From: Gonatopus flavifemur
Taxonomy: Eukaryota; Arthropoda; Insecta; Hymenoptera; Dryinidae
Reading direction: 5' to 3'
Length of the DNA stretch: 64,000 bases
NCBI GenBank assembly: GCA_018340375.1
Contig: JAFFJZ010000084.1
Coordinates: forward strand, 372,001-436,000
Shown here: positions 1 through 64,000 of the stretch, piece by piece
How the letters are laid out: each line of letters begins with the position of its first letter
Numbering within the stretch: position 1 is the stretch's first letter
Notes under the pieces: generated by a model
Told to the model about the DNA's origin: nothing
Database searches by the model: none
Seen by the model: only the letters and a program-made list of their open reading frames with translations
Program-made: the position numbers and the translations under genes

Positions 1-355
1 GAAAATCAAGCCTCGCCAGTACTTCGCCATCGCGGAAATTGTGTTTTCTTTCTTGGATGAAAAGATTTCGTTGCTTTGAGATGAATGAATGGGGTTCGTC
101 TTCCTAACCGCTCTTCCTAACCTCTCTACATTTTTTGGCCTCCCCCTTCTTCTTCCCGTCTCCTCCCCACTATTATTACCCGTTGGGGTTGACCATATTT
201 CTTCCTCTAGCTTCCTCTCATTCTCCTCTTCCTCTACCTTTTCTTTTTTCTTGGTCTGCTCTATCGCTGACTCTAATCCCTTCGTCCGTTGGTCTGACTC
301 TGACTTTCCCTTATCTACTTCTATCGTCTGACCCTTCCCTTTTCTTCCACTTCAT
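1..355 (-). CDS. Unrecognised open frame running off left edge
   Basis: Read on the minus strand, about 118 codons stay open from near base 355 to base 1, with the frame continuing beyond the window. The product is highly charged (runs of Glu and Lys), followed by a basic RRRGRPKNVERLGRAV stretch. There is no ATG in the visible part, so it is an internal or damaged segment. Charged, disordered sequence with a basic tail is seen in ORF1 or gag-like proteins of non-LTR retrotransposons, and the plus strand here is strongly pyrimidine-rich, as expected opposite such a frame. I do not recognise a family; LINE ORF1 is only an inference, and a host protein fragment is possible. Confidence 0.3.
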
Positions 356-890
356 TCATTTTCCCGTCTAACTCTAACCCTACCTTTTCTCCTTCCTTCA
401 TTCTCTTCCTCACTACTCCGCCCGATGCCGCCACTATCCACTTCACTTCCTCTTCTCTCTGCCTTATCCTCTCCACTACTTTTCTCTACTACCAGCTTGA
501 ACTCTCAAACGTATGTGTCGCCCCTCACTTGCTTCTTCTCTCTTTCCCCTCTAACTCCTGTACACCACGTGCTTTCCCACTAACTTCCTCCTTTTTCTAC
601 TTCTACACTTACTCCACTTCCACCTCACACCTAAAAACCTACACTTTCACTAACCCTTTCACTTCTCCCTATTCATTTCTTTTTCCTACTTCGAATTCCC
701 TACAAAAATCACTTTATATCTCACACTTGTCACACGCTACTCTTCCCATGCACACGTCATCCGGAAGTCGATAATCCCTGTAGATGTATTGATACAAAAT
801 ACAGCTGATGAACAAAGGATAATGCAATTCACCCTGAGTGATATCGCTATAAGAAGAATCCTTCAGTAGAATCATAAAATTCCTATTACA
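356..890. other. Pyrimidine-rich intergenic stretch
   Basis: The plus strand is almost pure C/T up to about base 700, continuing the strand asymmetry of the left-edge frame. The minus strand would read as charged peptide but is interrupted by stops. From 700 to 890 the bias disappears and I see no gene or repeat. Confidence 0.4.
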
Positions 891-892
891 TA

Positions 893-2180
893 TTAGGTGT
901 ATAACTTTGCTTCCGCCGTTTTTTCCCGAAATTCGAGGCTTTATTGTAAAAAACTGGTTATACATTTATGATTCAAAGTATTGTCCATCGCTGGCCACTA
1001 CTTCCTCCCATCTTTCAGGCAGCATACGAATCCCGCGTTGAAAAAACTGGTCATCTCTTGAAGCGATCCACGAATCGATCCAATTTTTTGCTTCTTCATA
1101 AGACCAGAAGTGCTAGTCTGCTAGGCCGTGTGCAATTGATCGAAACAAGTGATAGTCCGAGGGAGCAACGTCTGGAAAATACGGCGGGTGGGGTAAGACT
1201 TCCCACTTCAAAGTTTCCAAGTGTGTCTTGACCACTTTCGCAACATGGGGTCGAGCATTGTCATGCCGTAAAATCACTTTATCATGTCTCTCGTTGTATT
1301 GCGGCCGTTTGTCTTTCAATGCTCGGCTCAAACGCATTAATTGCGTTCGATAACGATCGCCTGTGATTGTTTCAGTCGGTTTTAACAACTCATAATACAC
1401 TACGCCGAGCTGGTCCCACCGAATACTGAGCATAACCTTGGAACCGTGAATATTCGGTTTGGCCGTCGACGTGGAAGCATGGCCGGGATATCCCCATGAT
1501 TTTCTGCGCTTGGGATGATCGTAATGAACCCATTTTTTGTCCCCAGTCATAATGCGATGCAGAAATCCCTTCCGTCTTTGCCTTGCAAGCAGCTGTTCAC
1601 AAACACACAAACGCCGTTCAACATCTCTCGGCTTCAACTCGTACGGCACCCAATTTCCTTGTTTCTGAATCATTCCCATGACTTTCAGGCGTTTTGAAAT
1701 GGCTGGTTGCGTCACTCCCAAATAATCCTGCCAATTCCTGTTGCGTTTGACACGAGTCTTGATCAAATAATGTCTCAAATTCTGGATCTTCGGAAATCTT
1801 CTCTCTTCCACCGCGATGCTGGTCTTCGACGTTGAAATCACCGTTCTTGAAGCGTTGAAACCACTCTCGGCACTTTCTTTCACTAATAGCGGCCTCAACA
1901 TAGGTATTTGAGAGTATTCGATGAGCCTCAGCCGCAGATTTCTTCATATTAAAGCAGGAAATTAAAACCGCCAGCAAATGACGAGAATTTGGCTCGTGAA
2001 CTGACATGTTTAATCGAGAATAACTTTATGATGCAGACACAAATCGACTAATATTTCGATGGCGTCATGTTTACAAATACTCAAGCTTATTGTATGACAT
2101 CTATGATGTATTTATTTCGACTACCCCTTACCGCTACAGCCATCTACTGCAAAACGGCGGAAGCGAAGTTATACACCTAA
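893..2180 (-). mobile_element. mariner element (Tc1/mariner, D,D34D), 1288 bp
   Basis: The ends are 30-bp inverted repeats, 893-922 and 2151-2180, beginning TTAGGTGTATAACTT and differing at one base. They are flanked on both sides by TA (891-892 and 2181-2182), the duplication expected of this superfamily. Length (1288 bp), end structure and a single intron-less transposase frame are those of a complete mariner. The transposase on the minus strand is disabled, so this copy is a recently dead but structurally whole element. Confidence 0.95.
966..2007 (-). pseudogene. mariner transposase, two lesions
   Basis: This is a cut-and-paste transposase acting in the nucleus on the element's own ends. 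The frame starts at ATG 2007. The N-terminal helix-turn-helix region (SERKCREWFQRFKNGDF) is followed by the catalytic domain, with the first Asp in TGDKKWVHYD, the second in HDNARPHVA and the third in APSDYHLF, 34 residues after the second. A one-base frameshift near 1725 (after QQELA) moves the reading frame. An in-frame TAG at 1113-1115, probably a CAG to TAG change, precedes the normal C-terminus ending at TAA 966-968. The full frame would be close to 345 residues, the usual mariner length. Only these two lesions are visible. Confidence 0.95.
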
Positions 2181-2182
2181 TA

Positions 2183-3145
2183 CATATCATGAAAATCGTT
2201 GATGATTTGATAATAATTTCATTTATTTGTCTAAATAATCAGAGTTCAGATTTGAATAAGTTCTTTTCTGCGATTTCATATGTTGTACGTCAAAAAACGT
2301 CACATGTTTCTCTGCGAACCTCAAATGTTATATAAAAAGAGGACATAGTGGAATTCAATTCTATCGTGATAGAAAGCATGAAGGTAGCCTCCATGTGTTG
2401 GAAATCCCTCTTAACAGGCATTCTTGAAAATCGAAGCAATTCCTAAATCACGTTGACTTAGATCATTGAAATTAAATACTAATGATCAAACCCTTGGCTG
2501 CTCTATTATCGAACAGCTGTATGTATTTTCCCCCTTGTATTCCAAGTATAGATATAGGATCTGAATAACAATCCATAATTTCCATTGTAAAATTCCAGAT
2601 CATTTTGATAATCAATCAAGAAATAAACGTCACATTGTACAATCTCGTAATGCTGTGAGCATTCGAGGAAACTCTGGAATGATAGTGCAATTGTATTTTA
2701 TGAGTAACGATTCCCGAGATTGAATCCCTAAAATTTGAATAATTTTTGCAAAAAATTCCCGACCGTTTTTAGCAACAACCGATGTTCTATCGCACAACAC
2801 CGTAATGCTACAGCATTTTGAGGGGAACTCTAACACGGCTGTGTTGTAGAATATCAAAATCAATCACTGATCATATTCTTCCAATGGGAATTTCTGGATT
2901 TGTATTTCCATTAATTTGGCAATTGGTTACTAACGTTGTCCGTTGCTTCACTCGTTCTTGATTGACTCCGGATTTCCATGAAATTACATACGCCAATGAA
3001 ATATTAATACATCAGAATTTTTTTGACAACTCAATTGATGAAAATCTCACTGGAAGTTTCATTCAAATTGAATAATATTATAGCAGAAGAATAAAAGTAC
3101 GCTTAGATTTCCCTTCCTTGAGGAGTTGAATAGGATCTTACAAAA
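2183..3145. other. No gene seen; upstream of decayed gypsy element
   Basis: AT-rich sequence. If the Ty3/gypsy element that follows had a 5' LTR and leader they should lie here, but I could not find a matching copy downstream of the element, so no LTR is called. A vague internal similarity between about 2635 and 2690 and about 2790 and 2835 (both around a TAATGCT core) is too weak to call a repeat. Confidence 0.3.
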
Positions 3146-4449
3146 ATGCCGAACGGTAATGATCCTCCACCTGGTGGTTCAGGAGCTCAATTAAACAATT
3201 CGGAAATTATGATGCAGTCTATCGCTGAATGCATGTCACTACAACAAAGTATTTTCAATTTCCCTTATTTCGATGGGAAAAATATTCCTCTAAAAATTTT
3301 CCCCAATATATCTAAAATGGAGCAGCTCACATGCCTCCTACGTCGTAAAGAGCTCATGTAAGAGCATTTCTAGGAAGATTACAAGGTAGCGCAAGGGACA
3401 GCACTTTTGGGAAAACTTTCAATATCGTAGACGATTTGATTGCATTTAAAATCTCGATTCACACCAGGACAAAGTTACCTTTATTACCATCAAGAAATTA
3501 GAAATATCAAGATGAGACACGGAGAAACCGTGAGTGATTTTCATGACAGGCCTAATTTGCTATTAAGTGGAGCCAAAGTCGAGTTGCAAGAGAAATAAAA
3601 TAATCATGTTGATGAAACGCTCAAACCGATACAGAAATGTGCATTAGAATCATTTGCCAAAGCATTCCCAGATGAATTGGCTAGCGCAGTGGATGCACGG
3701 GATCCACAAGATTTGGATGATGCACATGAAATTGCAGTGAAAAGGAAAATAAGAATGAGAACTGGGATTATTCCGGGGAGAGAGCCCGCGAGAGTTTCTT
3801 TTTCTGACGATAATTATCACGATTCTTCACGTTCTCGACGCTATAATCAGGATAGAACCCATGAAAATTATCTAAATTATGCAATCTCCGTTTCTAAGAA
3901 ATCTATGACTTCTAGTCCCGAAACTTTTTTGAATGCGACTGGAATTCTCGAAAAACCTCAGAATGCATTCCACGGTTCCGATCCATCTGAACACTCATTA
4001 GGATCTGTGACAAATTCTCCTTATCCGTATTATTATCTGCCACCAATGCCATATTGTCAACATCCTACACCATTTGCACCGAACCCCTATATGTCATATG
4101 GGCCTCATCCACAAACCTCACATCATTACACTTGATCATTTTCCATCTTCCGATAGGAAGATATTATTCTCCTAATCGACAATATTCATCTGGGGAGAAC
4201 AGGCGAGAAAATTCCTCTAGTGGATACTCTCGATCAGATCGCGCTGATAATGCGAATTCAAATGATAAGAATAGGGACAGTCCAAACTTCGCTCGAAATT
4301 CCAAAGAATATAGGAATTGCAATAAGAATAGCGAAGATTCTTTAAACGAACCACGGACTCGACATACGGACGCGATGACGAGTCAAAAACCAAAATGTGA
4401 ACGTCTAGCTGCAGTGAAATTCCTAGAGACAGAGGATCAGAGGATGTAG
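3146..4449 (+). pseudogene. gag of the first gypsy element
   Basis: The ATG at 3146 opens a frame beginning MPNGNDPPPGGSG and reaching a PYFDGKN segment, like the start of many gypsy Gag cores. It breaks by 3361. A second open stretch, 3677-4135, contains FAKAFPDELASAVDARDPQDLDDAHEIA-type core sequence, and a third, 4054-4449, continues with a Ser/Arg/Asn-rich tail. Together they resemble one Gag of roughly 430 residues split by frameshifts. I see no clear CCHC knuckle here, unlike the second gypsy element of this window. The identification rests mostly on position upstream of protease and RT. Confidence 0.6.
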
Positions 4450-4504
4450 ATTTTGAATCCCCTAGTGTCGAAATGTTTTCGGGAAATCGCATCAGGGTCG
4501 AGCG

Positions 4505-4790
4505 TAATTCCTAATAGATACCGGTGCAACCACCAATATCATTGAATCAACCGCATTGGATGAAAATATAGTGATTGCTCTTGGTGATTCAGTTCCTATA
4601 ATAGGGAATCCACCATATAAAGTTGATACTATAGTTACGACAATTATCAAACTTCTGGATCAGCTCGTCAAATTCCATGTAGTTAGATCTTCATTTCCAT
4701 TGAATTGAGAAGGAATTATAGGAGAGGAATATTCAAAACAAGAGCAAGCTGATATTTCATCCGCACAAAATGTGCAAAGTAACGCAGAGT
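4505..4790 (+). pseudogene. retroviral-type aspartic protease remnant
   Basis: The plus-strand frame reads LIDTGATTNIIEST, the DTGA active-site motif of retropepsins. About 45 residues later comes a flap-like region, and after a stop near 4707 an IIGEEY stretch matching the position of the usual IIGxDF motif. It would have processed the Gag-Pol polyprotein as a dimer. It sits directly between gag and RT, as in Ty3/gypsy elements. At least one in-frame stop makes it a remnant. Confidence 0.75.
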
Positions 4791-5038
4791 GATCCCATGA
4801 AATAATTCCATTCTCTTGGCGAAGTTGAGAAAAATTCGGATGTCAATGAGAGGAATTTAGAATCACGTGTTTTGTGCTTGCAAGCTCGGATGGAGCAATC
4901 AATTCCCATAGATATAATGAATTCGGAACTTCAAGAAGGATATTCACCGAGGTTAGAAACACCAGATAGCATCTATATAGGTGAAGCTCTAGTATCCACG
5001 AAAGAAGAAGGAGTTCGTCATGTTTTGGCAATGAATAC

Positions 5039-5883
5039 ACACGGAGAGAAATGGATTCTAAGGGGTATAAGAAATATTATAAAAACAAGAATATTTTATA
5101 CTAAGCATGAGGACAAGGATCTAGATTCTAACCACAAGTATATATTTATTATAAAGATGTTCACTTCGAGGTAGTAAATGTATTTTTTACCCAGTAAGAT
5201 ACTATTTCATAGAAGGCAAGAAAAAAGGTTCGTTCCTATTACAATATAGGATTTTCACAACTACTATCTCCGGATGTTTACAGTAAGGAAACAATATTAT
5301 GGAAAAAAAATATTACTTCGCCGGATGTGAACTCGGGCTCATAACGTCACAGTCGGTCACCTTGACCGCTCAGCTACTGACGTTCGCTTGAGTACATAAG
5401 AATTGTAGCTGTACTTGAAGTACATCAGATCTTCAAACGATGTGAATTTCAAGGAACTTATGGTTCGCACTCGATTTTCGTTGAAAAGGGAGATTATAAT
5501 GATTAATGAAAAATGGTTATTCATCGTAACTATATATTTTGTTGGTTCTTATGATACTATTGATGAAATATCCATTTAATCACTGCAAGTAACCGAGATT
5601 CTTATGGATAAAATATGGATTCTAACGATAACTATATATTTTGTTGGTCAATATAATATTATTTTTAAAATCTGCATTTCATTACTGTAAATAACAGAGA
5701 TTCTTACGATTAAAATACAGATTCCAACGGTAAATATATTACTTTTATAATAAACATATTTTGACCGTGAAAATCTTGTATTTTAGGACTAAAGAAATAG
5801 TTAATACCTCTAAGCATACAGATATTAACAGTGAGTATCCACATTTCTATAATACGATTTGTATAATCCATTTCTCTTCGTGT
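5039..5883. mobile_element. Inverted-repeat DNA element (CACGGAGAG family)
   Basis: The left end reads ACACGGAGAGAAATGGATTC and the right end, reversed, ACACGAAGAGAAATGGATTA, giving imperfect inverted repeats of about 23 bp. The element sits between protease and RT of the gypsy copy, whose coding sequence resumes just after 5883. Nothing inside looks coding. From about 5520 to 5750 a unit of about 103 bp (core ACTATATATTTTGTTGGT) is repeated two to three times. The first 300 bp are clearly related to 61271-61590 near the right end of the window, so this is a multi-copy family. A two-base AC may be the target duplication. Confidence 0.6.
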
Positions 5884-5885
5884 AC

Positions 5886-7290
5886 TGGAAAAAGATGAAA
5901 TTGAAATTCCTCCACAGGAAATAGTTCCGTTCAGATATCACTATCTAGAAAACGGATCGGATTCTGATGTTGATTGAAAATCATCAACTGTCCAGGATAG
6001 AATCGATAGATCCAATTTGATATCAAACCAATTGAATTTGAAAGATTTGAATCAAGAAGAAATTAAACATGTATTAGACATAGTAGAGAAATATCCATTT
6101 CATTCCTTGCTACCTGGTGATAAATTGAGTTATATTTCCCATAGCAAACATAGAATTTTTTATGGAAATAGACCAGTTGACTTTGGAGAATATAGATTCC
6201 CTCCTGTACATGAAAAGGAAATATAACGTAAATTCAACTCGAATTGAGAAATAATATGAAATCACCAACTCCACCTCATAATTCTCCGATCTGGATAGTA
6301 CCAAAAAACCTGATTCACAGGGTAATCCACGTTGACGTATGGTTACAGGTTCTCGTGAATTGAATTCACAGACAATGGGAGATGCTTATCCGTTACCTAA
6401 CATGAGTGAAATTCACGACCAATTAAGTGAAGCTAAATATTCTACAGTAATAGATCTTGCAAGTGGCTGCTAACAAATTCTTATGGATCTAAAAGATAGG
6501 CATGAGACAGCTTCTACTATACCTCATGATCATTATGAATTTGTTAGGATGCCAGAAGGTTTAAAAAATTCCCGTGCAACATTTCAAAGAATGATGGATA
6601 TCGTTTAACGAGGACTCTAGGAAGAAGAATTATTTATCGATTTAGATGATATAGTTGTTTTTGCGAAATCTCTAGAAGAACATGAACGTAGAATTTATTG
6701 ATTGTTCAAAAGGCTATGGGAAGCTCAAATGAGTTTTCAACCTGATGAGTGTCAGTTTTTAAGGGAAGAAGTGGTCTATCTAGCTCACAAATCACTCAGG
6801 ATGGTGTACAACCAGATCCGACTGGAATCCAAGCAGTGAGAATTCCCTAGGCCTCAGAATCAGGGAAACATCCGACAGTTTTTAGGATTAGCCGGTTATT
6901 AACGTATATTCATCAGAAATTTTGCAAAGATAGCCAAACCACTTACTGAACTGTTGAAAAAGAACGCTCAATTCATTTGGACAAAAGAACATACATAAGG
7001 CTTGAGGAAATTACGGGAAGCTCTCTGTAAAGAAACAATTCTGCAGTATCCGAATTTTGACAAGGAATTCACTTCAACGACCGATGCTTCTGATCTCGCG
7101 ATAGGCGCAGTACTCAGTCGAAATCTCGACGGTTTTAATCTACCCGTTGCTTATCTATCTCGAACCTTGACTAAACCTGAACAAAATTATTCGACCACCG
7201 AAAAGGAATGCTTAGTAGTTTCATATGCAGCAGTCCATTTCAGACCGTATTCACGCTATTTAGCGATCATGAGCCTTCAGAATGGATAGA
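5886..7290 (+). pseudogene. reverse transcriptase and RNase H of the first gypsy element
   Basis: With stops and shifts removed by eye, the order of RT blocks is standard. These include PLLPGDKL-type leader, NSPIWIVPK, YPLPNMSEI, YSTVIDLASG, RMPEGLKN and the polymerase site as LDDIVVFA, followed by the FLGLAGY-like block near 6880. The RNase H begins at about 7060 with TTDASDLAIGAVLSR and continues through YSTTEKECLVV. More than ten stops or shifts are visible, so no product is made. Sequence type is Ty3/gypsy. It is less similar to the second gypsy element of this window than a recent duplicate would be. Confidence 0.85.
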
Positions 7291-9160
7291 TTCGATTGAA
7301 GATCCCGGTCAACGACTCATTCGTTGGGTTTGAAACTACGCGACTATGATTATAATTTTATACATAAACCCGGAAAATTGAATACAAATGCCGATGCTTC
7401 ATCACGAAATCCTGTAACCGAGGAAAATACGTACAGTTCTGATGAAATTGATCTAGAATCCACTAGAGAAAATGGTTCCTCTGTAGAGAGTGATTCAAAA
7501 ATTTCAGAAATCGAAGATTCAAGTAAAATCTTGACGATGGAAAATAAATCGGGTATTCCCACAAGAACAGATAAATCAGATGAACCTAAATCGGAATGTT
7601 CTGAAGATTCAGAAAAAACGAAGGAAAAAAATGAATTGAGAGAAACAGACCTACCTCGGGAGGAAAATTCTAGAGCACCTTCTTATTTCAATACAAGTTG
7701 GATAGCTAGTCGAACACTGCAAAATTGGAACAACAGGGTCAAAAATCGGAAATCACGAAAACTATACAATCCACTCGAGAAGAGAACCCTCCCGATTCTT
7801 CTTCTACTGAAGATGAATCGGAGGCAAAAGGACATTCACTACCCGCGTACAGGAGACAGAAAAGTGTGTTACCGAGTCTTGGAACGCCACAGATACCTGA
7901 GGTACCAAAGGACGGGGAACACACAGAAGTCGAATGAGTACAATTATAGTAAAAAATTTCATTATCCCCACTCAAGACTGAAACCATGATCGAATGAACT
8001 GAGAAAAAGGATAGCGATGATGAGGTATGTAGACAACACGAAGATGAAGAACCAGAAAGTCGAGAAGAATTGCCTTTCGATTTGAAAGAATTGCAGGGAT
8101 TGCAAGAATCCCTCGGAAAATTCGACAGATCCCTACAAAACAAGAGCCATTTTGTTGAAGAAGAAGAGGAAGAAGAGATTGAAATACGAGTAACGGGAAG
8201 TATCTCAGAAGGAGGATCAATAAGTGATTCAACTGAAGAAATTTCATTTGACCATGATCCCTATGATACAGAGGATGAAGAAATAGAGAGAAAGAATACA
8301 GAAATTAGTCGAAAACGTTGAAAAATTTGAAGATAAACTCGGAGCAAAAGTCGATGAACAAGTTGCACAACCAACCAACCAACTATATTGGCAGATATTC
8401 AGAAAATGAGGAATTAGAAATTAGCAGTAGAACTGACGCAATAGAACATTCGATGATTCATAATCCAACACAAAATCGAACAATAAATACACCTTCCACT
8501 ACATCGGAACCATTGGCCTTATCTACTCCTTTTCCAACCAACCAAACTCAAAAGGGGAAATCGTCAACAACCCCGAAACGAGTAGTATCGTCAATTCCAA
8601 ATCCTCATGGAAATTCTATGAGAATTCAAATCACAGAGTCCATCTCACCTGATATGGATCCTATAAGTCCGTTGAATTCGGGACGCGCTCTACAAAACGT
8701 GAAGATTATATAATATTCCAGAGAAAATATGAAGCTGAAATTAGCGGCGACGAGCTAGCGGTGGATTGATTTAACTTTTGATAGAACTATTTTTTTGGGA
8801 TATTTAAGTAGTTAGATCGCGTTATTGAAAGCCCCCCAATCAATTCTTGATATGAAAAATATTCGAATCCAGTGCAATCAAAAGTTACATCAATCCGCCG
8901 CTAGCTTCGCCGCCGCTAGTTTCAGCTTTGTGAGAAAATTTGACATATCAGAAATCGAATTGGGTTTTTTTCCTGCAAATTGTGAGTTCATCACTCTCAT
9001 TTTAACCGATCATATTGTGAGATACTAGAATTTTGAATTCTGATCAATTGAAAAAGATCGAACCCAAATTGGGGCGAATTTCAGTAACTCGGAGAAGAAA
9101 ATATTGAATTTCCAGTGCTGTATTGGAAGAAGAATACCTTGACAAAATTTCAGAAGAAAA
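7291..9160 (+). pseudogene. RNase H end and long acidic linker before integrase
   Basis: The frame from 7324 reads LRDYDYNFIHKPGKLNTNADA, the usual end of gypsy RNase H, then turns into about 190 residues rich in Glu, Ser, Asp and Lys. Short open frames 7972-8713 continue the same low-complexity character. A linker of this size between RNase H and integrase is longer than usual. Part of the gain is a 203-bp inserted MITE (8729-8931). I cannot tell whether the acidic sequence was once translated as part of Pol. Confidence 0.5.
8729..8931. mobile_element. Foldback MITE, 203 bp, 8-bp duplication
   Basis: The left end ATGAAGCTGAAATTAGCGG and reversed right end ACAAAGCTGAAACTAGCGG start a palindrome covering most of the element. 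The GC-rich GCTAGC blocks face each other. The flanking GAGAAAAT at 8721-8728 and 8932-8939 is an exact 8-bp duplication, which fits a hAT-type element. No coding sequence. Confidence 0.8.
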
Positions 9161-9166
9161 TTAAAT

Positions 9167-9592
9167 TTGCATATTAAAAAATTCGAAGGGAATATTATTA
9201 GATTTGGAAATCAAAAATATCAGAATTACGAAGAACGAAGACTTCATCGAAGTCATTCCTCAGGGTACATTATTGAAATATTAACGAAAATTTTTAGGAA
9301 AACTGACATCGGAATAACGATCTGTTATGATGAAGTCATCGTACTCCCTGAAGAACTCCATGGAAGTATTATTGCAGAATACCACGGGAGTTTGATAGGA
9401 GGACATAACGGAATCAGTAGAACGTATCGTAGAGCCCGCGAAAATTCTACTGGCCTGGCATGAGAGATGATAATCAAAATCTCATGCGCAATTGTAACAG
9501 TTGTCAGAATCAAAAGTTAATAGGAGCGAAAACCAGAAAACCTATGCTTATAACAGATACCCTGATAGATCCATCCACCAAAGTTTCACTGC
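9167..9592 (+). pseudogene. integrase, N-terminal zinc-binding part
   Basis: The frame contains LPEELHGSIIAEYHGSLIGGHNGISRTYRR followed after a shift by the pair of cysteines in NCNSCQNQK, the HHCC domain of retroviral-type integrases. It ends at TKVSL just before the D-x-x-GP block of the catalytic core. The coding sequence is broken there by the 9593-11571 insertion and resumes at MDTVGPLPI. The CATATATG element therefore split the gene at its core. Confidence 0.8.
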
Positions 9593-9608
9593 CCTAGTGG
9601 AAATGAAT

Positions 9609-9780
9609 CATATATGACCCATATATGACCCATATATGATCCATATATGATCCCCACAAAACATATATGACCATATATGCCCCATATATGTGGCCGAAGC
9701 TTCATCAGTGATACATATAAAGCATATATGGTACCACGCGCAACATATATGTTTGCAGGAAACGATCAAAAACATATATG
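9609..9780. repeat. Left array of ten CATATATG palindromes
   Basis: Exact CATATATG copies start at 9609, 9620, 9631, 9642, 9662, 9672, 9683, 9723, 9744 and 9773. The first four are spaced by exactly 11 bp. The repeated core plus three variable bases looks like a series of protein-binding sites on one face of the helix. Confidence 0.9.
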
Positions 9781-10694
9781 ATTCATATTTGGTATAATCA
9801 TTTGCTATGTATGGATCATTTCATATCGGATTTTCCGAGAGTTCATACATATTTTTGGAATGGTTATCCCGAATTCTCTGTTGAAAAATGTGACATACGT
9901 ATCATTTGTTTCTTTTTTTCTTATTCTATTATGATTTCAGGTTTACAACATATGTCGAAGTTCTTGGTCTCTAAAACCCACTTTTTTTCAAATGCCTGTA
10001 TCTTGGGAAGCTTTCAATACAAAGAATTATTATTAATATGGAACTTAGGATTTTACCTCAACTTTTCACAAAGTCAAGAGAAAATTTCTTTCCAAGGACG
10101 TATTTTGCCGTAATTCGACGATGGAAGTGAAAAGAGGATTTCATTCAAATTCGAATATGTTTGATTTTAAAATTCCACAAGCAAAACTAATTTCTGGAAC
10201 ATAACAATAATTTTCGTTTCGTTTTCGAAAATGTTACTCCACGGCATTCGAGAGATCTAGACAAAACAAGGGTGGCCTGAGAACTCCGCGTGCTCGATTA
10301 TTCAAGATTTGTAATGCAGCATAGATACAAGACATTTCATGGACGGATTGATGTGTAATTTCAAGTTATTGAGTTATCTTTTTTGTCTTATTTTATTTAT
10401 ATTCCTTGAATGTCCTAGAAAATTACCATTTCCAGAACTGAACCAAAAGTATTGCTATGCACCATAGATCGATCGTGTTTGGTGAATAAAAAAATTAACC
10501 CGTTGAGGTCACACTTCAAAGTACTTACGTAAAGGTTACACAGGGTCTTTCAGGCCCCAAACCAAAGCAACAGATGTCATTCACGCAGTCTTTCAAATAT
10601 TGTTGCAGATTTCTCAGTAAAATTTACATCTCGGTGTCTTTGACAATAACAGAAGGCAGCACAAATTAAAATTCACGACAAGCACTGTAAGCTA

Positions 10695-10849
10695 CCCTGA
10701 CGAAAATTTTTGTCATAATTTCTCATAATTTCTCATTGTCCCAATTCATGGAGAAAATATGAGAAAGAACAATAGAATTCCTCATATTTCCTCCATAAAT
10801 TGAGACAATGAGAAATTATGAGAAATTATGACAAAAATTTTCGTCAGGG
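10695..10849. mobile_element. Foldback MITE, 155 bp, TA duplication
   Basis: It is an almost perfect palindrome starting CCCTGACGAAAATTTTTGTC and ending in its reverse complement, with TA on both sides (10693-10694 and 10850-10851). A relative with the same ends lies at 17392-17526. Confidence 0.9.
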
Positions 10850-11191
10850 TACGGAACCACAGACTCCCCCTAGAGCCTTTTGGACTCCTGGTGATCTCAA
10901 AGGGCTGAAAATGTCCAAATTCGAATTTTTGAGAAGTTCAGAAAAAATCCCAACTTTTATGCCTCATTAGTAATTCTGTGTGTTGAGACCTTTGCGAGAT
11001 ACACGCATTTGAAAAGAACTGGATTTGTCAAAACTAAAAGCTCTGACACATTGTAAACCGGTGAACACAATAGAATAAAAAAGAGCAAACAAACAAATTT
11101 GACAAGTATCTCATATTTTTCAACGAAGAATTCAAAAATAATTATTCTAAAAATATTGAGGAACTCATTGTGAATCTGACCTGCAATAACT

Positions 11192-11555
11192 CATATATGT
11201 ATTATATGTGATCCACAATTGTTGATCTACCAATTCGGAGTTCATATATGAGCCATATATGGTTTTCAAGAATAAGCGGGAGTTCATATACATGAAAGAA
11301 GTCGCTCCTCTCAAGCAACCGGCGGCGGCTCCAGTGAAAGGGGGATGGAGTCCAGTCCCAACGAACCGCTTTCAATTCTCGTAGGAGAGACTTTTTTTAT
11401 ACCCCTCAATAAATGGAAATAAATCATATATGGGTCACATACGGGCCATATATGGGTCATATATGGGTCATATATGGTTCATATATGTTTGGATTACTCA
11501 TAACATATATGATCCATATATGGTCTATATATGGGGCATATATGGGTCATATATG
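11192..11555. repeat. Right array of CATATATG palindromes, 11-bp spaced
   Basis: Exact copies start at 11192, 11243, 11254, 11425, 11447, 11458, 11469, 11480, 11504, 11515, 11537 and 11548. Degenerate copies at about 11436 and 11526 fill the 22-bp gaps. Nearly all steps are 11 or 22 bp. The array mirrors the left one. Confidence 0.9.
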
Positions 11556-11571
11556 GTGCATTTCCACTAGG

Positions 11572-12416
11572 ATGGATACCGTAGGACCACTACCAATTAC
11601 TCCCAGTGGCAATAGACACATTTGACTCATGCAAGACAATTTAACAAAATATTGCGAACTGTAGCTCACGCTTTTGTGTCACTTAATTAAACAATTTGGA
11701 GCCCCTTTAGCTATTTTAACGGATCGTGGAACTAGTTTTGTCAATAAATTATTCTCACAGATTACAAAAATTTTCAACATCAATCATTTATCCACCTCTG
11801 GATACCCTGGATATAGGCCTCAAACTGACGGTAGTTTAGGAAGGAGTTGAATTGTTTTGAGTGAATATATAAGTCATCATCTGCCCGGTTTTGACGACTG
11901 GGACGAAATTGCACCATTTGTAATATTTTCTTATAAGAGTTCTGTTCATGAAGTAACAAATTTTACTCCTTCCAAGCTAGTGTTCGGGGAATTAGCGAGA
12001 ATCCCAGATTCCTCTCCTTTTGAAGAACAATTGACCACTCACAATTCATACGCTCATGAATTGATCTCTTTTTTAACATGAATGAAAACAATAGCGGGAG
12101 AGAATTGAATAACTGCGAAAGGAGAATCCGAACGTAATTATGATAGGAAAGCAAGACCTTCTTGATAGAACCTAAAAGAGGAAAACTTGGACCACGTTAT
12201 GAAGGTTCCTATCAAATAATAGGAATTTTTGAAAAGGGAAACGTAATTTTGAGAGACACTCATGGAAAACTTTTGATAAAACACGTAGATGAATTGACCC
12301 TGATCCCTGAAGATGAAGCTGATAGCGATCCCTCCTCTTCTCACTCTTTTAACGGTAACGTGGTAAGGACAACTATAAGATCTCAACGGTCCACACAACT
12401 CAGGATTGCATTTTGA
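11572..12416 (+). pseudogene. integrase, catalytic core and C-terminal part
   Basis: After the insertion the sequence resumes with MDTVGPLPITPSGNRHI (first Asp). It continues through FGAPLAILTDRGTSF (second Asp) and GYRPQTDGSLGRS, where the expected catalytic Glu is replaced by Gly in this reading. The frame 11857-12081 holds WDEIAPFVIFSYKSSVHE and TPSKLVFGE, typical of gypsy integrase. 12162-12416 holds the GPRYEGSYQIIGIFEKGNV chromatin-end module. Several stops and shifts occur. The missing Glu and the stops make it inactive. Confidence 0.8.
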
Positions 12417-12419
12417 AGA

Positions 12420-13290
12420 ACTATTCAACATCCAACTTCAACGAGCAGAATGGCGAGTGATCATAGTGATGGACATAGAGGGGTTCAAGTTCAAATTTCC
12501 TTTTGAACCTCGAATCATAAATCAGACATATAAACTCTGTATGAAACATGAATCACCGTTTGAATGTGATGTGATTCTCAGGAAAGAATATTCAGAGAAT
12601 GACTTTTAGCAGACACAAGAACTACATGGAGAAATAACAGTGTTGCTGAGTGATATCACCAAACCGCGAGTGAATAGAAATTCCCCAAAATCAATAATTA
12701 GGAGAATGACAACATTCGGTTTTGTGGGTTCCTTTAGTCAAACACTTTTTGGTACACTAAATAGCGATGACGCGGATCACTTCAAAAATGAAATAGACAA
12801 CTCATACAAAGATCAAAGGCGAATGCACGAATAATCAAGGATCAAACGCACATAGTAACCAGTGATTTACATAAGTTTCGCGATATAATCAAAACTCACG
12901 AGATAGCTATAAAAAACAACCGTGCGAGGTTCAATAGAATCACAATGGAAATAGGGGAATGGACTCATTCACAACGTTTGGCCGAATTGCAATAGGTCAT
13001 GAATCAGTACGTTAATCAAATTGAAAATCATTTTTCAGCTGATGGTAGAAATCCAGCAGGAGCTTTGCATACGGCTCGGGATGGCCAAGTTCACTTTTCA
13101 CTGTCAAACCGTTCCAAATTGAAGGAAATCGTAGAAGAAATTCACAAAACCGCAGTAGAATATGAAATACCCGTAGCACAGCAAGATAGCAGATATATCA
13201 ACAGCTACAACCTCACATATAGATGAAAATTTCACTTTCACTATTCATATTCCATTAACAGACAGCACAGATTATACACTAGGGTGGGCC
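12420..13290 (+). pseudogene. Env-like gene of the first gypsy element, truncated
   Basis: Frames at 12406-12609, 12640-12834 and 12999-13226 follow integrase and together resemble the insect errantivirus Env group, which is related to baculovirus F fusion proteins. A basic IIRR site is directly followed by a Phe/Gly-rich stretch and LFGTLNSDDAD, the position and type of a fusion peptide after a cleavage site, and then a long helical region. Stops separate the pieces. The 3' part, including any membrane anchor, is missing because the element ends near 13290. The family assignment is by pattern, not alignment. Confidence 0.6.
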
Positions 13291-13528
13291 GAAAAACCCG
13301 ACTTTTCGAATTCCGGAATCCAATAGTGCGCAAAAGTTGCCTTGGAGGAATACAAATCGAGTCCAAAAAAAAAATTCAATTCGGTCAAGATTTGGGTTAG
13401 CACATCGAATGTGAAAATCCTCATTTTTCACAATTTTCGGCGATTAACATGTATTTTCTTGAATATGTGTATATTTCACTATTCATTATCAAAAAATGAT
13501 TGTTGAGCATATGAATAGAGTATATGTA
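13291..13528. other. Flank between gypsy remnant and LINE
   Basis: It begins GGGTGGGCCGAAAAA, which looks like the end of some other repeat that truncates env. I see no partner end and no coding sequence. Confidence 0.3.
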
Positions 13529-15640
13529 CATCATCATCATCATGAAGTAATCAGTCTTACGACTGGTTTGATGAAACCCTCCACCCCTGTCTATTATCCG
13601 CCAAACGTTTAATTTCTACATATCTACTACATCCCTTGTCTTGTACGATTTGCTTCATATAACTTGCTCTAGGTCTACCTTTACCAGTTTTACCATTTAT
13701 TTTCCCTTCCAATATTGTTTTCAATAAACTCTCATGCCATAATGTGTGTCCTATAAGATTGCTTCTCCTTTTCACGATGTGTTTCAAAAGATTTCTCTCT
13801 TCATTTATCTGCTCGAGTACTTCTTCATTTTTGACTTTGTCTATCCATTTTATTCTGAGCATCCTCCTATAACACCACATTTCAAAAGCTTCAAGTCTTC
13901 GTTGATCAGTTTTCCCCAAATGCTGTGCTCCAAACGTAAATTTTCAAGAATTTCTCCCTTACTTCCAAGCTTATATTTTTTGAGCATAATAACTGTCTCT
14001 TTTGATAAAAAGCCTGTTTCCCTTGTGCTATTCTTGCTCTTATATCTCTTTCGCTTTTGCCGTTCTCTGTAATTATGCTTCCTAGATATTTGAATTCTTT
14101 CACCTGTTCAATTGTCTCGGTATCTATTTTGATTCTCGTTCTTCTAGCTGTTTTCGCTGCTGTACACATCATGAATTTTGTTTTGTCTTTATTTATATTC
14201 ATACAATAGTTTTCCAATAATATTGTTCTCATGGTGTTGAGAATATTTTCTAACTCAGTACTACTCGTGGCCAATATAGCTATGTCATCCGCGAATCTCA
14301 ACATACTTATATTTTCTCCCTGAATCTGTAATTTCGATTGAATTTCCTCCTTCACTTCGTTCATTGCTTCTCCTATATATAAATTGAACATCAGTGGCGA
14401 TAATGAGCATCCTTGTCTCACCCCTCTTCTTATTTGTGCTTCCCCTTCCTGACCCTCTATGTCTATTATTGCACTTTGATTCCTATATAACTCGTATATT
14501 ATTCTTCTATCTTTATAATTTATTTCCACCTTCTTCAGGATCGCAAACATCTTCTCCCAGTCCACATTATCGAAAGCCTTTTGTATATCTACAAAACCTA
14601 TGTACACAGATTTCTTCAGCGCTATCCTTTTCTTTATTACTGCCCTGAGTGCTAAGATTGCTTCTCGCGTTCCCCTTTTTTTTCCAAAACCAAACTGATC
14701 CTCTGCCAATCTACTCTCTATTTTATTTTCCATCCTCCTGTATATAATTTTGGTCAGTATTTTCGAAGCATGTGAAGTTAAACTGATCGTTCTGTAGTTC
14801 TCGCATTTGTCTGCCCCTTGTTTTTTCGGGATAGCGACAATTTTATTCTTTTGGAAATTTTCCGGTATCTCTCCTTTTTCGTACATATCTCTAATCAATT
14901 CAAACAGTGCGTCGCGAGTTCCTTCACTGGAGGCTTTTATAAGGTCCGCACTTATGCCATCTATGCCTGCCGCTTTATTATTTTTCAATTCTTTCAAAGC
15001 CTTGTCGAATTCTGATCTCAATATCGAATCTCCCAATTCTTCCTCATCTACATCCTCCTCCTTCTCTAATAGTGCTATATCATCGTTTCCTCTATACAAG
15101 TCTTCCAAATGATTGATCCACTGTTCTATTTTCTCTTCCGTTTTTATCAATTGTCGTCCTAGAGAGTTTCTAATCTTATTGCTTATAGATTTCATTTGTC
15201 CGAAAAATCTTTTAATAATCCTATATGCTTCATCTATTTTTCCTCAATGCAATCTTATTTCTATTTCCTGACATTTCTCTTCTAACCACTGTTCTTTTGC
15301 TTTCCTTGATTCTCTTATTATTTTATTTCTCAATGATTTGTATCGTTGCTGGCCTTCTTGGCTATCATTATTCTTGTATTTTCTTCTTTCATTTATCAAT
15401 TCTAAAATTTCTCCCGTTATCCATGGGTTTTTAGCTTCTACTCCATCATTCTTCAAAATCTTATCCGCACATTCTCTTATATTCCCCTCCATCTTTGTCC
15501 ATCTCCTCTCTATTCCCAAGTCTTTCTCTTTTTGATCTCCCAATTTTTCATCCAACATTTTCTCGAATGCCATATGTACATATATACAATATACTCGCAT
15601 TTCGAAAGTACCTTGTTCGTGCAGCTGTTGGCTCAACTTA
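13529..15640 (-). mobile_element. 5'-truncated LINE with (TGA)n tail
   Basis: On the minus strand, reverse transcriptase coding sequence ends about 30 bp before a short run of TGA triplets (plus-strand TCATCATCATCAT at 13529-13543). Such a simple triplet tail rather than poly(A) is known from RTE-type and some other LINEs. The 5' end lies near 15640, inside the linker ahead of RT, so the endonuclease is missing. This is usual for incomplete target-primed reverse transcription. I could not define a target duplication. Confidence 0.8.
13557..15636 (-). pseudogene. LINE reverse transcriptase, broken
   Basis: Three open pieces in order: 15636-15244 (linker; NPWITGEILELINERRKYK), 15195-13906 (RT) and 13919-13557 (C-terminal domain, LEAFEMWCYRRMLRI). 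An in-frame TGA at 15244-15246 separates the first two. RT blocks are clear: NNKAAGIDGISADLIK, NYRTISLTSHASKI, DQFGFGKKRGTREAI, IGFVDIQKAFDNV, RRGVRQGCSLSPLMFNLY and the active site FADDIAIL. Near 13915 about two dozen bases are missing between STA and GKTDQRR, which shifts the frame. It would have copied element RNA at the insertion site. Exact clade is unsure (RTE-like or a related endonuclease-RT group). Confidence 0.85.
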
Positions 15641-16650
15641 AATATGTAACTTTAATATGTAACTCAGAACTCACCACGAGAAGGTGGCTGCACTTTACCC
15701 TATGCGTGAGTTTTCGTGTCCGTGCTGGATTTGTTGATTAGAAGTGTATTGCTCAGACTTTTGGATCGACTATTGCGCGACGCATCAGATATACGACCAA
15801 ATCAGAGGCACTTCATTTGTTTCGGCGGGGAGTAAACGCGTACTGTTTCAGGAAGTAGTTCAAACAGCGGACGTGTATTTTTTTCGTATAAATCTAAAAA
15901 TTACTACTTCAAGCGCTTCGATGTTTTGTTACTGATATTGTCGATATTTAGAACATAGACTTTCATTTCATCATATTATATAGAATTCACTCCGCATTTC
16001 GTAGTTCTAAGGCTTTGCCATCCATAAATGATGGAAGCGACAAGAAAAAGATGGAAGTATCCGATGTTCGGTAATCCAAAAGACTTACAAACTTTCCAAC
16101 TTTCTACGTACGAAGAAATCTTGAGATGCTGTTTTGAAAAACGATTCAAGATGTTAGTTTCAAGAGTCAATTACAGAACATGATGTTTTTCTTCTGTAGC
16201 TCAGCCAGTTGCACAAAAAATTATGGCTTCCCTGGTGGAACAAAGCAACTTTCGTTTTGTTCAATAAAGCGACCTACGAACGACCATAAAGCGACTCTGA
16301 GAAAAATTCGTGTTTTTTAAGAATGATTGAGCGTAGGGAAAAAATCAAAAAAGCATCATGAAGTGGAGGCTTTGATCTATCAATTCACATGAACATCATG
16401 CTGAAATTCGATGATTGAGGTACTGTTTGGATCGTTTGAGAAAGAGGAATTTTTGGAAGGAAATCAGCTCGGTACAACGGAACGCGTTGAGCGTGAGGGG
16501 CGGAGCTTGAATCAAGGACACGTGGCGAAGAGGGGAGCGAAGGAGCAACTGATCACGCTTACCGAAGCAGGGACGCGGCAACGTAACAAGAACGACGAAA
16601 CGACGCTGGAACGACTAACAAACGACTTTCACATAATGTTCAGATTTGAT
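15641..16650. other. No gene seen; degenerate CGACCATAAAGCGAC repeat
   Basis: No convincing frame. The frame at 16411-16911 is not protein-like and overlaps repeat sequence. A short motif ACGACCATAAAGCGAC near 16281 recurs near 16795 and, altered, near 34580, suggesting that an older tandem repeat extends through here. Confidence 0.4.
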
Positions 16651-16659
16651 AAATTTGTC

Positions 16660-17060
16660 TTTCATAAGATTATTATTTCGAAATGCATGAGTATGTGTTC
16701 ACTGGAAGGGCTATTGATATGTGAATTGAACGGATGGATACTAATTACGGGAAAAACTCAGAAAGAGTTCATTTTGGATCGGGAACCAGAAAACGACCAT
16801 AAAGCGACCTTAAAACGACCAAAAGGTGACTTTTTCAGAAATTCACTGATACTTTCGTTTCTTGATTCGATCGCGATCTCGTTGACAATTTGTGGTCCAT
16901 ATCTCACTTGAGGAAGGGTGGAACCACATCATATTCCTATTGAGAAGATTCAGCTCAAGGTAAATTATTTGCAAATCGAATGCGGAAATAGAAAGCGACT
17001 ATGGAACGACCAACCGACGACTTTCGGAGAAGTTTGAAGTTTCCCATTGTTTTACATATT
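16660..17060 (+). repeat. Repeat unit, left copy, beside the nested insertion
   Basis: This stretch, with landmarks GAGTTCATTTTGGATCGGGAACC and GACTATGGAACGACCAACCGACGA (quoted in part), is related along its length to 34457-34805. The two copies lie immediately outside the two ends of the 17061-34456 nest. They would be adjacent, in the same orientation, if the nest were removed, which makes them tandem units. Function unknown. Confidence 0.65.
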
Positions 17061-17100
17061 CACTGAGGGAAATGTGTTTCGTAGAACTAGCAACAAGAGC

Positions 17101-17382
17101 ATTGCTGACATTTTATTGTCGAATGTACAATAATTTTTGTTCTTATAGGAATATATTTGCTCTCATGGCAACTATATTATTGTCTTAATCACAATAACTT
17201 TGTCAATTGAGCAATTTTATTGTTGGTTGAGATATGACAACTGTCATATATCAACCTACAATAAAAATCGTGAAAATATGACCGTTAACATTGCTGAATT
17301 GACAATTCTATTATTAACAAGACAACATGCATGGCTATAAGAACAAAAATTATTGTATTTCCAACAATAAAATGCCAATAAT
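17101..17382. mobile_element. Palindromic MITE (CATTTTATTGT ends)
   Basis: Imperfect inverted repeats of over 45 bp, sharing CATTTTATTGT and ACAATAATTTTTGTTC, face each other across a centre near 17242 that is itself palindromic (GACAACTGTCATAT). No coding content. It lies inside the left half of the split CACTG element. Confidence 0.75.
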
Positions 17383-17391
17383 TCTGTGATT

Positions 17392-17526
17392 CCCTGGCGA
17401 ATCTTTTTGTCATAATTTCTCATAGTCCCAATTCATGGAGAGAATATGAGGAATTCCATTGTTCTTTCTCATATTTTCTCCATGAATTGTGACTATGAGA
17501 AATTATGACAAAAATTTTCGCCAGGG
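17392..17526. mobile_element. Foldback MITE related to 10695-10849
   Basis: It starts CCCTGGCGAATCTTTTTGTC and ends with the matching complement. The inner sequence TCATAATTTCTCATAGTCCC is shared with the MITE at 10695-10849. TA does not flank it, so the target duplication was lost or differs. Confidence 0.85.
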
Positions 17527-17757
17527 CTGCTGGCAGGGTTGCCAGGCGTCCCGTATTTCCCGGGACAGTCCCTTATTATGCAATAATGTCCCGTGTCCCG
17601 GGCAAGATCGATAAGGAACGTCGAAAGTCCCGTATTTTAGATAGACAAATAATCCTGCGATGTATATTCCACAAATACAAGTACATACCTACAAATTCTA
17701 CACATACAAGTAAGTAGTAGTATTTATCTAATCAGTTTGATCCTAAGTGAATTTAAT

Positions 17758-18006
17758 CAGGGATGAATTCTGAAAAAAGAAGTCTTCAAGAATTCTCTCA
17801 GAATACAAAGAGTTCTTAAAGAGTTTCAAGAAGAATTTGATTCGTCAGACATTCGGGAGTTTTCTAAAAATTCTGTGAGACTTGTTTGAGAATTTCTAGA
17901 GAACTCGCAAATGTCTGAAGAATCAAATTTTTTTTTAAACTCTTCAAGAACTGTTTGTATTCCAAAAGGATTCTTGAAGAGTTCTCTCTTCAGAATTCAT
18001 TTGGGA
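17758..18006. mobile_element. Foldback MITE of GAATTCT-rich arms
   Basis: The left arm (GGATGAATTCTGAA, then CTTCAAGAATTCTC, TTTGATTCGTCAGACATT) is mirrored by the right arm to about 18006. The two halves are about 120 bp and roughly 80 percent alike by eye. No frame. Confidence 0.75.
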
Positions 18007-18922
18007 TTCTTGAGTGCTATCTGGGTAGTATCTTCTATTCATTTTGAGTATCCAGGAACGTTCTGATTGAATGAATGAATGAATGATTGTATTTACCCGA
18101 TGAACACAACTCATCACATTGATATCACTGTTGAGTAAAAGTGCGTTTGTGATATAACAGTTATATTCATGTTACATCTTGTGTTCATTCGGTACTTATA
18201 AATGTTGAATATACATCATGAAATGAATTTTTCATGCTTCACTTAACATTTCATATATGATTTAAGCGAGAGTGAATTCATATTGTTTTGAATTTCCCTC
18301 CATTTTTAATCATTTTGCCAAAGATGCAAATTGCAATTGTGATCTTTGAAGCGACACAGCGATTGTGTTTCATCAAGATACTTTTTCATAGGCAGCATGC
18401 GGCTGCGAGCAGCATAAGCATCAGAGAGAAGAGGTGAAATGACATGTCTTCTTTGTTGCTTTCGTTGTTTATCTCTCTTACTCCCATGCTCGCTGCTCGC
18501 AGCATGCTGCGTATGAAAAAGCACCTTTACCTATCAATGTTGTATCTCTTGATTGTTCTCAACTGCGGTGTGTTCTAAATAATTATAAAGTCTGATTGGT
18601 GAATTTCGATGGATAAGTAAGAAACGTCCAATGGAATAACTTTGAGGTCGCGTTCGCTATACACGATGACCCAACTTATGATGCCCATGATTCTTTACTT
18701 ATTCACGGATCTACCAGTCTTGATACCTAGGTAGGTACTGACAATACTGAAATACTCACGGTCATTTTATTACATTGTCCAACTCGCTTTATGCCAGTAC
18801 CTCGCCACACTTGCGAATGTTCGTGAATACTAATGTAATTGATCAACTTTGTTGACTAGATAACTGAAGGATTGTGAAGATTTGTAAGTTTACCTTTAAA
18901 TTCTTATACACAACTACGAATA
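18007..18922. other. Non-coding part of the hAT-like element
   Basis: A second short foldback lies at 18379-18522, whose arms share CTTTTTCATA and GCAGCATGC. A (TGAA)n run lies near 18070-18090. The last 11 bases before the LINE, AACTACGAATA at 18912-18922, are its target duplication. No coding sequence seen. Confidence 0.5.
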
Positions 18923-18992
18923 GATAGACCGGGATTTTGCTAGTTCTGAGAGGATTGAGCCGTAGTTTGGCTGACAGATGAACGAATAAATA

Positions 18993-20633
18993 ATGAAAGG
19001 AAATAATCTAAAAAAGACGAGTGAAAAGGTGACTCAAAAGAAGAAGGAAGATCAGATGGATAGGAATAAAAAAACAGAAAGAAAAAAAGAGAATAAAACT
19101 CAAGTTTTAAAGATCGCCAACAGTGTTGAAAGTGAGGTTAAGGTATCTAATAGTTCCAAGAAAGTAAATAATGGTGTGAACGAGATACAACAGGAGACAC
19201 GAATCAACGAAACAGGAAAACAAGATCATCAAAGTGATATTGTTACGGCAATGACTGAAGTAGGAAATTCTAAAGAGGTACTAAGTGATTTATTCAGGGA
19301 AGCCGGTATAAGTCAAAATGCGGGACACAATGGAATACAATCCCAAAAAAAACAACTACAGGAACGAACTGAACATCAGGGAACTAGTGATATTAAACTG
19401 ATTGTTCAGTTGCCCACAGGTAAAAATTACTCAGCAAGACATCGAAATGAAGCAAGATTATTGAATATTGTATATAATCAAGCTGTGAATCCTGTTAGAA
19501 GCAAGATGATTGGTTTCAATTCCATGGAGTTGGAATTTCAGTCGAAGGATGATACTCTTGAGTTTAAGAAATGTATATATAACAAAGACTGTATACAAGT
19601 TGGTAAAACAGAAGACGTAATTAAAATAAAGGGTGTTATTGATGACTGGAATAAGGAGGATTGTATTAGTGATATTAAAAAGTTCGCAATAACTGATAGA
19701 AATATCATTGAAGTAGACTGGTTGAAGAAGAAAGTGCTAAAAGATGGAAAATGGTACAAAGAGGATACGGATAAAGTTATCATAGTGTTTGAAGGAAAGT
19801 GGCTGCCTAGAAATATGTCTATTTATGAAGAGAGATTCATGGTACGTATTTACCCTTGGATTGAAGACGTGATTCAATGCAGGAGTTGTTGGAGATACGG
19901 TCATACAAAAAAATACTGTAAATCAAATAACAGATGTTGCGTATGTGGACAAGCGAAACATGGTCAATGTGAAAATAATCCACAGTGCATAAACTGCAAC
20001 GGTCCTCACAAAGCAAATTATAGGAGATGCCCTGAATATGTAAAAAAATATCATATTAATAAAATTGTAGCGGAGAAAAGAATTCCACGAACAGAAGCTG
20101 CTAGGGAGGTGTATGGTAATAACCATAAAAAAGAGGAAGTATGGGGACAGATGCAACGTAGTACGGTAGAAGAACAACATTTGGAGGTCCCGATGTTAAC
20201 TCAGAGAAGAATAACTTCTGGGGATATACTTGTCAACGATGAAGCATCAAAGGAAAATGGAGCTGAGATAGAAGAAATAGACGAGCCCGAAGAAGAGAAG
20301 AGACAACGAGAAAAACCTTTGGAGATGGCTTCACGACAGGAACAAAAGTTGTACACGGTTCAGGGAAGGAGTCAGGATAAAAATTTACATCTTCTGCGAA
20401 ACCAGGAAATATATCATAGCGAAAATATAATGGATAGGAATAGAAACAAACAAAAAGATAGTTTAGAAACATTACTACAAGCTATAAGAGACCAAAAAAA
20501 GGAAGCTGATGTTTTAAAAATTCTAACAAGGGAAATGGGTGCCAACAGGGTGACAGATCATATAGATGATCTTGGGAGGGATGCCGCACCGTCGGAGTCA
20601 TGGAAATGGAGACCAGGAGAAGTGAATGAATAA
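18993..20633 (+). CDS. LINE ORF1, gag-like RNA-binding protein, 546 aa
   Basis: The intact frame starts at the ATG 70 bp into the element. The first 120 residues are Lys/Glu-rich and disordered. Residues 120 to 280 form a compact domain in the position of the RNA-recognition-like fold. Residues 297 to 350 hold CCHC-type knuckles (CRSCWRYGHTKKYC, CCVCGQAKHGQC, CINCNGPHKANYRRC). The C-terminal third is again charged. Such proteins coat element RNA and carry it to the nucleus. It ends 25 bp before ORF2. No stop or shift is present, unlike ORF2. Confidence 0.92.
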   Translation: MKGNNLKKTSEKVTQKKKEDQMDRNKKTERKKENKTQVLKIANSVESEVKVSNSSKKVNNGVNEIQQETRINETGKQDHQSDIVTAMTEVGNSKEVLSDLFREAGISQNAGHNGIQSQKKQLQERTEHQGTSDIKLIVQLPTGKNYSARHRNEARLLNIVYNQAVNPVRSKMIGFNSMELEFQSKDDTLEFKKCIYNKDCIQVGKTEDVIKIKGVIDDWNKEDCISDIKKFAITDRNIIEVDWLKKKVLKDGKWYKEDTDKVIIVFEGKWLPRNMSIYEERFMVRIYPWIEDVIQCRSCWRYGHTKKYCKSNNRCCVCGQAKHGQCENNPQCINCNGPHKANYRRCPEYVKKYHINKIVAEKRIPRTEAAREVYGNNHKKEEVWGQMQRSTVEEQHLEVPMLTQRRITSGDILVNDEASKENGAEIEEIDEPEEEKRQREKPLEMASRQEQKLYTVQGRSQDKNLHLLRNQEIYHSENIMDRNRNKQKDSLETLLQAIRDQKKEADVLKILTREMGANRVTDHIDDLGRDAAPSESWKWRPGEVNE

Positions 20634-20658
20634 ATCTTTTGTTTATTAAATTTTAAAT

Positions 20659-23600
20659 ATGGGCTATACGGAACATAAAATCGGATCACTTAAAGTTGTT
20701 AGTTGGAATGCGAGGAGTCTCGTTAATAAAAGAGAAGAAATGATGGTACATTTTCGGAACTACGACGTGGCGGCAATCACAGAGACTTGGCATACAAGGG
20801 TGGAACAAATCAAAATACCAGGCTTCAACATAGTAGAGAGATGTAGAAGAGATAGAAGGGGGGGGAGGAGTGGCAATATTCATTCAAAAATCTATAAAAT
20901 TTGATATCATTGAGTTTAATATTCTAGATGAAATTACAAATAAGATTGAGCTCATAGGAATAAAACTTGAGTGTGATAACTTACCTATATACATTCTGAA
21001 TTGTTATAGACCTCCGCATGGTGATGTAGACACTAATACGTGGATAAAAATCTTTGAGGGGTTTGCAACCAGGGGTAATCCGATCTGCGTAGGAGATATG
21101 AATGCACATAATAGATTATGGAACTGTTCTAATAATGATACCCAGGGCCAGAGGCTTTTCGAAGCCATTGAGGAGTGTGATATGTATATCGTTAACACGG
21201 ACGGTAAATCCCACCTGGGGGGTCAGGGTAGTAGAGAGAATCTAGACTTGATTTTAGTTTCTGAACAGCTTTTTAGTATAACTAAGTACAAGCAAATTGA
21301 GGACTCCTGGGGATCTGATCATTTCCCGATTGAGATGGATATAGGGGCGAATAGAACATATTATTGTAAAATTACAAATCGAAGATCCAGTAATAAAACT
21401 AATTGGGAAAGATACGATTCTTTTTCAGAAGAACAAAAACATAAACTAGATCAGATAAATAACGTGCAACTTAGTCTAGCAGATAAGTATGGAATTATCA
21501 AAGATATTATGATCAATGGAATCCTAACAGCAACCGGGAAAAAAAAAGAAATTAACAAAGATAAATACAAGAATAAACAACTGGTGTCCTGGTGGGACCG
21601 AGACTGTCAACTAGCCATAGATAATAGAAAAAAGGCATTGAAATCTTTGGTGCAATTTCATTCAGTAGAAAACGTCAGAGAAGTTAATAGGACACGAGCA
21701 GAAGCTAGAAAGGTAGTGAAGCAAAAAAAGAGACAAAATAAACAAGAATTCCTTGATTCAATCAATAAATATAGTAATCCATCCTATGTGTGGAACAAAA
21801 GTAAAATACTAAAAAATTCTTTCAACACCGTTGAATGGAACAGGTGGAAAAGCAAAAGTAGAATAGAAGCAACGAGTAAGGAATGTGATAAAATTGCACC
21901 ACCATGGGTGCCGGTACAAAGAATTCAAATAAATGTAGAAACAGATTCGGGAAATGAATTAGATGAAGTTATTACTTTGTGGGAATTAGATAGGGCTATA
22001 AGCAATATTAGAAATACAAAGTCAGCACCTGGAGTTGACGGTATAGAGTATGAGATGATTAGAAGACTGCCAGAAGGATATAGGATATATCTATTAGGGA
22101 TATACAATGAGGTTTTTCAAAAAGGTCAATTTATTAACGATTGGTTAGATTATCAAATAAATTTCATAGATAAACCGGGCAAAGAAAAAGTAAGGCGTAT
22201 ATCGTTATCTTCGTGTGTCGGTAAAGTAATGGAGAGGATAATTAACGACAGAATTCATTTTTGGGCAGAAAAATTTGGTATAATCGATAGTTCACAAAAT
22301 GGGTTTCGAAAAGGAAGAGGGTGTTCGGACAACCTAAATAAACTAAAAATGGATATAGAAATAGCAAATCTACAGGGGAAAAAGACACTAGCAGCTTTCT
22401 TGGATGTTAGCTCGGCCTATGATAATGTACTCTATGATGTTCTTATAAATAAGTTAATAGAAATGAACTGCCCAAAAAAAATAGTAAGATACATCGAATT
22501 GTGGATGTACAACAGACGGATTTAATTCCTGTTGGGAGAAGGAAAATGTGCTTCTAAAACAACATGGAAAGGGCTGCCACAGGGTGCAGTCATTAGCCCC
22601 ATACTTTATACGATTTATACAAATGATATTATGAAGAATGTTGACAAAAGAGTTATATCAGTGATTTTTGCTGATGACATCGGTATATACATTCCTAGTC
22701 TAGATTCCCAAACGAACTGTGATTATATTAAAGACAGTATTTTAAGTATAAAAAAAGAATTAGAAAAATTAGGACTTGAGTTGGAATTTAGTAAAACTAA
22801 TATAATAGAATTTAGTCAACAGGAGGAAGACAATGAGTTGTCCATACAAATAGAAGACGAAGTGATACAATGTAAGAATCAAATTAAATTTCTAGGTATA
22901 TGGTTTGATAGGGCTCTGAATTTTGATAAACATATTTTAGAAACAAAATTAAAAGTGGAAAGGTTTACTAATATAATTAGGTACCTGGGAGGGGTTAAAG
23001 GAGGCATTGAAATAGAAACTTCACTTATGATTTACCAAAGTACGGTCCGAGCTATTATGGATTACGGTTTATTCATATATTACCCAAAGAAAGCAGTAAC
23101 TAGAATAAAACTAGGAAGGATCCAATTTGCTAGTATCAGGGCGGCGATGGGATTCAGGATCTCTACCCCAACTAATCTGTTGCTTGCTGAATCTGGGTTA
23201 CCAGATATACACAGCAGAGCGTATTTTCTAGCGGGAGGCTTCATGTTGAATTCAATAGCTTATAAGAGAGATGAATGTTTAGAACGTATTAAAGATCTGA
23301 ATTTTCATAATATGAAATACGGGTACCCAGTAAAGAATAGAAGTAAGAATTTGATTACCGAGTTAGCAGAAGAAATGAAACAGGAGATAGGAGTATTATA
23401 TAAGGACCAAAAATATACGCCTTTTACTTTAAGTTTCAAAGAGTGTACAAACAAATTAGAAACAGATATTGAAGTAGGAAGAAGATGTCAAGATTTAAAC
23501 TACAATGAAAAGAAAATAGCCGCTGAAATTACAATGAAACATAATATAAGAGGAATTACAGAACTTATTTTTACAAACGGATCAGGGGAAAAAAACAAAA

Positions 23601-24436
23601 CTAGTGCTGCGACATTTATTCCTAAAGAAAATAGGAGAATAGGGACGAATTTGTACAAAGATATGTCTATCTTTACAGCAGAAACAATTGCAATATTAAA
23701 TGCATTAGAATATGTTATGAATATGGAGAAAAAAACAAATTATATTATTATGACAGACTCATTAAGTGTAGTACAGGCACTGAGAAATAATAATATTGAC
23801 GTCCATAAAAATCTGTACATATACAAATGTAGAAAATTATATATGGATTTTAGGAATAAGTGGCAGGACCAGGCTAGAATTGTAATGGCATGGATTCCCT
23901 CTCATCAGGAGATAAATGGGAATGAAATTGTAGATGAAATGGCTAGAAGTTTTAACGGAATCATTGATAATACATTCCTTGTCCCTCCGGGAGATTATAA
24001 ACTGAAGTTGAAGGAAACAATGCTTACAAAAACAGAGAAATTAATTAAAGATCAAGGAAAATATAAAGGAATAAGTTACTGTAATGAATTATTTAAGGGT
24101 ATAAGGAAGGTGTGGTATAAGAAATTCAATCTTCCTAGGTTCTTTGTAACTTGTATAAACCGATTAAGGTCTAATCACTATAATTTAAGAGAATCCCTAT
24201 ATAGAATTAATATGGTAGATGATCCGATGTGCGTATGCCAGGAAGAAATTGAAACCGCTGATCATGTACTTTTTGAATGCCGGAAGTATGAGGAGGAAAG
24301 GAAGGTAATGGCGGAACAATCTAAAAGGTTAGGGCGAACAATACCGGACGAGGTGTTTCCGTTACTGAAAGAAAATGATACTAGAGTATTAAGTATAATA
24401 GTTAGTTTCTTTGAAAGAATTAATGTTATAATTTGA
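20659..24436 (+). pseudogene. LINE ORF2: APE endonuclease, RT, RNase H; three lesions
   Basis: The ATG at 20659 opens the endonuclease (VVSWNARSLVNKR, AAITETWH, GDMNAHNRLW, SDHFPIEM). An eight-G run at 20858-20865 carries one extra G and shifts the frame; the product resumes at VAIFIQKS. RT follows (SAPGVDGIEYEMIR, NGFRKGRGCSDN, AAFLDVSSAYDNV, GLPQGAVISPILY, VIFADDIGIY), with an in-frame TAA at 22523-22525 between palm motifs. RNase H comes next, with FTNGSG in place of the usual TDGS, so the first catalytic Asp is Asn, while AETIA, MTDSLS and GNEIVDEMA remain. A Cys/His cluster near the end (CVCQEE...HVLFEC) is typical. Catalytically dead as it stands. Confidence 0.93.
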
Positions 24437-24537
24437 ATGTAGAGATAAGTACAAATTAAATATATGGTGTAAAAGTTTTGTGTCAAATAAGAGTTGTAAC
24501 GTCTTGGAGATACAATAAATTGAAAAAAAAAAAAAAA

Positions 24538-25474
24538 CTACGAATAATTATTTTTACTATTATATGTTTGTAACGAGTGAATTTTTTTTGTGGTTCAATT
24601 TCAAGAACTATTGATAGTGTGCATATACATGAATTTCAATCTGTTCAATGGAGATTCAATAAACAATTAACAAATTCGTGGGCATTTGAACGCACAAAAT
24701 GTGTTCGATGACAACAAGTCTATTTAACTCATTTAAATTCCTAAATATGTTTCAATATAAAATATCTCTACTCCAACTCCAACATAACTTGGTTGTCAAG
24801 TATCTCCATTTTAAGATATCTTTATGTATAAATATTTCTACTTGACAATATTTTGTATTTTGAATAATTTTGTTTTCAAATATATCTGGTTTCGCACAAT
24901 CCTCCCCTGATATACGTTCATTGTAGAATATCACTATTTTAATGCAATTATGTTCTTAAATATCTTCATTTCCAAATCTCTTCATGTCTGAATATTTCCA
25001 TATGTCCCTATATCTATTAATCAATACCTCCAATTTCAACTATGAAGTATTTGTACATACAAATATTTAAGACCGTGGGTAAAAAAAATCCATTGAACCT
25101 GAAAAATGAAATTTCATGAGATTTGGCGACCCTGCTTGAAGAATCCTATCATTTCTTATTAAAGGGACAAAATTCCGATTCAAATTCAATGAGCATTGAT
25201 CAGTTTAAATCAGAATTTTGTCCGTTTTATCGGTATGAATGGGATCTTTTCATTAGGGGAGAATCAACAGTTTCTTTCAACCAGGGAGATGGACATATTA
25301 GATAATACAGATATGTTGATATGAGATATTTTATAATAAACATATTTGGAAATGGACTTATTTTCCAATGAAGTTATCAACTAACCGAGATATTTGAAAA
25401 TAGGGAAATGCACGGCCGTTTATCTCCCCATTTCCCCTGTATGAAATCCTAATTAATCCATTGCAAATTTCGCA
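24538..25474. other. Non-coding, AT-rich, between LINE and hAT transposase
   Basis: From about 24745 to 25070 short related blocks (AATATCTCYATTT-like) recur in a loose tandem fashion. At 25165-25230 GGACAAAATTCCGATT faces AATCAGAATTTTGTCC, a small inverted repeat. No gene is supported; the 60-codon frame at 25123 overlaps that inverted repeat and is not protein-like. Confidence 0.45.
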
Positions 25475-26899
25475 ATGGATAGAGGTGTTGGTGAATTGTG
25501 TACACATGATCAAAGCGATGGATATGAAACGGAATCCAAGAATGATACAAAGAAAAGAAACAGAAGTACCAAAAGATTATGTACATTCCGCGAGAATTGG
25601 TTACAAGAAGATATATTTGGCCAATGGTTGAAAGTATGCAGAAATAACAAACACAAAGCTTTTTGTCAGTACTGCAATAAGGAATTTTCTATCGCTCATG
25701 GAGGCCGTACTGATGTTGTTCAACATTCAAAAACAGTTGATCATAATAAGAGGAAACGCGATAGTGCTCCTACAAGATCAATTACGAATTTTTTGCCCAC
25801 ACTTAATTCTGTAGAATGTGACGAAGTATCTCTTGCTGTGCTAATGAAAGGATACCAGTGCGTGAAACATAATTCCTCTTATAATTCAATGGATTGTGGT
25901 AACGAATTGACACGTCAATTATTTGAAGACTCTAAAATTGCTGCAAAATTCACAGGTGGTCGAACGAAAGCAGAGGCAATAGTAACAATATTCTGGGACC
26001 TTATTCCGTTAATGAGATATCGGATTATATAAAATGTGACAACTCTTTTTACTCTGTCAGTACTGACACTTCCAACAAAGGAAACCGAAAGTTTTATCCA
26101 ATTTGTGTTCAATATTTCACCAAAGAAGATGGTATTTGCGTGAAATTATTAGATTTCATTGAAGAACCCCATGAAACTGCTGATGCTATATCAGGTTGCA
26201 GTGTTAAAACTCTGGACAAATTTGGATTAAATATAAGAAATGTATCGGCATTTTGAGCTGACAATACTAATTCCAATTTCAGAAAAAACCGTTCGGCGTA
26301 TACGTTATTGGAGGAACATAATTCTCGAATATTCAAATCTGGCTGTGTAGCTCATGTTGCCAATAATGCTTTTCGACATTCCATGGAAGTTTTAAACGTT
26401 GATGTTCACCGAGAAACATAAAATGTATCTTTTTGGCTCGGTCCAAATTCCTGGCAAATGAAACAGAGAAAACTGTAATGTTTCATATGAAAAATGTAAT
26501 GATTACATATTATGTCATTATTACATTTGATGATATGAAACATTACAGTTTTCTCTGTTTTATTTGCCAGGAATTTGGGACCGAGCCGAACAGTACATTT
26601 CATCTTTCTCAGTGTTGAAACAATTGTTCTCAAAGTCTTTTCTCACTTTTCACATTCAGCTTTGAAAAGGGTTGAGCTACAAGAATTCTCCTCATTTGTT
26701 GATATCGAATGGAAAGAATTGATCAAGCATGTTACAACAAGGTGGCTCTCTCTTGGTCCAGCCATCGATAGAATCATTGAAAACTGGTCAGCTCTTATAT
26801 CGCATTTTTGTTCCCTTGGGGATGAATGTCCACAGAGAATCAAATCATTGTTGCAAATCAATGAATTGATTATTGATGACATAACTGATCACGACAATG
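25475..26899 (+). pseudogene. hAT transposase, 5' part (BED-type finger and core)
   Basis: The ATG at 25475 opens a frame with a BED-like zinc finger around residues 50 to 95 (WLKVCRNNKHKAFCQYCNKEF...HSKTVDH). It runs on through KHNSSYNSMDCGNEL and KFTGGRTKAEAIV. A shift near 26000 is followed by YSVSTDTSNK, which holds the expected first catalytic Asp. A TGA at 26254-26256 precedes ADNTNSNF. A MITE (26407-26614) splits the next block and the Transib begins at 26900. After the MITE, HVTTRWLSLGPAIDRI marks the insertion-domain end. The frame is dead through at least four lesions. Confidence 0.85.
26407..26614. mobile_element. CACTG-end palindromic MITE in the hAT gene, 208 bp
   Basis: It starts CACCGAGAAACATAAAATGT, and its reversed right end starts CACTGAGAAAGATGAAATGT. 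The whole element folds on a centre near 26510. TT flanks both ends (26405-26406, 26615-26616). Removing it with one TT joins GTTGATGTT to GAAACAATT and restores the transposase frame (VDVETIVLK), which fixes the ends exactly. Confidence 0.9.
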
Positions 26900-27359
26900 C
26901 ACAGTGGTGGAAATCAGGAATTTAGTGTTCATAATCTACCACAGGTCGGATTCTCGACTGATTTTGATGAATTTTTTTTTGAAATACTCAGAATTAAATT
27001 CTCAAGAGAACTGTCCATTCCGATTTTTGAATTTTTTTTTTTATCATGAGAATAAATGAACGAATAGTTGAGAAAAATCTTCAATTTCAGGTATTTGAGC
27101 TTGTATCTTTCGGAAAAATCTTGGGATGACGTTACTATTCAGCGAGATTATTGCAGGTATGCTCGTTGAACATGAATAGTTTGAATGATTGCGAATCCGA
27201 TTATTATAAACAATTTTATAAACAATTTTCATGAGGAAATAAGGAATTCTAATAATTCTGGTTGTAAAAACATGTTCTTTCGATTTTAATTACTTGGAAT
27301 CATCATGAGAAACGTTGTTCGTAGAGGGGGAGAGGCAAAAGTTAACATTCATCATTTGT

Positions 27360-27700
27360 TATGAACAATTTTATAAACAAATTCTGAACTGAGAGGTTTT
27401 TTGATGGAAAAAATGTTTTTTTTTTCGTATTTATTGAGAGTTATCATTGAAGTCACAGTCTGTGATAAAATTTCAGCGACACCCAACAATAATATCATTG
27501 TTATTAACAATTTATAAACAAATTCTGACCTGAGAGGTTTTGATTGGGAAAAAAGTGTTTCTCTTTCATATTTATTCAGGGTTATCATTGGAATCACAGT
27601 CTGTAATGAAATTTCAGCAACTTCCAACAATAATCATTGTCATCAATAGTTTTATAAACGAATTATAAATTGAGAAATTTTTGAAAGGCAGACAAATTTC
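27360..27700. repeat. Short array of the 141-bp repeat, left arm
   Basis: Two full units and one diverged unit (core AACCTCTCAGTTCAGAATTTG on the other strand) lie here. The right arm has about six, so the arms differ mainly in repeat number. Confidence 0.85.
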
Positions 27701-27914
27701 ACTTCGTCGTATCTAGTGAGAATCACCATGAACATTTGTAGGCTATGGAGGTATTTCAGATGAAATTGATATTCATAATTATTATAAACAATTTATAAAC
27801 GAATTCTGTACTGAAAAACTTGGTGATAGAAACCTGTATGGAAAATTTTCTTCGAAGAATCTCTGAAAGTTGGAATTTTCTTTGGATATTGCTGGGAGCC
27901 TCAGAGTATTTCTG

Positions 27915-28084
27915 CACTGAGAGAAAATTCTGTACATGAAAATGAGCCCAAGTACAGTTTTTAGTCATTGTAGCTATATTTTCACTATCACCGCGATTTC
28001 CATAGCTATTTCAATGGAAGATATGGCTACTGTAACTACAAAAATGTTTTCGGGCTCAATTTCAGCTACACTCTTCTTTCAGTG
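27915..28084. mobile_element. CACTG-end MITE inside Transib left arm, 170 bp
   Basis: The ends CACTGAGAGAAAATTC and (reversed) CACTGAAAGAAGAGTG are flanked by TG (27913-27914, 28085-28086), with a palindromic interior sharing GAGCCC and TGTAGCTA blocks. The same copy is present in the right arm at 31809-31978. Confidence 0.85.
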
Positions 28085-28833
28085 TGTAAGGTTTTGAGAA
28101 ATTCTAAAAATTTTACATTTTGAGAAGAGAAAAAAATATCTGCTTTACGTATTCAATACTCATTATAATAAAACTGACGATTTTTAAAAAGATTTTTGCA
28201 GAAGTTAGCACTAAACTGTTTGTTCACAGTTTTTCGATGGAAGAAAAATATTCTCTCTTCCGTAACTATTGGAAATCATTGTCGTATAAATGAGACTCAA
28301 TGGAAATTAACATTTCGCATTTTGAACCCTAAAGCTGACCCTTTTGCGGATGGTAGAATCATCATTTTCTCATAGTAATCTTTGAAAATCAAGATGAAAT
28401 TCCTGATTGATAAAAAGTCATATTGATATTGAGTGTGCTAACAATTTTATGGCTTATCGTCCGGGAAGAAAATTTAGATTTGATCAAATCTAACAACTTT
28501 GTGTATCTTTCTTATATCATCAGACATGATGATACATGAGTATACATGATTATACATGATTATACATGATGATATATGATAAAATCTGAAAATTTTAACA
28601 TTCATAAATTAACGATTTGATAAATATATAATGGAACTTACCTTCATTTTCCAATCATGATCAGATTTTTCCTCAACCAATGCACATCACCCATAGGAAT
28701 CATACAGATAACGAATTCACGTGTCCTACTTCCCTCTCGTAGGAAATAACAATTCCCCTAATTCACACCAAACAGTTCACATTATCTCGCTCGTAACAAA
28801 AGCATCATATTCAAGGGGAATTTCAGTGTATAT

Positions 28834-30573
28834 TCAATTAAACTCATTTTCGAGTACAAACTTTTCCATCAATTGTTCAATTCCTGGATCAAGATCAGTT
28901 GGATTTCTGATCCATTCACGCGTCAAAGATGCGATGTAGAGATCCGAGGATACCAGAAGTTTATGGATGAGGTCTTCTACAATATGTAATCGAGAAATTT
29001 TCCGTGTATTGAATTCTCGAATGTGTTTGATATCCTTATTGCGGGCCTCAGAAGCTTCTTCCGAATACATGCTGATAGGCAACAGAAAATTGTCCATAAC
29101 TTTTCCTCCATGTAACAATATTTTGTGGACACTAGAAGGCATGTAGAACCAAGGATACAATTGTACTTGTAGTTCTGCTGTCTTGAAGGCAGAATCATTA
29201 AAAAAATCGGAAGGAATCTTTTCGCTGGTTGTCAACATTTGTAAAATTTGTTCAAACTTTCTTATTGATATTCCGTTCACTCCTGTTATTTTTGCTGTTT
29301 CCTCAGTGTCAGCGAGAAACCTACGAGCTGTATTGCCACAATTGGAATTTCCAGATCCTTGACGTGGTTGATCAACAATCAATCCCATTCTCTCTTTGAA
29401 TTCTGCACAAATTCTTCGTTTAGCATCTTGCATTATTTTTTTATCCTCGGGGTTCTCTACTCTCCACTTACAAATTTCTATTCGGTATGCGATATGCAGG
29501 ATACACTGCATGAATCTTATCCGAGCGTGCAAAGTGGAAAGACCAAATTCCAAATTAGATTTTATAATTGGCTTTTGTTTGAGACGATCCAGATTATTCA
29601 TTTCTGATGGTTTCGCTCTGCAAATGTAACAAGTGGAGGCTGATGGAGTATCAGTCAGTGCCTTACAAACTTTACCATCCACCATAGTTAATTTCATTTC
29701 GGTTTCAATTATATATTTACAGTTCATCGCAGAAATTATAGTGGGCTGAAGTCTCTGAATTTGAGATTTGATGTTATCTATCTCTGATTGAATGATTTCA
29801 TCGGTTTCCTTGGCAAATTTGATCATTATTGGAATACAACGTTTTGCCGAAGAAGTATGAGGATTCATCCATACTATTTCAGATGTGTCTCTTACTCTGA
29901 AGCAGGTAGGTGCCATTGACGATGTCAAAATATGATCGTCCGATAAATTTTCATCACTGAATTTCTGGTTGTATCTCACATCAGTTGACAATCCGTCAAT
30001 TCCATATTTCATTTCCAATTGTAGATGAATAATTTTTGATCTCTTGTCTGGAGTTGGGAGACATAAACTGGGATCTTTGAAGATTCTTTGAATTGAATGA
30101 TCAATGAGACATTGAATTCCGATGTTACTTTGTGCTTCACTTATATCAATTTTCGAAGGATAACATTCTTTTTCTGCTGACAGTATTCGATCATACGAAG
30201 GGTAAATATTCGCATTTCTCAATTTTGCTTGTGATTGAATAATTTCGTATTGATATTTCGATAATTTCACTTCTTCCATGGAAGCTAGAGCTTCTTCTGG
30301 AGAGTATGCAACATGTGATTCTAACTCAGATTGCTTAGAAATGTTGCAATTCTTGATACTATCAGCATTTAAAAGAGTCATGATATCGTTTGCTATTTTT
30401 TTCTGTCCATTTTTACGCAAGACTCGAAGAAATGTCTCCTGAATTTCAGCGGCTGTGAAATTTTCTTCAATGGACAATGATCTTCGTCTCTTAGTCGGAG
30501 TAGAAGTATCCTCAAATGTTTCGGAAGAAATCATTCTTTTCCCTGGCTTTGCTTTGAATTCCGAGAAAGACAC
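28834..30573 (-). CDS. Transib (RAG1-like) transposase, 579 codons open
   Basis: This is a DDE-type transposase predicted to cut at CACAGTG ends in the nucleus. Residue numbers count from 30573, which is GTG; the first ATG is residue 14 and the frame stays open upstream to near 30670 without an ATG, so the true start is missing or on another exon. Asp193 lies in GIDGLSTDVRYNQKF, Asp299 in TMVDGKVCKALT, a CxxC in STCYICRAKPSEMNN (residues 315-318), GLIVDQP then GNTARRF (413-419), LYPWFYMPSSVHKILLHG (472-489), and the Glu cluster in SEEASEARNKD (504-514). These match Transib landmarks and, more remotely, the RAG1 core. There are no internal stops. Activity is doubtful because the N-terminus is absent. 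Confidence 0.87.
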   Translation of the reverse strand: MSFSEFKAKPGKRMISSETFEDTSTPTKRRRSLSIEENFTAAEIQETFLRVLRKNGQKKIANDIMTLLNADSIKNCNISKQSELESHVAYSPEEALASMEEVKLSKYQYEIIQSQAKLRNANIYPSYDRILSAEKECYPSKIDISEAQSNIGIQCLIDHSIQRIFKDPSLCLPTPDKRSKIIHLQLEMKYGIDGLSTDVRYNQKFSDENLSDDHILTSSMAPTCFRVRDTSEIVWMNPHTSSAKRCIPIMIKFAKETDEIIQSEIDNIKSQIQRLQPTIISAMNCKYIIETEMKLTMVDGKVCKALTDTPSASTCYICRAKPSEMNNLDRLKQKPIIKSNLEFGLSTLHARIRFMQCILHIAYRIEICKWRVENPEDKKIMQDAKRRICAEFKERMGLIVDQPRQGSGNSNCGNTARRFLADTEETAKITGVNGISIRKFEQILQMLTTSEKIPSDFFNDSAFKTAELQVQLYPWFYMPSSVHKILLHGGKVMDNFLLPISMYSEEASEARNKDIKHIREFNTRKISRLHIVEDLIHKLLVSSDLYIASLTREWIRNPTDLDPGIEQLMEKFVLENEFN

Positions 30574-31808
30574 AACGAAATCAGTACCTAACCACTTTTC
30601 GAATTTCTTCTCAAATTGACTCTTCGTATAGAAACACTGTTTCCATATTTTGTTGCTAGTCGTTGATATTATTCAATTCGAAAAAACAAGGATTATCGAT
30701 TCAAAACCGTGATAGATGAGTTAATTTCGTACAGACAATCTCACATATGATGCTTCTGATCGTGTTTTGTTATAAATTCGCGTGGACCCAAAGTTATGGA
30801 CAATTTTCTGTTGCCTATCAGCATGTATTCGGAAGAAGCTTCTGAGGCCCGCAATAAGGATATCAAACACATTCGAGAATTCAATACACGGAAAATTTCT
30901 CGATTACATGTTGTAGAAGACCTCATCCATAAACTTCTGGTATCCTCGGATCTCTACATCGCATCTTTGACGCGTGAATGGATCAGAAATCCAACTGATC
31001 TTGATCCAGGAATTGAACAATTGATGGAAAAGTTTGTACTCGAAAATGAGTTTAATTGAATATACACCGAAATTCCCCTTGAATATGATGTTTTTGTTAC
31101 GAGCGAGATAATGTGAACTGTTTGGTGTGAATTAGGGTAATTGTTATTTCCTACGAGAGGGAAGTAGGACACGTGAATTCGTTATCTGTATGATTCCTAT
31201 GGGTGATGTGCATTGGTTGAGGAAAAATCTGATCATGATTGGAAAATGAAGGTAAGTTCCATTATATATTTATCAAATCGTTAATTTATGATTGTTGAAA
31301 TTTTCAGATTTCATCATATATCATCATGTATAATCATGTATAATCACGTATACTCATGTATCATCATGTCTGATGATATAAGAAAGATACACAGAGTTGT
31401 TAGATTTGATCAAATCTAAATTTTCTTCCCGGACGATAAGCCATAAAATTGTTAGCACACTCAATATCAAAATGACTTTTTATCAATCAGGAATTTCATC
31501 TTGATTTTCAAAGATTACTATGAGAAAATGATGATTCTACCGTCCACAAAAGGGTCAGCTTTAGTGTTCAAAATGCGAAATGTTAATTTCCATTGAGTTT
31601 CATTCATACGACAATGATTTCCAATAGTTACGGAAGAGAGAATATTTTTCTTCCATCGAAAAACTGTGAACAAACAGTTTAGTGCTCACTTCTGCAAAAA
31701 TCTTTTTAAAAATCGTCAGTTTTATTATAATGAGTATTGAATACGTAAAGCAGATATTTTTTTCTCTTCTCAAAATGTAAAATTTTTAGAATTTCTCAAA
31801 ACCTTACA

Positions 31809-31978
31809 CACTGAAAGAAGAGTGTAGCTGAAATTGAGCCCGAAAACATTTTTGTAGTTACAGTAGCCATATCTTCCATTGAAATAGCTATGGAAATCGC
31901 GGTGATAGTGCAAATATAGCTACAATGACTAAAAACTGTACTTGGGCTCATTTTCATGTACAGAATTTTCTCTCAGTG
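31809..31978. mobile_element. CACTG-end MITE, right-arm copy
   Basis: It is the mirror copy of 27915-28084, same length and same flanks. Its presence in both arms means it was in the element before the arms were duplicated. Confidence 0.85.
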
Positions 31979-32259
31979 CAGAAATACTCTGAGGCTCCCA
32001 GCAATATCCAAAGAAAATTCCAACTTTCAGAGATTCTTCGAAGAAAATTTTCCATACAGGTTTCTATCACCAAGTTTTTCAGTACAGAATTCGTTTATAA
32101 ATTGTTTATAATAATCATGAATATCAATTTCATCTGAAATACCTCCATAGCCTACAAATGTTCATGGTGATTCTCACTAGATACGACGAGGTGAAATTTG
32201 TCTGCCTTTCAAAAATTTCTCAATTTATAATTCGTTTATAAAACTATTGATGACAATGA

Positions 32260-33100
32260 TTATTGTTGGAAGTTGCTGAAATTTCATTACAGACTGTGAT
32301 TCCAATGATAACCCTCAATAAATATGAAAGAGAAACACTTTTTTCCCAATCAAAACCTCTCAGGTCAGAATTTGTTTATAAATTGTTAATAACAATGATA
32401 TTATTGTTGGGTGTCGCTGAAATTTTATCACAGACTGTGGCTTCAATGATAACTCTCAATAAACGAAAAAAAAAACATTTTTTCCATCAAAAAACCTCTC
32501 AGTTCGGAATTTGTTTATGAAATTGTTCATAACAATAATATTATTGTTGTATGTTGCTGAAATTTCATGACTGACTGTGACTCCAATGATAACTCTCAAT
32601 AAATACGAAAAAAAAACGAAATTTTTTCCATCAAAAAAGCTCTCAGTTCAGAATTTGTTTATAAAATTGTGTATAACAATAATATTATTGTTGGATGTTG
32701 CTGAAATTTCATGACTGACTGTGACTCCAATGATAACTCTCAATAAATACGAAAAAAAACGAAATTTTTTCCATCAAAAAACCTCTCAGTTCAGAATTTG
32801 TTTATAAAATTGTTTATAACAATAATATTATTGTTGGATGTTGCTGAAATTTCATGACTGACTGTGACTTCAATGATAACTCTCAATAAATACGAAAAAA
32901 AAACATTTTTCCCATCAAAAAACCTCTCAGTTCGGAATTTGTTTATGAAATTGTTTATAACAATAATATTATTGTTGTATGTTGCTGAAATTTCATGACT
33001 GACTGTGACTCCAATGATAACTCTCAATAAATACGAAAAAAAACGAAATTTTTTCCATCAAAAAACCTCTCAGTTCAGAATTTGTTTATAAAATTGTTCA
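32260..33100 (+). repeat. Expanded 141-bp tandem array
   Basis: Units containing GATAACTCTCAATAAATACG begin near 32307, 32448, 32590, 32731, 32873 and 33015, a step of about 141 bp. Later units are nearly identical to each other, the sign of recent local expansion. Confidence 0.9.
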
Positions 33101-33561
33101 TAACAAATGATGAATGTTAACTTTCGCCTCTTCCCCTCTACGAACAACGTTTCTCATGATGATTCCAAGTAATTAAAATCGAAAGAACATGTTTTTACAA
33201 CCAGAATTATTAGAATTCCTTATTTCCTCATGAAAATTGTTTATAAAATTGTTTATAATAATCGGATTCGCAATCATTCGAACTATTCATGTTCAACGAG
33301 CATACCTGCAATAATCTCGCTGAATAGTAACGTCATCCCAAGATTTTTCCGAAAGATACTAGCTCAAATACCTGAAATTGAAGATTTTTCTCAACTATTT
33401 ATTTATTCATTCTCATGATAAAAGGAAATTTGAAAATCGGAATCAACAGTTTTCTTAAGAATTCAATTCTGAGTATTTCAAAAGAAAATTTATCAAAATC
33501 GGTCAAGAATTACGACCTGTGGTGGATTATGAACACTCAATTCCTGATTTCCACCACTGTG

Positions 33562-34336
33562 CAATGGTGAAGTGATCATCACACTCCATTTTGTTAGCAA
33601 TGTCTACTCAATTTTTGAATCAGCTAGTGGAAGTTCGCAGACTGAACAAACTACATCAACTGAGCTTTTCGACATTATGAGCACCCTGTTGAATAAAATA
33701 CAAAGTCGACTTGAAGACAAATTTTTTGGATCTTTCACTGCTCAAAAATTTTCAATCATTAAAAAAGGCCTCAAGGACCGTCTACTAATCAACTTTTGTC
33801 GTTTCCTAGAAACGATTAACTACTTGAATAAATGGTTCAATTTTTCGGGAGATAATCCATTATGTAGTATTAGATTGTTCAAATTATCCGAGGTTCCAAA
33901 ATTTACGGATTATCAAAATGCTGTGTCCACGTTGAAACTTGATGATGATATAACAATTGATGATATGTATTAAGAATTTTGTATCGTCAAGGGTTTGATG
34001 TCAATAATATATACCAAAGATATGGACGTTGCTTCCAAATGGAAGTATATATTCCAAAATTGTCCAGAAACTTTACCGAATTTGTTCAAAGTAGTTTCCT
34101 TCTGTCTGAGTATACCATCATCGACTGCATTTGTTGGAAGAGTTTCTTCACAAGTGACTTTGGAGTGGACCAACATCCAGAATGGATGTTCTACAGGATT
34201 AATAGAAAATGAACTCATAATGTCATTCAATTCTTCCGGGCTTACTTGTACGCAATTCATGGAAAAGATTAAGATGTCTAAAGATTATGAGAGAATTATG
34301 AAAAATGTATCATCAGATATGAAATATGAATCTTAA
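33562..34336 (+). pseudogene. hAT transposase, 3' part (dimerisation domain)
   Basis: The coding sequence continues from the Transib insertion point: VIITLHFVSNVYSIFESASG, then to about 33973. A shift near 33975 leads to the frame ending at 34336, with CLSIPSSTAFVGRVSS and LIENELIMSFN. That is the C-terminal hAT dimerisation block, where SIPSSNAFVERVFS is the family pattern. Here Gly replaces the usual Glu. The right terminus of the element follows 84 bp downstream. Confidence 0.85.
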
Positions 34337-34456
34337 TTTTTACTCATCATGTGTCCCTTATTTTGACCTGGAATTTACGGTTTCGTCCTGTTTTTCAAGA
34401 GTCCGGACCTGGCAACCCTGGACTTGCTGGTTCTACGAAACACAATTTTCTCAGTG

Positions 34457-34860
34457 TTGTTACCATTTCGGATTGAATCAGCTGTTTACTGAATATTATA
34501 TGGATATGTGAATCACGTGCATAAATGACAATCACGGAAAGGAATCGAAAAGAGTTCATTTTGGATTGGGAACCAGAAAACGAGCATGAAACAACCAGAA
34601 AGTGACTTGTTTCATAAATTCCCTGATATTTCCGTTCTCTAAACTGCTTGCGAGTTCGTTGGTAATGTATGATTTGAATCTCAATTGAGAAAGGGTGTAA
34701 CAGCACGGAATCCATATCGAGAAGATTCATCTGAAGTCAAAGTAATCGGAAGTCGAGTGCGGAAATAAAACGCGACTATAGAACGACCAACTGATGACTT
34801 TCGTATGGGTTGAAACGTTCAGTTCCTTTTCCTACAAAAATTTCACTTCTTCTCCACAGT
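34457..34860 (+). repeat. Repeat unit, right copy, beside the nested insertion
   Basis: This is the partner of 16660-17060, sharing GAGTTCATTTTGGAT, GGGAACCAGAAAACGA and GAACGACCAACTGATGACTTTCG in the same order and orientation. It begins directly after the TT that closes the split CACTG element. Confidence 0.65.
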
Positions 34861-35290
34861 CTCGATGGAAGAGAGGGAGAGAGAGAGAGAGAAAACATGC
34901 ATTTATCTATGGATATACTCATATGATGATTATTGTGTGGAGAACTGAATTCAAACCGAGTTGATCTCTTTATTAACTATGCAGAGTTTATTAATCACAG
35001 AGAACAGTTGTATTCATCTGAACCGCATGCATATGTCTCTATTTATCCGACATCTATTTATCCCTCATCGATCCCTCATACGGTAGGCGACTTTCGAAGT
35101 TCAGAAGTGCATTCTCATATACCCATCTTTGTCGACCTTGCATATAATCACGGGAATCGAATAAAGTAAGAGTTAGTATAATGCATGCTATTGGTCTCGT
35201 GTCTGTAATCTGGTCGTGTACGTTAATACGGATTACGGAATTTAAATGTGTATATGTCTTAGTGTTGTTCAAGCCCACCACCTCGAACGA

Positions 35291-35326
<36 letters not shown>

Positions 35327-36934
35327 GCTACGCATGTACTAAGAAAAGGTAATTCTGATCCGCTGATTACAATGATTTGATTTATTTTCTTTTCTTTCTA
35401 CATAATTTGAACAATAGTCCAATATGCTAGGATTTGATCCTTAGACTCCTCTATTTCTCTTGCCGGGTATCCTTGCTCCTGTCGGCGCACGACTTCCTAG
35501 ACTCGCGGATTCCCTATCGAAAAAAAAAATATATCTGCATAGATAGTGGGTTGTTCCCTAGTTTCCACAAGAAGCTCATATATCTCCTTAAAGCGGCCTA
35601 CTCTGGATCTAATTTATTCCCTGAACATCGACGCTATATTCTTCTGACAAAGAAAAGTGGAACAAGATACGCAATTATATCTCAGAACCCTTTTTCATCA
35701 TCGAGGAATATATCGGCACGAAAATTTGCTGTGAAAAATCTCAAACACCCCACGCAATTGTGAGGTAGAAGGAATCCACTCACAACAAATTCCTGAATAA
35801 TCGAAACTAGAATTTCCTAATGAATTCCTAGATAACCTGTTACGTATAAGATCACTCTGGTGTAGGGCAGCGCTTTCGCATAGAATCGACACAAGAGTCC
35901 CTTTCCTTTAGTTTCGACCCGTATATATACACCTTTCTACCTTTGTTCGATGGATCAAAATTCGTGCACGGATGTTTTGGTTGTCACACGTGTGTTTTGA
36001 TTTTCATATTCCATCTCTTTCCATTTTCAAAGTCGACCAATACTTCACATGATTGTTACGTCAAAAGTATTGGAACATTCTTTCTCTGTAATGTTCGGTG
36101 AATATTTTAGGAAAAATATCAGATCATCGAGTCTGATACTCCCTAGTATAACCCCACTTTAGCTAGAAATATCAGTCTAGACAAAGACTGGGGAGAGGAT
36201 ATCGTCAAATGAAAATATTACTTCGTTTTAGTGCTGAAATGTACAGAACATCTATTCAAAAACTTTATGGGATACATTCAGAATGGGGACCTTAGGACTT
36301 AGTTTTCTATTGACTTTATTCAAATATAGTGTCTAATAGTTATTAAGGTTATTTTACTTTCTTAGATGAATTTATTCTTCACATTTTGGGTTCTCGAGAA
36401 GTAAAAATTGTGAACTACAATTAATTTGTAAAGAGAAAGAGAAGTTGGGTGGCAATTTGGTTGTCAATTTTATTTCTCAAGATTTTTAGAATGAGTTGGT
36501 TGAAAAACGAAGAGTTGGTTTGATGTGAAAAGAAAGAAAACTTCACAGGCATATCCTCTGAGGGTTTCTCAGTAGGAATTTGGTGTGAAAGTTGTCATTA
36601 AGATGCATGAGAAGAGCTGTTCTGCATAACTCAATGGAAGAAATAGTTCATAAATGCAGAAGAAGAAAAAGAAAGGTTATAAAATATAGCTCTGGGGGTT
36701 AACAAATGTGCTCCAATATTGATAAAAATAAAATGACAGTTCAATGCTTTCAATCACTTTCGACTAATTTTTGACAATCTCTGTCAATTTCTGACATCGA
36801 AAATGAACATTCAGTTCCACGATGAATTCTTTCAGCACGAATAGAAATTCATTAATCATCGCTTTTCATCATCATATTCAGATAGGAAAAGGAAATCAGG
36901 ATAGGTAGGGTGTTTAAGGTGAATCTTTTTGAAT
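34861..36934. other. No gene seen; two microsatellites
   Basis: A GA run lies at about 34869-34894 and a (CA)n run of about 35 bases at 35292-35326. The rest is unique-looking sequence with no frame of protein-like composition. It may be host intergenic or intronic DNA, since no element termini were found. Confidence 0.45.
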
Positions 36935-37275
36935 TTAACAGAGTTCGAATCTAGTTTCACAATTTGAACATTTGACATTTTTATACAGGGTTTCGCAAGG
37001 GATTCCTCCTTCTGTAGGGGATCGAGGGTTGCCAATTGAGTTACTTCTGATTTTGAAAGATTCAGAAAACAACTGTGAATGTTTTAATTTTTCAGAGGAT
37101 TCCTGGAGGGTGTTTTTGTCCTTTTTCAAGTTTTTGAGAAATGTTTTTCCCTTTTTTCCTTGAGGAGGAAGAGTATCTGCATTTATGTGCTGAGCCTTCA
37201 ATTTTAACCTTTCCTTGGGAGCTTGGACAATATTCTCTAAGTGTAAAATTTGTCTAGCGAGCTCAAAATCCACTG
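36935..37275 (-). CDS. Candidate host terminal exon
   Basis: On the minus strand a textbook 3' splice site (pyrimidine run TTTTCTTTTTTTTTCTTTCAG, quoted within limit, ending at about 37276) precedes a 113-codon frame. The frame begins VDFELARQILHLENIVQAP, continues Lys-rich and ends TAA at 36935-36937. Its start is amphipathic, helix-like, and its end has two CxxC-like cysteines (KCSNCETRFELC). No repeat signature is seen. I do not recognise the protein. If real, upstream exons lie to the right, on the minus strand, but I could not find one with confidence before the 39.3-kb retroelement, so it may instead be a chance frame. Confidence 0.35.
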
Positions 37276-39300
37276 AAAGAAAAAAAAAGAAAAGGTATAT
37301 CAAAACTCTGGTTAATCACTTTGATTAAAAGAACTATACGGTTAGAATTTTCGCACTACACAAAAAGAATTCTATAATTTGTACTAAATTTTGGAAACTG
37401 TCAAATAAAACTCATTGAAGTGTCAAAAAAAAGGTAATCTAAGAGACTGAGAAAAAAAACACAATAACTCACTTTTAAAATCTTCGAATATACTCAAATT
37501 TCCAGGTTTCGCAAGGCTACGCTGTCAAATTTTCTTTATAAATTTTTCCCTTAAAGGGGTGGCTGTTTGTTTGAAAATTGTTTTCCACGGTTGTTGCTTT
37601 GCAAGGGTCCACTGACAGATGTAGTACCTGTCAGTTTAGAGTTTCTTGCAAATACGTTGAAATTTTGATTTGTTCTCAAGGAACGTTGGAGAGTAAGTGA
37701 TTTTGAAAATTAATCTCTTCCAGAGCTAAACTCGGTTTTTAGTTTGGAAGGAGAAAGATGACAAGGTGGTGGAAGGGTGGGTGCATGCAGAAAAATCTGT
37801 GGGTGTGCAAAAATTATAGATTGGTTGAAGATTTTATTTGAGGGTGGTCTAAGCATGGATTCGTGCATTACTTGAGGGTAGGCCTGTCCTTGAGAAGAAA
37901 CTTCTCCATTTTCTTCAATTAGGACAACCCACTCACCCTTTCTCTACAGCATAATGCCTAACTCATGCTCTCTTTCTAATATGTATATGCATCTGTCTTT
38001 CTTCATGTATAATTTTAGAGAATTCTCATTCATAGTTTAAAATCAAATATTAATTGGAAAATTTGATATTTATTGATTATGCCTATATTATTCACTGGAA
38101 AAACATCAACAATTGTTTCAAACATTTCAAATTATTTATTTAAATATGAATTGAATTGTTTTTGGAAGAATTTGAACGGAGTTTATATGAAAATTCTATA
38201 ATTTGAGTAGGAAATTTATGAAAGGTTTGTTTTTATGAGTTTCACATAAAAATTTTCATACATAGAATTTGATATTCTTGATGAATTTCAATTATTATGG
38301 TTTATTATTTACCACGTTAATTTCTTTCGTTTAAATCTATATTTCTAACATTATGAAGCTCAACCTATTGATTTCACAATTTATTAATATGTTATGTATT
38401 ATTCACTTGTGGAAAATCTAGGATGAACAGTGAAATGTTATCAAGAATTATGATTTTCTATTTTAATTATTATAAAAAGTATTTCAACATTTATATTCAA
38501 TTTACCTACCTTCAACTTACCAAAACTTACCATTTCCAAGATGTAAAACTTTCATTATTCCAAATGACGCTTTATTCTGGTTTAAAGTCAGGATTTTGCA
38601 TTATAGGAATCCTAGATTGGGCCAGCATCGGCAGCCAATCTTCAATTTCAAAACCAATGGTCAGATCGGTGTTAAAATTTGAATTTCCATGTGTATCAAC
38701 TCAGTCAAGGCTGAATTCAACCGGGATCGATGAAGATCAGCAACCGATACTTCACCAACCCTGGACCAGCCTTGGCCCAATGAGGAATATTGGGGCTTTT
38801 CAATTGTAAAAAAGAAACAAATTGCATGTTTTTCATATTCTCAACAGTGAATATATTGAGAAATTTCAAAATAGAGTTGGCGACACGATTCTTCGCTCTA
38901 ATCCTCTACTGTCTATGTTTTTAATGAGTTTTTCATTGCAGGGTGGTTTGGAACGTGCTTCTATTTGAAAAAGGGAGCAATAAAGGATAAGGAAAGGGGT
39001 CTCTGGTTTTCCAAATTTACTTGTCCCCTTTAGATATGGTGGAAACATAACGGGAACACAAGTTGTTCTCAACTTGTGTTTTAAAGGAAGATTTATCTTT
39101 CTCTATAATTCGAGTGTACAGAAATCTTCCTTCACCGTATGCGTATATTTCCTAGGATGAATTTGTCGACAGGGCAACAGGTTTCTGTTTGACCCTCATA
39201 GACAATTCATCCATAGGAATTGAACAGAAGAGGAAGATTGGAAGAGCAAATAGGAGAGAGAAAGAGAAAAGAAGAAGAATTTGAAGAAAATTTTACGTTC
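37276..39300. other. No gene seen
   Basis: AT-rich sequence without credible frames. Around 38610-38790 blocks such as GATTGGGCCAGCATCGG and CCTTGGCCCAATGAGG face each other weakly, perhaps an old inverted repeat. Part of 39000-39300 may be the LTR of the Env-bearing element to the right. Confidence 0.35.
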
Positions 39301-39325
39301 TCGTTACACCTTCCCCCTTTTTTGA
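39301..39325 (-). promoter_or_regulatory. Possible polypurine tract and LTR start
   Basis: Read on the minus strand this is a purine run (AAAAAAGGGGGAAGG) directly followed by TGTAACGAGAACG. A polypurine tract followed by TG is how a 3' LTR begins in LTR elements, and it lies about 180 bp after the Env-like gene. No matching 5' LTR was found, so it stays tentative. Confidence 0.35.
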
Positions 39326-39484
39326 CGAAATCCCATATGGAATTTGGCAAAAGATCAGAGATCAGCATTGATATAGTTGTGGTAAGTTGAATTTGACAAA
39401 TTATTCCAATGATTGAATTGATAATAATGATAATAATCATAATAGTAAAAATGTTGATATGGTTATAATAATAATGGGGGAATT

Positions 39485-41453
39485 TTACACATTAAGTCCA
39501 TAGGGGCGTTTTGGCGTGTCTGATTCTGTAGACAGTTGATTCAACGGGTAGAGTTGTTCCTTCTGTTCGTTGTCATCTGTCGGAAGTTCGGAGTCCATGG
39601 TGGTAACCACGGTTTCCTTGATGAGTTTGCGTTGATTGATATGCAATAATAGATTGGTTGCAGAATCCCATAGCGAAACCACTAAATAGGGTGACCACCA
39701 TACACAGAATGCAGTGCAAATACGTGTATTACTGTATCAATGATCAGTTTGATGATTTTTACTGTCAAAATTATTCCAAGAATTCCTGCGCTGAATGTTC
39801 CAAAGGTACTGAATCCGATCCAGAGCTTATTCCACGTTGAATTGGCAATGTGTTCTAGGGTTTTTTTATCTTGTATTGAGCTCCAGCTCAATCCTTGAAG
39901 ATCAACGGGCTCTCCAGTGACGGCACGAACGATATTATTGACGATCGCAGGTTGCTCAAAGGGTGACATTATATATTTGTTCAGTCTTTCAATGCCCTTT
40001 TCAGTGTAAATCCCCTGTTCGACGAGATTTCCTGGGCTTTGATACGTCCAAGTATGTGTTTTGAGTGGTTCCATTGTGTATGGAGCAAGCGTTTCCGTAG
40101 CGAAAGGTAACATTTTGTACCATGTACCGTCCATTCCGTACATTGGTGGCACCATACTATTACATGGAACTTCGGTTCCTTGTTTTTCAAGAATATGGGT
40201 TTTGGGCATCATGAAAAGTTTCGTGTTAACTTTTATAACTGGCAATTCTTGATAACATCGGTTGGTTGTGGCAACTCTCACTTCGACGGATATGCATTTT
40301 ATTAATCTAATAACTTTCCCGGTGATCATAGCCGTGAACCTGGTCCTTTTTGGGAATTATAGGCAAATTCTTCTGGTTTGATGAGTGCCGAAGTTTGTGC
40401 ATTTCTCAAAATTTCTTGTTCCAAACGACATCTTTGGATGATTACGTCTCTATAGAGGTTATTTATCTGGATCCTGATGAACTTTTCCACGTCAACGAAC
40501 TTGCTGTTCACGTGAGTGAAGGGCTCCAGGTCCTGGGTCTTCATGAGCTGCGGTCTGGAGAAGGAATTTTCACGTCTTCCTTCCAATATGAAAAGCTTGG
40601 GATGCTGTGTTTTTATCAGTTGATAACCGTAGAGATATCGTGATTGTTCGGCGGTGAGGGCAAAAGTTACGTCTTCAGTTTTCACTGAATAAATTGTTTC
40701 CGGATATTGGTCTGAAAGATCTTGTAATTTGGAAGAGAATCCTTCATACAAAACTCCATAGCGATTGAATTTGCAGGTTTTTTCAGGTATTACATTCCAG
40801 TAGGCATGTCCTCCTAGGATGTCCACACAGTTTCCAGATGAAAGCGTGCATTGAGTTCCGGATGATAGGATTATTTCGCTCATTTCTAAATCAGTTTTTG
40901 CGTAATAGTCGATCAAGGTAATTCTGACTGTACCCTGTACGATAACATCACTCCAAGTTCCGTATGGGTCGGCGTAGAAAGTTGCTTCGCACTTTCCTTC
41001 GTTAGTGACCTTCCCAGCGATAGTGATTGCATAACTGTTCGTAACGTTGATTCTAATGCCGTATATAGATGTTGATCGAATTATCAGTCTTCCGGTATCG
41101 TGAAGATCTCTGCATTCCTCTCTTGTTGTCTCCATGATGTACTCGGCATATCCTCCATTTACTGCAGAGTTGTGTGAAAACATTCCGCAATGATTGATCT
41201 CACGGAAAATTTCTACTTTACACATTTGCACATGTACATTTCCAAAGTCTATTATTTGCAATAACTGCATGTACGTGGTGGTTTCATTAACTCTCGGTTC
41301 AGCGATATTGCAATCACCTATTTTATTCAATGATATTGTAGTTATGTTCGCGTTAGGGGCTGCACAATCCTATGCTATCAGTCCATCCGTTGATCCTGGG
41401 TGTAGCCCAATGTGGATGATGGCGAATCGCCACAGAATTGTCTGCAACGCCAT
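39485..41453 (-). pseudogene. Env-like viral glycoprotein gene, broken
   Basis: Two main frames, 41453-40326 and 40329-39682, plus a short tail frame 39682-39485, line up as one type I membrane glycoprotein of about 600 residues. The ATG at 41453-41451 starts a signal-like stretch ended by an in-frame TAG (41370-41372). The cysteine-rich ectodomain follows, with N-glycosylation sites. The second frame, shifted by one base, has a helical region and a strong membrane segment near its end. The cysteine pattern suggests the chuvirus-like glycoproteins often captured by insect BEL/Pao or gypsy elements. This is by pattern only. No pol gene adjoins it, so it is either an orphan of an LTR element or an integrated viral gene. 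Confidence 0.65.
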
Positions 41454-41899
41454 GTTACGCCTGGGGGTGGGTTGAGTTTAATATTTGTAGAAAAAAAATG
41501 TTGTAAATTCTACAATATAAGTTGTTATAAAACTAAAATCAGGCATCAATATGTTGATATATTTGAATTTGGATGCCGCAAGCAAAACTGAATCTGTTTC
41601 TCTGATATAAAAGAGGTTAATTATGTATTTGTGTATTATGCTGTGTTTTTCTTTGTCATATTCAACTCAACCTAGGTATTTTTATACCGCAGTTCAGGCA
41701 AAAATTCATCCTGTTACTATTATGTTGAAATTTTCGAAAATCGGTACCACAGTGTGAACAAAAATTAATTCCTTTAGAAATTACTATTGATGAATTATCA
41801 GTTGAAATTTGTGTATAGGGCCTTCTCAATGTTTTTGTTGCAGTGCTAATATCTCTAAATTGAGCGGCAGCTCACGCAAGAATATATATAGGTTATATA
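41454..41899. other. No gene seen
   Basis: This is AT-rich sequence upstream of the Env-like gene and left of the first rosa-like element. If an LTR or leader preceded env it is not recognisable. The last two bases, TA, are the target duplication of the next element. Confidence 0.4.
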
Positions 41900-43927
41900 C
41901 AGGGTGGGGCATTCAAAGTGTCGCGGGCGTTTTTTCCAAAAATAAAATGAGATACGAGAAAATTTTTCGGACAAAAATTGTAGGGTATCGAGGGGGACAT
42001 CCGATGGTGGCCTTGGCTTTGACCTCAAATCTCATCTTCAAGGGCATTCTGAGGTCAACTCTTGTTCTTTGAATAGCATCTCATATTTTTGACTGCAGAT
42101 TTGGATTCTAGGTCAAAAACCAAGAAACTTTTGTCTGAACCATTTTCCTGAAATCCGCAAAGATGGCGCCCTAATCGATATTGTTCCGAACTGAATCTGA
42201 CATTAGAATAACTCGAAAACGAAGGGTCTTGGAGGAGAATGTTTCGGACAAAAGTTGTCTGATTCCAAGGGGGACCCCTTGAACTGAAACGGAGGTGATG
42301 GGGTATAACAGACAAAACACAACACATTTCAATCGTCTACATCACTTGGATAATTTTAATGCAGTAGATGCTCAAAATGATGGCCTTCGACTTCAATACA
42401 CATTTCAAAACGTTTTACAAAAGATTGCTGAACTCGTGCTAAAATATCTTCATTGATGCTCGCGCATGCATTGATGATTCGTTGACGCATATTCTCAGGT
42501 GTAGTCGGTGCTTGTTGATAAACTGTATCTTTTATGTATCCTAATAAAAAAAAATCTGGAGAAGTAAGATCCGGAGAACGGGCAGGCCAATGAACTGGTC
42601 CACGACGTCCTATCCATCGTCCAGGATAATCTCTGTCCAATATTTCTCGAGCTGTGACTGCATAATGGGATGGACAACCATCGTGTTGATACCACATATT
42701 CAATCGTTCCTGAATCGTTCTTCAAGTAATGTTGGAAGTACTTGATCGAAGAAATGTCTGTACTTCTCTCCATTTAGCGTATCTGCGATGAAGAACGGTC
42801 CAATTACTCGAGATCGAAAAATACCACACCAAACATTCACAGCCCATTGCCTTTGATGCTCTACTTGACGTAACCATCTTGGATTTTCTGTCGCCCAGTA
42901 ATGCATATTATGTCGATTTACTTGACCATGATTGGTGAACGTCGACTCATCAGAAAATAATATGTTGATGAAGTTGTTATTGTGCATTTGCGCTAGACCC
43001 CATCGACAAAACTGTACACGATTTTCGAAATCATCACCGTGAAGGTCTTGATGCAAACAAATGTGATACGGATGGAATTTGTGACGTTTCAGTATTCGAA
43101 GAACACTTCTTCGAGAAATTCCCGAATGGAGTTCAATTTCACGAGAGCTCACGTGTGGATTATTGGCTACTGCAGCTAGTACATTAACTTCCGCATTTTC
43201 TCCGCTAACAGTTCTCATTCGATGTCGTTTTTCCCTTGTAACACTTCCCGTTTCTGAGAATAATTTTGTAATGCGTTGAAAATACCTAATGGATGGCGTT
43301 GTTCTTTCAGGAAATCGTTCTGCATACAAGTCATATGCTTGTCTGGGGTTCTTATGCACTTCACCGTAAATGTAGATCATATCGATCTTTTCAGAAACCG
43401 TGTATCGGATATCCATGATTTTCAATTTGTCATAAACCAAGTAATAATCAAATGTAACTGACAAACTGACTTTCAAAATCGTGAATTTTCACTGAACCCC
43501 GTCGTTTGTTTACATCGCGTGAGCTCTGAATGGTGGTAATGTAGACGATTGAAATGTGTTGTGTATTGACAACTTTTGTACGGAACATTCTTTTGCAAGA
43601 CCCTTCGTTTTCGAGTTATTCGAATGTCAGATTCAAAATGGAACAATATCGATTAGAGCGCCATTTTTGCGGATTTCAGGAAAATGGTTCAGACAAAAGT
43701 TTCTTGGTTTTTGACCTAGAATCCAAATCTGCAGTAAAAAATATGAGATGCTATTTAAAAAACAAAAGTTGATCTCAGAATGCCCTTGAAGATGAGATTG
43801 GAGGTCAAAGCCAAGGCCACCATCGGATGTCCCCCTCGGTACCCTACAACTTTTGTCCGAAAAATTTTCTCGTATCTCACTTTATTTTTGGAAAAAACGC
43901 CCGCGACACTTTAAATGCCCTACCCTG
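41900..43927 (-). mobile_element. rosa-like element A (Tc1/mariner, D,D41D)
   Basis: The element starts CAGGGTGGGGCATTCAAAGTG and ends in its complement, with TA at 41898-41899 and 43928-43929. The inverted repeats are very long: about 41900-42346 against 43536-43927, the left arm having some 50 bp that the right lacks. The transposase lies between them on the minus strand. Length 2028 bp. Confidence 0.9.
42356..43416 (-). pseudogene. D,D41D transposase of element A, one frameshift
   Basis: The start is MDIRYTVSEK at 43416. The N-terminal helix-turn-helix (ERTTPSIRYFQRITKLF) is followed by a second one (SSREIELHSGISRRSVLRILKRH). Catalytic Asp residues are in LFSDESTF, YQHDGCPSH and SPDLTSPDFFLLG, with 41 residues between the second and third. 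The frame changes near 42703, where GAACGATTCAG is followed by GAACGATT, so an 11-bp tandem duplication is the likely cause. Otherwise the protein of about 350 residues is whole. Confidence 0.92.
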
Positions 43928-43933
43928 TATATA

Positions 43934-45966
43934 CAGGGCGTTCCATTTGAAACAGGACAGCTGAATAACTCTTCAGGGAATGGAGGAGGAAAAAAATTGT
44001 ACAGGTAAAAGTTGTAGGGTTCGAAGGGGGCCATAAGATGGTGACCTTGAATTTGACCTTGAGGTCAATTTTGAGCATGATTGATGGTCAAAGTATGTTT
44101 TTTCAAATGGAAAACCCTACGTTCGACCTCAGAAATGGAAAGAGCGGAAAATTTTACGTCCGAATATGTTAACATACCAGGTCACTTAGAGGTCATTTGA
44201 AGGTCAAAAAACCATTTTCCATGGATTTTCACGGGAAAGCCTCAAACGAGTTGTTTCTCTGACCAAAGTTATTGAAGTTAAAGTGAAACCCCACGTTTCG
44301 ACCTCGAATTGAAAGTCAACAGAACTAACCTTCAGAGTTCACTCTTCATATCAGTACGAAAATGATCATTAGGAAGTTTTCATCGTTTACGGTGTAAGTG
44401 CGAGTTCAAAATGGTTTATTCACCTAACGAATGTGTTGATATTTTAATGATCTTGGGTGAGTGTCGCGGAGTGTATCAAAGAGCGTCACAATTGTACAGA
44501 GAGCGGTTTGGAGATCGGCAGCACACCCTTCTCCAGAAGTCATTCGCCAAGTCAAAAGAAATTGTCGACAAGGAAGGATTGGTCAACGCCGAAACAATCA
44601 AGGTTTCAACTTCAACGACCCTCGACGCGTTGCTGTTTTAGCAATAATACACATGAATCCTCATGTTAGTTTACGTGATATTGAACGCGATTTGGGTATT
44701 CCACGCAGTCCGGCACACAGAATTCTACAAGCTGCTCAATATCATCCGTACCACATCACACTGACCCAAGAATTATCTCAACAAGATATGCAGAATCGGG
44801 TTAACTTTTGCCATTGGGCTTTACAGAGGTTGAACGAAGCGCCCGATTTCTTTCGATATGTTCTTTTCAGTGATGAATCAACGTTTCAAAGTACTGGCTT
44901 GTTGAATCGTCACAATAGCCACTATTGGTCAGCGCAAAACCCGCACTGGACTCAACAAGTTGATCATCAGCATCGGTGGAGCATGAATGTTTGATGTGGA
45001 ATGCTAGACAATCAAGTTATTGGGCCGTCTTTTCTTGATGGAACTGTTAACGGTCCTAATTATCTACAGTTTTTACAGAATGAATTACCAGTTCTCATGG
45101 AAGATGTGACATTAGCAACTGGGCAGAGGATGTGGTATTAGCAAGACGGTGCACCACCACACTTTGTTCGATGTGTGAGGGATTATCTAAATATCCTTTT
45201 CCCAATCGTTGGATTGGTCGAGGTGGATTTGTAGTGTGGCCGGCAAGATCTCCTGATCTCACCCCTCTAGATTTTCATTCGTGGGGTTACGTGAAGAATG
45301 TCGTTCATACCAACCGACCAACAACACCTGTGGATCTACAACAACGCATCAGATACGCAATTGCGAATATTCGTGCAGAAGTTTTTCAGTCTGTTCTTGG
45401 AAACTTTCGACGCCGGCTGGAGTTATGTATTGAAGTGAATGGCGGTCAATTCGAACATCTCCTGCAATAAGTGTGTCTTACCCGTCAACGGATTTGTGCC
45501 ATCTGTGATTATAAAACGACGAACTGGAAAAATAAATAATTTTTGAATTATCGTTTCAAATTTGGCATTCATTATCGTTCTTAAGGTCGAATTCAAGGTC
45601 GAAACGTGGGGTTTCACTTTAACTTTGATAACTTTGGTCAGAGAAATGACTCGTTTGAGGCGTTTCCGTGAAAATCCATAGAAAATGGTTTTTTGACCTT
45701 CAAATGACCTCTAAATGACCTGATATGTTAACATATTCGGACGTAAAATTTTCCGCTCTTTCCATTTCTGAGGTCGAACGTAGGGTTTTCCATTTGAAAA
45801 AACATACTTTGACCATCAATTATGCTCGAAATTGACCTCAAGGTCAAGTTCAAGGTCACCATCTTATGGCCCCCTTCGGACCCTACAACTTTTACCTGAA
45901 CAATTTTTTCCCCCCTCCATTCCCTCAAGAGTTATTCAGCTGTCCTGTTTCAAATGGGACGCCCTG
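43934..45966 (+). mobile_element. rosa-like element B (Tc1/mariner, D,D41D)
   Basis: It starts CAGGGCGTTCCATTTGAAAC, six bases (TATATA) after element A ends, and ends in GGGACGCCCTG before TA at 45967-45968. The inverted arms are about 43934-44312 and 45590-45966. The transposase is on the plus strand, opposite to A. The two elements differ too much to be copies of one recent event. Confidence 0.9.
44411..45470 (+). pseudogene. D,D41D transposase of element B, several lesions
   Basis: It begins MVYSPNECVDILMILGECRG. A shift near 44515 moves to the frame with NPHVSLRDIERDLGIPRSPAHRIL and LFSDESTFQSTGLLNRH. An in-frame TGA at 44992-44994 (where WCG is expected) and TAG at 45139-45141 (before QDGAPPH) follow. 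Another shift near 45195 leads to SPDLTPLDFHSWGY and the end. Counting across the shift, about 41 residues separate the second and third Asp, as in element A. More decayed than A. Confidence 0.88.
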
Positions 45967-46205
45967 TATTAAAAAAATTATGTTGAGGGAATGAAAATTC
46001 TTATAATTATATATATATTTTTGTTTCAATTTTTCTTTTGAAAATGATTATCAAATATATACAGAAAATATTCAGAAAAAGGGTAATAGAAATTTCGAAA
46101 AGCGGAAGTCAAAATGTTCTTCGAATTCAATATAAAATGAATTTGAATATATGTACATGTGTAGGTGTATTAGGGGTCTTTCTTTTATGTATATATATAT
46201 ATATA
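45967..46205. other. 3' side of the second gypsy element, truncated
   Basis: On the minus strand this follows integrase directly and should begin the 3' LTR, but only about 240 bp remain before element B. An (AT)n run lies at about 46189-46206. No LTR end can be called. Confidence 0.35.
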
Positions 46206-48000
46206 CTATTCTCTGCGATTATCGTATAAGATAATCCTATCTACGGGAACTATTCTTTCACGTTTCCCAATTTGTATTTTGATTGTTTTATCGTCGACAA
46301 TTTCTAAAATTCTGTAGGGTCTTTCATATAGATTTTCTAATTTCTTTGGTTCCATTCCTTTCTTCAGGAGTATTAAATCTCCAGCCCTGAACTCTATAAC
46401 TCTAGTCGATTGATCATAATAACGCTTAGATTTTTCTTCGACTATTCGGAGATTTTCTCTGGCTTCACGCTGGTATCTGTCCAAGAGGGCCATGAGTTCA
46501 ATTAGATATTCATCGTATGTCCTTAATTGTTTATACGGTGGTAAGGATTGGCTGGAAGGCAACAAGGGAAATTTTCCAAATACTAACTCATGAGGGGTTC
46601 GTTTTGTGCTTTCATGTATACTAGAATTATATGATAGCATTGCTAGTTCAACCCATTGATCCCATCCGGAATCCCGCGAAGTGAATTGTCTGAGATATTC
46701 AGCTAAAACAGCGTGTGATCTCTCTAAGGAACCGTTAGTTTGGGGATGGAAAGCAGTAGTGTTCCATTGTCTCATAGTTGGTCTTTTGGTTATGGTTTTC
46801 ATAAATTTTGAGATGAAATTAGTTCCCTGATCAGTTAGTATTATTTTCGGTGCTCCATAAATACACACGAAATTCTTTAAAAAGGCGTATGCAATTGTTG
46901 GTGCAGTTGCATTTGATAATACAACCCCGGTACAATGTTCAGTCGACAGACATTGCATGGTGAGGATGTATCGATTTCCTCCTTGAGTGGGAGGGTTTAT
47001 GGGTCCCACGATGTCTAGAGCGATTTTTTCATAGGCATAACCGGGCGTATCGGTGATTATCATAGGTTGTCTATTTCTCGTTCGGATAACCTTCTTCAAT
47101 TTACATTGAAGACATCCGGGAATATAATATTGGACATCTTCTTTGAGGTATTCCCAGTAATAGTTTAGGCGTACACGGTTTAAAGTTTTCGCTACGCCTT
47201 TGTGTCCTCCCATGGTGGAGTCATGAGCTTCTTCAATTAGACTCCTCCTTTCCGATATTCCAGGTATTTTCGCTATTCCAAGGCAGAATGTTAGCCTTAT
47301 AGGGATGTGGCAAAATTCTTTATTGAATTCGATCACGATTCTGTCCCACTCGAGTTCATTAGTGAATTCTATTTTTGGGATGCAGCAGCTACTCATTTCA
47401 TTGAATCTCATGAATAACTTCATTTCTCGAATCGAATTTTGTAAATCCATCATGGTTTCTCGAGGCGTGGGGGTCCTATCAGATGGTTCTACATAAAGAT
47501 CAAACCACCATCTGATCACCATCATTCGTCCTAAATTGGTTGGTTGAAAACATTCCATATCGAATTTCTCGGAAAAGTTTTTGATAATTATTTCAAAAGG
47601 TTTTCCCTGATCATTGAGAAAAAATACATAATTATCCTTTTTTAGTTCTGACGGGTCTCTCGATTCGTATATATTCGACCCTAAAATTAATTTATTTACA
47701 TCTTTGTACAATTTTTCGTATGTTTCTTCGTCATCTGTTTCTCCGATTTCTGACTCTTCATTGTTTTCCATATTTACAGGTGAATCATTGTGAAAATTCT
47801 CATTATATCCTCCAACAGTGTCTCTAGTGGGACGTTCGCGATACGAGCTTTCGTTTTGAGACTCATAATTTGAAATTTCTTCTTCAAAATCATGTCGATT
47901 CATATCATGCTCCTCGTAGTCTTGATTTCCATGGCGATCGATCATTGGTTCTTGGTAGTCCGAATTTTCCGTAGAATTTCGTTCTTGAATGAATGGGATA
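46206..48000 (-). pseudogene. integrase of the second gypsy element
   Basis: The open stretch 47945-46206 has a zinc-binding part (HDSTMGGHKGVAKT...CLQCKLKK), a core with LDIVGPINPPT, ILTDQGTNF and NGSLERSH giving the three acidic residues, and a C-terminal part with GDLILLKKGMEPKKLENLYERPYRIL. It looks intact as a domain. About 200 acidic residues precede it in the same frame. A shift near 48000 separates it from the RNase H side. Integrase would join element cDNA to chromosomal DNA. Confidence 0.9.
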
Positions 48001-48249
48001 CCTTTCGTTGTTGAATTTTTCTATGAATCCGTCGAGCTTTTCAAAGGATTCTTTTTCAATTTGTCGATTTTTTCTTCCAATTTCGTCACGATATTGCTGC
48101 CCTTTCTCAGTTAATTTAGGTATCCTCGAAGATCGCCTGGGTTGAGTTTCAATGTTATAAATTGTTTGAATATTCTCAATTATTTCTTCCCTATCATCAT
48201 AATTTTCGGATTTTTCGTTTGGAATCGGAGGATTCCGGGGAAGAGCGTC

Positions 48250-48768
48250 AGCGTTGATGTTCGTTTTTCCAGCTCTTTGTATGATGTCGAAATCATACTA
48301 TTCGAGTTTTAATCTCCATCTGGTCAAACGAGAAGTAGGATCTTTGGCAGTTCTCATCCATACCAAGGGCTTGTGATCTGTCACAATTGTGAATTTTCGT
48401 CCGTATAAGTACGGTCGAAATTAAGATACACTGTAAAGAATTGCCAGTGCCTCTTTCTCGTACGTACTGTACTTCATCTCAGTCTGATTTAATGATCGAG
48501 ATACATAAGCACAGGGCTGGTCCTTTCCAATTGGTCCTTGGCTCAGGATTTCTGCTATGGCGTATCCGCTTGCATTGGTAGTTAATAGAAACGGTTTATT
48601 GGAATCCGGATATTGGAGAACAGGTTCTTCGCATGAGCAATTTTTCAAAGCTTCGAAAGCTTCTTGCTGTTTCTGGTTCCATTCGGATGGAACATCCTTT
48701 TGTGATAACCTTGTCAAAGGTTCAGATATTTTTGAAAAATTATGAATAAAACGACGGTAGTATCCAGC
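48250..48768 (-). pseudogene. RNase H of the second gypsy element
   Basis: The frame continues from RT through an in-frame TAA just after IKQFLG (the expected Leu of FLGLAGYY) to EPVLQYPDSNKPFLLTTNASG and YSTYEKEALAILYSVS. It stops at 48421, with further sequence [13 protein letters not shown] and a second stop before NADALPRNP. In TTNASG the usual first catalytic Asp is Asn, as in the LINE of this window. At least two stops make it inactive. Confidence 0.88.
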
Positions 48769-50367
48769 TTAACCCAAAAATTGTTTTATATTTTTCGGGT
48801 TATTCGGCGTAGGAAACTTTTGTACCGCTTCAATTTTCTTCGGGTCCGGTTTTAAGCCTTCGTTTGAAATTATGTGTCCAAGATACGCAACTTCTCGGCG
48901 TAAAAATTCACACTTGTCCGGCTGTGATTCGAGGTTAGCCTCCCTTAAGCGTGAAATTAAGCTCAAATATTTTCTTCGATGTTCACTCAGAGTTTTCACA
49001 TAAATAACTACGTCATCTAAATAAACGAGAAGCTCTATGCCTTGCAGTCCAGTCAAGATAATATCCATGAGGTGTTGGAATCTGGCGGGTGCTTTTTTTA
49101 GTCCAAACGGCATCCTTATGAACTCATAATGTCCATGAGGGGTAGAAAATGCAGTTTTATGCCTGTCTTTACCACTCATCTTGATTTGATGGAAACCAGA
49201 AGCGAGATCGAAAGTACTGAAATATTTTGCATCTCCTAATTGGTCCAAAATTTCAGTGATGTTTGGTAATGGATAGGCGTTACTTATGGTTTTTTGATTA
49301 AGAGCTCGGAAATCCAAAACGAGTCTCCATCTTTTATTTCCATAGCTATCCGCCTTTTTCGGAACAATCCATACAGGTGTGTTGTATGGTGATTGAGAGG
49401 GTTTCATAATGTTATCGTTTAACACTTCCTCTACTTGTCTAATGATTTCTTCTTTTAAATTTGGAGGAAATCTATATTGCTTCGTGTGGATAGGTTTGTC
49501 ATCTGTTGTTGGAATTTCGTTGGTCAGTGTATCAGTATGGGTTGATTGATCTCCAGGAATGTGGAAACGACCTGAACTGTGCTTAATTAAAGCTTTAACT
49601 TTTTCTTCTTTCTCTCTATCGAGATGGTCTAATCTCGATAGTTGTTGTATTTTCTTAAATCTTTCGTTTTCCTCTTCGGTTAAATCGAGTGATTTATTCG
49701 AGATTTTATAAAGATTTCTCTTCTCTCTATTAGTGATCCTAAGTTTATGGAATTTGGTAGAGCTTGATCTTATTCGATCCATCTCTTGTAATTTCAACAC
49801 GGGAATAGATACTTCAATTCCCTCTCCAGTGGTGTTAACTATTGGTATATATATATGTCCATCATGATTTGTCACCACAGCATTTCCCATAAATACACCA
49901 TGGGTTATGATGACAGGTGGTATATATCCTTTTTGTAGTTTTGTTCCTTCGATTTGAATTTTCACCACTTGGCGTGTACGTGGGAAAACGGTAGATATTT
50001 TATTTTCTCGAAGCAATGGAATTTTCTTTGAATCTCCTATTTCCAAACAATTTTCTTCCCAATTCAGCTTGGTTTTTTGCTCGGATAGAAAATTTAGTCC
50101 AATTATTCCATCCTGCCTTATAGGAAAATCATCGGGAACAACATGGAAGGTCGTCATGTAGCCGACGAAATTCATTTCGAATCTTCCCATAGTTGGTACA
50201 GTTTCGGGAGAAATTCCGGATAGTTCAAGAACTTCTTCGGTGTCAATTGGAGTTAGATCCTCTATAATTTTATGTTTGACCAGACTCACTCCTGCGCCAG
50301 AGTCCAATAGGAAGGTGACGATTTGTGGTCCAATTTTCACTCTAATAGCAGAAGAACGTAACTCCAA
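48769..50367 (-). pseudogene. protease and reverse transcriptase of the second gypsy element
   Basis: This is an uninterrupted stretch of 532 codons. The protease active site is FLLDSGAGVSLVKHK near residue 20, with DGIIGLNFL around residue 90. RT blocks include IPTTDDKPIHTKQYRFPP, NTPVWIVPKKADS, WRLVLDFRALNQKT, YFSTFDLASGFHQIKM, RMPFGLKKAPARFQ and the active site LLVYLDDVVIYV. It ends at FLG before the TAA that cuts it from RNase H. Gag ends only three bases upstream in another frame, which fits a frameshift between gag and pol. Confidence 0.92.
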
Positions 50368-50369
50368 TG

Positions 50370-51683
50370 CTAATTTAATTCTGGTAGTTCGTCGATATCG
50401 TCCGCGTGAATCATTGCATAATGCACGCTCTGGTTTGGACGCGTCGATTCTTGGGTCCTTGATGTATTTTGATGTTGAATTCCAGCCTCCCTCCGTGGGA
50501 GGCTCTGGGAGTTTCCCGAGCTCTTTATACTTCGAGCATCTCTCCGTACTGTACAGTCCTCAAAAGTATGAGAAATACCTTCACAGAAGGTGCAATCTTT
50601 TCCATTATTGATTCTAGGTCTCAATTTATAACAGGTATCCGCAAAATGACCCAATTTTTTACAAAATTGGCACTGAGTATTCAATTTTGGATTCCGGATA
50701 GTAACTTCTGGACAGTGATCTGCTGCATGTCGACTTCTCTCACATAGTTGGCACATCATAGGGATCCTACATTCCCTAGCCAAATGTCCGAATCGATTGC
50801 ATTCCGGACAGGGTCGGTTTAACGGACAGCGATTAGAGGTGTGGTCCGTTGAATTGCATTCGAGGCATCCTCTTAGCTGCATGGTTCTGTTAGGCGCATA
50901 ATATCGGCATTCATCGGCTTGGTGTCCGATTTTTTTACAAATCTGACAGATGTCCGAATTTCTTTCGAACGGGTCCCTGCATTCTCGAGCTGTATGGCCA
51001 CGTTTGTGATAATTGGTGCATTTTGTCAGATCTCGGCTTCTGCAAATATTCGCCTCATGTCCGAAGTTTGTGCAAATCTGACATTTAGGCCCGTCATTGT
51101 CATTGGATTTCTCGTATTTGTAACAATCGACAGCTATATGTCCGTCACGGTTGCAAATTTGGCATCGATTTGTTGCTTTAGATTCTCCTCTGTCCAGTAT
51201 CCGACAGTCAGTTGATTCATGTCCGAATTTATCACATGAGATACATTTTTCTTTCTCGAGTGATAAATTTCTCAAGTGTTTTTGCACAGTTAGTTCTTTT
51301 TCTATTGTAATGGCTTCTGGTCCAGCGATTTTCAAGTCATTTTCTCCCTCCATTTGATTGCAAATTTCTTGTTTCAAACCTCGTACGAAGGATCTGTACA
51401 CCGCTTGTTCTAATTCAGTGCGTTTGGCTTCAGTAATAGCGTTATCATTCTCATTTTTATAGGCTTCTACTATTCTAGTACCCAATTTCCTTGTTCTACT
51501 AAAGTAGATAACAGCATCTTCGCGCGTTAATTGGCATAAGGTACCAAGTTTCCCAATGAGGTCTATAGAAGATTCTCGTGTAGCATAAATTCCTCTTAAT
51601 GCAGTTATTAATTGTGCAACAGTTCCGGGATTTGAGCTGCGAGCAATATGTGGTGCTCCATCTCTTAATTTCGAGCGTATCAT
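50370..51683 (-). CDS. Gag with ten tandem CCHC knuckles
   Basis: This is the C-terminal 437 codons of Gag. Residues 1 to 140 are the core, which continues upstream in another frame. From residue 147 to about 380 there are ten CX2CX4HX4C-type modules, for example CISCDKFGHESTDC, CQICNRDGHIAVDC, CPECNRFGHLAREC, CQLCERSRHAADHC and CTFCEGISHTFEDC. Nine have all four ligands; the fourth (CTNYHKRGHTAREC) has Tyr for the second Cys. Spacing is 23 to 35 residues with variable linkers. Knuckles bind element RNA. Gypsy Gags usually have none to two, so this is exceptional. No stop lies within the array. Confidence 0.92.
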   Translation of the reverse strand: MIRSKLRDGAPHIARSSNPGTVAQLITALRGIYATRESSIDLIGKLGTLCQLTREDAVIYFSRTRKLGTRIVEAYKNENDNAITEAKRTELEQAVYRSFVRGLKQEICNQMEGENDLKIAGPEAITIEKELTVQKHLRNLSLEKEKCISCDKFGHESTDCRILDRGESKATNRCQICNRDGHIAVDCYKYEKSNDNDGPKCQICTNFGHEANICRSRDLTKCTNYHKRGHTARECRDPFERNSDICQICKKIGHQADECRYYAPNRTMQLRGCLECNSTDHTSNRCPLNRPCPECNRFGHLARECRIPMMCQLCERSRHAADHCPEVTIRNPKLNTQCQFCKKLGHFADTCYKLRPRINNGKDCTFCEGISHTFEDCTVRRDARSIKSSGNSQSLPRREAGIQHQNTSRTQESTRPNQSVHYAMIHADDIDELPELN

Positions 51684-52850
51684 TGTGGTAAAATTTCTCT
51701 CTATAGCAGGGTCGATAAGTCATCTTGCATCAGCACAGGCTGCTGCAAATTCATCAAAACTGGTGCCATCGCGAGTCCCTGAAAACACGGGGATCAATGA
51801 TATCGCGTCTTGGACTTTGACGAAATTATCAGCCATTTTGCGTGTAGGTTTTATGATTTTTTGCGGTTCAATAGAAGTTTTCCTCACTCTATTTTTTCTA
51901 ATTTTAGTCGACTTTAGTGATGATTTTACGACTTTTCCTGGGTCAATAGGGATCCTTCCTATTTTGTTATTTCTGATTTCAATTGAAGAAACTCCCGAAG
52001 AGAACATAAAGCTTCAGCGAACATTCAGATTAGATCTGTATAGATCGGATCGAAGGTTCATGGAAGCTAACTTTCAGATCCACAAACGTTTGTCAAAGGT
52101 ACTACGAACGTTGAAATGTCCGCCTCAAAATACTTTCAGGAAACATGGATGGAACGTTCATTGAAGATTCATCGAAGGTTTGTGGAAGCTTCACAAAAAT
52201 ATCTATACTTAGATTAATTTGTAATAATTTATGTTTATTGATCAATTCAATTTTCATATGAATTGATCAAAATAATATAAGGATAGATATTTTTGTGAAG
52301 CTTCGTCAAAGCTTCGATGAACCTTCAGCGAACGTTCCATCTATGTTTCCTGAACGTATTTCGAGGTGGACATTCCAACGTCCGTAGAACTTTTGTCAAA
52401 TGTTTGTGAATCTAAAAGTTAGCTCTAATGAACCTTCGGCCCGATCTATACACATCTGATCTGAACGTTCACTGAAGCTTCATGTTCTCTTCGGGTTGTG
52501 CTTATATCAATTTCAATAGTTTTATCAGTTTCTTCAAGAGGAGTACTGGTTTCAAACGAATTTCCTACTTCCGATGATTCTTCTTCGGTTTGCTTTGATG
52601 ACTCTTCCTTAAGGGTGATGATAGTGTTCTCTAAAGTACTTTCGTCATTATCTTTCTCTTCTTCTCTTTTATTTCCAAAATTTTTCTTTTTAGGTGAATG
52701 TTCAAGTTTTGATTTTGATGCGAAGGGATTTTCAGTAGTTGTATAATTGAGATCTCCCGTATTTTCCTTTGTTGAGTCTGGATTCTTATCCTTATTTTCC
52801 AATTCCTCGTCCAATTTCTTCTGTTGGCTGCGTGTTGTTACGCCAGACAT
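51684..52850 (-). pseudogene. Gag N-terminal part, split by a foldback
   Basis: The ATG at 52850 starts MSGVTTRSQQKKLDEELENK and a charged, Ser/Glu-rich leader until the insertion at 52495. After it, 51993 to 51720 reads SSIEIRNNKIGRIPIDPGK and MADNFVKVQDAISLIPVFSG, the start of a Gag core with the usual PxFSG motif. A shift near 51700 leads into the long zinc-knuckle frame. The insertion is the main lesion. Confidence 0.8.
51994..52495. mobile_element. Foldback element in gag, 502 bp
   Basis: The ends CCCGAAGAGAACATAAAGCTTC and its complement open two arms of about 230 bp, facing each other across an AT-rich centre near 52245. Inner landmarks such as GGAAACATGGATGGAACGTTC and GAAGCTTCACAAAAATATCTAT are mirrored. 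There is no coding sequence, and a clear target duplication is not seen. Confidence 0.88.
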
Positions 52851-54487
52851 TTACTCGAAATTTCATTGAAATAGAGTTTGAAGGGTATAAATTTTTATGC
52901 GTTGATTATAAGTCGTTTAACTGTTCAACTTTGTTAATTAATTATGAGAATTGATTTATCAGATTATTCAATTCAATTGACGTTCATTCCTCCACGATAA
53001 TGTGATTTACGGATAAGAGTCGATATTATTGATTATTATTTGTTTATTGATAACAATGACTGCTGATAACAATTGGTTAGTCGATGATGTTAATATTAGT
53101 TCAATTGGTCGCGTTTAGTTATCATGAAGACTTTCTTCATTGGTATCTTTATTTTATTTATGAAAATTGTTTATTCAATAATTCAAAAAGGTATGCCTTG
53201 TTCTTCCTTTTCGGGCTTAAATATGTTATCCTTGTTCGAGTTTGATTTTGTGTTCGTCGGAAATTCGTGTTTTGTAAATTGTTTATAAAATTTGTTGGTC
53301 AACAAATGTTATCTTCCGATTAGAGTTGGGGTCGTTCGTTTATTCGCGCTCGTTTTTAGTCAACAGATCATAGTAGGACGTTGCGTTCGAATTTTCAAGC
53401 CTCATGATGAACTATCAAAAAAAATAAAAATCATTCATTTTTCATTAATTCTTTCATTTATCCACTTGATTTCATTGATCATTCTCAATTCATGGGTATT
53501 TTCTTTCGTTTCGGTTCGCAGGTTGAACTTCTGCTTTTAATCAATTTTGACAGGATGAACGTCTGTCTTTTGTTTCATAATTTGTTTCGTTACGTTGATT
53601 CATTTAGTTGCTTAAGTTGCATAAGTTTCAAAACTCTTATTCTTGCAAGTCATTTACGTATGTGAACCTTTCGTCGCGGTAGTTTCTAGCATGACGGTAT
53701 GATAAAAGTATGATTCGAAAATCAGGAAAAATTAGATTTTGGTCGCTATCGACCTTTTATACGTGGATGAACTTATATCTTTCTGTATCGTAATTTAACC
53801 TTTCGCCGCAGTAGTTTTGGAACTTTCTACAATACAGAACAGAAGACAAGAATGGAATTATTCAAATAACATTTAAAAAATACTCATTCAGTGTGTTTTA
53901 TCAATTCATTGTTTTCCATTTGTTTGTTTGTTCGTTTTTTGTCTATTCATATGAGTTGATTAACCTCATTGAAGTTGATTGAATTGTTTCAATATTATTA
54001 TAATAATTGATAGAATTTTGAAATTTGAATGATCCCTACATCATTTATTCATTCATTCATGAGTTATGAAATTCGCGTTTAAAATCTGTATATTTGTCAT
54101 CTCCTTTCTGTATTTCATTTCCTGTGTGAAATCTTCACAATTTCGAAAGATTTGTTTCGATTATATTTGCCTGCCTATCAAGATTGAACAAGCATTGCTA
54201 TCCATGAGTTTCTAAAATTTTGAAACCTTCAATTTATCTATGATTTAATCTTTTCACCTAATCTGTTTAACGTACTCGGTAAATTGTATCTGTGAGAGAA
54301 AACTCAAATTTCAGTGGATTGAGGATTGTAAAACTTATTCTTTACATTTCAGAATTCGATAAGAGAGATTATTTTCCAGCCGTGAATACACATGTGAGAG
54401 ATTATCGTGTTTTCCCAGGGTTTGCTTGGTTAAAACAAGGAAAATCAGGGAGATAGGGAGTACCCTGAGTTTTTTTGGAAGTGGGTA
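52851..54487 (-). other. Leader and probable 5' LTR region of the second gypsy element
   Basis: No frame here is credible. On the minus strand this is upstream of gag and should hold the leader and 5' LTR. A TATAAAAGG (plus 53753-53761) could be the LTR TATA box. GAACCTTTCGTCGCGGTAGTTT near 53667 and AACCTTTCGCCGCAGTAGTTTT near 53800 are two copies of one motif about 135 bp apart. Without a matching 3' LTR, whose region is cut off by rosa-like element B, the boundaries stay open. Confidence 0.35.
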
Positions 54488-54629
54488 CCCTGCTTGAAGT
54501 GTCATATAGAATCGTATAGAATATCATAGATTATGATTCAAAAACATGATAGAAACTGTGAATCTTATCATGTTTTTGAATCCTAATCTATGATATTTTA
54601 TACGATTCTATATGACACTTCAAGCAGGG
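54488..54629. mobile_element. Foldback MITE, 142 bp, TA duplication
   Basis: This is an almost perfect palindrome starting CCCTGCTTGAAGTGTCATAT, flanked by TA at 54486-54487 and 54630-54631. The CCCTGCTTGAAG terminus also occurs alone near 25131. Confidence 0.9.
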
Positions 54630-55012
54630 TATACACATATATTTTCGAGTTACGAAATATATACGTGATACCGAAAGAACATGCAAGAATATTAGGTAAA
54701 GAAACAGAAATTCATGCGTTGGATATAGAAAATACCATAAGATCTGAATATGTTTGTTTTAGATTTCATTTATTCTTTAAAAAGACAAAAGCAAATGAGT
54801 AATATATATATGTATATTCATACATATATATCCCAAGTATATCATGTGACCATATTTCCTATATACCACGTGACCATATTAGATATTTAAAAATTGGCAA
54901 AAATGATTTGATACATTCCGATATGTATTCGTACCATGGGGATAAATATAAATAAAAAATATAACTTTCATTGATATTGGAAAAATCATGAACTTATTCA
55001 AATGATGAATCT

Positions 55013-55530
55013 GATAGGGATGAATATTTGAAAACACATGAATGAAATATGTATGTACATCCATATACAAACGTTTTTTCTCCAACATGCAAGTAATTAA
55101 AAATTACCTCTAAGGAAATTAAGTTGAAAAACATCAATAACACATGGAATCGACAAAATTATTTTCATTCAAAAAAATTATTTTCGTCTCCCAGGTTATG
55201 CGGGATCTTGATGGCCGTTTGGGGACCACCAGCCATCATCGGGAACGCGCATCAATTCTCTTATAAACTTCCGATGAGAAGATTTTTGGAGTGCAGAAGA
55301 GATTTGAACCTGGATCCTACCTATCACCTATCATAACAATCTAGTCACCTAACGACCTAACCTACACCGACGTGTTTTCCGTTGAAACAAAAATGTTGTA
55401 CATATAGTTGAATGTCGGCAGTGGGGAGAAAAGCTCCATTCAATATGACGCAGGACCGGATCAAAAATTGATGGAGCCCTGAGGAATTTGAAATTCGAGG
55501 GGCCCTTTAAGAATTAATGAATTTTGTCTT
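55013..55530. other. Segment present only in the left arm, tRNA-like
   Basis: It has no counterpart in the right arm, so it was inserted after the arms formed, or lost from the right. On the minus strand around 55280-55365 the sequence GGATCCAGGTTCAAATCTC resembles a Pol III B box, and GTTAGGTCGTTAGGTGAC could be an A box, as in tRNA-derived SINEs. The fold is not convincing as a functional tRNA. Confidence 0.35.
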
Positions 55531-56364
55531 GTTTTTCTTGAAATCAAATTATCCACAAGAACAAAGTGAAATATGATTTACATATCGCGTATCCGAATGC
55601 GAACTGAGCATATATGAAAATATGCATGAAGTTTGAATAATTTTTTTCTTGAGAAAAAACTGAAACATGTATTTTCATATTTTTCAAGGGGATACTTGAT
55701 AAATATATTCAATTCAATAGAGTGCATGAGATTTCCGCATGTTCAATTGAAAATTCGTTCCAATGAACGATTTACACCTTATCGATATACATGAAAAGTG
55801 AAATTTGGAACAAAGTACTTCTAGAGTACAGTTGATTCCTTACTTGATGTGATTTCGAATCGAATGGCATATTATGACAAATTTTTGAAGTAATTTTTGA
55901 CAATAAATCTTTGGGAAGTATCTGTCGTACCAATAGTTTACGATAATCAGAGTAGAGAAAACTCCCTGCGCTCCCAATATATCAGTCAATTTTTCCATCG
56001 AATAAAATTTTGTGGATGTCTACCACTTATTCGCAGGAGATTTATTCCACAATGTGCCTAGTTATTTTGAAAATAACATCTCTCCATTTCACTTGCTAAT
56101 CACTTGAAGAATCATTGCAAGTGTACAAAAGTTATGATGATGGTACATTCTTCCATAGAATGCAACTTTGGATCTTCGTCACACTATGAAAGAAGAATAA
56201 AGTTGTGGAACATTGTTTTCTTGATATACTGATATTCGCAAATACTTTCCCAGAAAAAATTCAATTACTATCCCTGTTGAGTGATCACCTAATCTATGGA
56301 CACTGATCAAGTATTCGTTGGCAAATTATTTCAAAATACAACACGCGATGGATGTCATAGATTA

Positions 56365-56564
56365 CCCTAGTTAAAGTCTCTTAGCAATTCATGAGAAAAT
56401 GTTCTTGATGAGCTTGTGAATATATATTCATACGTATTCATGATGCCTCATCAGCACAGATTCATAGGACTTTGTGGTTTACTTATGCATGTCCTGTTGC
56501 AAAATCCATAATTGTTCATAGTGAAAGCATTTTTTTATGACCCCCTATGCGACTTTAACCAGGG
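56365..56564. repeat. Palindromic module CCCTAGTTAAAG, first copy
   Basis: It starts CCCTAGTTAAAGTC and ends GACTTTAACCAGGG. It separates an arm segment from its inverted copy. A relative lies inverted at 57326-57525, sharing TGAATATATATTCA and TTACTTATGCATGTCCTGTT. Confidence 0.75.
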
Positions 56565-57325
56565 CAGGTAATTACTCAGCAGAGACAGTCATTGAATTTC
56601 GTCTGGAAAAGTATTTGAGAATATTAGTATATCAAGAAAACAATGTTCCACAACTCTATTCGTCTTTCATAGAATGACGAAGATACAAAGTTGCATTTTA
56701 TGAAAGAAAGTACTATCATCATACCTGTTGTCCCATGCAATGATTTTTCGGGTAATCAGCAAGTGAAATAAATAGATGTTATTTTTCCAATGACGAATCT
56801 GTATTAACTAAAATAACCAGGCATATTGTTGGAATAAATTTCCTGCAAATCAGTAGTAGGTATCCACAAAACTTTGGTCGATGGAGAAATTGACTGATAT
56901 ATTGGGACCGCAGTGAGTTTTCCCTAATAATAATTCGTTCAAGTCTAATTATTTATCATTACATGTGTAGTTCAATGCAGTTCCTTTGGAGTAATTTTCG
57001 ACAGTAAATGTCTGGTAAGTATCCATTGTGCCAATAGTTCATGGTAATCAGAGTAGAGAAAACTCATTGCAGTCCCAATATATCAGTCAATTTCTTCATC
57101 GACTAAAGTTTTGTGGATACCTACTATTTATCCGCAAGAAAATTTATTTCAACGAAGGCCCTGGTTATTTCAGTTTATAAGAATTTTTCATTGTAGAAAA
57201 AACATATCTTTGTTACTCTATGAAAGAAAAATAAAGTTGTGGAACATTGTTTTCTCGATATACTAATATTCTCTAATACTTTTCCAGACAAAATTCAATT
57301 ACTGTCTCTGCTGAGTAATTACCTT

Positions 57326-57525
57326 CCCTAGTTGAAGTCGCATAGCAAGTCATAAAAAAATGTTCTCACTATGAGGCATTATGGATTTTGGAACAGGACA
57401 TGTATAAGTAAACCACAGAGTCCTATGAATCTGTGCTGATGATGCATCATGAATACGTATGAATATATATTCACAAGCTTATCAAGAACATTCTCTCATG
57501 AATTGCTAAGACACTTCAACTAGGG
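57326..57525. repeat. Palindromic module CCCTAGTTGAAG, second copy
   Basis: Inverted relative of 56365-56564, starting CCCTAGTTGAAGTCGC and ending CTTCAACTAGGG. Confidence 0.75.
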
Positions 57526-57535
57526 TAATCTATTA

Positions 57536-58385
57536 CCCTAGTGAAAATGGAGCGTTCTGGGAAGAGTTACAAAGACGTTATTAGAGAGTCCTATAAGAGT
57601 AATCGAAGAGTCAATTCAAAGTATCAGAAGCGTTTCGGAGGAGTCATTTGGCGGATGTAAAGCGTGCATGAAAGTGAGCCCAAAGAAAGTAAAAAAAAAA
57701 GAATTTGCAAAGGGGAATCGAACCAAAAACTTCTGAACCCGGGAGAAAGTCCTTTACCGCTAGGCTAACATCGGTGATTGAAAAATTGGAACTTTATTTC
57801 CCTGATGAACTGTGTCATAAGGGCATGTGCTTTAAATTCAATTTTTTTCATTGAATTAAAATGATTTTTCATCCTGAAAGTTTACAAATCAATTTCAATA
57901 TCCCATGTGTAATCATTAAATGTGCAAAAGAATTTCAATTAACTTGCACATATCAAACATTATCAAATTACAGTTCGATAATTCCAAACAATTGTTGTTT
58001 AGTAATTATATTGGTAAATGTATCTTGAATACGAATAAAATTTTTTAGCTTAACAACTGGTATAAAAGGTAAAGAATACCCTCTAAACATTCTAACCTCA
58101 AAATCATATAATTCTCAATCAATCAAAACATATACACAAGGGAAGTCCTATAAGCGTGTTGAAAACCTTCACTACCGAAATATCGTAAACATCAGGAAAG
58201 AGTTATTGAAGAGTTGGAGAAGAGTGTTCAGTAAGAAGGGTGCGTTGGACGTTCAATGAAATGTGATAGCACGCTCAACCAAATTTGCCTTAGAGTCATT
58301 TGGCGGTCGAAACTTTTCACAAACGCTTCTATCACTTTATTGCACGCTTTGACGGTGTTTTAAGCACGTTCGATTTTTACCAGGG
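57536..58385. mobile_element. Inverted-repeat element with TA duplication, 850 bp
   Basis: The left end CCCTAGTGAAAATGGAGCG and reversed right end CCCTGGTAAAAATCGAACG are flanked by TA (57534-57535, 58386-58387). Inner blocks AGAGTCATTTGGCGG (57639 and 58290 regions) are repeated. A tRNA-like stretch lies within it. Confidence 0.7.
57690..57775 (-). tRNA. tRNA-like sequence, probably not functional
   Basis: On the minus strand TAGCCTAGCGGTAAAGG has the form of an A box and GGTTCGATTCC matches the B box about 35 bases later, as in a tRNA. The T stem and acceptor stem do not pair well, and it sits inside a transposable element. A SINE-type or captured tRNA fragment is more likely than a working gene. 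Confidence 0.35.
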
Positions 58386-60484
58386 TACATTCATCGATTG
58401 TTGTATTCTGAAATAATTTGCCAACGAATACTTGATCAGTGTCCATAGATTAGGTAATCACTCAGCCGGGATAGTAATTCAATTTTTTCTGTGAAAGTAT
58501 TTGCGAATATTAGTATATCAAGAAAACAATGTTCCAGAACTTTATTCTTCTTTCATAGAATGACGAAGATACAAAGTTGCATTCTATGAAAGAATGTACT
58601 ATCATCATAACTTTTGTACACTTGCAATGATTTTTCAAGTGGTTAGCCAGTGGAATAGAGAGATGTTATTTTTGAAATAACTAGGCACTTTGTGGAATAA
58701 ATTTCCTGCGAGTAAGTGGTAGACATCCACAGAACTTTATTCGATAGAGAAATTGACTGATATATTGGGAGCGTAGTGAGTTTTCTCTACTCTGATTATC
58801 GTGCACTATTGGTACGATAAATACTTCCCAAAAATTACTTCAATAATTTGTCATAATAGGCCATTCGATTCGAAATCACATCAAATAAGGAATAAACTGT
58901 ACTCTAGAAGTACTTTGTTCCAAATTTCACTCTTCATGTATATCGATAAAGTGTAAATCGTTCATTGGAACAAATTTTCAATTGAACATGGGAAAATCTC
59001 ATGCACTCGATTGAATTGAATATACCTATCAAGTATCCTCTTGAAAAATATGAAAATACATGGTTTAGTTTTTTCTCATGAAAAAAATGATTCAAACTTC
59101 ATGAATACTTTCATATATGCTCAATTCGCAGTCGGATACGCGATATTTAAACCGTATTCTACTTTGTTCTTGGGGATAATTTGATTTTGAGGAGAACAAT
59201 TCATCATTGAACCAATCAATGATTTTTTCAATATGAATGAAAATTACATTTTCCATCCATACTTATCCTTATGATACGAATACGTATCGGAATGTATCAA
59301 ACCATTCCTGCAAATTTTCAAATATCTAATATTGTCACGTGGTATAAAGGCAATATGGTGGTCACGTGATATACTTTATATATATATGTATAAATATACA
59401 TATATATATATTACCCATAGTTCCGAGACAACACCCTGGCGGCGCTGCAACTCGTGTTTTGTCTTCACCATTATACCCAGTGATGCCAGCATTTGGTCGA
59501 CCGAGTCGATTTACCCTCTCCATCTGACCATTTCTCGTCCCCACCATTCCAGCCGGGAGTACGCACACATTGAAACCCGTATTTATGTGATTCGGAACCG
59601 GTCGGTTCACTTCGAGTCAGCTCGGACAATCGAGAGAGAACCAACTATCCGTCGGTCTTTGTCTTCTCAATATGTTTTACGATCGGCTAACTCCGTGCAA
59701 GATCGGAAAAAATTTAAAGCCCACGCGGTCGACTTGCCGAAAAGTTTCACCGCTTTTTCTTTTCCAAGCGACAATTTTATTGTAATCAGTATCGAACTGA
59801 CTTACCCGGCACCCCGGGCAATTCTCGGCCGGGGCCCTTCGATATTTTTTTCGTTTTTTTTTCAAATCAAGAGCCAGTTCAATACTGATTATTAAATTAT
59901 CACGATGAAATATAAATTTGATGCATAGCATCATTTAATTGAATTAAAATCGAATATGAGTAAATAATTTTTCAATTATTATTTATTTTTCATAAATTTT
60001 ATAAGATTATTGGTTATTCTTATGACTGATTATGAAGCTTTCAAGAACTCCTATATGTATTGTATAAAAATTTTCTAATAGTTGCGTATTTCTAATCATT
60101 ATTTTGAATCTTGATGATTTTTCAATGAATTTCATTAGAATTGTCAATCAATCGATGGTTGAAGAATTCTAAGATAGTTTGGGGATCTATGATAAATGTC
60201 CTGCGGTGAATTCTATAATTTTCCCTGATAAATTAATTTTCAGAGATCACTATGATATTCCAGTAATGAGGATAATCAAATCAACATCGATTATCAGATG
60301 TTGATCAACATCAAAATAATAAGACTGAATATTCAATTGATTGAGTGCAAATTATTTTCAATGCACTGAATAATTAGATTTGAGCATTCAAATAGATATT
60401 TCATCATTTCACGCATTATCAGTCTCTTTCCTTCGCTGCATTACTTCATAGACGTAATATGTGGATCGGAATATTACAAGACCC

Positions 60485-60553
60485 CATAGCCTGGCGGCAA
60501 AAGACATGTTTCTTGCTGAAGAACGGTCGGGTTCGATTCTGTGTGGGAGACAT
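60485..60553 (+). tRNA. tRNA-like sequence in left arm
   Basis: CATAGCCTGGCGGCAAAAG followed by GGTTCGATTCTGTGTGGGAG resembles Pol III A and B boxes. The mirror copy at 62577-62645 on the minus strand keeps the better A box TAGCCTAGCGGCAAAAG. It is part of a foldback element and probably a fossil tRNA or SINE head. Confidence 0.35.
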
Positions 60554-60735
60554 TTCATTTTTTTTTGTCATCTCTCTGGTGAATAATTAAATTTCACATC
60601 CGATTATTATTTTTTATGTCATTACATCGTCATGTTATCAATAATCCTGATCTTTCGGAATGCACTTGCGGATTCGACCAAGTACAGGTCCGAGTCGATT
60701 GGAAATTTCCCAAATATTCGTGTCCATGAGATATA

Positions 60736-60997
60736 CACAGTAAAAAATTTTTCGTCAAATTCAACACACAAGCGAATGTTAACCATTTTTCTTCACACTC
60801 AACGTGTGTTGATTCCAGAGTGACACTCACAAAGTGTTAATTTGAACTCGAATAACATTTTAATGTGTTGAAAATGAATCGATCGAACAGCATTTGATCA
60901 GTGTGTTAAATGAACACACAAAAGTGTTAAATATTCAACACTTGAATTTTGACACGTACTTCTTTTTTACACAATGACGGAATTTCTTTTTACTGTG
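60736..60997. mobile_element. MITE with CACAGTAAAA ends, left arm, 262 bp
   Basis: It starts CACAGTAAAAAATTTTTCG and ends CTTTTTACTGTG, flanked by TA (60734-60735, 60998-60999). The interior is rich in GTGTTAA and AACACAC motifs facing each other. Confidence 0.85.
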
Positions 60998-61270
60998 TAG
61001 ACCGATCGATGCAGAATCTTCTGAAATGAGAAATGAATAGCACTTCAGAGGAACGTTTTTGAAGAAGTGATGGAAAAATTTCAAAAATTTGTGTCCATCG
61101 AATAAAGACCGATCGATTCGAAATCTAATGAAATGAAAAGTCAAATCACTTCGGAGGAACGTTTTTGAAAAAGTATACTTGCAAATTCCATCAAACCCTT
61201 TGACGAATTGATAAAAAAATTTCGAAACTTTGTCTCCGTGGAATATAGACCGATCGATTCTGGATCTCCC

Positions 61271-61816
61271 CACGGAGAGCAATGGATTCTAAGGAATATG
61301 ACAAATATCATGAAGGCTGGAATATTTCATAATATATTTTCGAGTATGAGGACAAGTATCTAGATTATAAGTGTTATGAGTACAAGTATCCGTTTATGAT
61401 GAAGGTGTTTGTTTTGGGGTAGATGGTGCCGTCAACCAGTAATATATCAATATAATAACAGCAAGGAAAAAAAGTTAGTTCCTATTAAAATATAAGATCA
61501 TTACAATTACTATCTTCAGTTGCTTGAATTGAGAAAAGAATAATATGAAATCGGAAAAAAAGATATTCCTCAGGACATGAACCCGCCAAGATACCACACG
61601 AAGAATCCTTTTTCAAGAGCGAGAATAGAACTCTTCAAGAGTTCTTTGGAGTTGACAGTACCATCTACCCCAAAACAAACACCTTCATCATAAATGGATA
61701 CTTGTACTTATAACACTTATAATCTAGATACTTGTCCTCATACTCGAAAATATATTATGAAATATTCCAGCCTTCATGATATTTGTCATACTCCTTAGAA
61801 TCCATTGCTCTGCGTG
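61271..61816. mobile_element. CACGGAGAG family element at the palindrome centre
   Basis: It starts CACGGAGAGCAATGGATTC and its right end mirrors this to 61816. The first 300 bp are related to the element at 5039-5883 (shared ATGGATTCTAAGG, GAGGACAAG, TCTAGATT). The loop 61437-61651 is the only part of the hAT foldback without an inverted partner. Confidence 0.65.
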
Positions 61817-62122
61817 AGGATTCAGAATCGATCGGTCTATATTCCACGGAGACAAAGTTTCGAAATTTTTTTATCAATTCGTCAAAGGGTTTGATGGAAT
61901 TTGCAAGTATACTTTTTCAAAAACGTTCCTACGAAGTGATTTGATTTTTCATTTCATTAGATTTCGAATCGATCGGTCTTTATTCGATGGACACAAATTT
62001 TTGAAATTTTTTCATCAATTCATCACAGGAATTGATGGAATTTGCAAGTACACTTCTTCAAAAACGTTCCTCTGAAATGCTATTCATTTCTCATTTCAGA
62101 AGATTCTGCATCGATCGGTGTA

Positions 62123-62384
62123 CACAGTAAAAAGAAATTCCGCCATTGTGTAAAAAAGAAGTACGTGTCAAAATTCAAGTGTTGAATATTTAACACTTTT
62201 GTGTGTTCATTTAACACACTGATCAAATGCTGTTCGATCGATTCATTTTCAACACATTAAAATGTTATTCGAGTTCAAATTAACACTTTGTGAGTGTCAC
62301 TCTGGAATCAACACACGTTGAGTGTGGAGAAAAATGGTTAACATTCGCTTGTGTGTTGAATTTGATGAAAAATTTTTTACTGTG
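62123..62384. mobile_element. MITE with CACAGTAAAA ends, right arm
   Basis: Mirror copy of 60736-60997, same length, flanked by TA at 62121-62122 and 62385-62386. Confidence 0.85.
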
Positions 62385-62576
62385 TATATCTCATGGACAC
62401 GAATATTTGGGAAATTTCCAATCGACTCGGACCTGTACTTGGTCGAATCCGCAAGTGCATTCCGAAAGATCAGGATTATTGATAACATGACGATGTAATG
62501 ACATAAAAAATAATAATCGGATGTGAAATTTAATTATTCACCAGAGAGATGACAAAAAAAAATGAAATGTCTCCAC

Positions 62577-62645
62577 ACAGAATCGAACCCGACCGTTCTT
62601 CCGCAAGAAACATGTCTTTTGCCGCTAGGCTATGGGGTCTTGTAA
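62577..62645 (-). tRNA. tRNA-like sequence in right arm
   Basis: Mirror of 60485-60553, with A box TAGCCTAGCGGCAAAAG and B box GGTTCGATTC on the minus strand. Probably not functional. Confidence 0.35.
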
Positions 62646-63643
62646 TATTTCGATCCACATATTACGTCTATGAAGTAATGCAGCGAAGGAAAGAGACTGA
62701 TAATGCGTGAAATGATGAAATATCTATTTGAATGCTCAAATCTAATTATTCAGTGCATTGAAAATAATTTGCACTCAATCAATTGAATATTCAGTCTTAT
62801 TATTTTGATGTTGATCAACATCTGATAATCGATGTTGATTTGATTATCCTCATTACTGGAATATCATAGTGATCTCTGAAAATTAATTTATCAGGGAAAA
62901 TTATAGAATTCACCGCAGGACATTTATCATAGATCCCCAAACTATCTTAGAATTCTTCAACCATCGATTGATTGACAATTCTAATGAAATTCATTGAAAA
63001 ATCATCAAGATTCAAAATAATGATTAGAAATACGCAACTATTAGAAAATTTTTATACAATACATATAGGAGTTCTTGAAAGCTTCATAATCAGTCATAAG
63101 AATAACCAATAATCTTATAAAATTTATGAAAAATAAATAATAATTGAAAAATTATTTACTCATATTCGATTTTAATTCAATTAAATGATGCTATGCATCA
63201 AATTTATATTTCATCGTGATAATTTAATAATCAGTATTGAACTGGCTCTTGATTTGAAAAAAAAAAATATCGAAGGGCCCCGGCCGAGAATTGCCCGGGG
63301 TGCCGGGTAAGTCAGTTCGATACTGATTACAATAAAATTGTCGCTTGGAAAAGAAAAAGCGGTGAAACTTTTCGGTAAGTCGACCGCGTGGGCTTTAAAT
63401 TTTTTCCGATCTTGCACGGAGTTAGCCGATCGTAAAACATATTGAGAAGACAAAGACCGACGGATAGTTGGTTCTCTCTCGATTGTCCGAGCTGACTCGA
63501 AGTGAACCGACCGGTTCCGAATCACATAAATACGGGTTTCAATGTGTGCGTACTCCCGGCTGGAATGGTGGGGACGAGAAATGGTCAGATGGAGAGGGTA
63601 AATCGACTCGGTCGACCAAATGCTGGCATCACTGATTATACCT

Positions 63644-64000
63644 TGGGTACCCTGGTCGCGTGTAAACAAACCGCTAAAAATAACCGTGTAATAAAAGAAA
63701 AAGAAAATATAAAGTACCGGTGGAAAATAAGTGTGCCGAATAATGAATAGTTGAAAAAAAAAGTGCAACAATTATAAGGATCGATACAGAAGGATATTCC
63801 CGTCGTTTGCAGTTACCGTCAGATAAGTATACAAAATTGAAAATTTATAAAAAGAACTATTTCTTTGTTAAAAAATTTTTACTTCTCCTTTTTCAGTGTA
63901 CGAGATTGGAATAGGTATCACGATGAACTTCATCGAATGGAAGGGGGATGCTTCTTTTTACAAAGAAAACAAAACAGGGAAAATATTCTGATACGTAAGT
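63644..64000. other. Right flank, no gene called
   Basis: Sequence outside the hAT foldback; joined to bases before 59470 it reconstructs the empty site. Several splice-like strings occur (GTTTGCAG near 63808; GATAAGTA; CGTAAGT at the very end), but no frame supports an exon. Confidence 0.3.

Follow-up and report, generated by a model that had tools for sequence, protein, structure and literature searches.

Transib elements are cut-and-paste relatives of RAG1, the enzyme behind the antibody diversity of vertebrates. The motif CACAGTG is that of the RSS heptamer, and RAG recombination requires the pairing of two different signals. Giant inverted repeats with tandem repeats are known from the Drosophila Foldback element (FB/NOF), which belongs to a different superfamily, and arms kept alike by conversion are known from the palindromes of primate Y chromosomes, which are not transposons.

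An earlier note on the DNA analysed here held that known Transibs have short inverted repeats. According to the accessible parts of the reports, this stands for Drosophila transib1-4, elements of 2.2-2.9 kb with inverted repeats of 40-45 bp (PMC10299278), but Hztransib, which is 3,518 bp long and has one deduced protein, is described with 'long TIRs' (PMC1852546). Long inverted repeats have also been described for Galileo, where, in the part of the account used here, the repetitive inverted repeats grow by recruiting adjoining inner sequence as inverse copies, tandem repeat numbers are unequal between arms, the arms reach up to about 1.26 kb and the copies with the longest arms have no transposase frame (PMC3573991).

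Here, we analyse a Transib element in a window of the Gonatopus flavifemur genome, by which we mean the whole stretch of 64,000 nucleotides under study. The Transib superfamily, long TIRs and foldback forms are already known; judged by titles and the first lines of abstracts in mostly non-subscription literature, in which we found no description of a palindromic or two-gene Transib, the two-armed palindromic layout appears to be new. We consider it quite probable that the element belongs to a multi-copy Transib family in which the palindrome itself is the unit of transposition, and that the copy in the window is a centre-deleted member.

Results

The element in the window

The element spans positions 26900-33561 (6,662 bp; Table 1), with the terminal sequences CACAGTGGTGG at 26900 and CCACCACTGTG at 33561, and is flanked by CAATG on both sides. 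The earlier note had described CACAGTG termini on inverted arms of 2.2 and 2.8 kb, which we measured as 2,205 bp on the left and 2,773 bp on the right. It was also right that both arms derive from the 3' side of a Transib, each with ~87 codons from the end of the transposase gene, its stop and its 3' UTR, and that the native 5' end is gone from this copy. The unit thus has alike boundaries on its two sides, each of them a 3'-type terminus.

When aligned, the arms show 46 mismatches in 2,203 columns and a further 572 gap columns, nearly all of which are due to tandem repeats of 141-143 bp (2.4 vs 6.3 units). An ungapped inverted match of 1,701 nt at 98% allows a chance origin of the inverted arms to be dismissed. 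With 4,978 of the 6,662 bp lying in the arms, the architecture is of the foldback type, in form and not by lineage. Divergence between the arms is 12.4% in the outer 161 bp and 1.3% in the inner 2,042 aligned bases, and the change-point score of this break was reached by none of 500 permutations. Our present interpretation is that a converted stretch ends at this break.

Table 1. Features of the element and its insertion site (positions within the window)
Feature	Position	Strand	Basis or remark
Interrupted open frame, left part	26539..26899	+	
Left target site duplication, CAATG	26895..26899	.	
Left arm: 3' terminus to 3' UTR, stop and last ~87 codons	26900..29104	+	
CACAGTG heptamer, left terminus	26900-26906		
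Subterminal tandem repeats of 141 bp, left arm	27344..27682	.	2.4 units
Transposase frame, 612 codons stop to stop	28834..30672	-	566 codons from first ATG at 30534
Scar of the 179-bp deletion that removed native N-terminal codons	30642..30646 (about)	.	comparison with other copies
Remnant of the native 5' leader of the transposase gene	30647..30771 (limits approximate)	-	
First ~17 bases of the asymmetric central loop; remaining centre deleted	30772..30788 (limits approximate)	.	
Right arm: inverse 3' side, last ~87 codons to terminus	30789..33561	-	
Subterminal tandem repeats of 143 bp, right arm	32211..33106	.	6.3 units
Terminal heptamer, right end	33555-33561		
Right target site duplication, CAATG	33562..33566	.	
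Interrupted open frame, right part	33567..33973	+	in phase once the element and one duplication copy are removed

Joining the flanks with a single copy of CAATG gives an open frame that is continuous through the insertion site. The joined reading of 255 aa has a single homologue at E <= 1e-5 (P0121, 42%, E = 1.2e-44, 90% covered) and matched no Pfam family above its cut-off.

The long surviving transposase frame was confirmed, with 612 codons from stop to stop and 566 from the first ATG in place of the 579 originally counted. It is homologous to HzTransib across residues 122-585 (E = 8.5e-102), and its residues D226, D332 and E542 align with the catalytic D126, D225 and E436 of HzTransib, as numbered in the accessible part of PMC6941560. 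Together with the CACAGTG ends and the 5-bp duplication, this match and the conserved D/D/E residues uphold the identification as a Transib. A Pfam search with the protein gave no family at E <= 0.1, and the Pfam RAG1 model scored 24.4 bits on the relative P0001 and 25.6 bits on P0003, against a cut-off of 25. We found 457 relatives at E <= 1e-5, and the full-length ones start ~50-60 residues earlier. Searches with the transposase alignment gave 68 pattern stretches in viral contigs and 12 in a genome-contig collection, with no relatives in either.

Judged from the reading frame, translation could start at the ATG at 30534, which lies upstream of the whole region aligned with HzTransib. In its relatives within the family, a native ATG with MDPFKV-like codons, ~59 codons in all, comes after the leader; these codons are missing in the window copy. 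Its native ATG remains, out of frame after a deletion of 179 bp that is also found in the left half of copy C369 (locus L018). An intron at 30673-30788 was rejected on the ground that other copies show the leader, native ATG and ~59 codons that the window copy has lost. Taken as a whole, this copy has kept little of the centre and is short of ~1.9 kb in one of its halves. Within its family, which we call the first family, it alone combines a frame of more than 600 codons with the full set of three catalytic motifs; the set is also complete in a 400-codon frame of L018, and L020 has a frame of 637 codons from the native start, with a frame shift before E542.

Copies in the host genome

With the left arm as query, at least 80 matches were obtained from the host genome (636 Mb, 402 contigs). 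Since 40 of 934 first-look candidates were scored, all copy numbers are lower bounds. The matches represent the window copy and at least 23 further copies (26 loci examined). Both ends are visible in 20 of the 24 and one end in the other four; three of the two-ended copies were assembled from two loci each, 11-15 kb apart, with flanks that match in the pairs C262 and C369 and not in C323e.

In all 20 two-ended copies, both ends carry a 3'-type arm, so that the layout pointed out in the window recurs in 19 further copies. The idea of the earlier note that a single ordinary Transib at this locus turned into a foldback is thus extremely unlikely: the window copy alone does look like the 5' part of a gene placed between two copies of its 3' side, but the 19 other loci and a similar sister family (see below) show that it is not a one-off.

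Duplications of 5 bp are exact in 14 of the 20 copies, match in 4/5 bases in three and are absent in C392a, C379 and C323e. C392a is the most perfect palindrome, yet it has no duplication. Ends resembling the RSS heptamer (CACAGTG) were found on both sides of the window copy and at 39 of 44 among the ends listed. When the ends were cut into two clusters, left and right ends went into a single class in all 17 copies compared, and cluster membership tracked subfamily rather than side; a finer cut separated one end of L021 and the sole end of L027 from the rest. Distinct 5' and 3' ends around one gene, as in a conventional Transib, were not found among the copies compared. We also considered the outer 161 bp of one arm as a native 5' repeat, which was rejected since the ends form one class by subfamily, and the similar divergence of ends between copies speaks against it as well. 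A shorter group, roughly 84% identical and without gene sequence, makes up six of the 20 two-ended copies.

Likeness of the arms within copies

A tree of 26 arms from 17 copies was built over 1,231 columns with the short group excluded. Arms clustered by copy in 8/8 two-armed copies, with five cherries starred; C392b carries three arm pieces. Seven of nine cherries joined arms of the same copy, compared with a mean of 0.27 and a maximum of 5 when names were shuffled (n=100,000). By raw distance, the own arm was nearest in 6/8 two-armed copies. The arms differ by 0.3-7.1% within eight copies. Measured from one arm and from the end inward, the own arm was nearest in 3/17, 6/20, 4/6, 3/6, 5/6, 1/5 and 5/5 copies per stretch. 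The excess of same-copy cherries over the shuffled trees points to patchy gene conversion between arms, which, from the comparison of sequences, would be the simplest account of sister arms.

Arms that are mostly sisters in the tree would also fit an unlikely alternative, in which each palindrome formed independently from an ordinary Transib, through template switches between the ends during post-excision repair, with the layout arising repeatedly and by convergence. L012 may be counted in its favour: it contains an inverted copy of its own left side, at least 1,613 bp long (355 bp from the terminus, 1,258 bp from the flank) and 100% identical, as such switching would leave. This copy fits either template switching between inverted arms in gap repair or an assembly fault.

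In favour of the palindromes being artefacts of fold-back reads or wrong joins, one may cite the identical inverted flank of L012 and the giant inverted repeats, which are common in the window. For the layout overall, assembly error is nevertheless very unlikely, because it recurs at many loci with their own target duplications, exact in the 14 copies counted above, and with arms that have diverged and hold unequal numbers of tandem repeats.

The centre of the palindromes

Copies were mapped onto a half-element of 4,217 bp taken from L018. C369 consists of a half, a centre and a half, with a nested insertion of ~6.8 kb within one half, and C392c has the same order with losses. In C369, C68, C392a, C323e and C392c, each side retains about 1.2 kb or more of the 2-kb gene. 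A leader on both sides of the centre was found in C369 and C392c only, around the same loop, and in C392c (L027) two native starts diverge 304 bp apart. Between the halves lies an asymmetric loop, ~50 bp in length, with a near-perfect 15-bp inverted repeat; this loop is whole or nearly whole in six copies (C369, C392c, C68, C379, C323e and C35b). In most other gene-bearing copies, including that of the window, the centre is gone together with part of one gene or of both. Two unbroken genes occur in no copy of the first family; with both leaders in two copies only, any two-gene function is thus read from decayed copies.

The inner breakpoints vary between copies, as repeated formation of palindromes would allow. 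Against it, the two leaders of C369 and those of C392c enclose one and the same loop, and the 179-bp deletion of the window copy recurs in one half of C369. The loop is present in C68, C379, C323e and C35b as well, although a loop beside one leader alone equally fits an ordinary 5' region. A head-to-head fusion of two complete elements was rejected: the 5' ends would then meet in the centre, where no terminal motif was visible by eye.

Given the sequence of the fuller relatives, which are head-to-head palindromes, the best reading of the window copy is that of a derivative with a deleted centre, and the family apparently descends from an element in which two transposase genes stood back to back.

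Search for a native 5' end

The centre and leader were used for another DNA search of the genome, in which 16 of 16 first-look candidates were scored and 27 matches obtained. The first ~28 bases of the query are palindromic; hence opposite-strand matches there are trivial and were not counted as a second half. Among the places examined, which did not include a further new copy at C186:2453559 or another three short matches, there was no convincing native 5' terminus. A single-gene parent copy was not seen in the arm and the centre and leader searches of the genome; that these searches showed no ordinary donor element also weighs against repeated formation. C343 (L039) is a degraded half, while C35b (L024) and C186 (L028) are broken off within the centre. 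The stretches examined beyond these two breaks held no family end except a lone CACTGTG in L024, at 8336-8342, where homology stops inside the loop; its flank matches the left duplication in 3/5 bases, and we take it as probably a chance occurrence. There could still be a relative of the conventional type whose leader has diverged.

A sister family

Two loci, L040 (C362) and L041 (C323), encode transposases 78-79% identical to that of the window, with frames of 662 and 644 codons from stop to stop, respectively. In the L040 frame the second catalytic position is occupied by Y, and the L041 frame ends early, so we claim neither as active. At the DNA level, likeness between the genes of the two families is about 81%. 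Beyond the leader, both loci continue with an inverted 3' arm and a gene piece (about residues 349-420). The L041 element extends from 42331807 to 42336802 of C323 with flanks that match in 4/5 bases; that of L040 was seen without its right end. The two are collinear across 4,088 bp at 96%, which indicates that the inner junctions moved as one unit, and the two-armed layout of the sister family likewise seems, from this alignment, to have moved as a unit. These common junctions again count against independent formation per copy. The main arms are 94-97% alike within copies and other repeat registers 87-89%. The layout resembles that of the first family; the centres of both were compared by eye only.

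Discussion

If the palindrome is indeed the unit of transposition, the Transib transposase would pair two alike 3' ends and mobilise the entire palindrome, leaving the 5-bp duplication. The centres of such palindromes would frequently be lost, giving asymmetric centre deletions as in the window copy, and the arms of one copy may correct each other patchily via gene conversion. The origin of the first palindrome is the least certain step. Guessing from the anatomy of the centre, a broken 5' end may have folded back by means of a short inverted repeat within the leader; the folded-back strand could then have been copied out through the 3' end, by which the native 5' end would be replaced.

Rather doubtful, though with a real chance of being correct, is a wider reading, in which both families belong to a long-lived RAG1-related lineage whose native form is a two-gene palindrome. 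Such an element would have head-to-head genes, a shared central promoter and alike ends, and each gene would serve as a template for repairing the other by conversion. This form would predate the split of the two families at 78-79% protein identity, and it may help to keep frames open, at the cost of a centre that is often lost.

If functional, a Transib family whose mobile unit has matching 3' ends on both sides and lacks a 5' end would mean that the enzyme needs no asymmetry of ends. Moreover, the palindrome makes conversion between arms measurable inside a transposon, and the centre deletions among the copies form a natural series in which the instability of palindromes can be studied in an animal genome.

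With FB/NOF the window element has in common the giant inverted repeats and the tandem repeats, and it differs in superfamily. The palindromes of primate Y chromosomes would be similar in the conversion between arms, and they differ in that they are not transposons. Galileo, as far as the accessible account goes, is alike in its long, internally repetitive inverted repeats and in the unequal tandem repeats of its arms; in contrast, it belongs to the P superfamily with an unrelated transposase, while the window element has a Transib transposase and not one of the P type. Drosophila transib1-4 belong to the same superfamily by name and are, in the part of the report used, shorter elements with repeats of 40-45 bp. 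HzTransib is similar in its homologous DDE transposase (residues 122-585), its 5-bp duplication and the 'long TIRs' described for it. However, it is described in the accessible text as a 3.5-kb element with a single deduced protein, whereas the window element has coding 3' arms at both ends and relatives with two head-to-head genes.

Irregular copies of the Transib family

In L012 and L035 (C323) of the host genome, the left flank is present again, in inverted orientation, within the Transib element. The inverted stretch spans at least 1,613 bp at 100% identity, 355 bp of the terminus included, and reflects either a recent template-switch repair or an assembly fault. Locus L010 (C392:4130092-4136986) carries a nearly perfect Transib palindrome without a target duplication, whose arms differ by 0.3% across the 1,231 aligned columns; perhaps it marks a rearrangement breakpoint. 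In the one-armed copy at L024, a single CACTGTG was found past the centre (8336-8342), where the flank agrees with the left duplication at three of five bases; this motif is probably there by chance. One arm of the sister-family copy at L040 holds a nested frame of 348 codons (357-1400), named mariner-like by eye.

Other elements in the window

Further features of the window are listed in the table. The small hairpin is probably a MITE. According to Pfam, both abutting elements contain a piece of Tc3-like transposase, and one additionally contains DUF4817. Another large element with inverted repeats has outer arm pieces that are 83-92% alike, and its interior holds direct as well as inverted repeats. 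Since the frame with integrase domains stands a few kb from the glycoprotein frames, these may perhaps belong to a retroelement with a chuvirus-type envelope.

Features in the window besides the Transib copy
Feature	Position	Details
Small hairpin, upstream in the gene region interrupted by Transib	26443-26578	arms 46 nt, 98% complementary
Two overlapping glycoprotein frames	39682-41369	Pfam Monjiviricetes_fusion, E = 1e-76 and 5e-114
Two abutting inverted-repeat elements	41894-43933 and 43931-45969	inverted repeats ~370 bp each
Frame with integrase domains	46206-48020	
Large inverted-repeat element	54849-59359	
Second giant palindrome	59472-63640	two ~2 kb arms, 214-bp spacer

The arms of the second giant palindrome are mostly 95-100% alike. 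Its termini, read by eye, are CAGTGATGCC, and an 8-bp duplication, ATTATACC, likewise read by eye, borders it. These ends and the duplication appear to be as in hAT elements.
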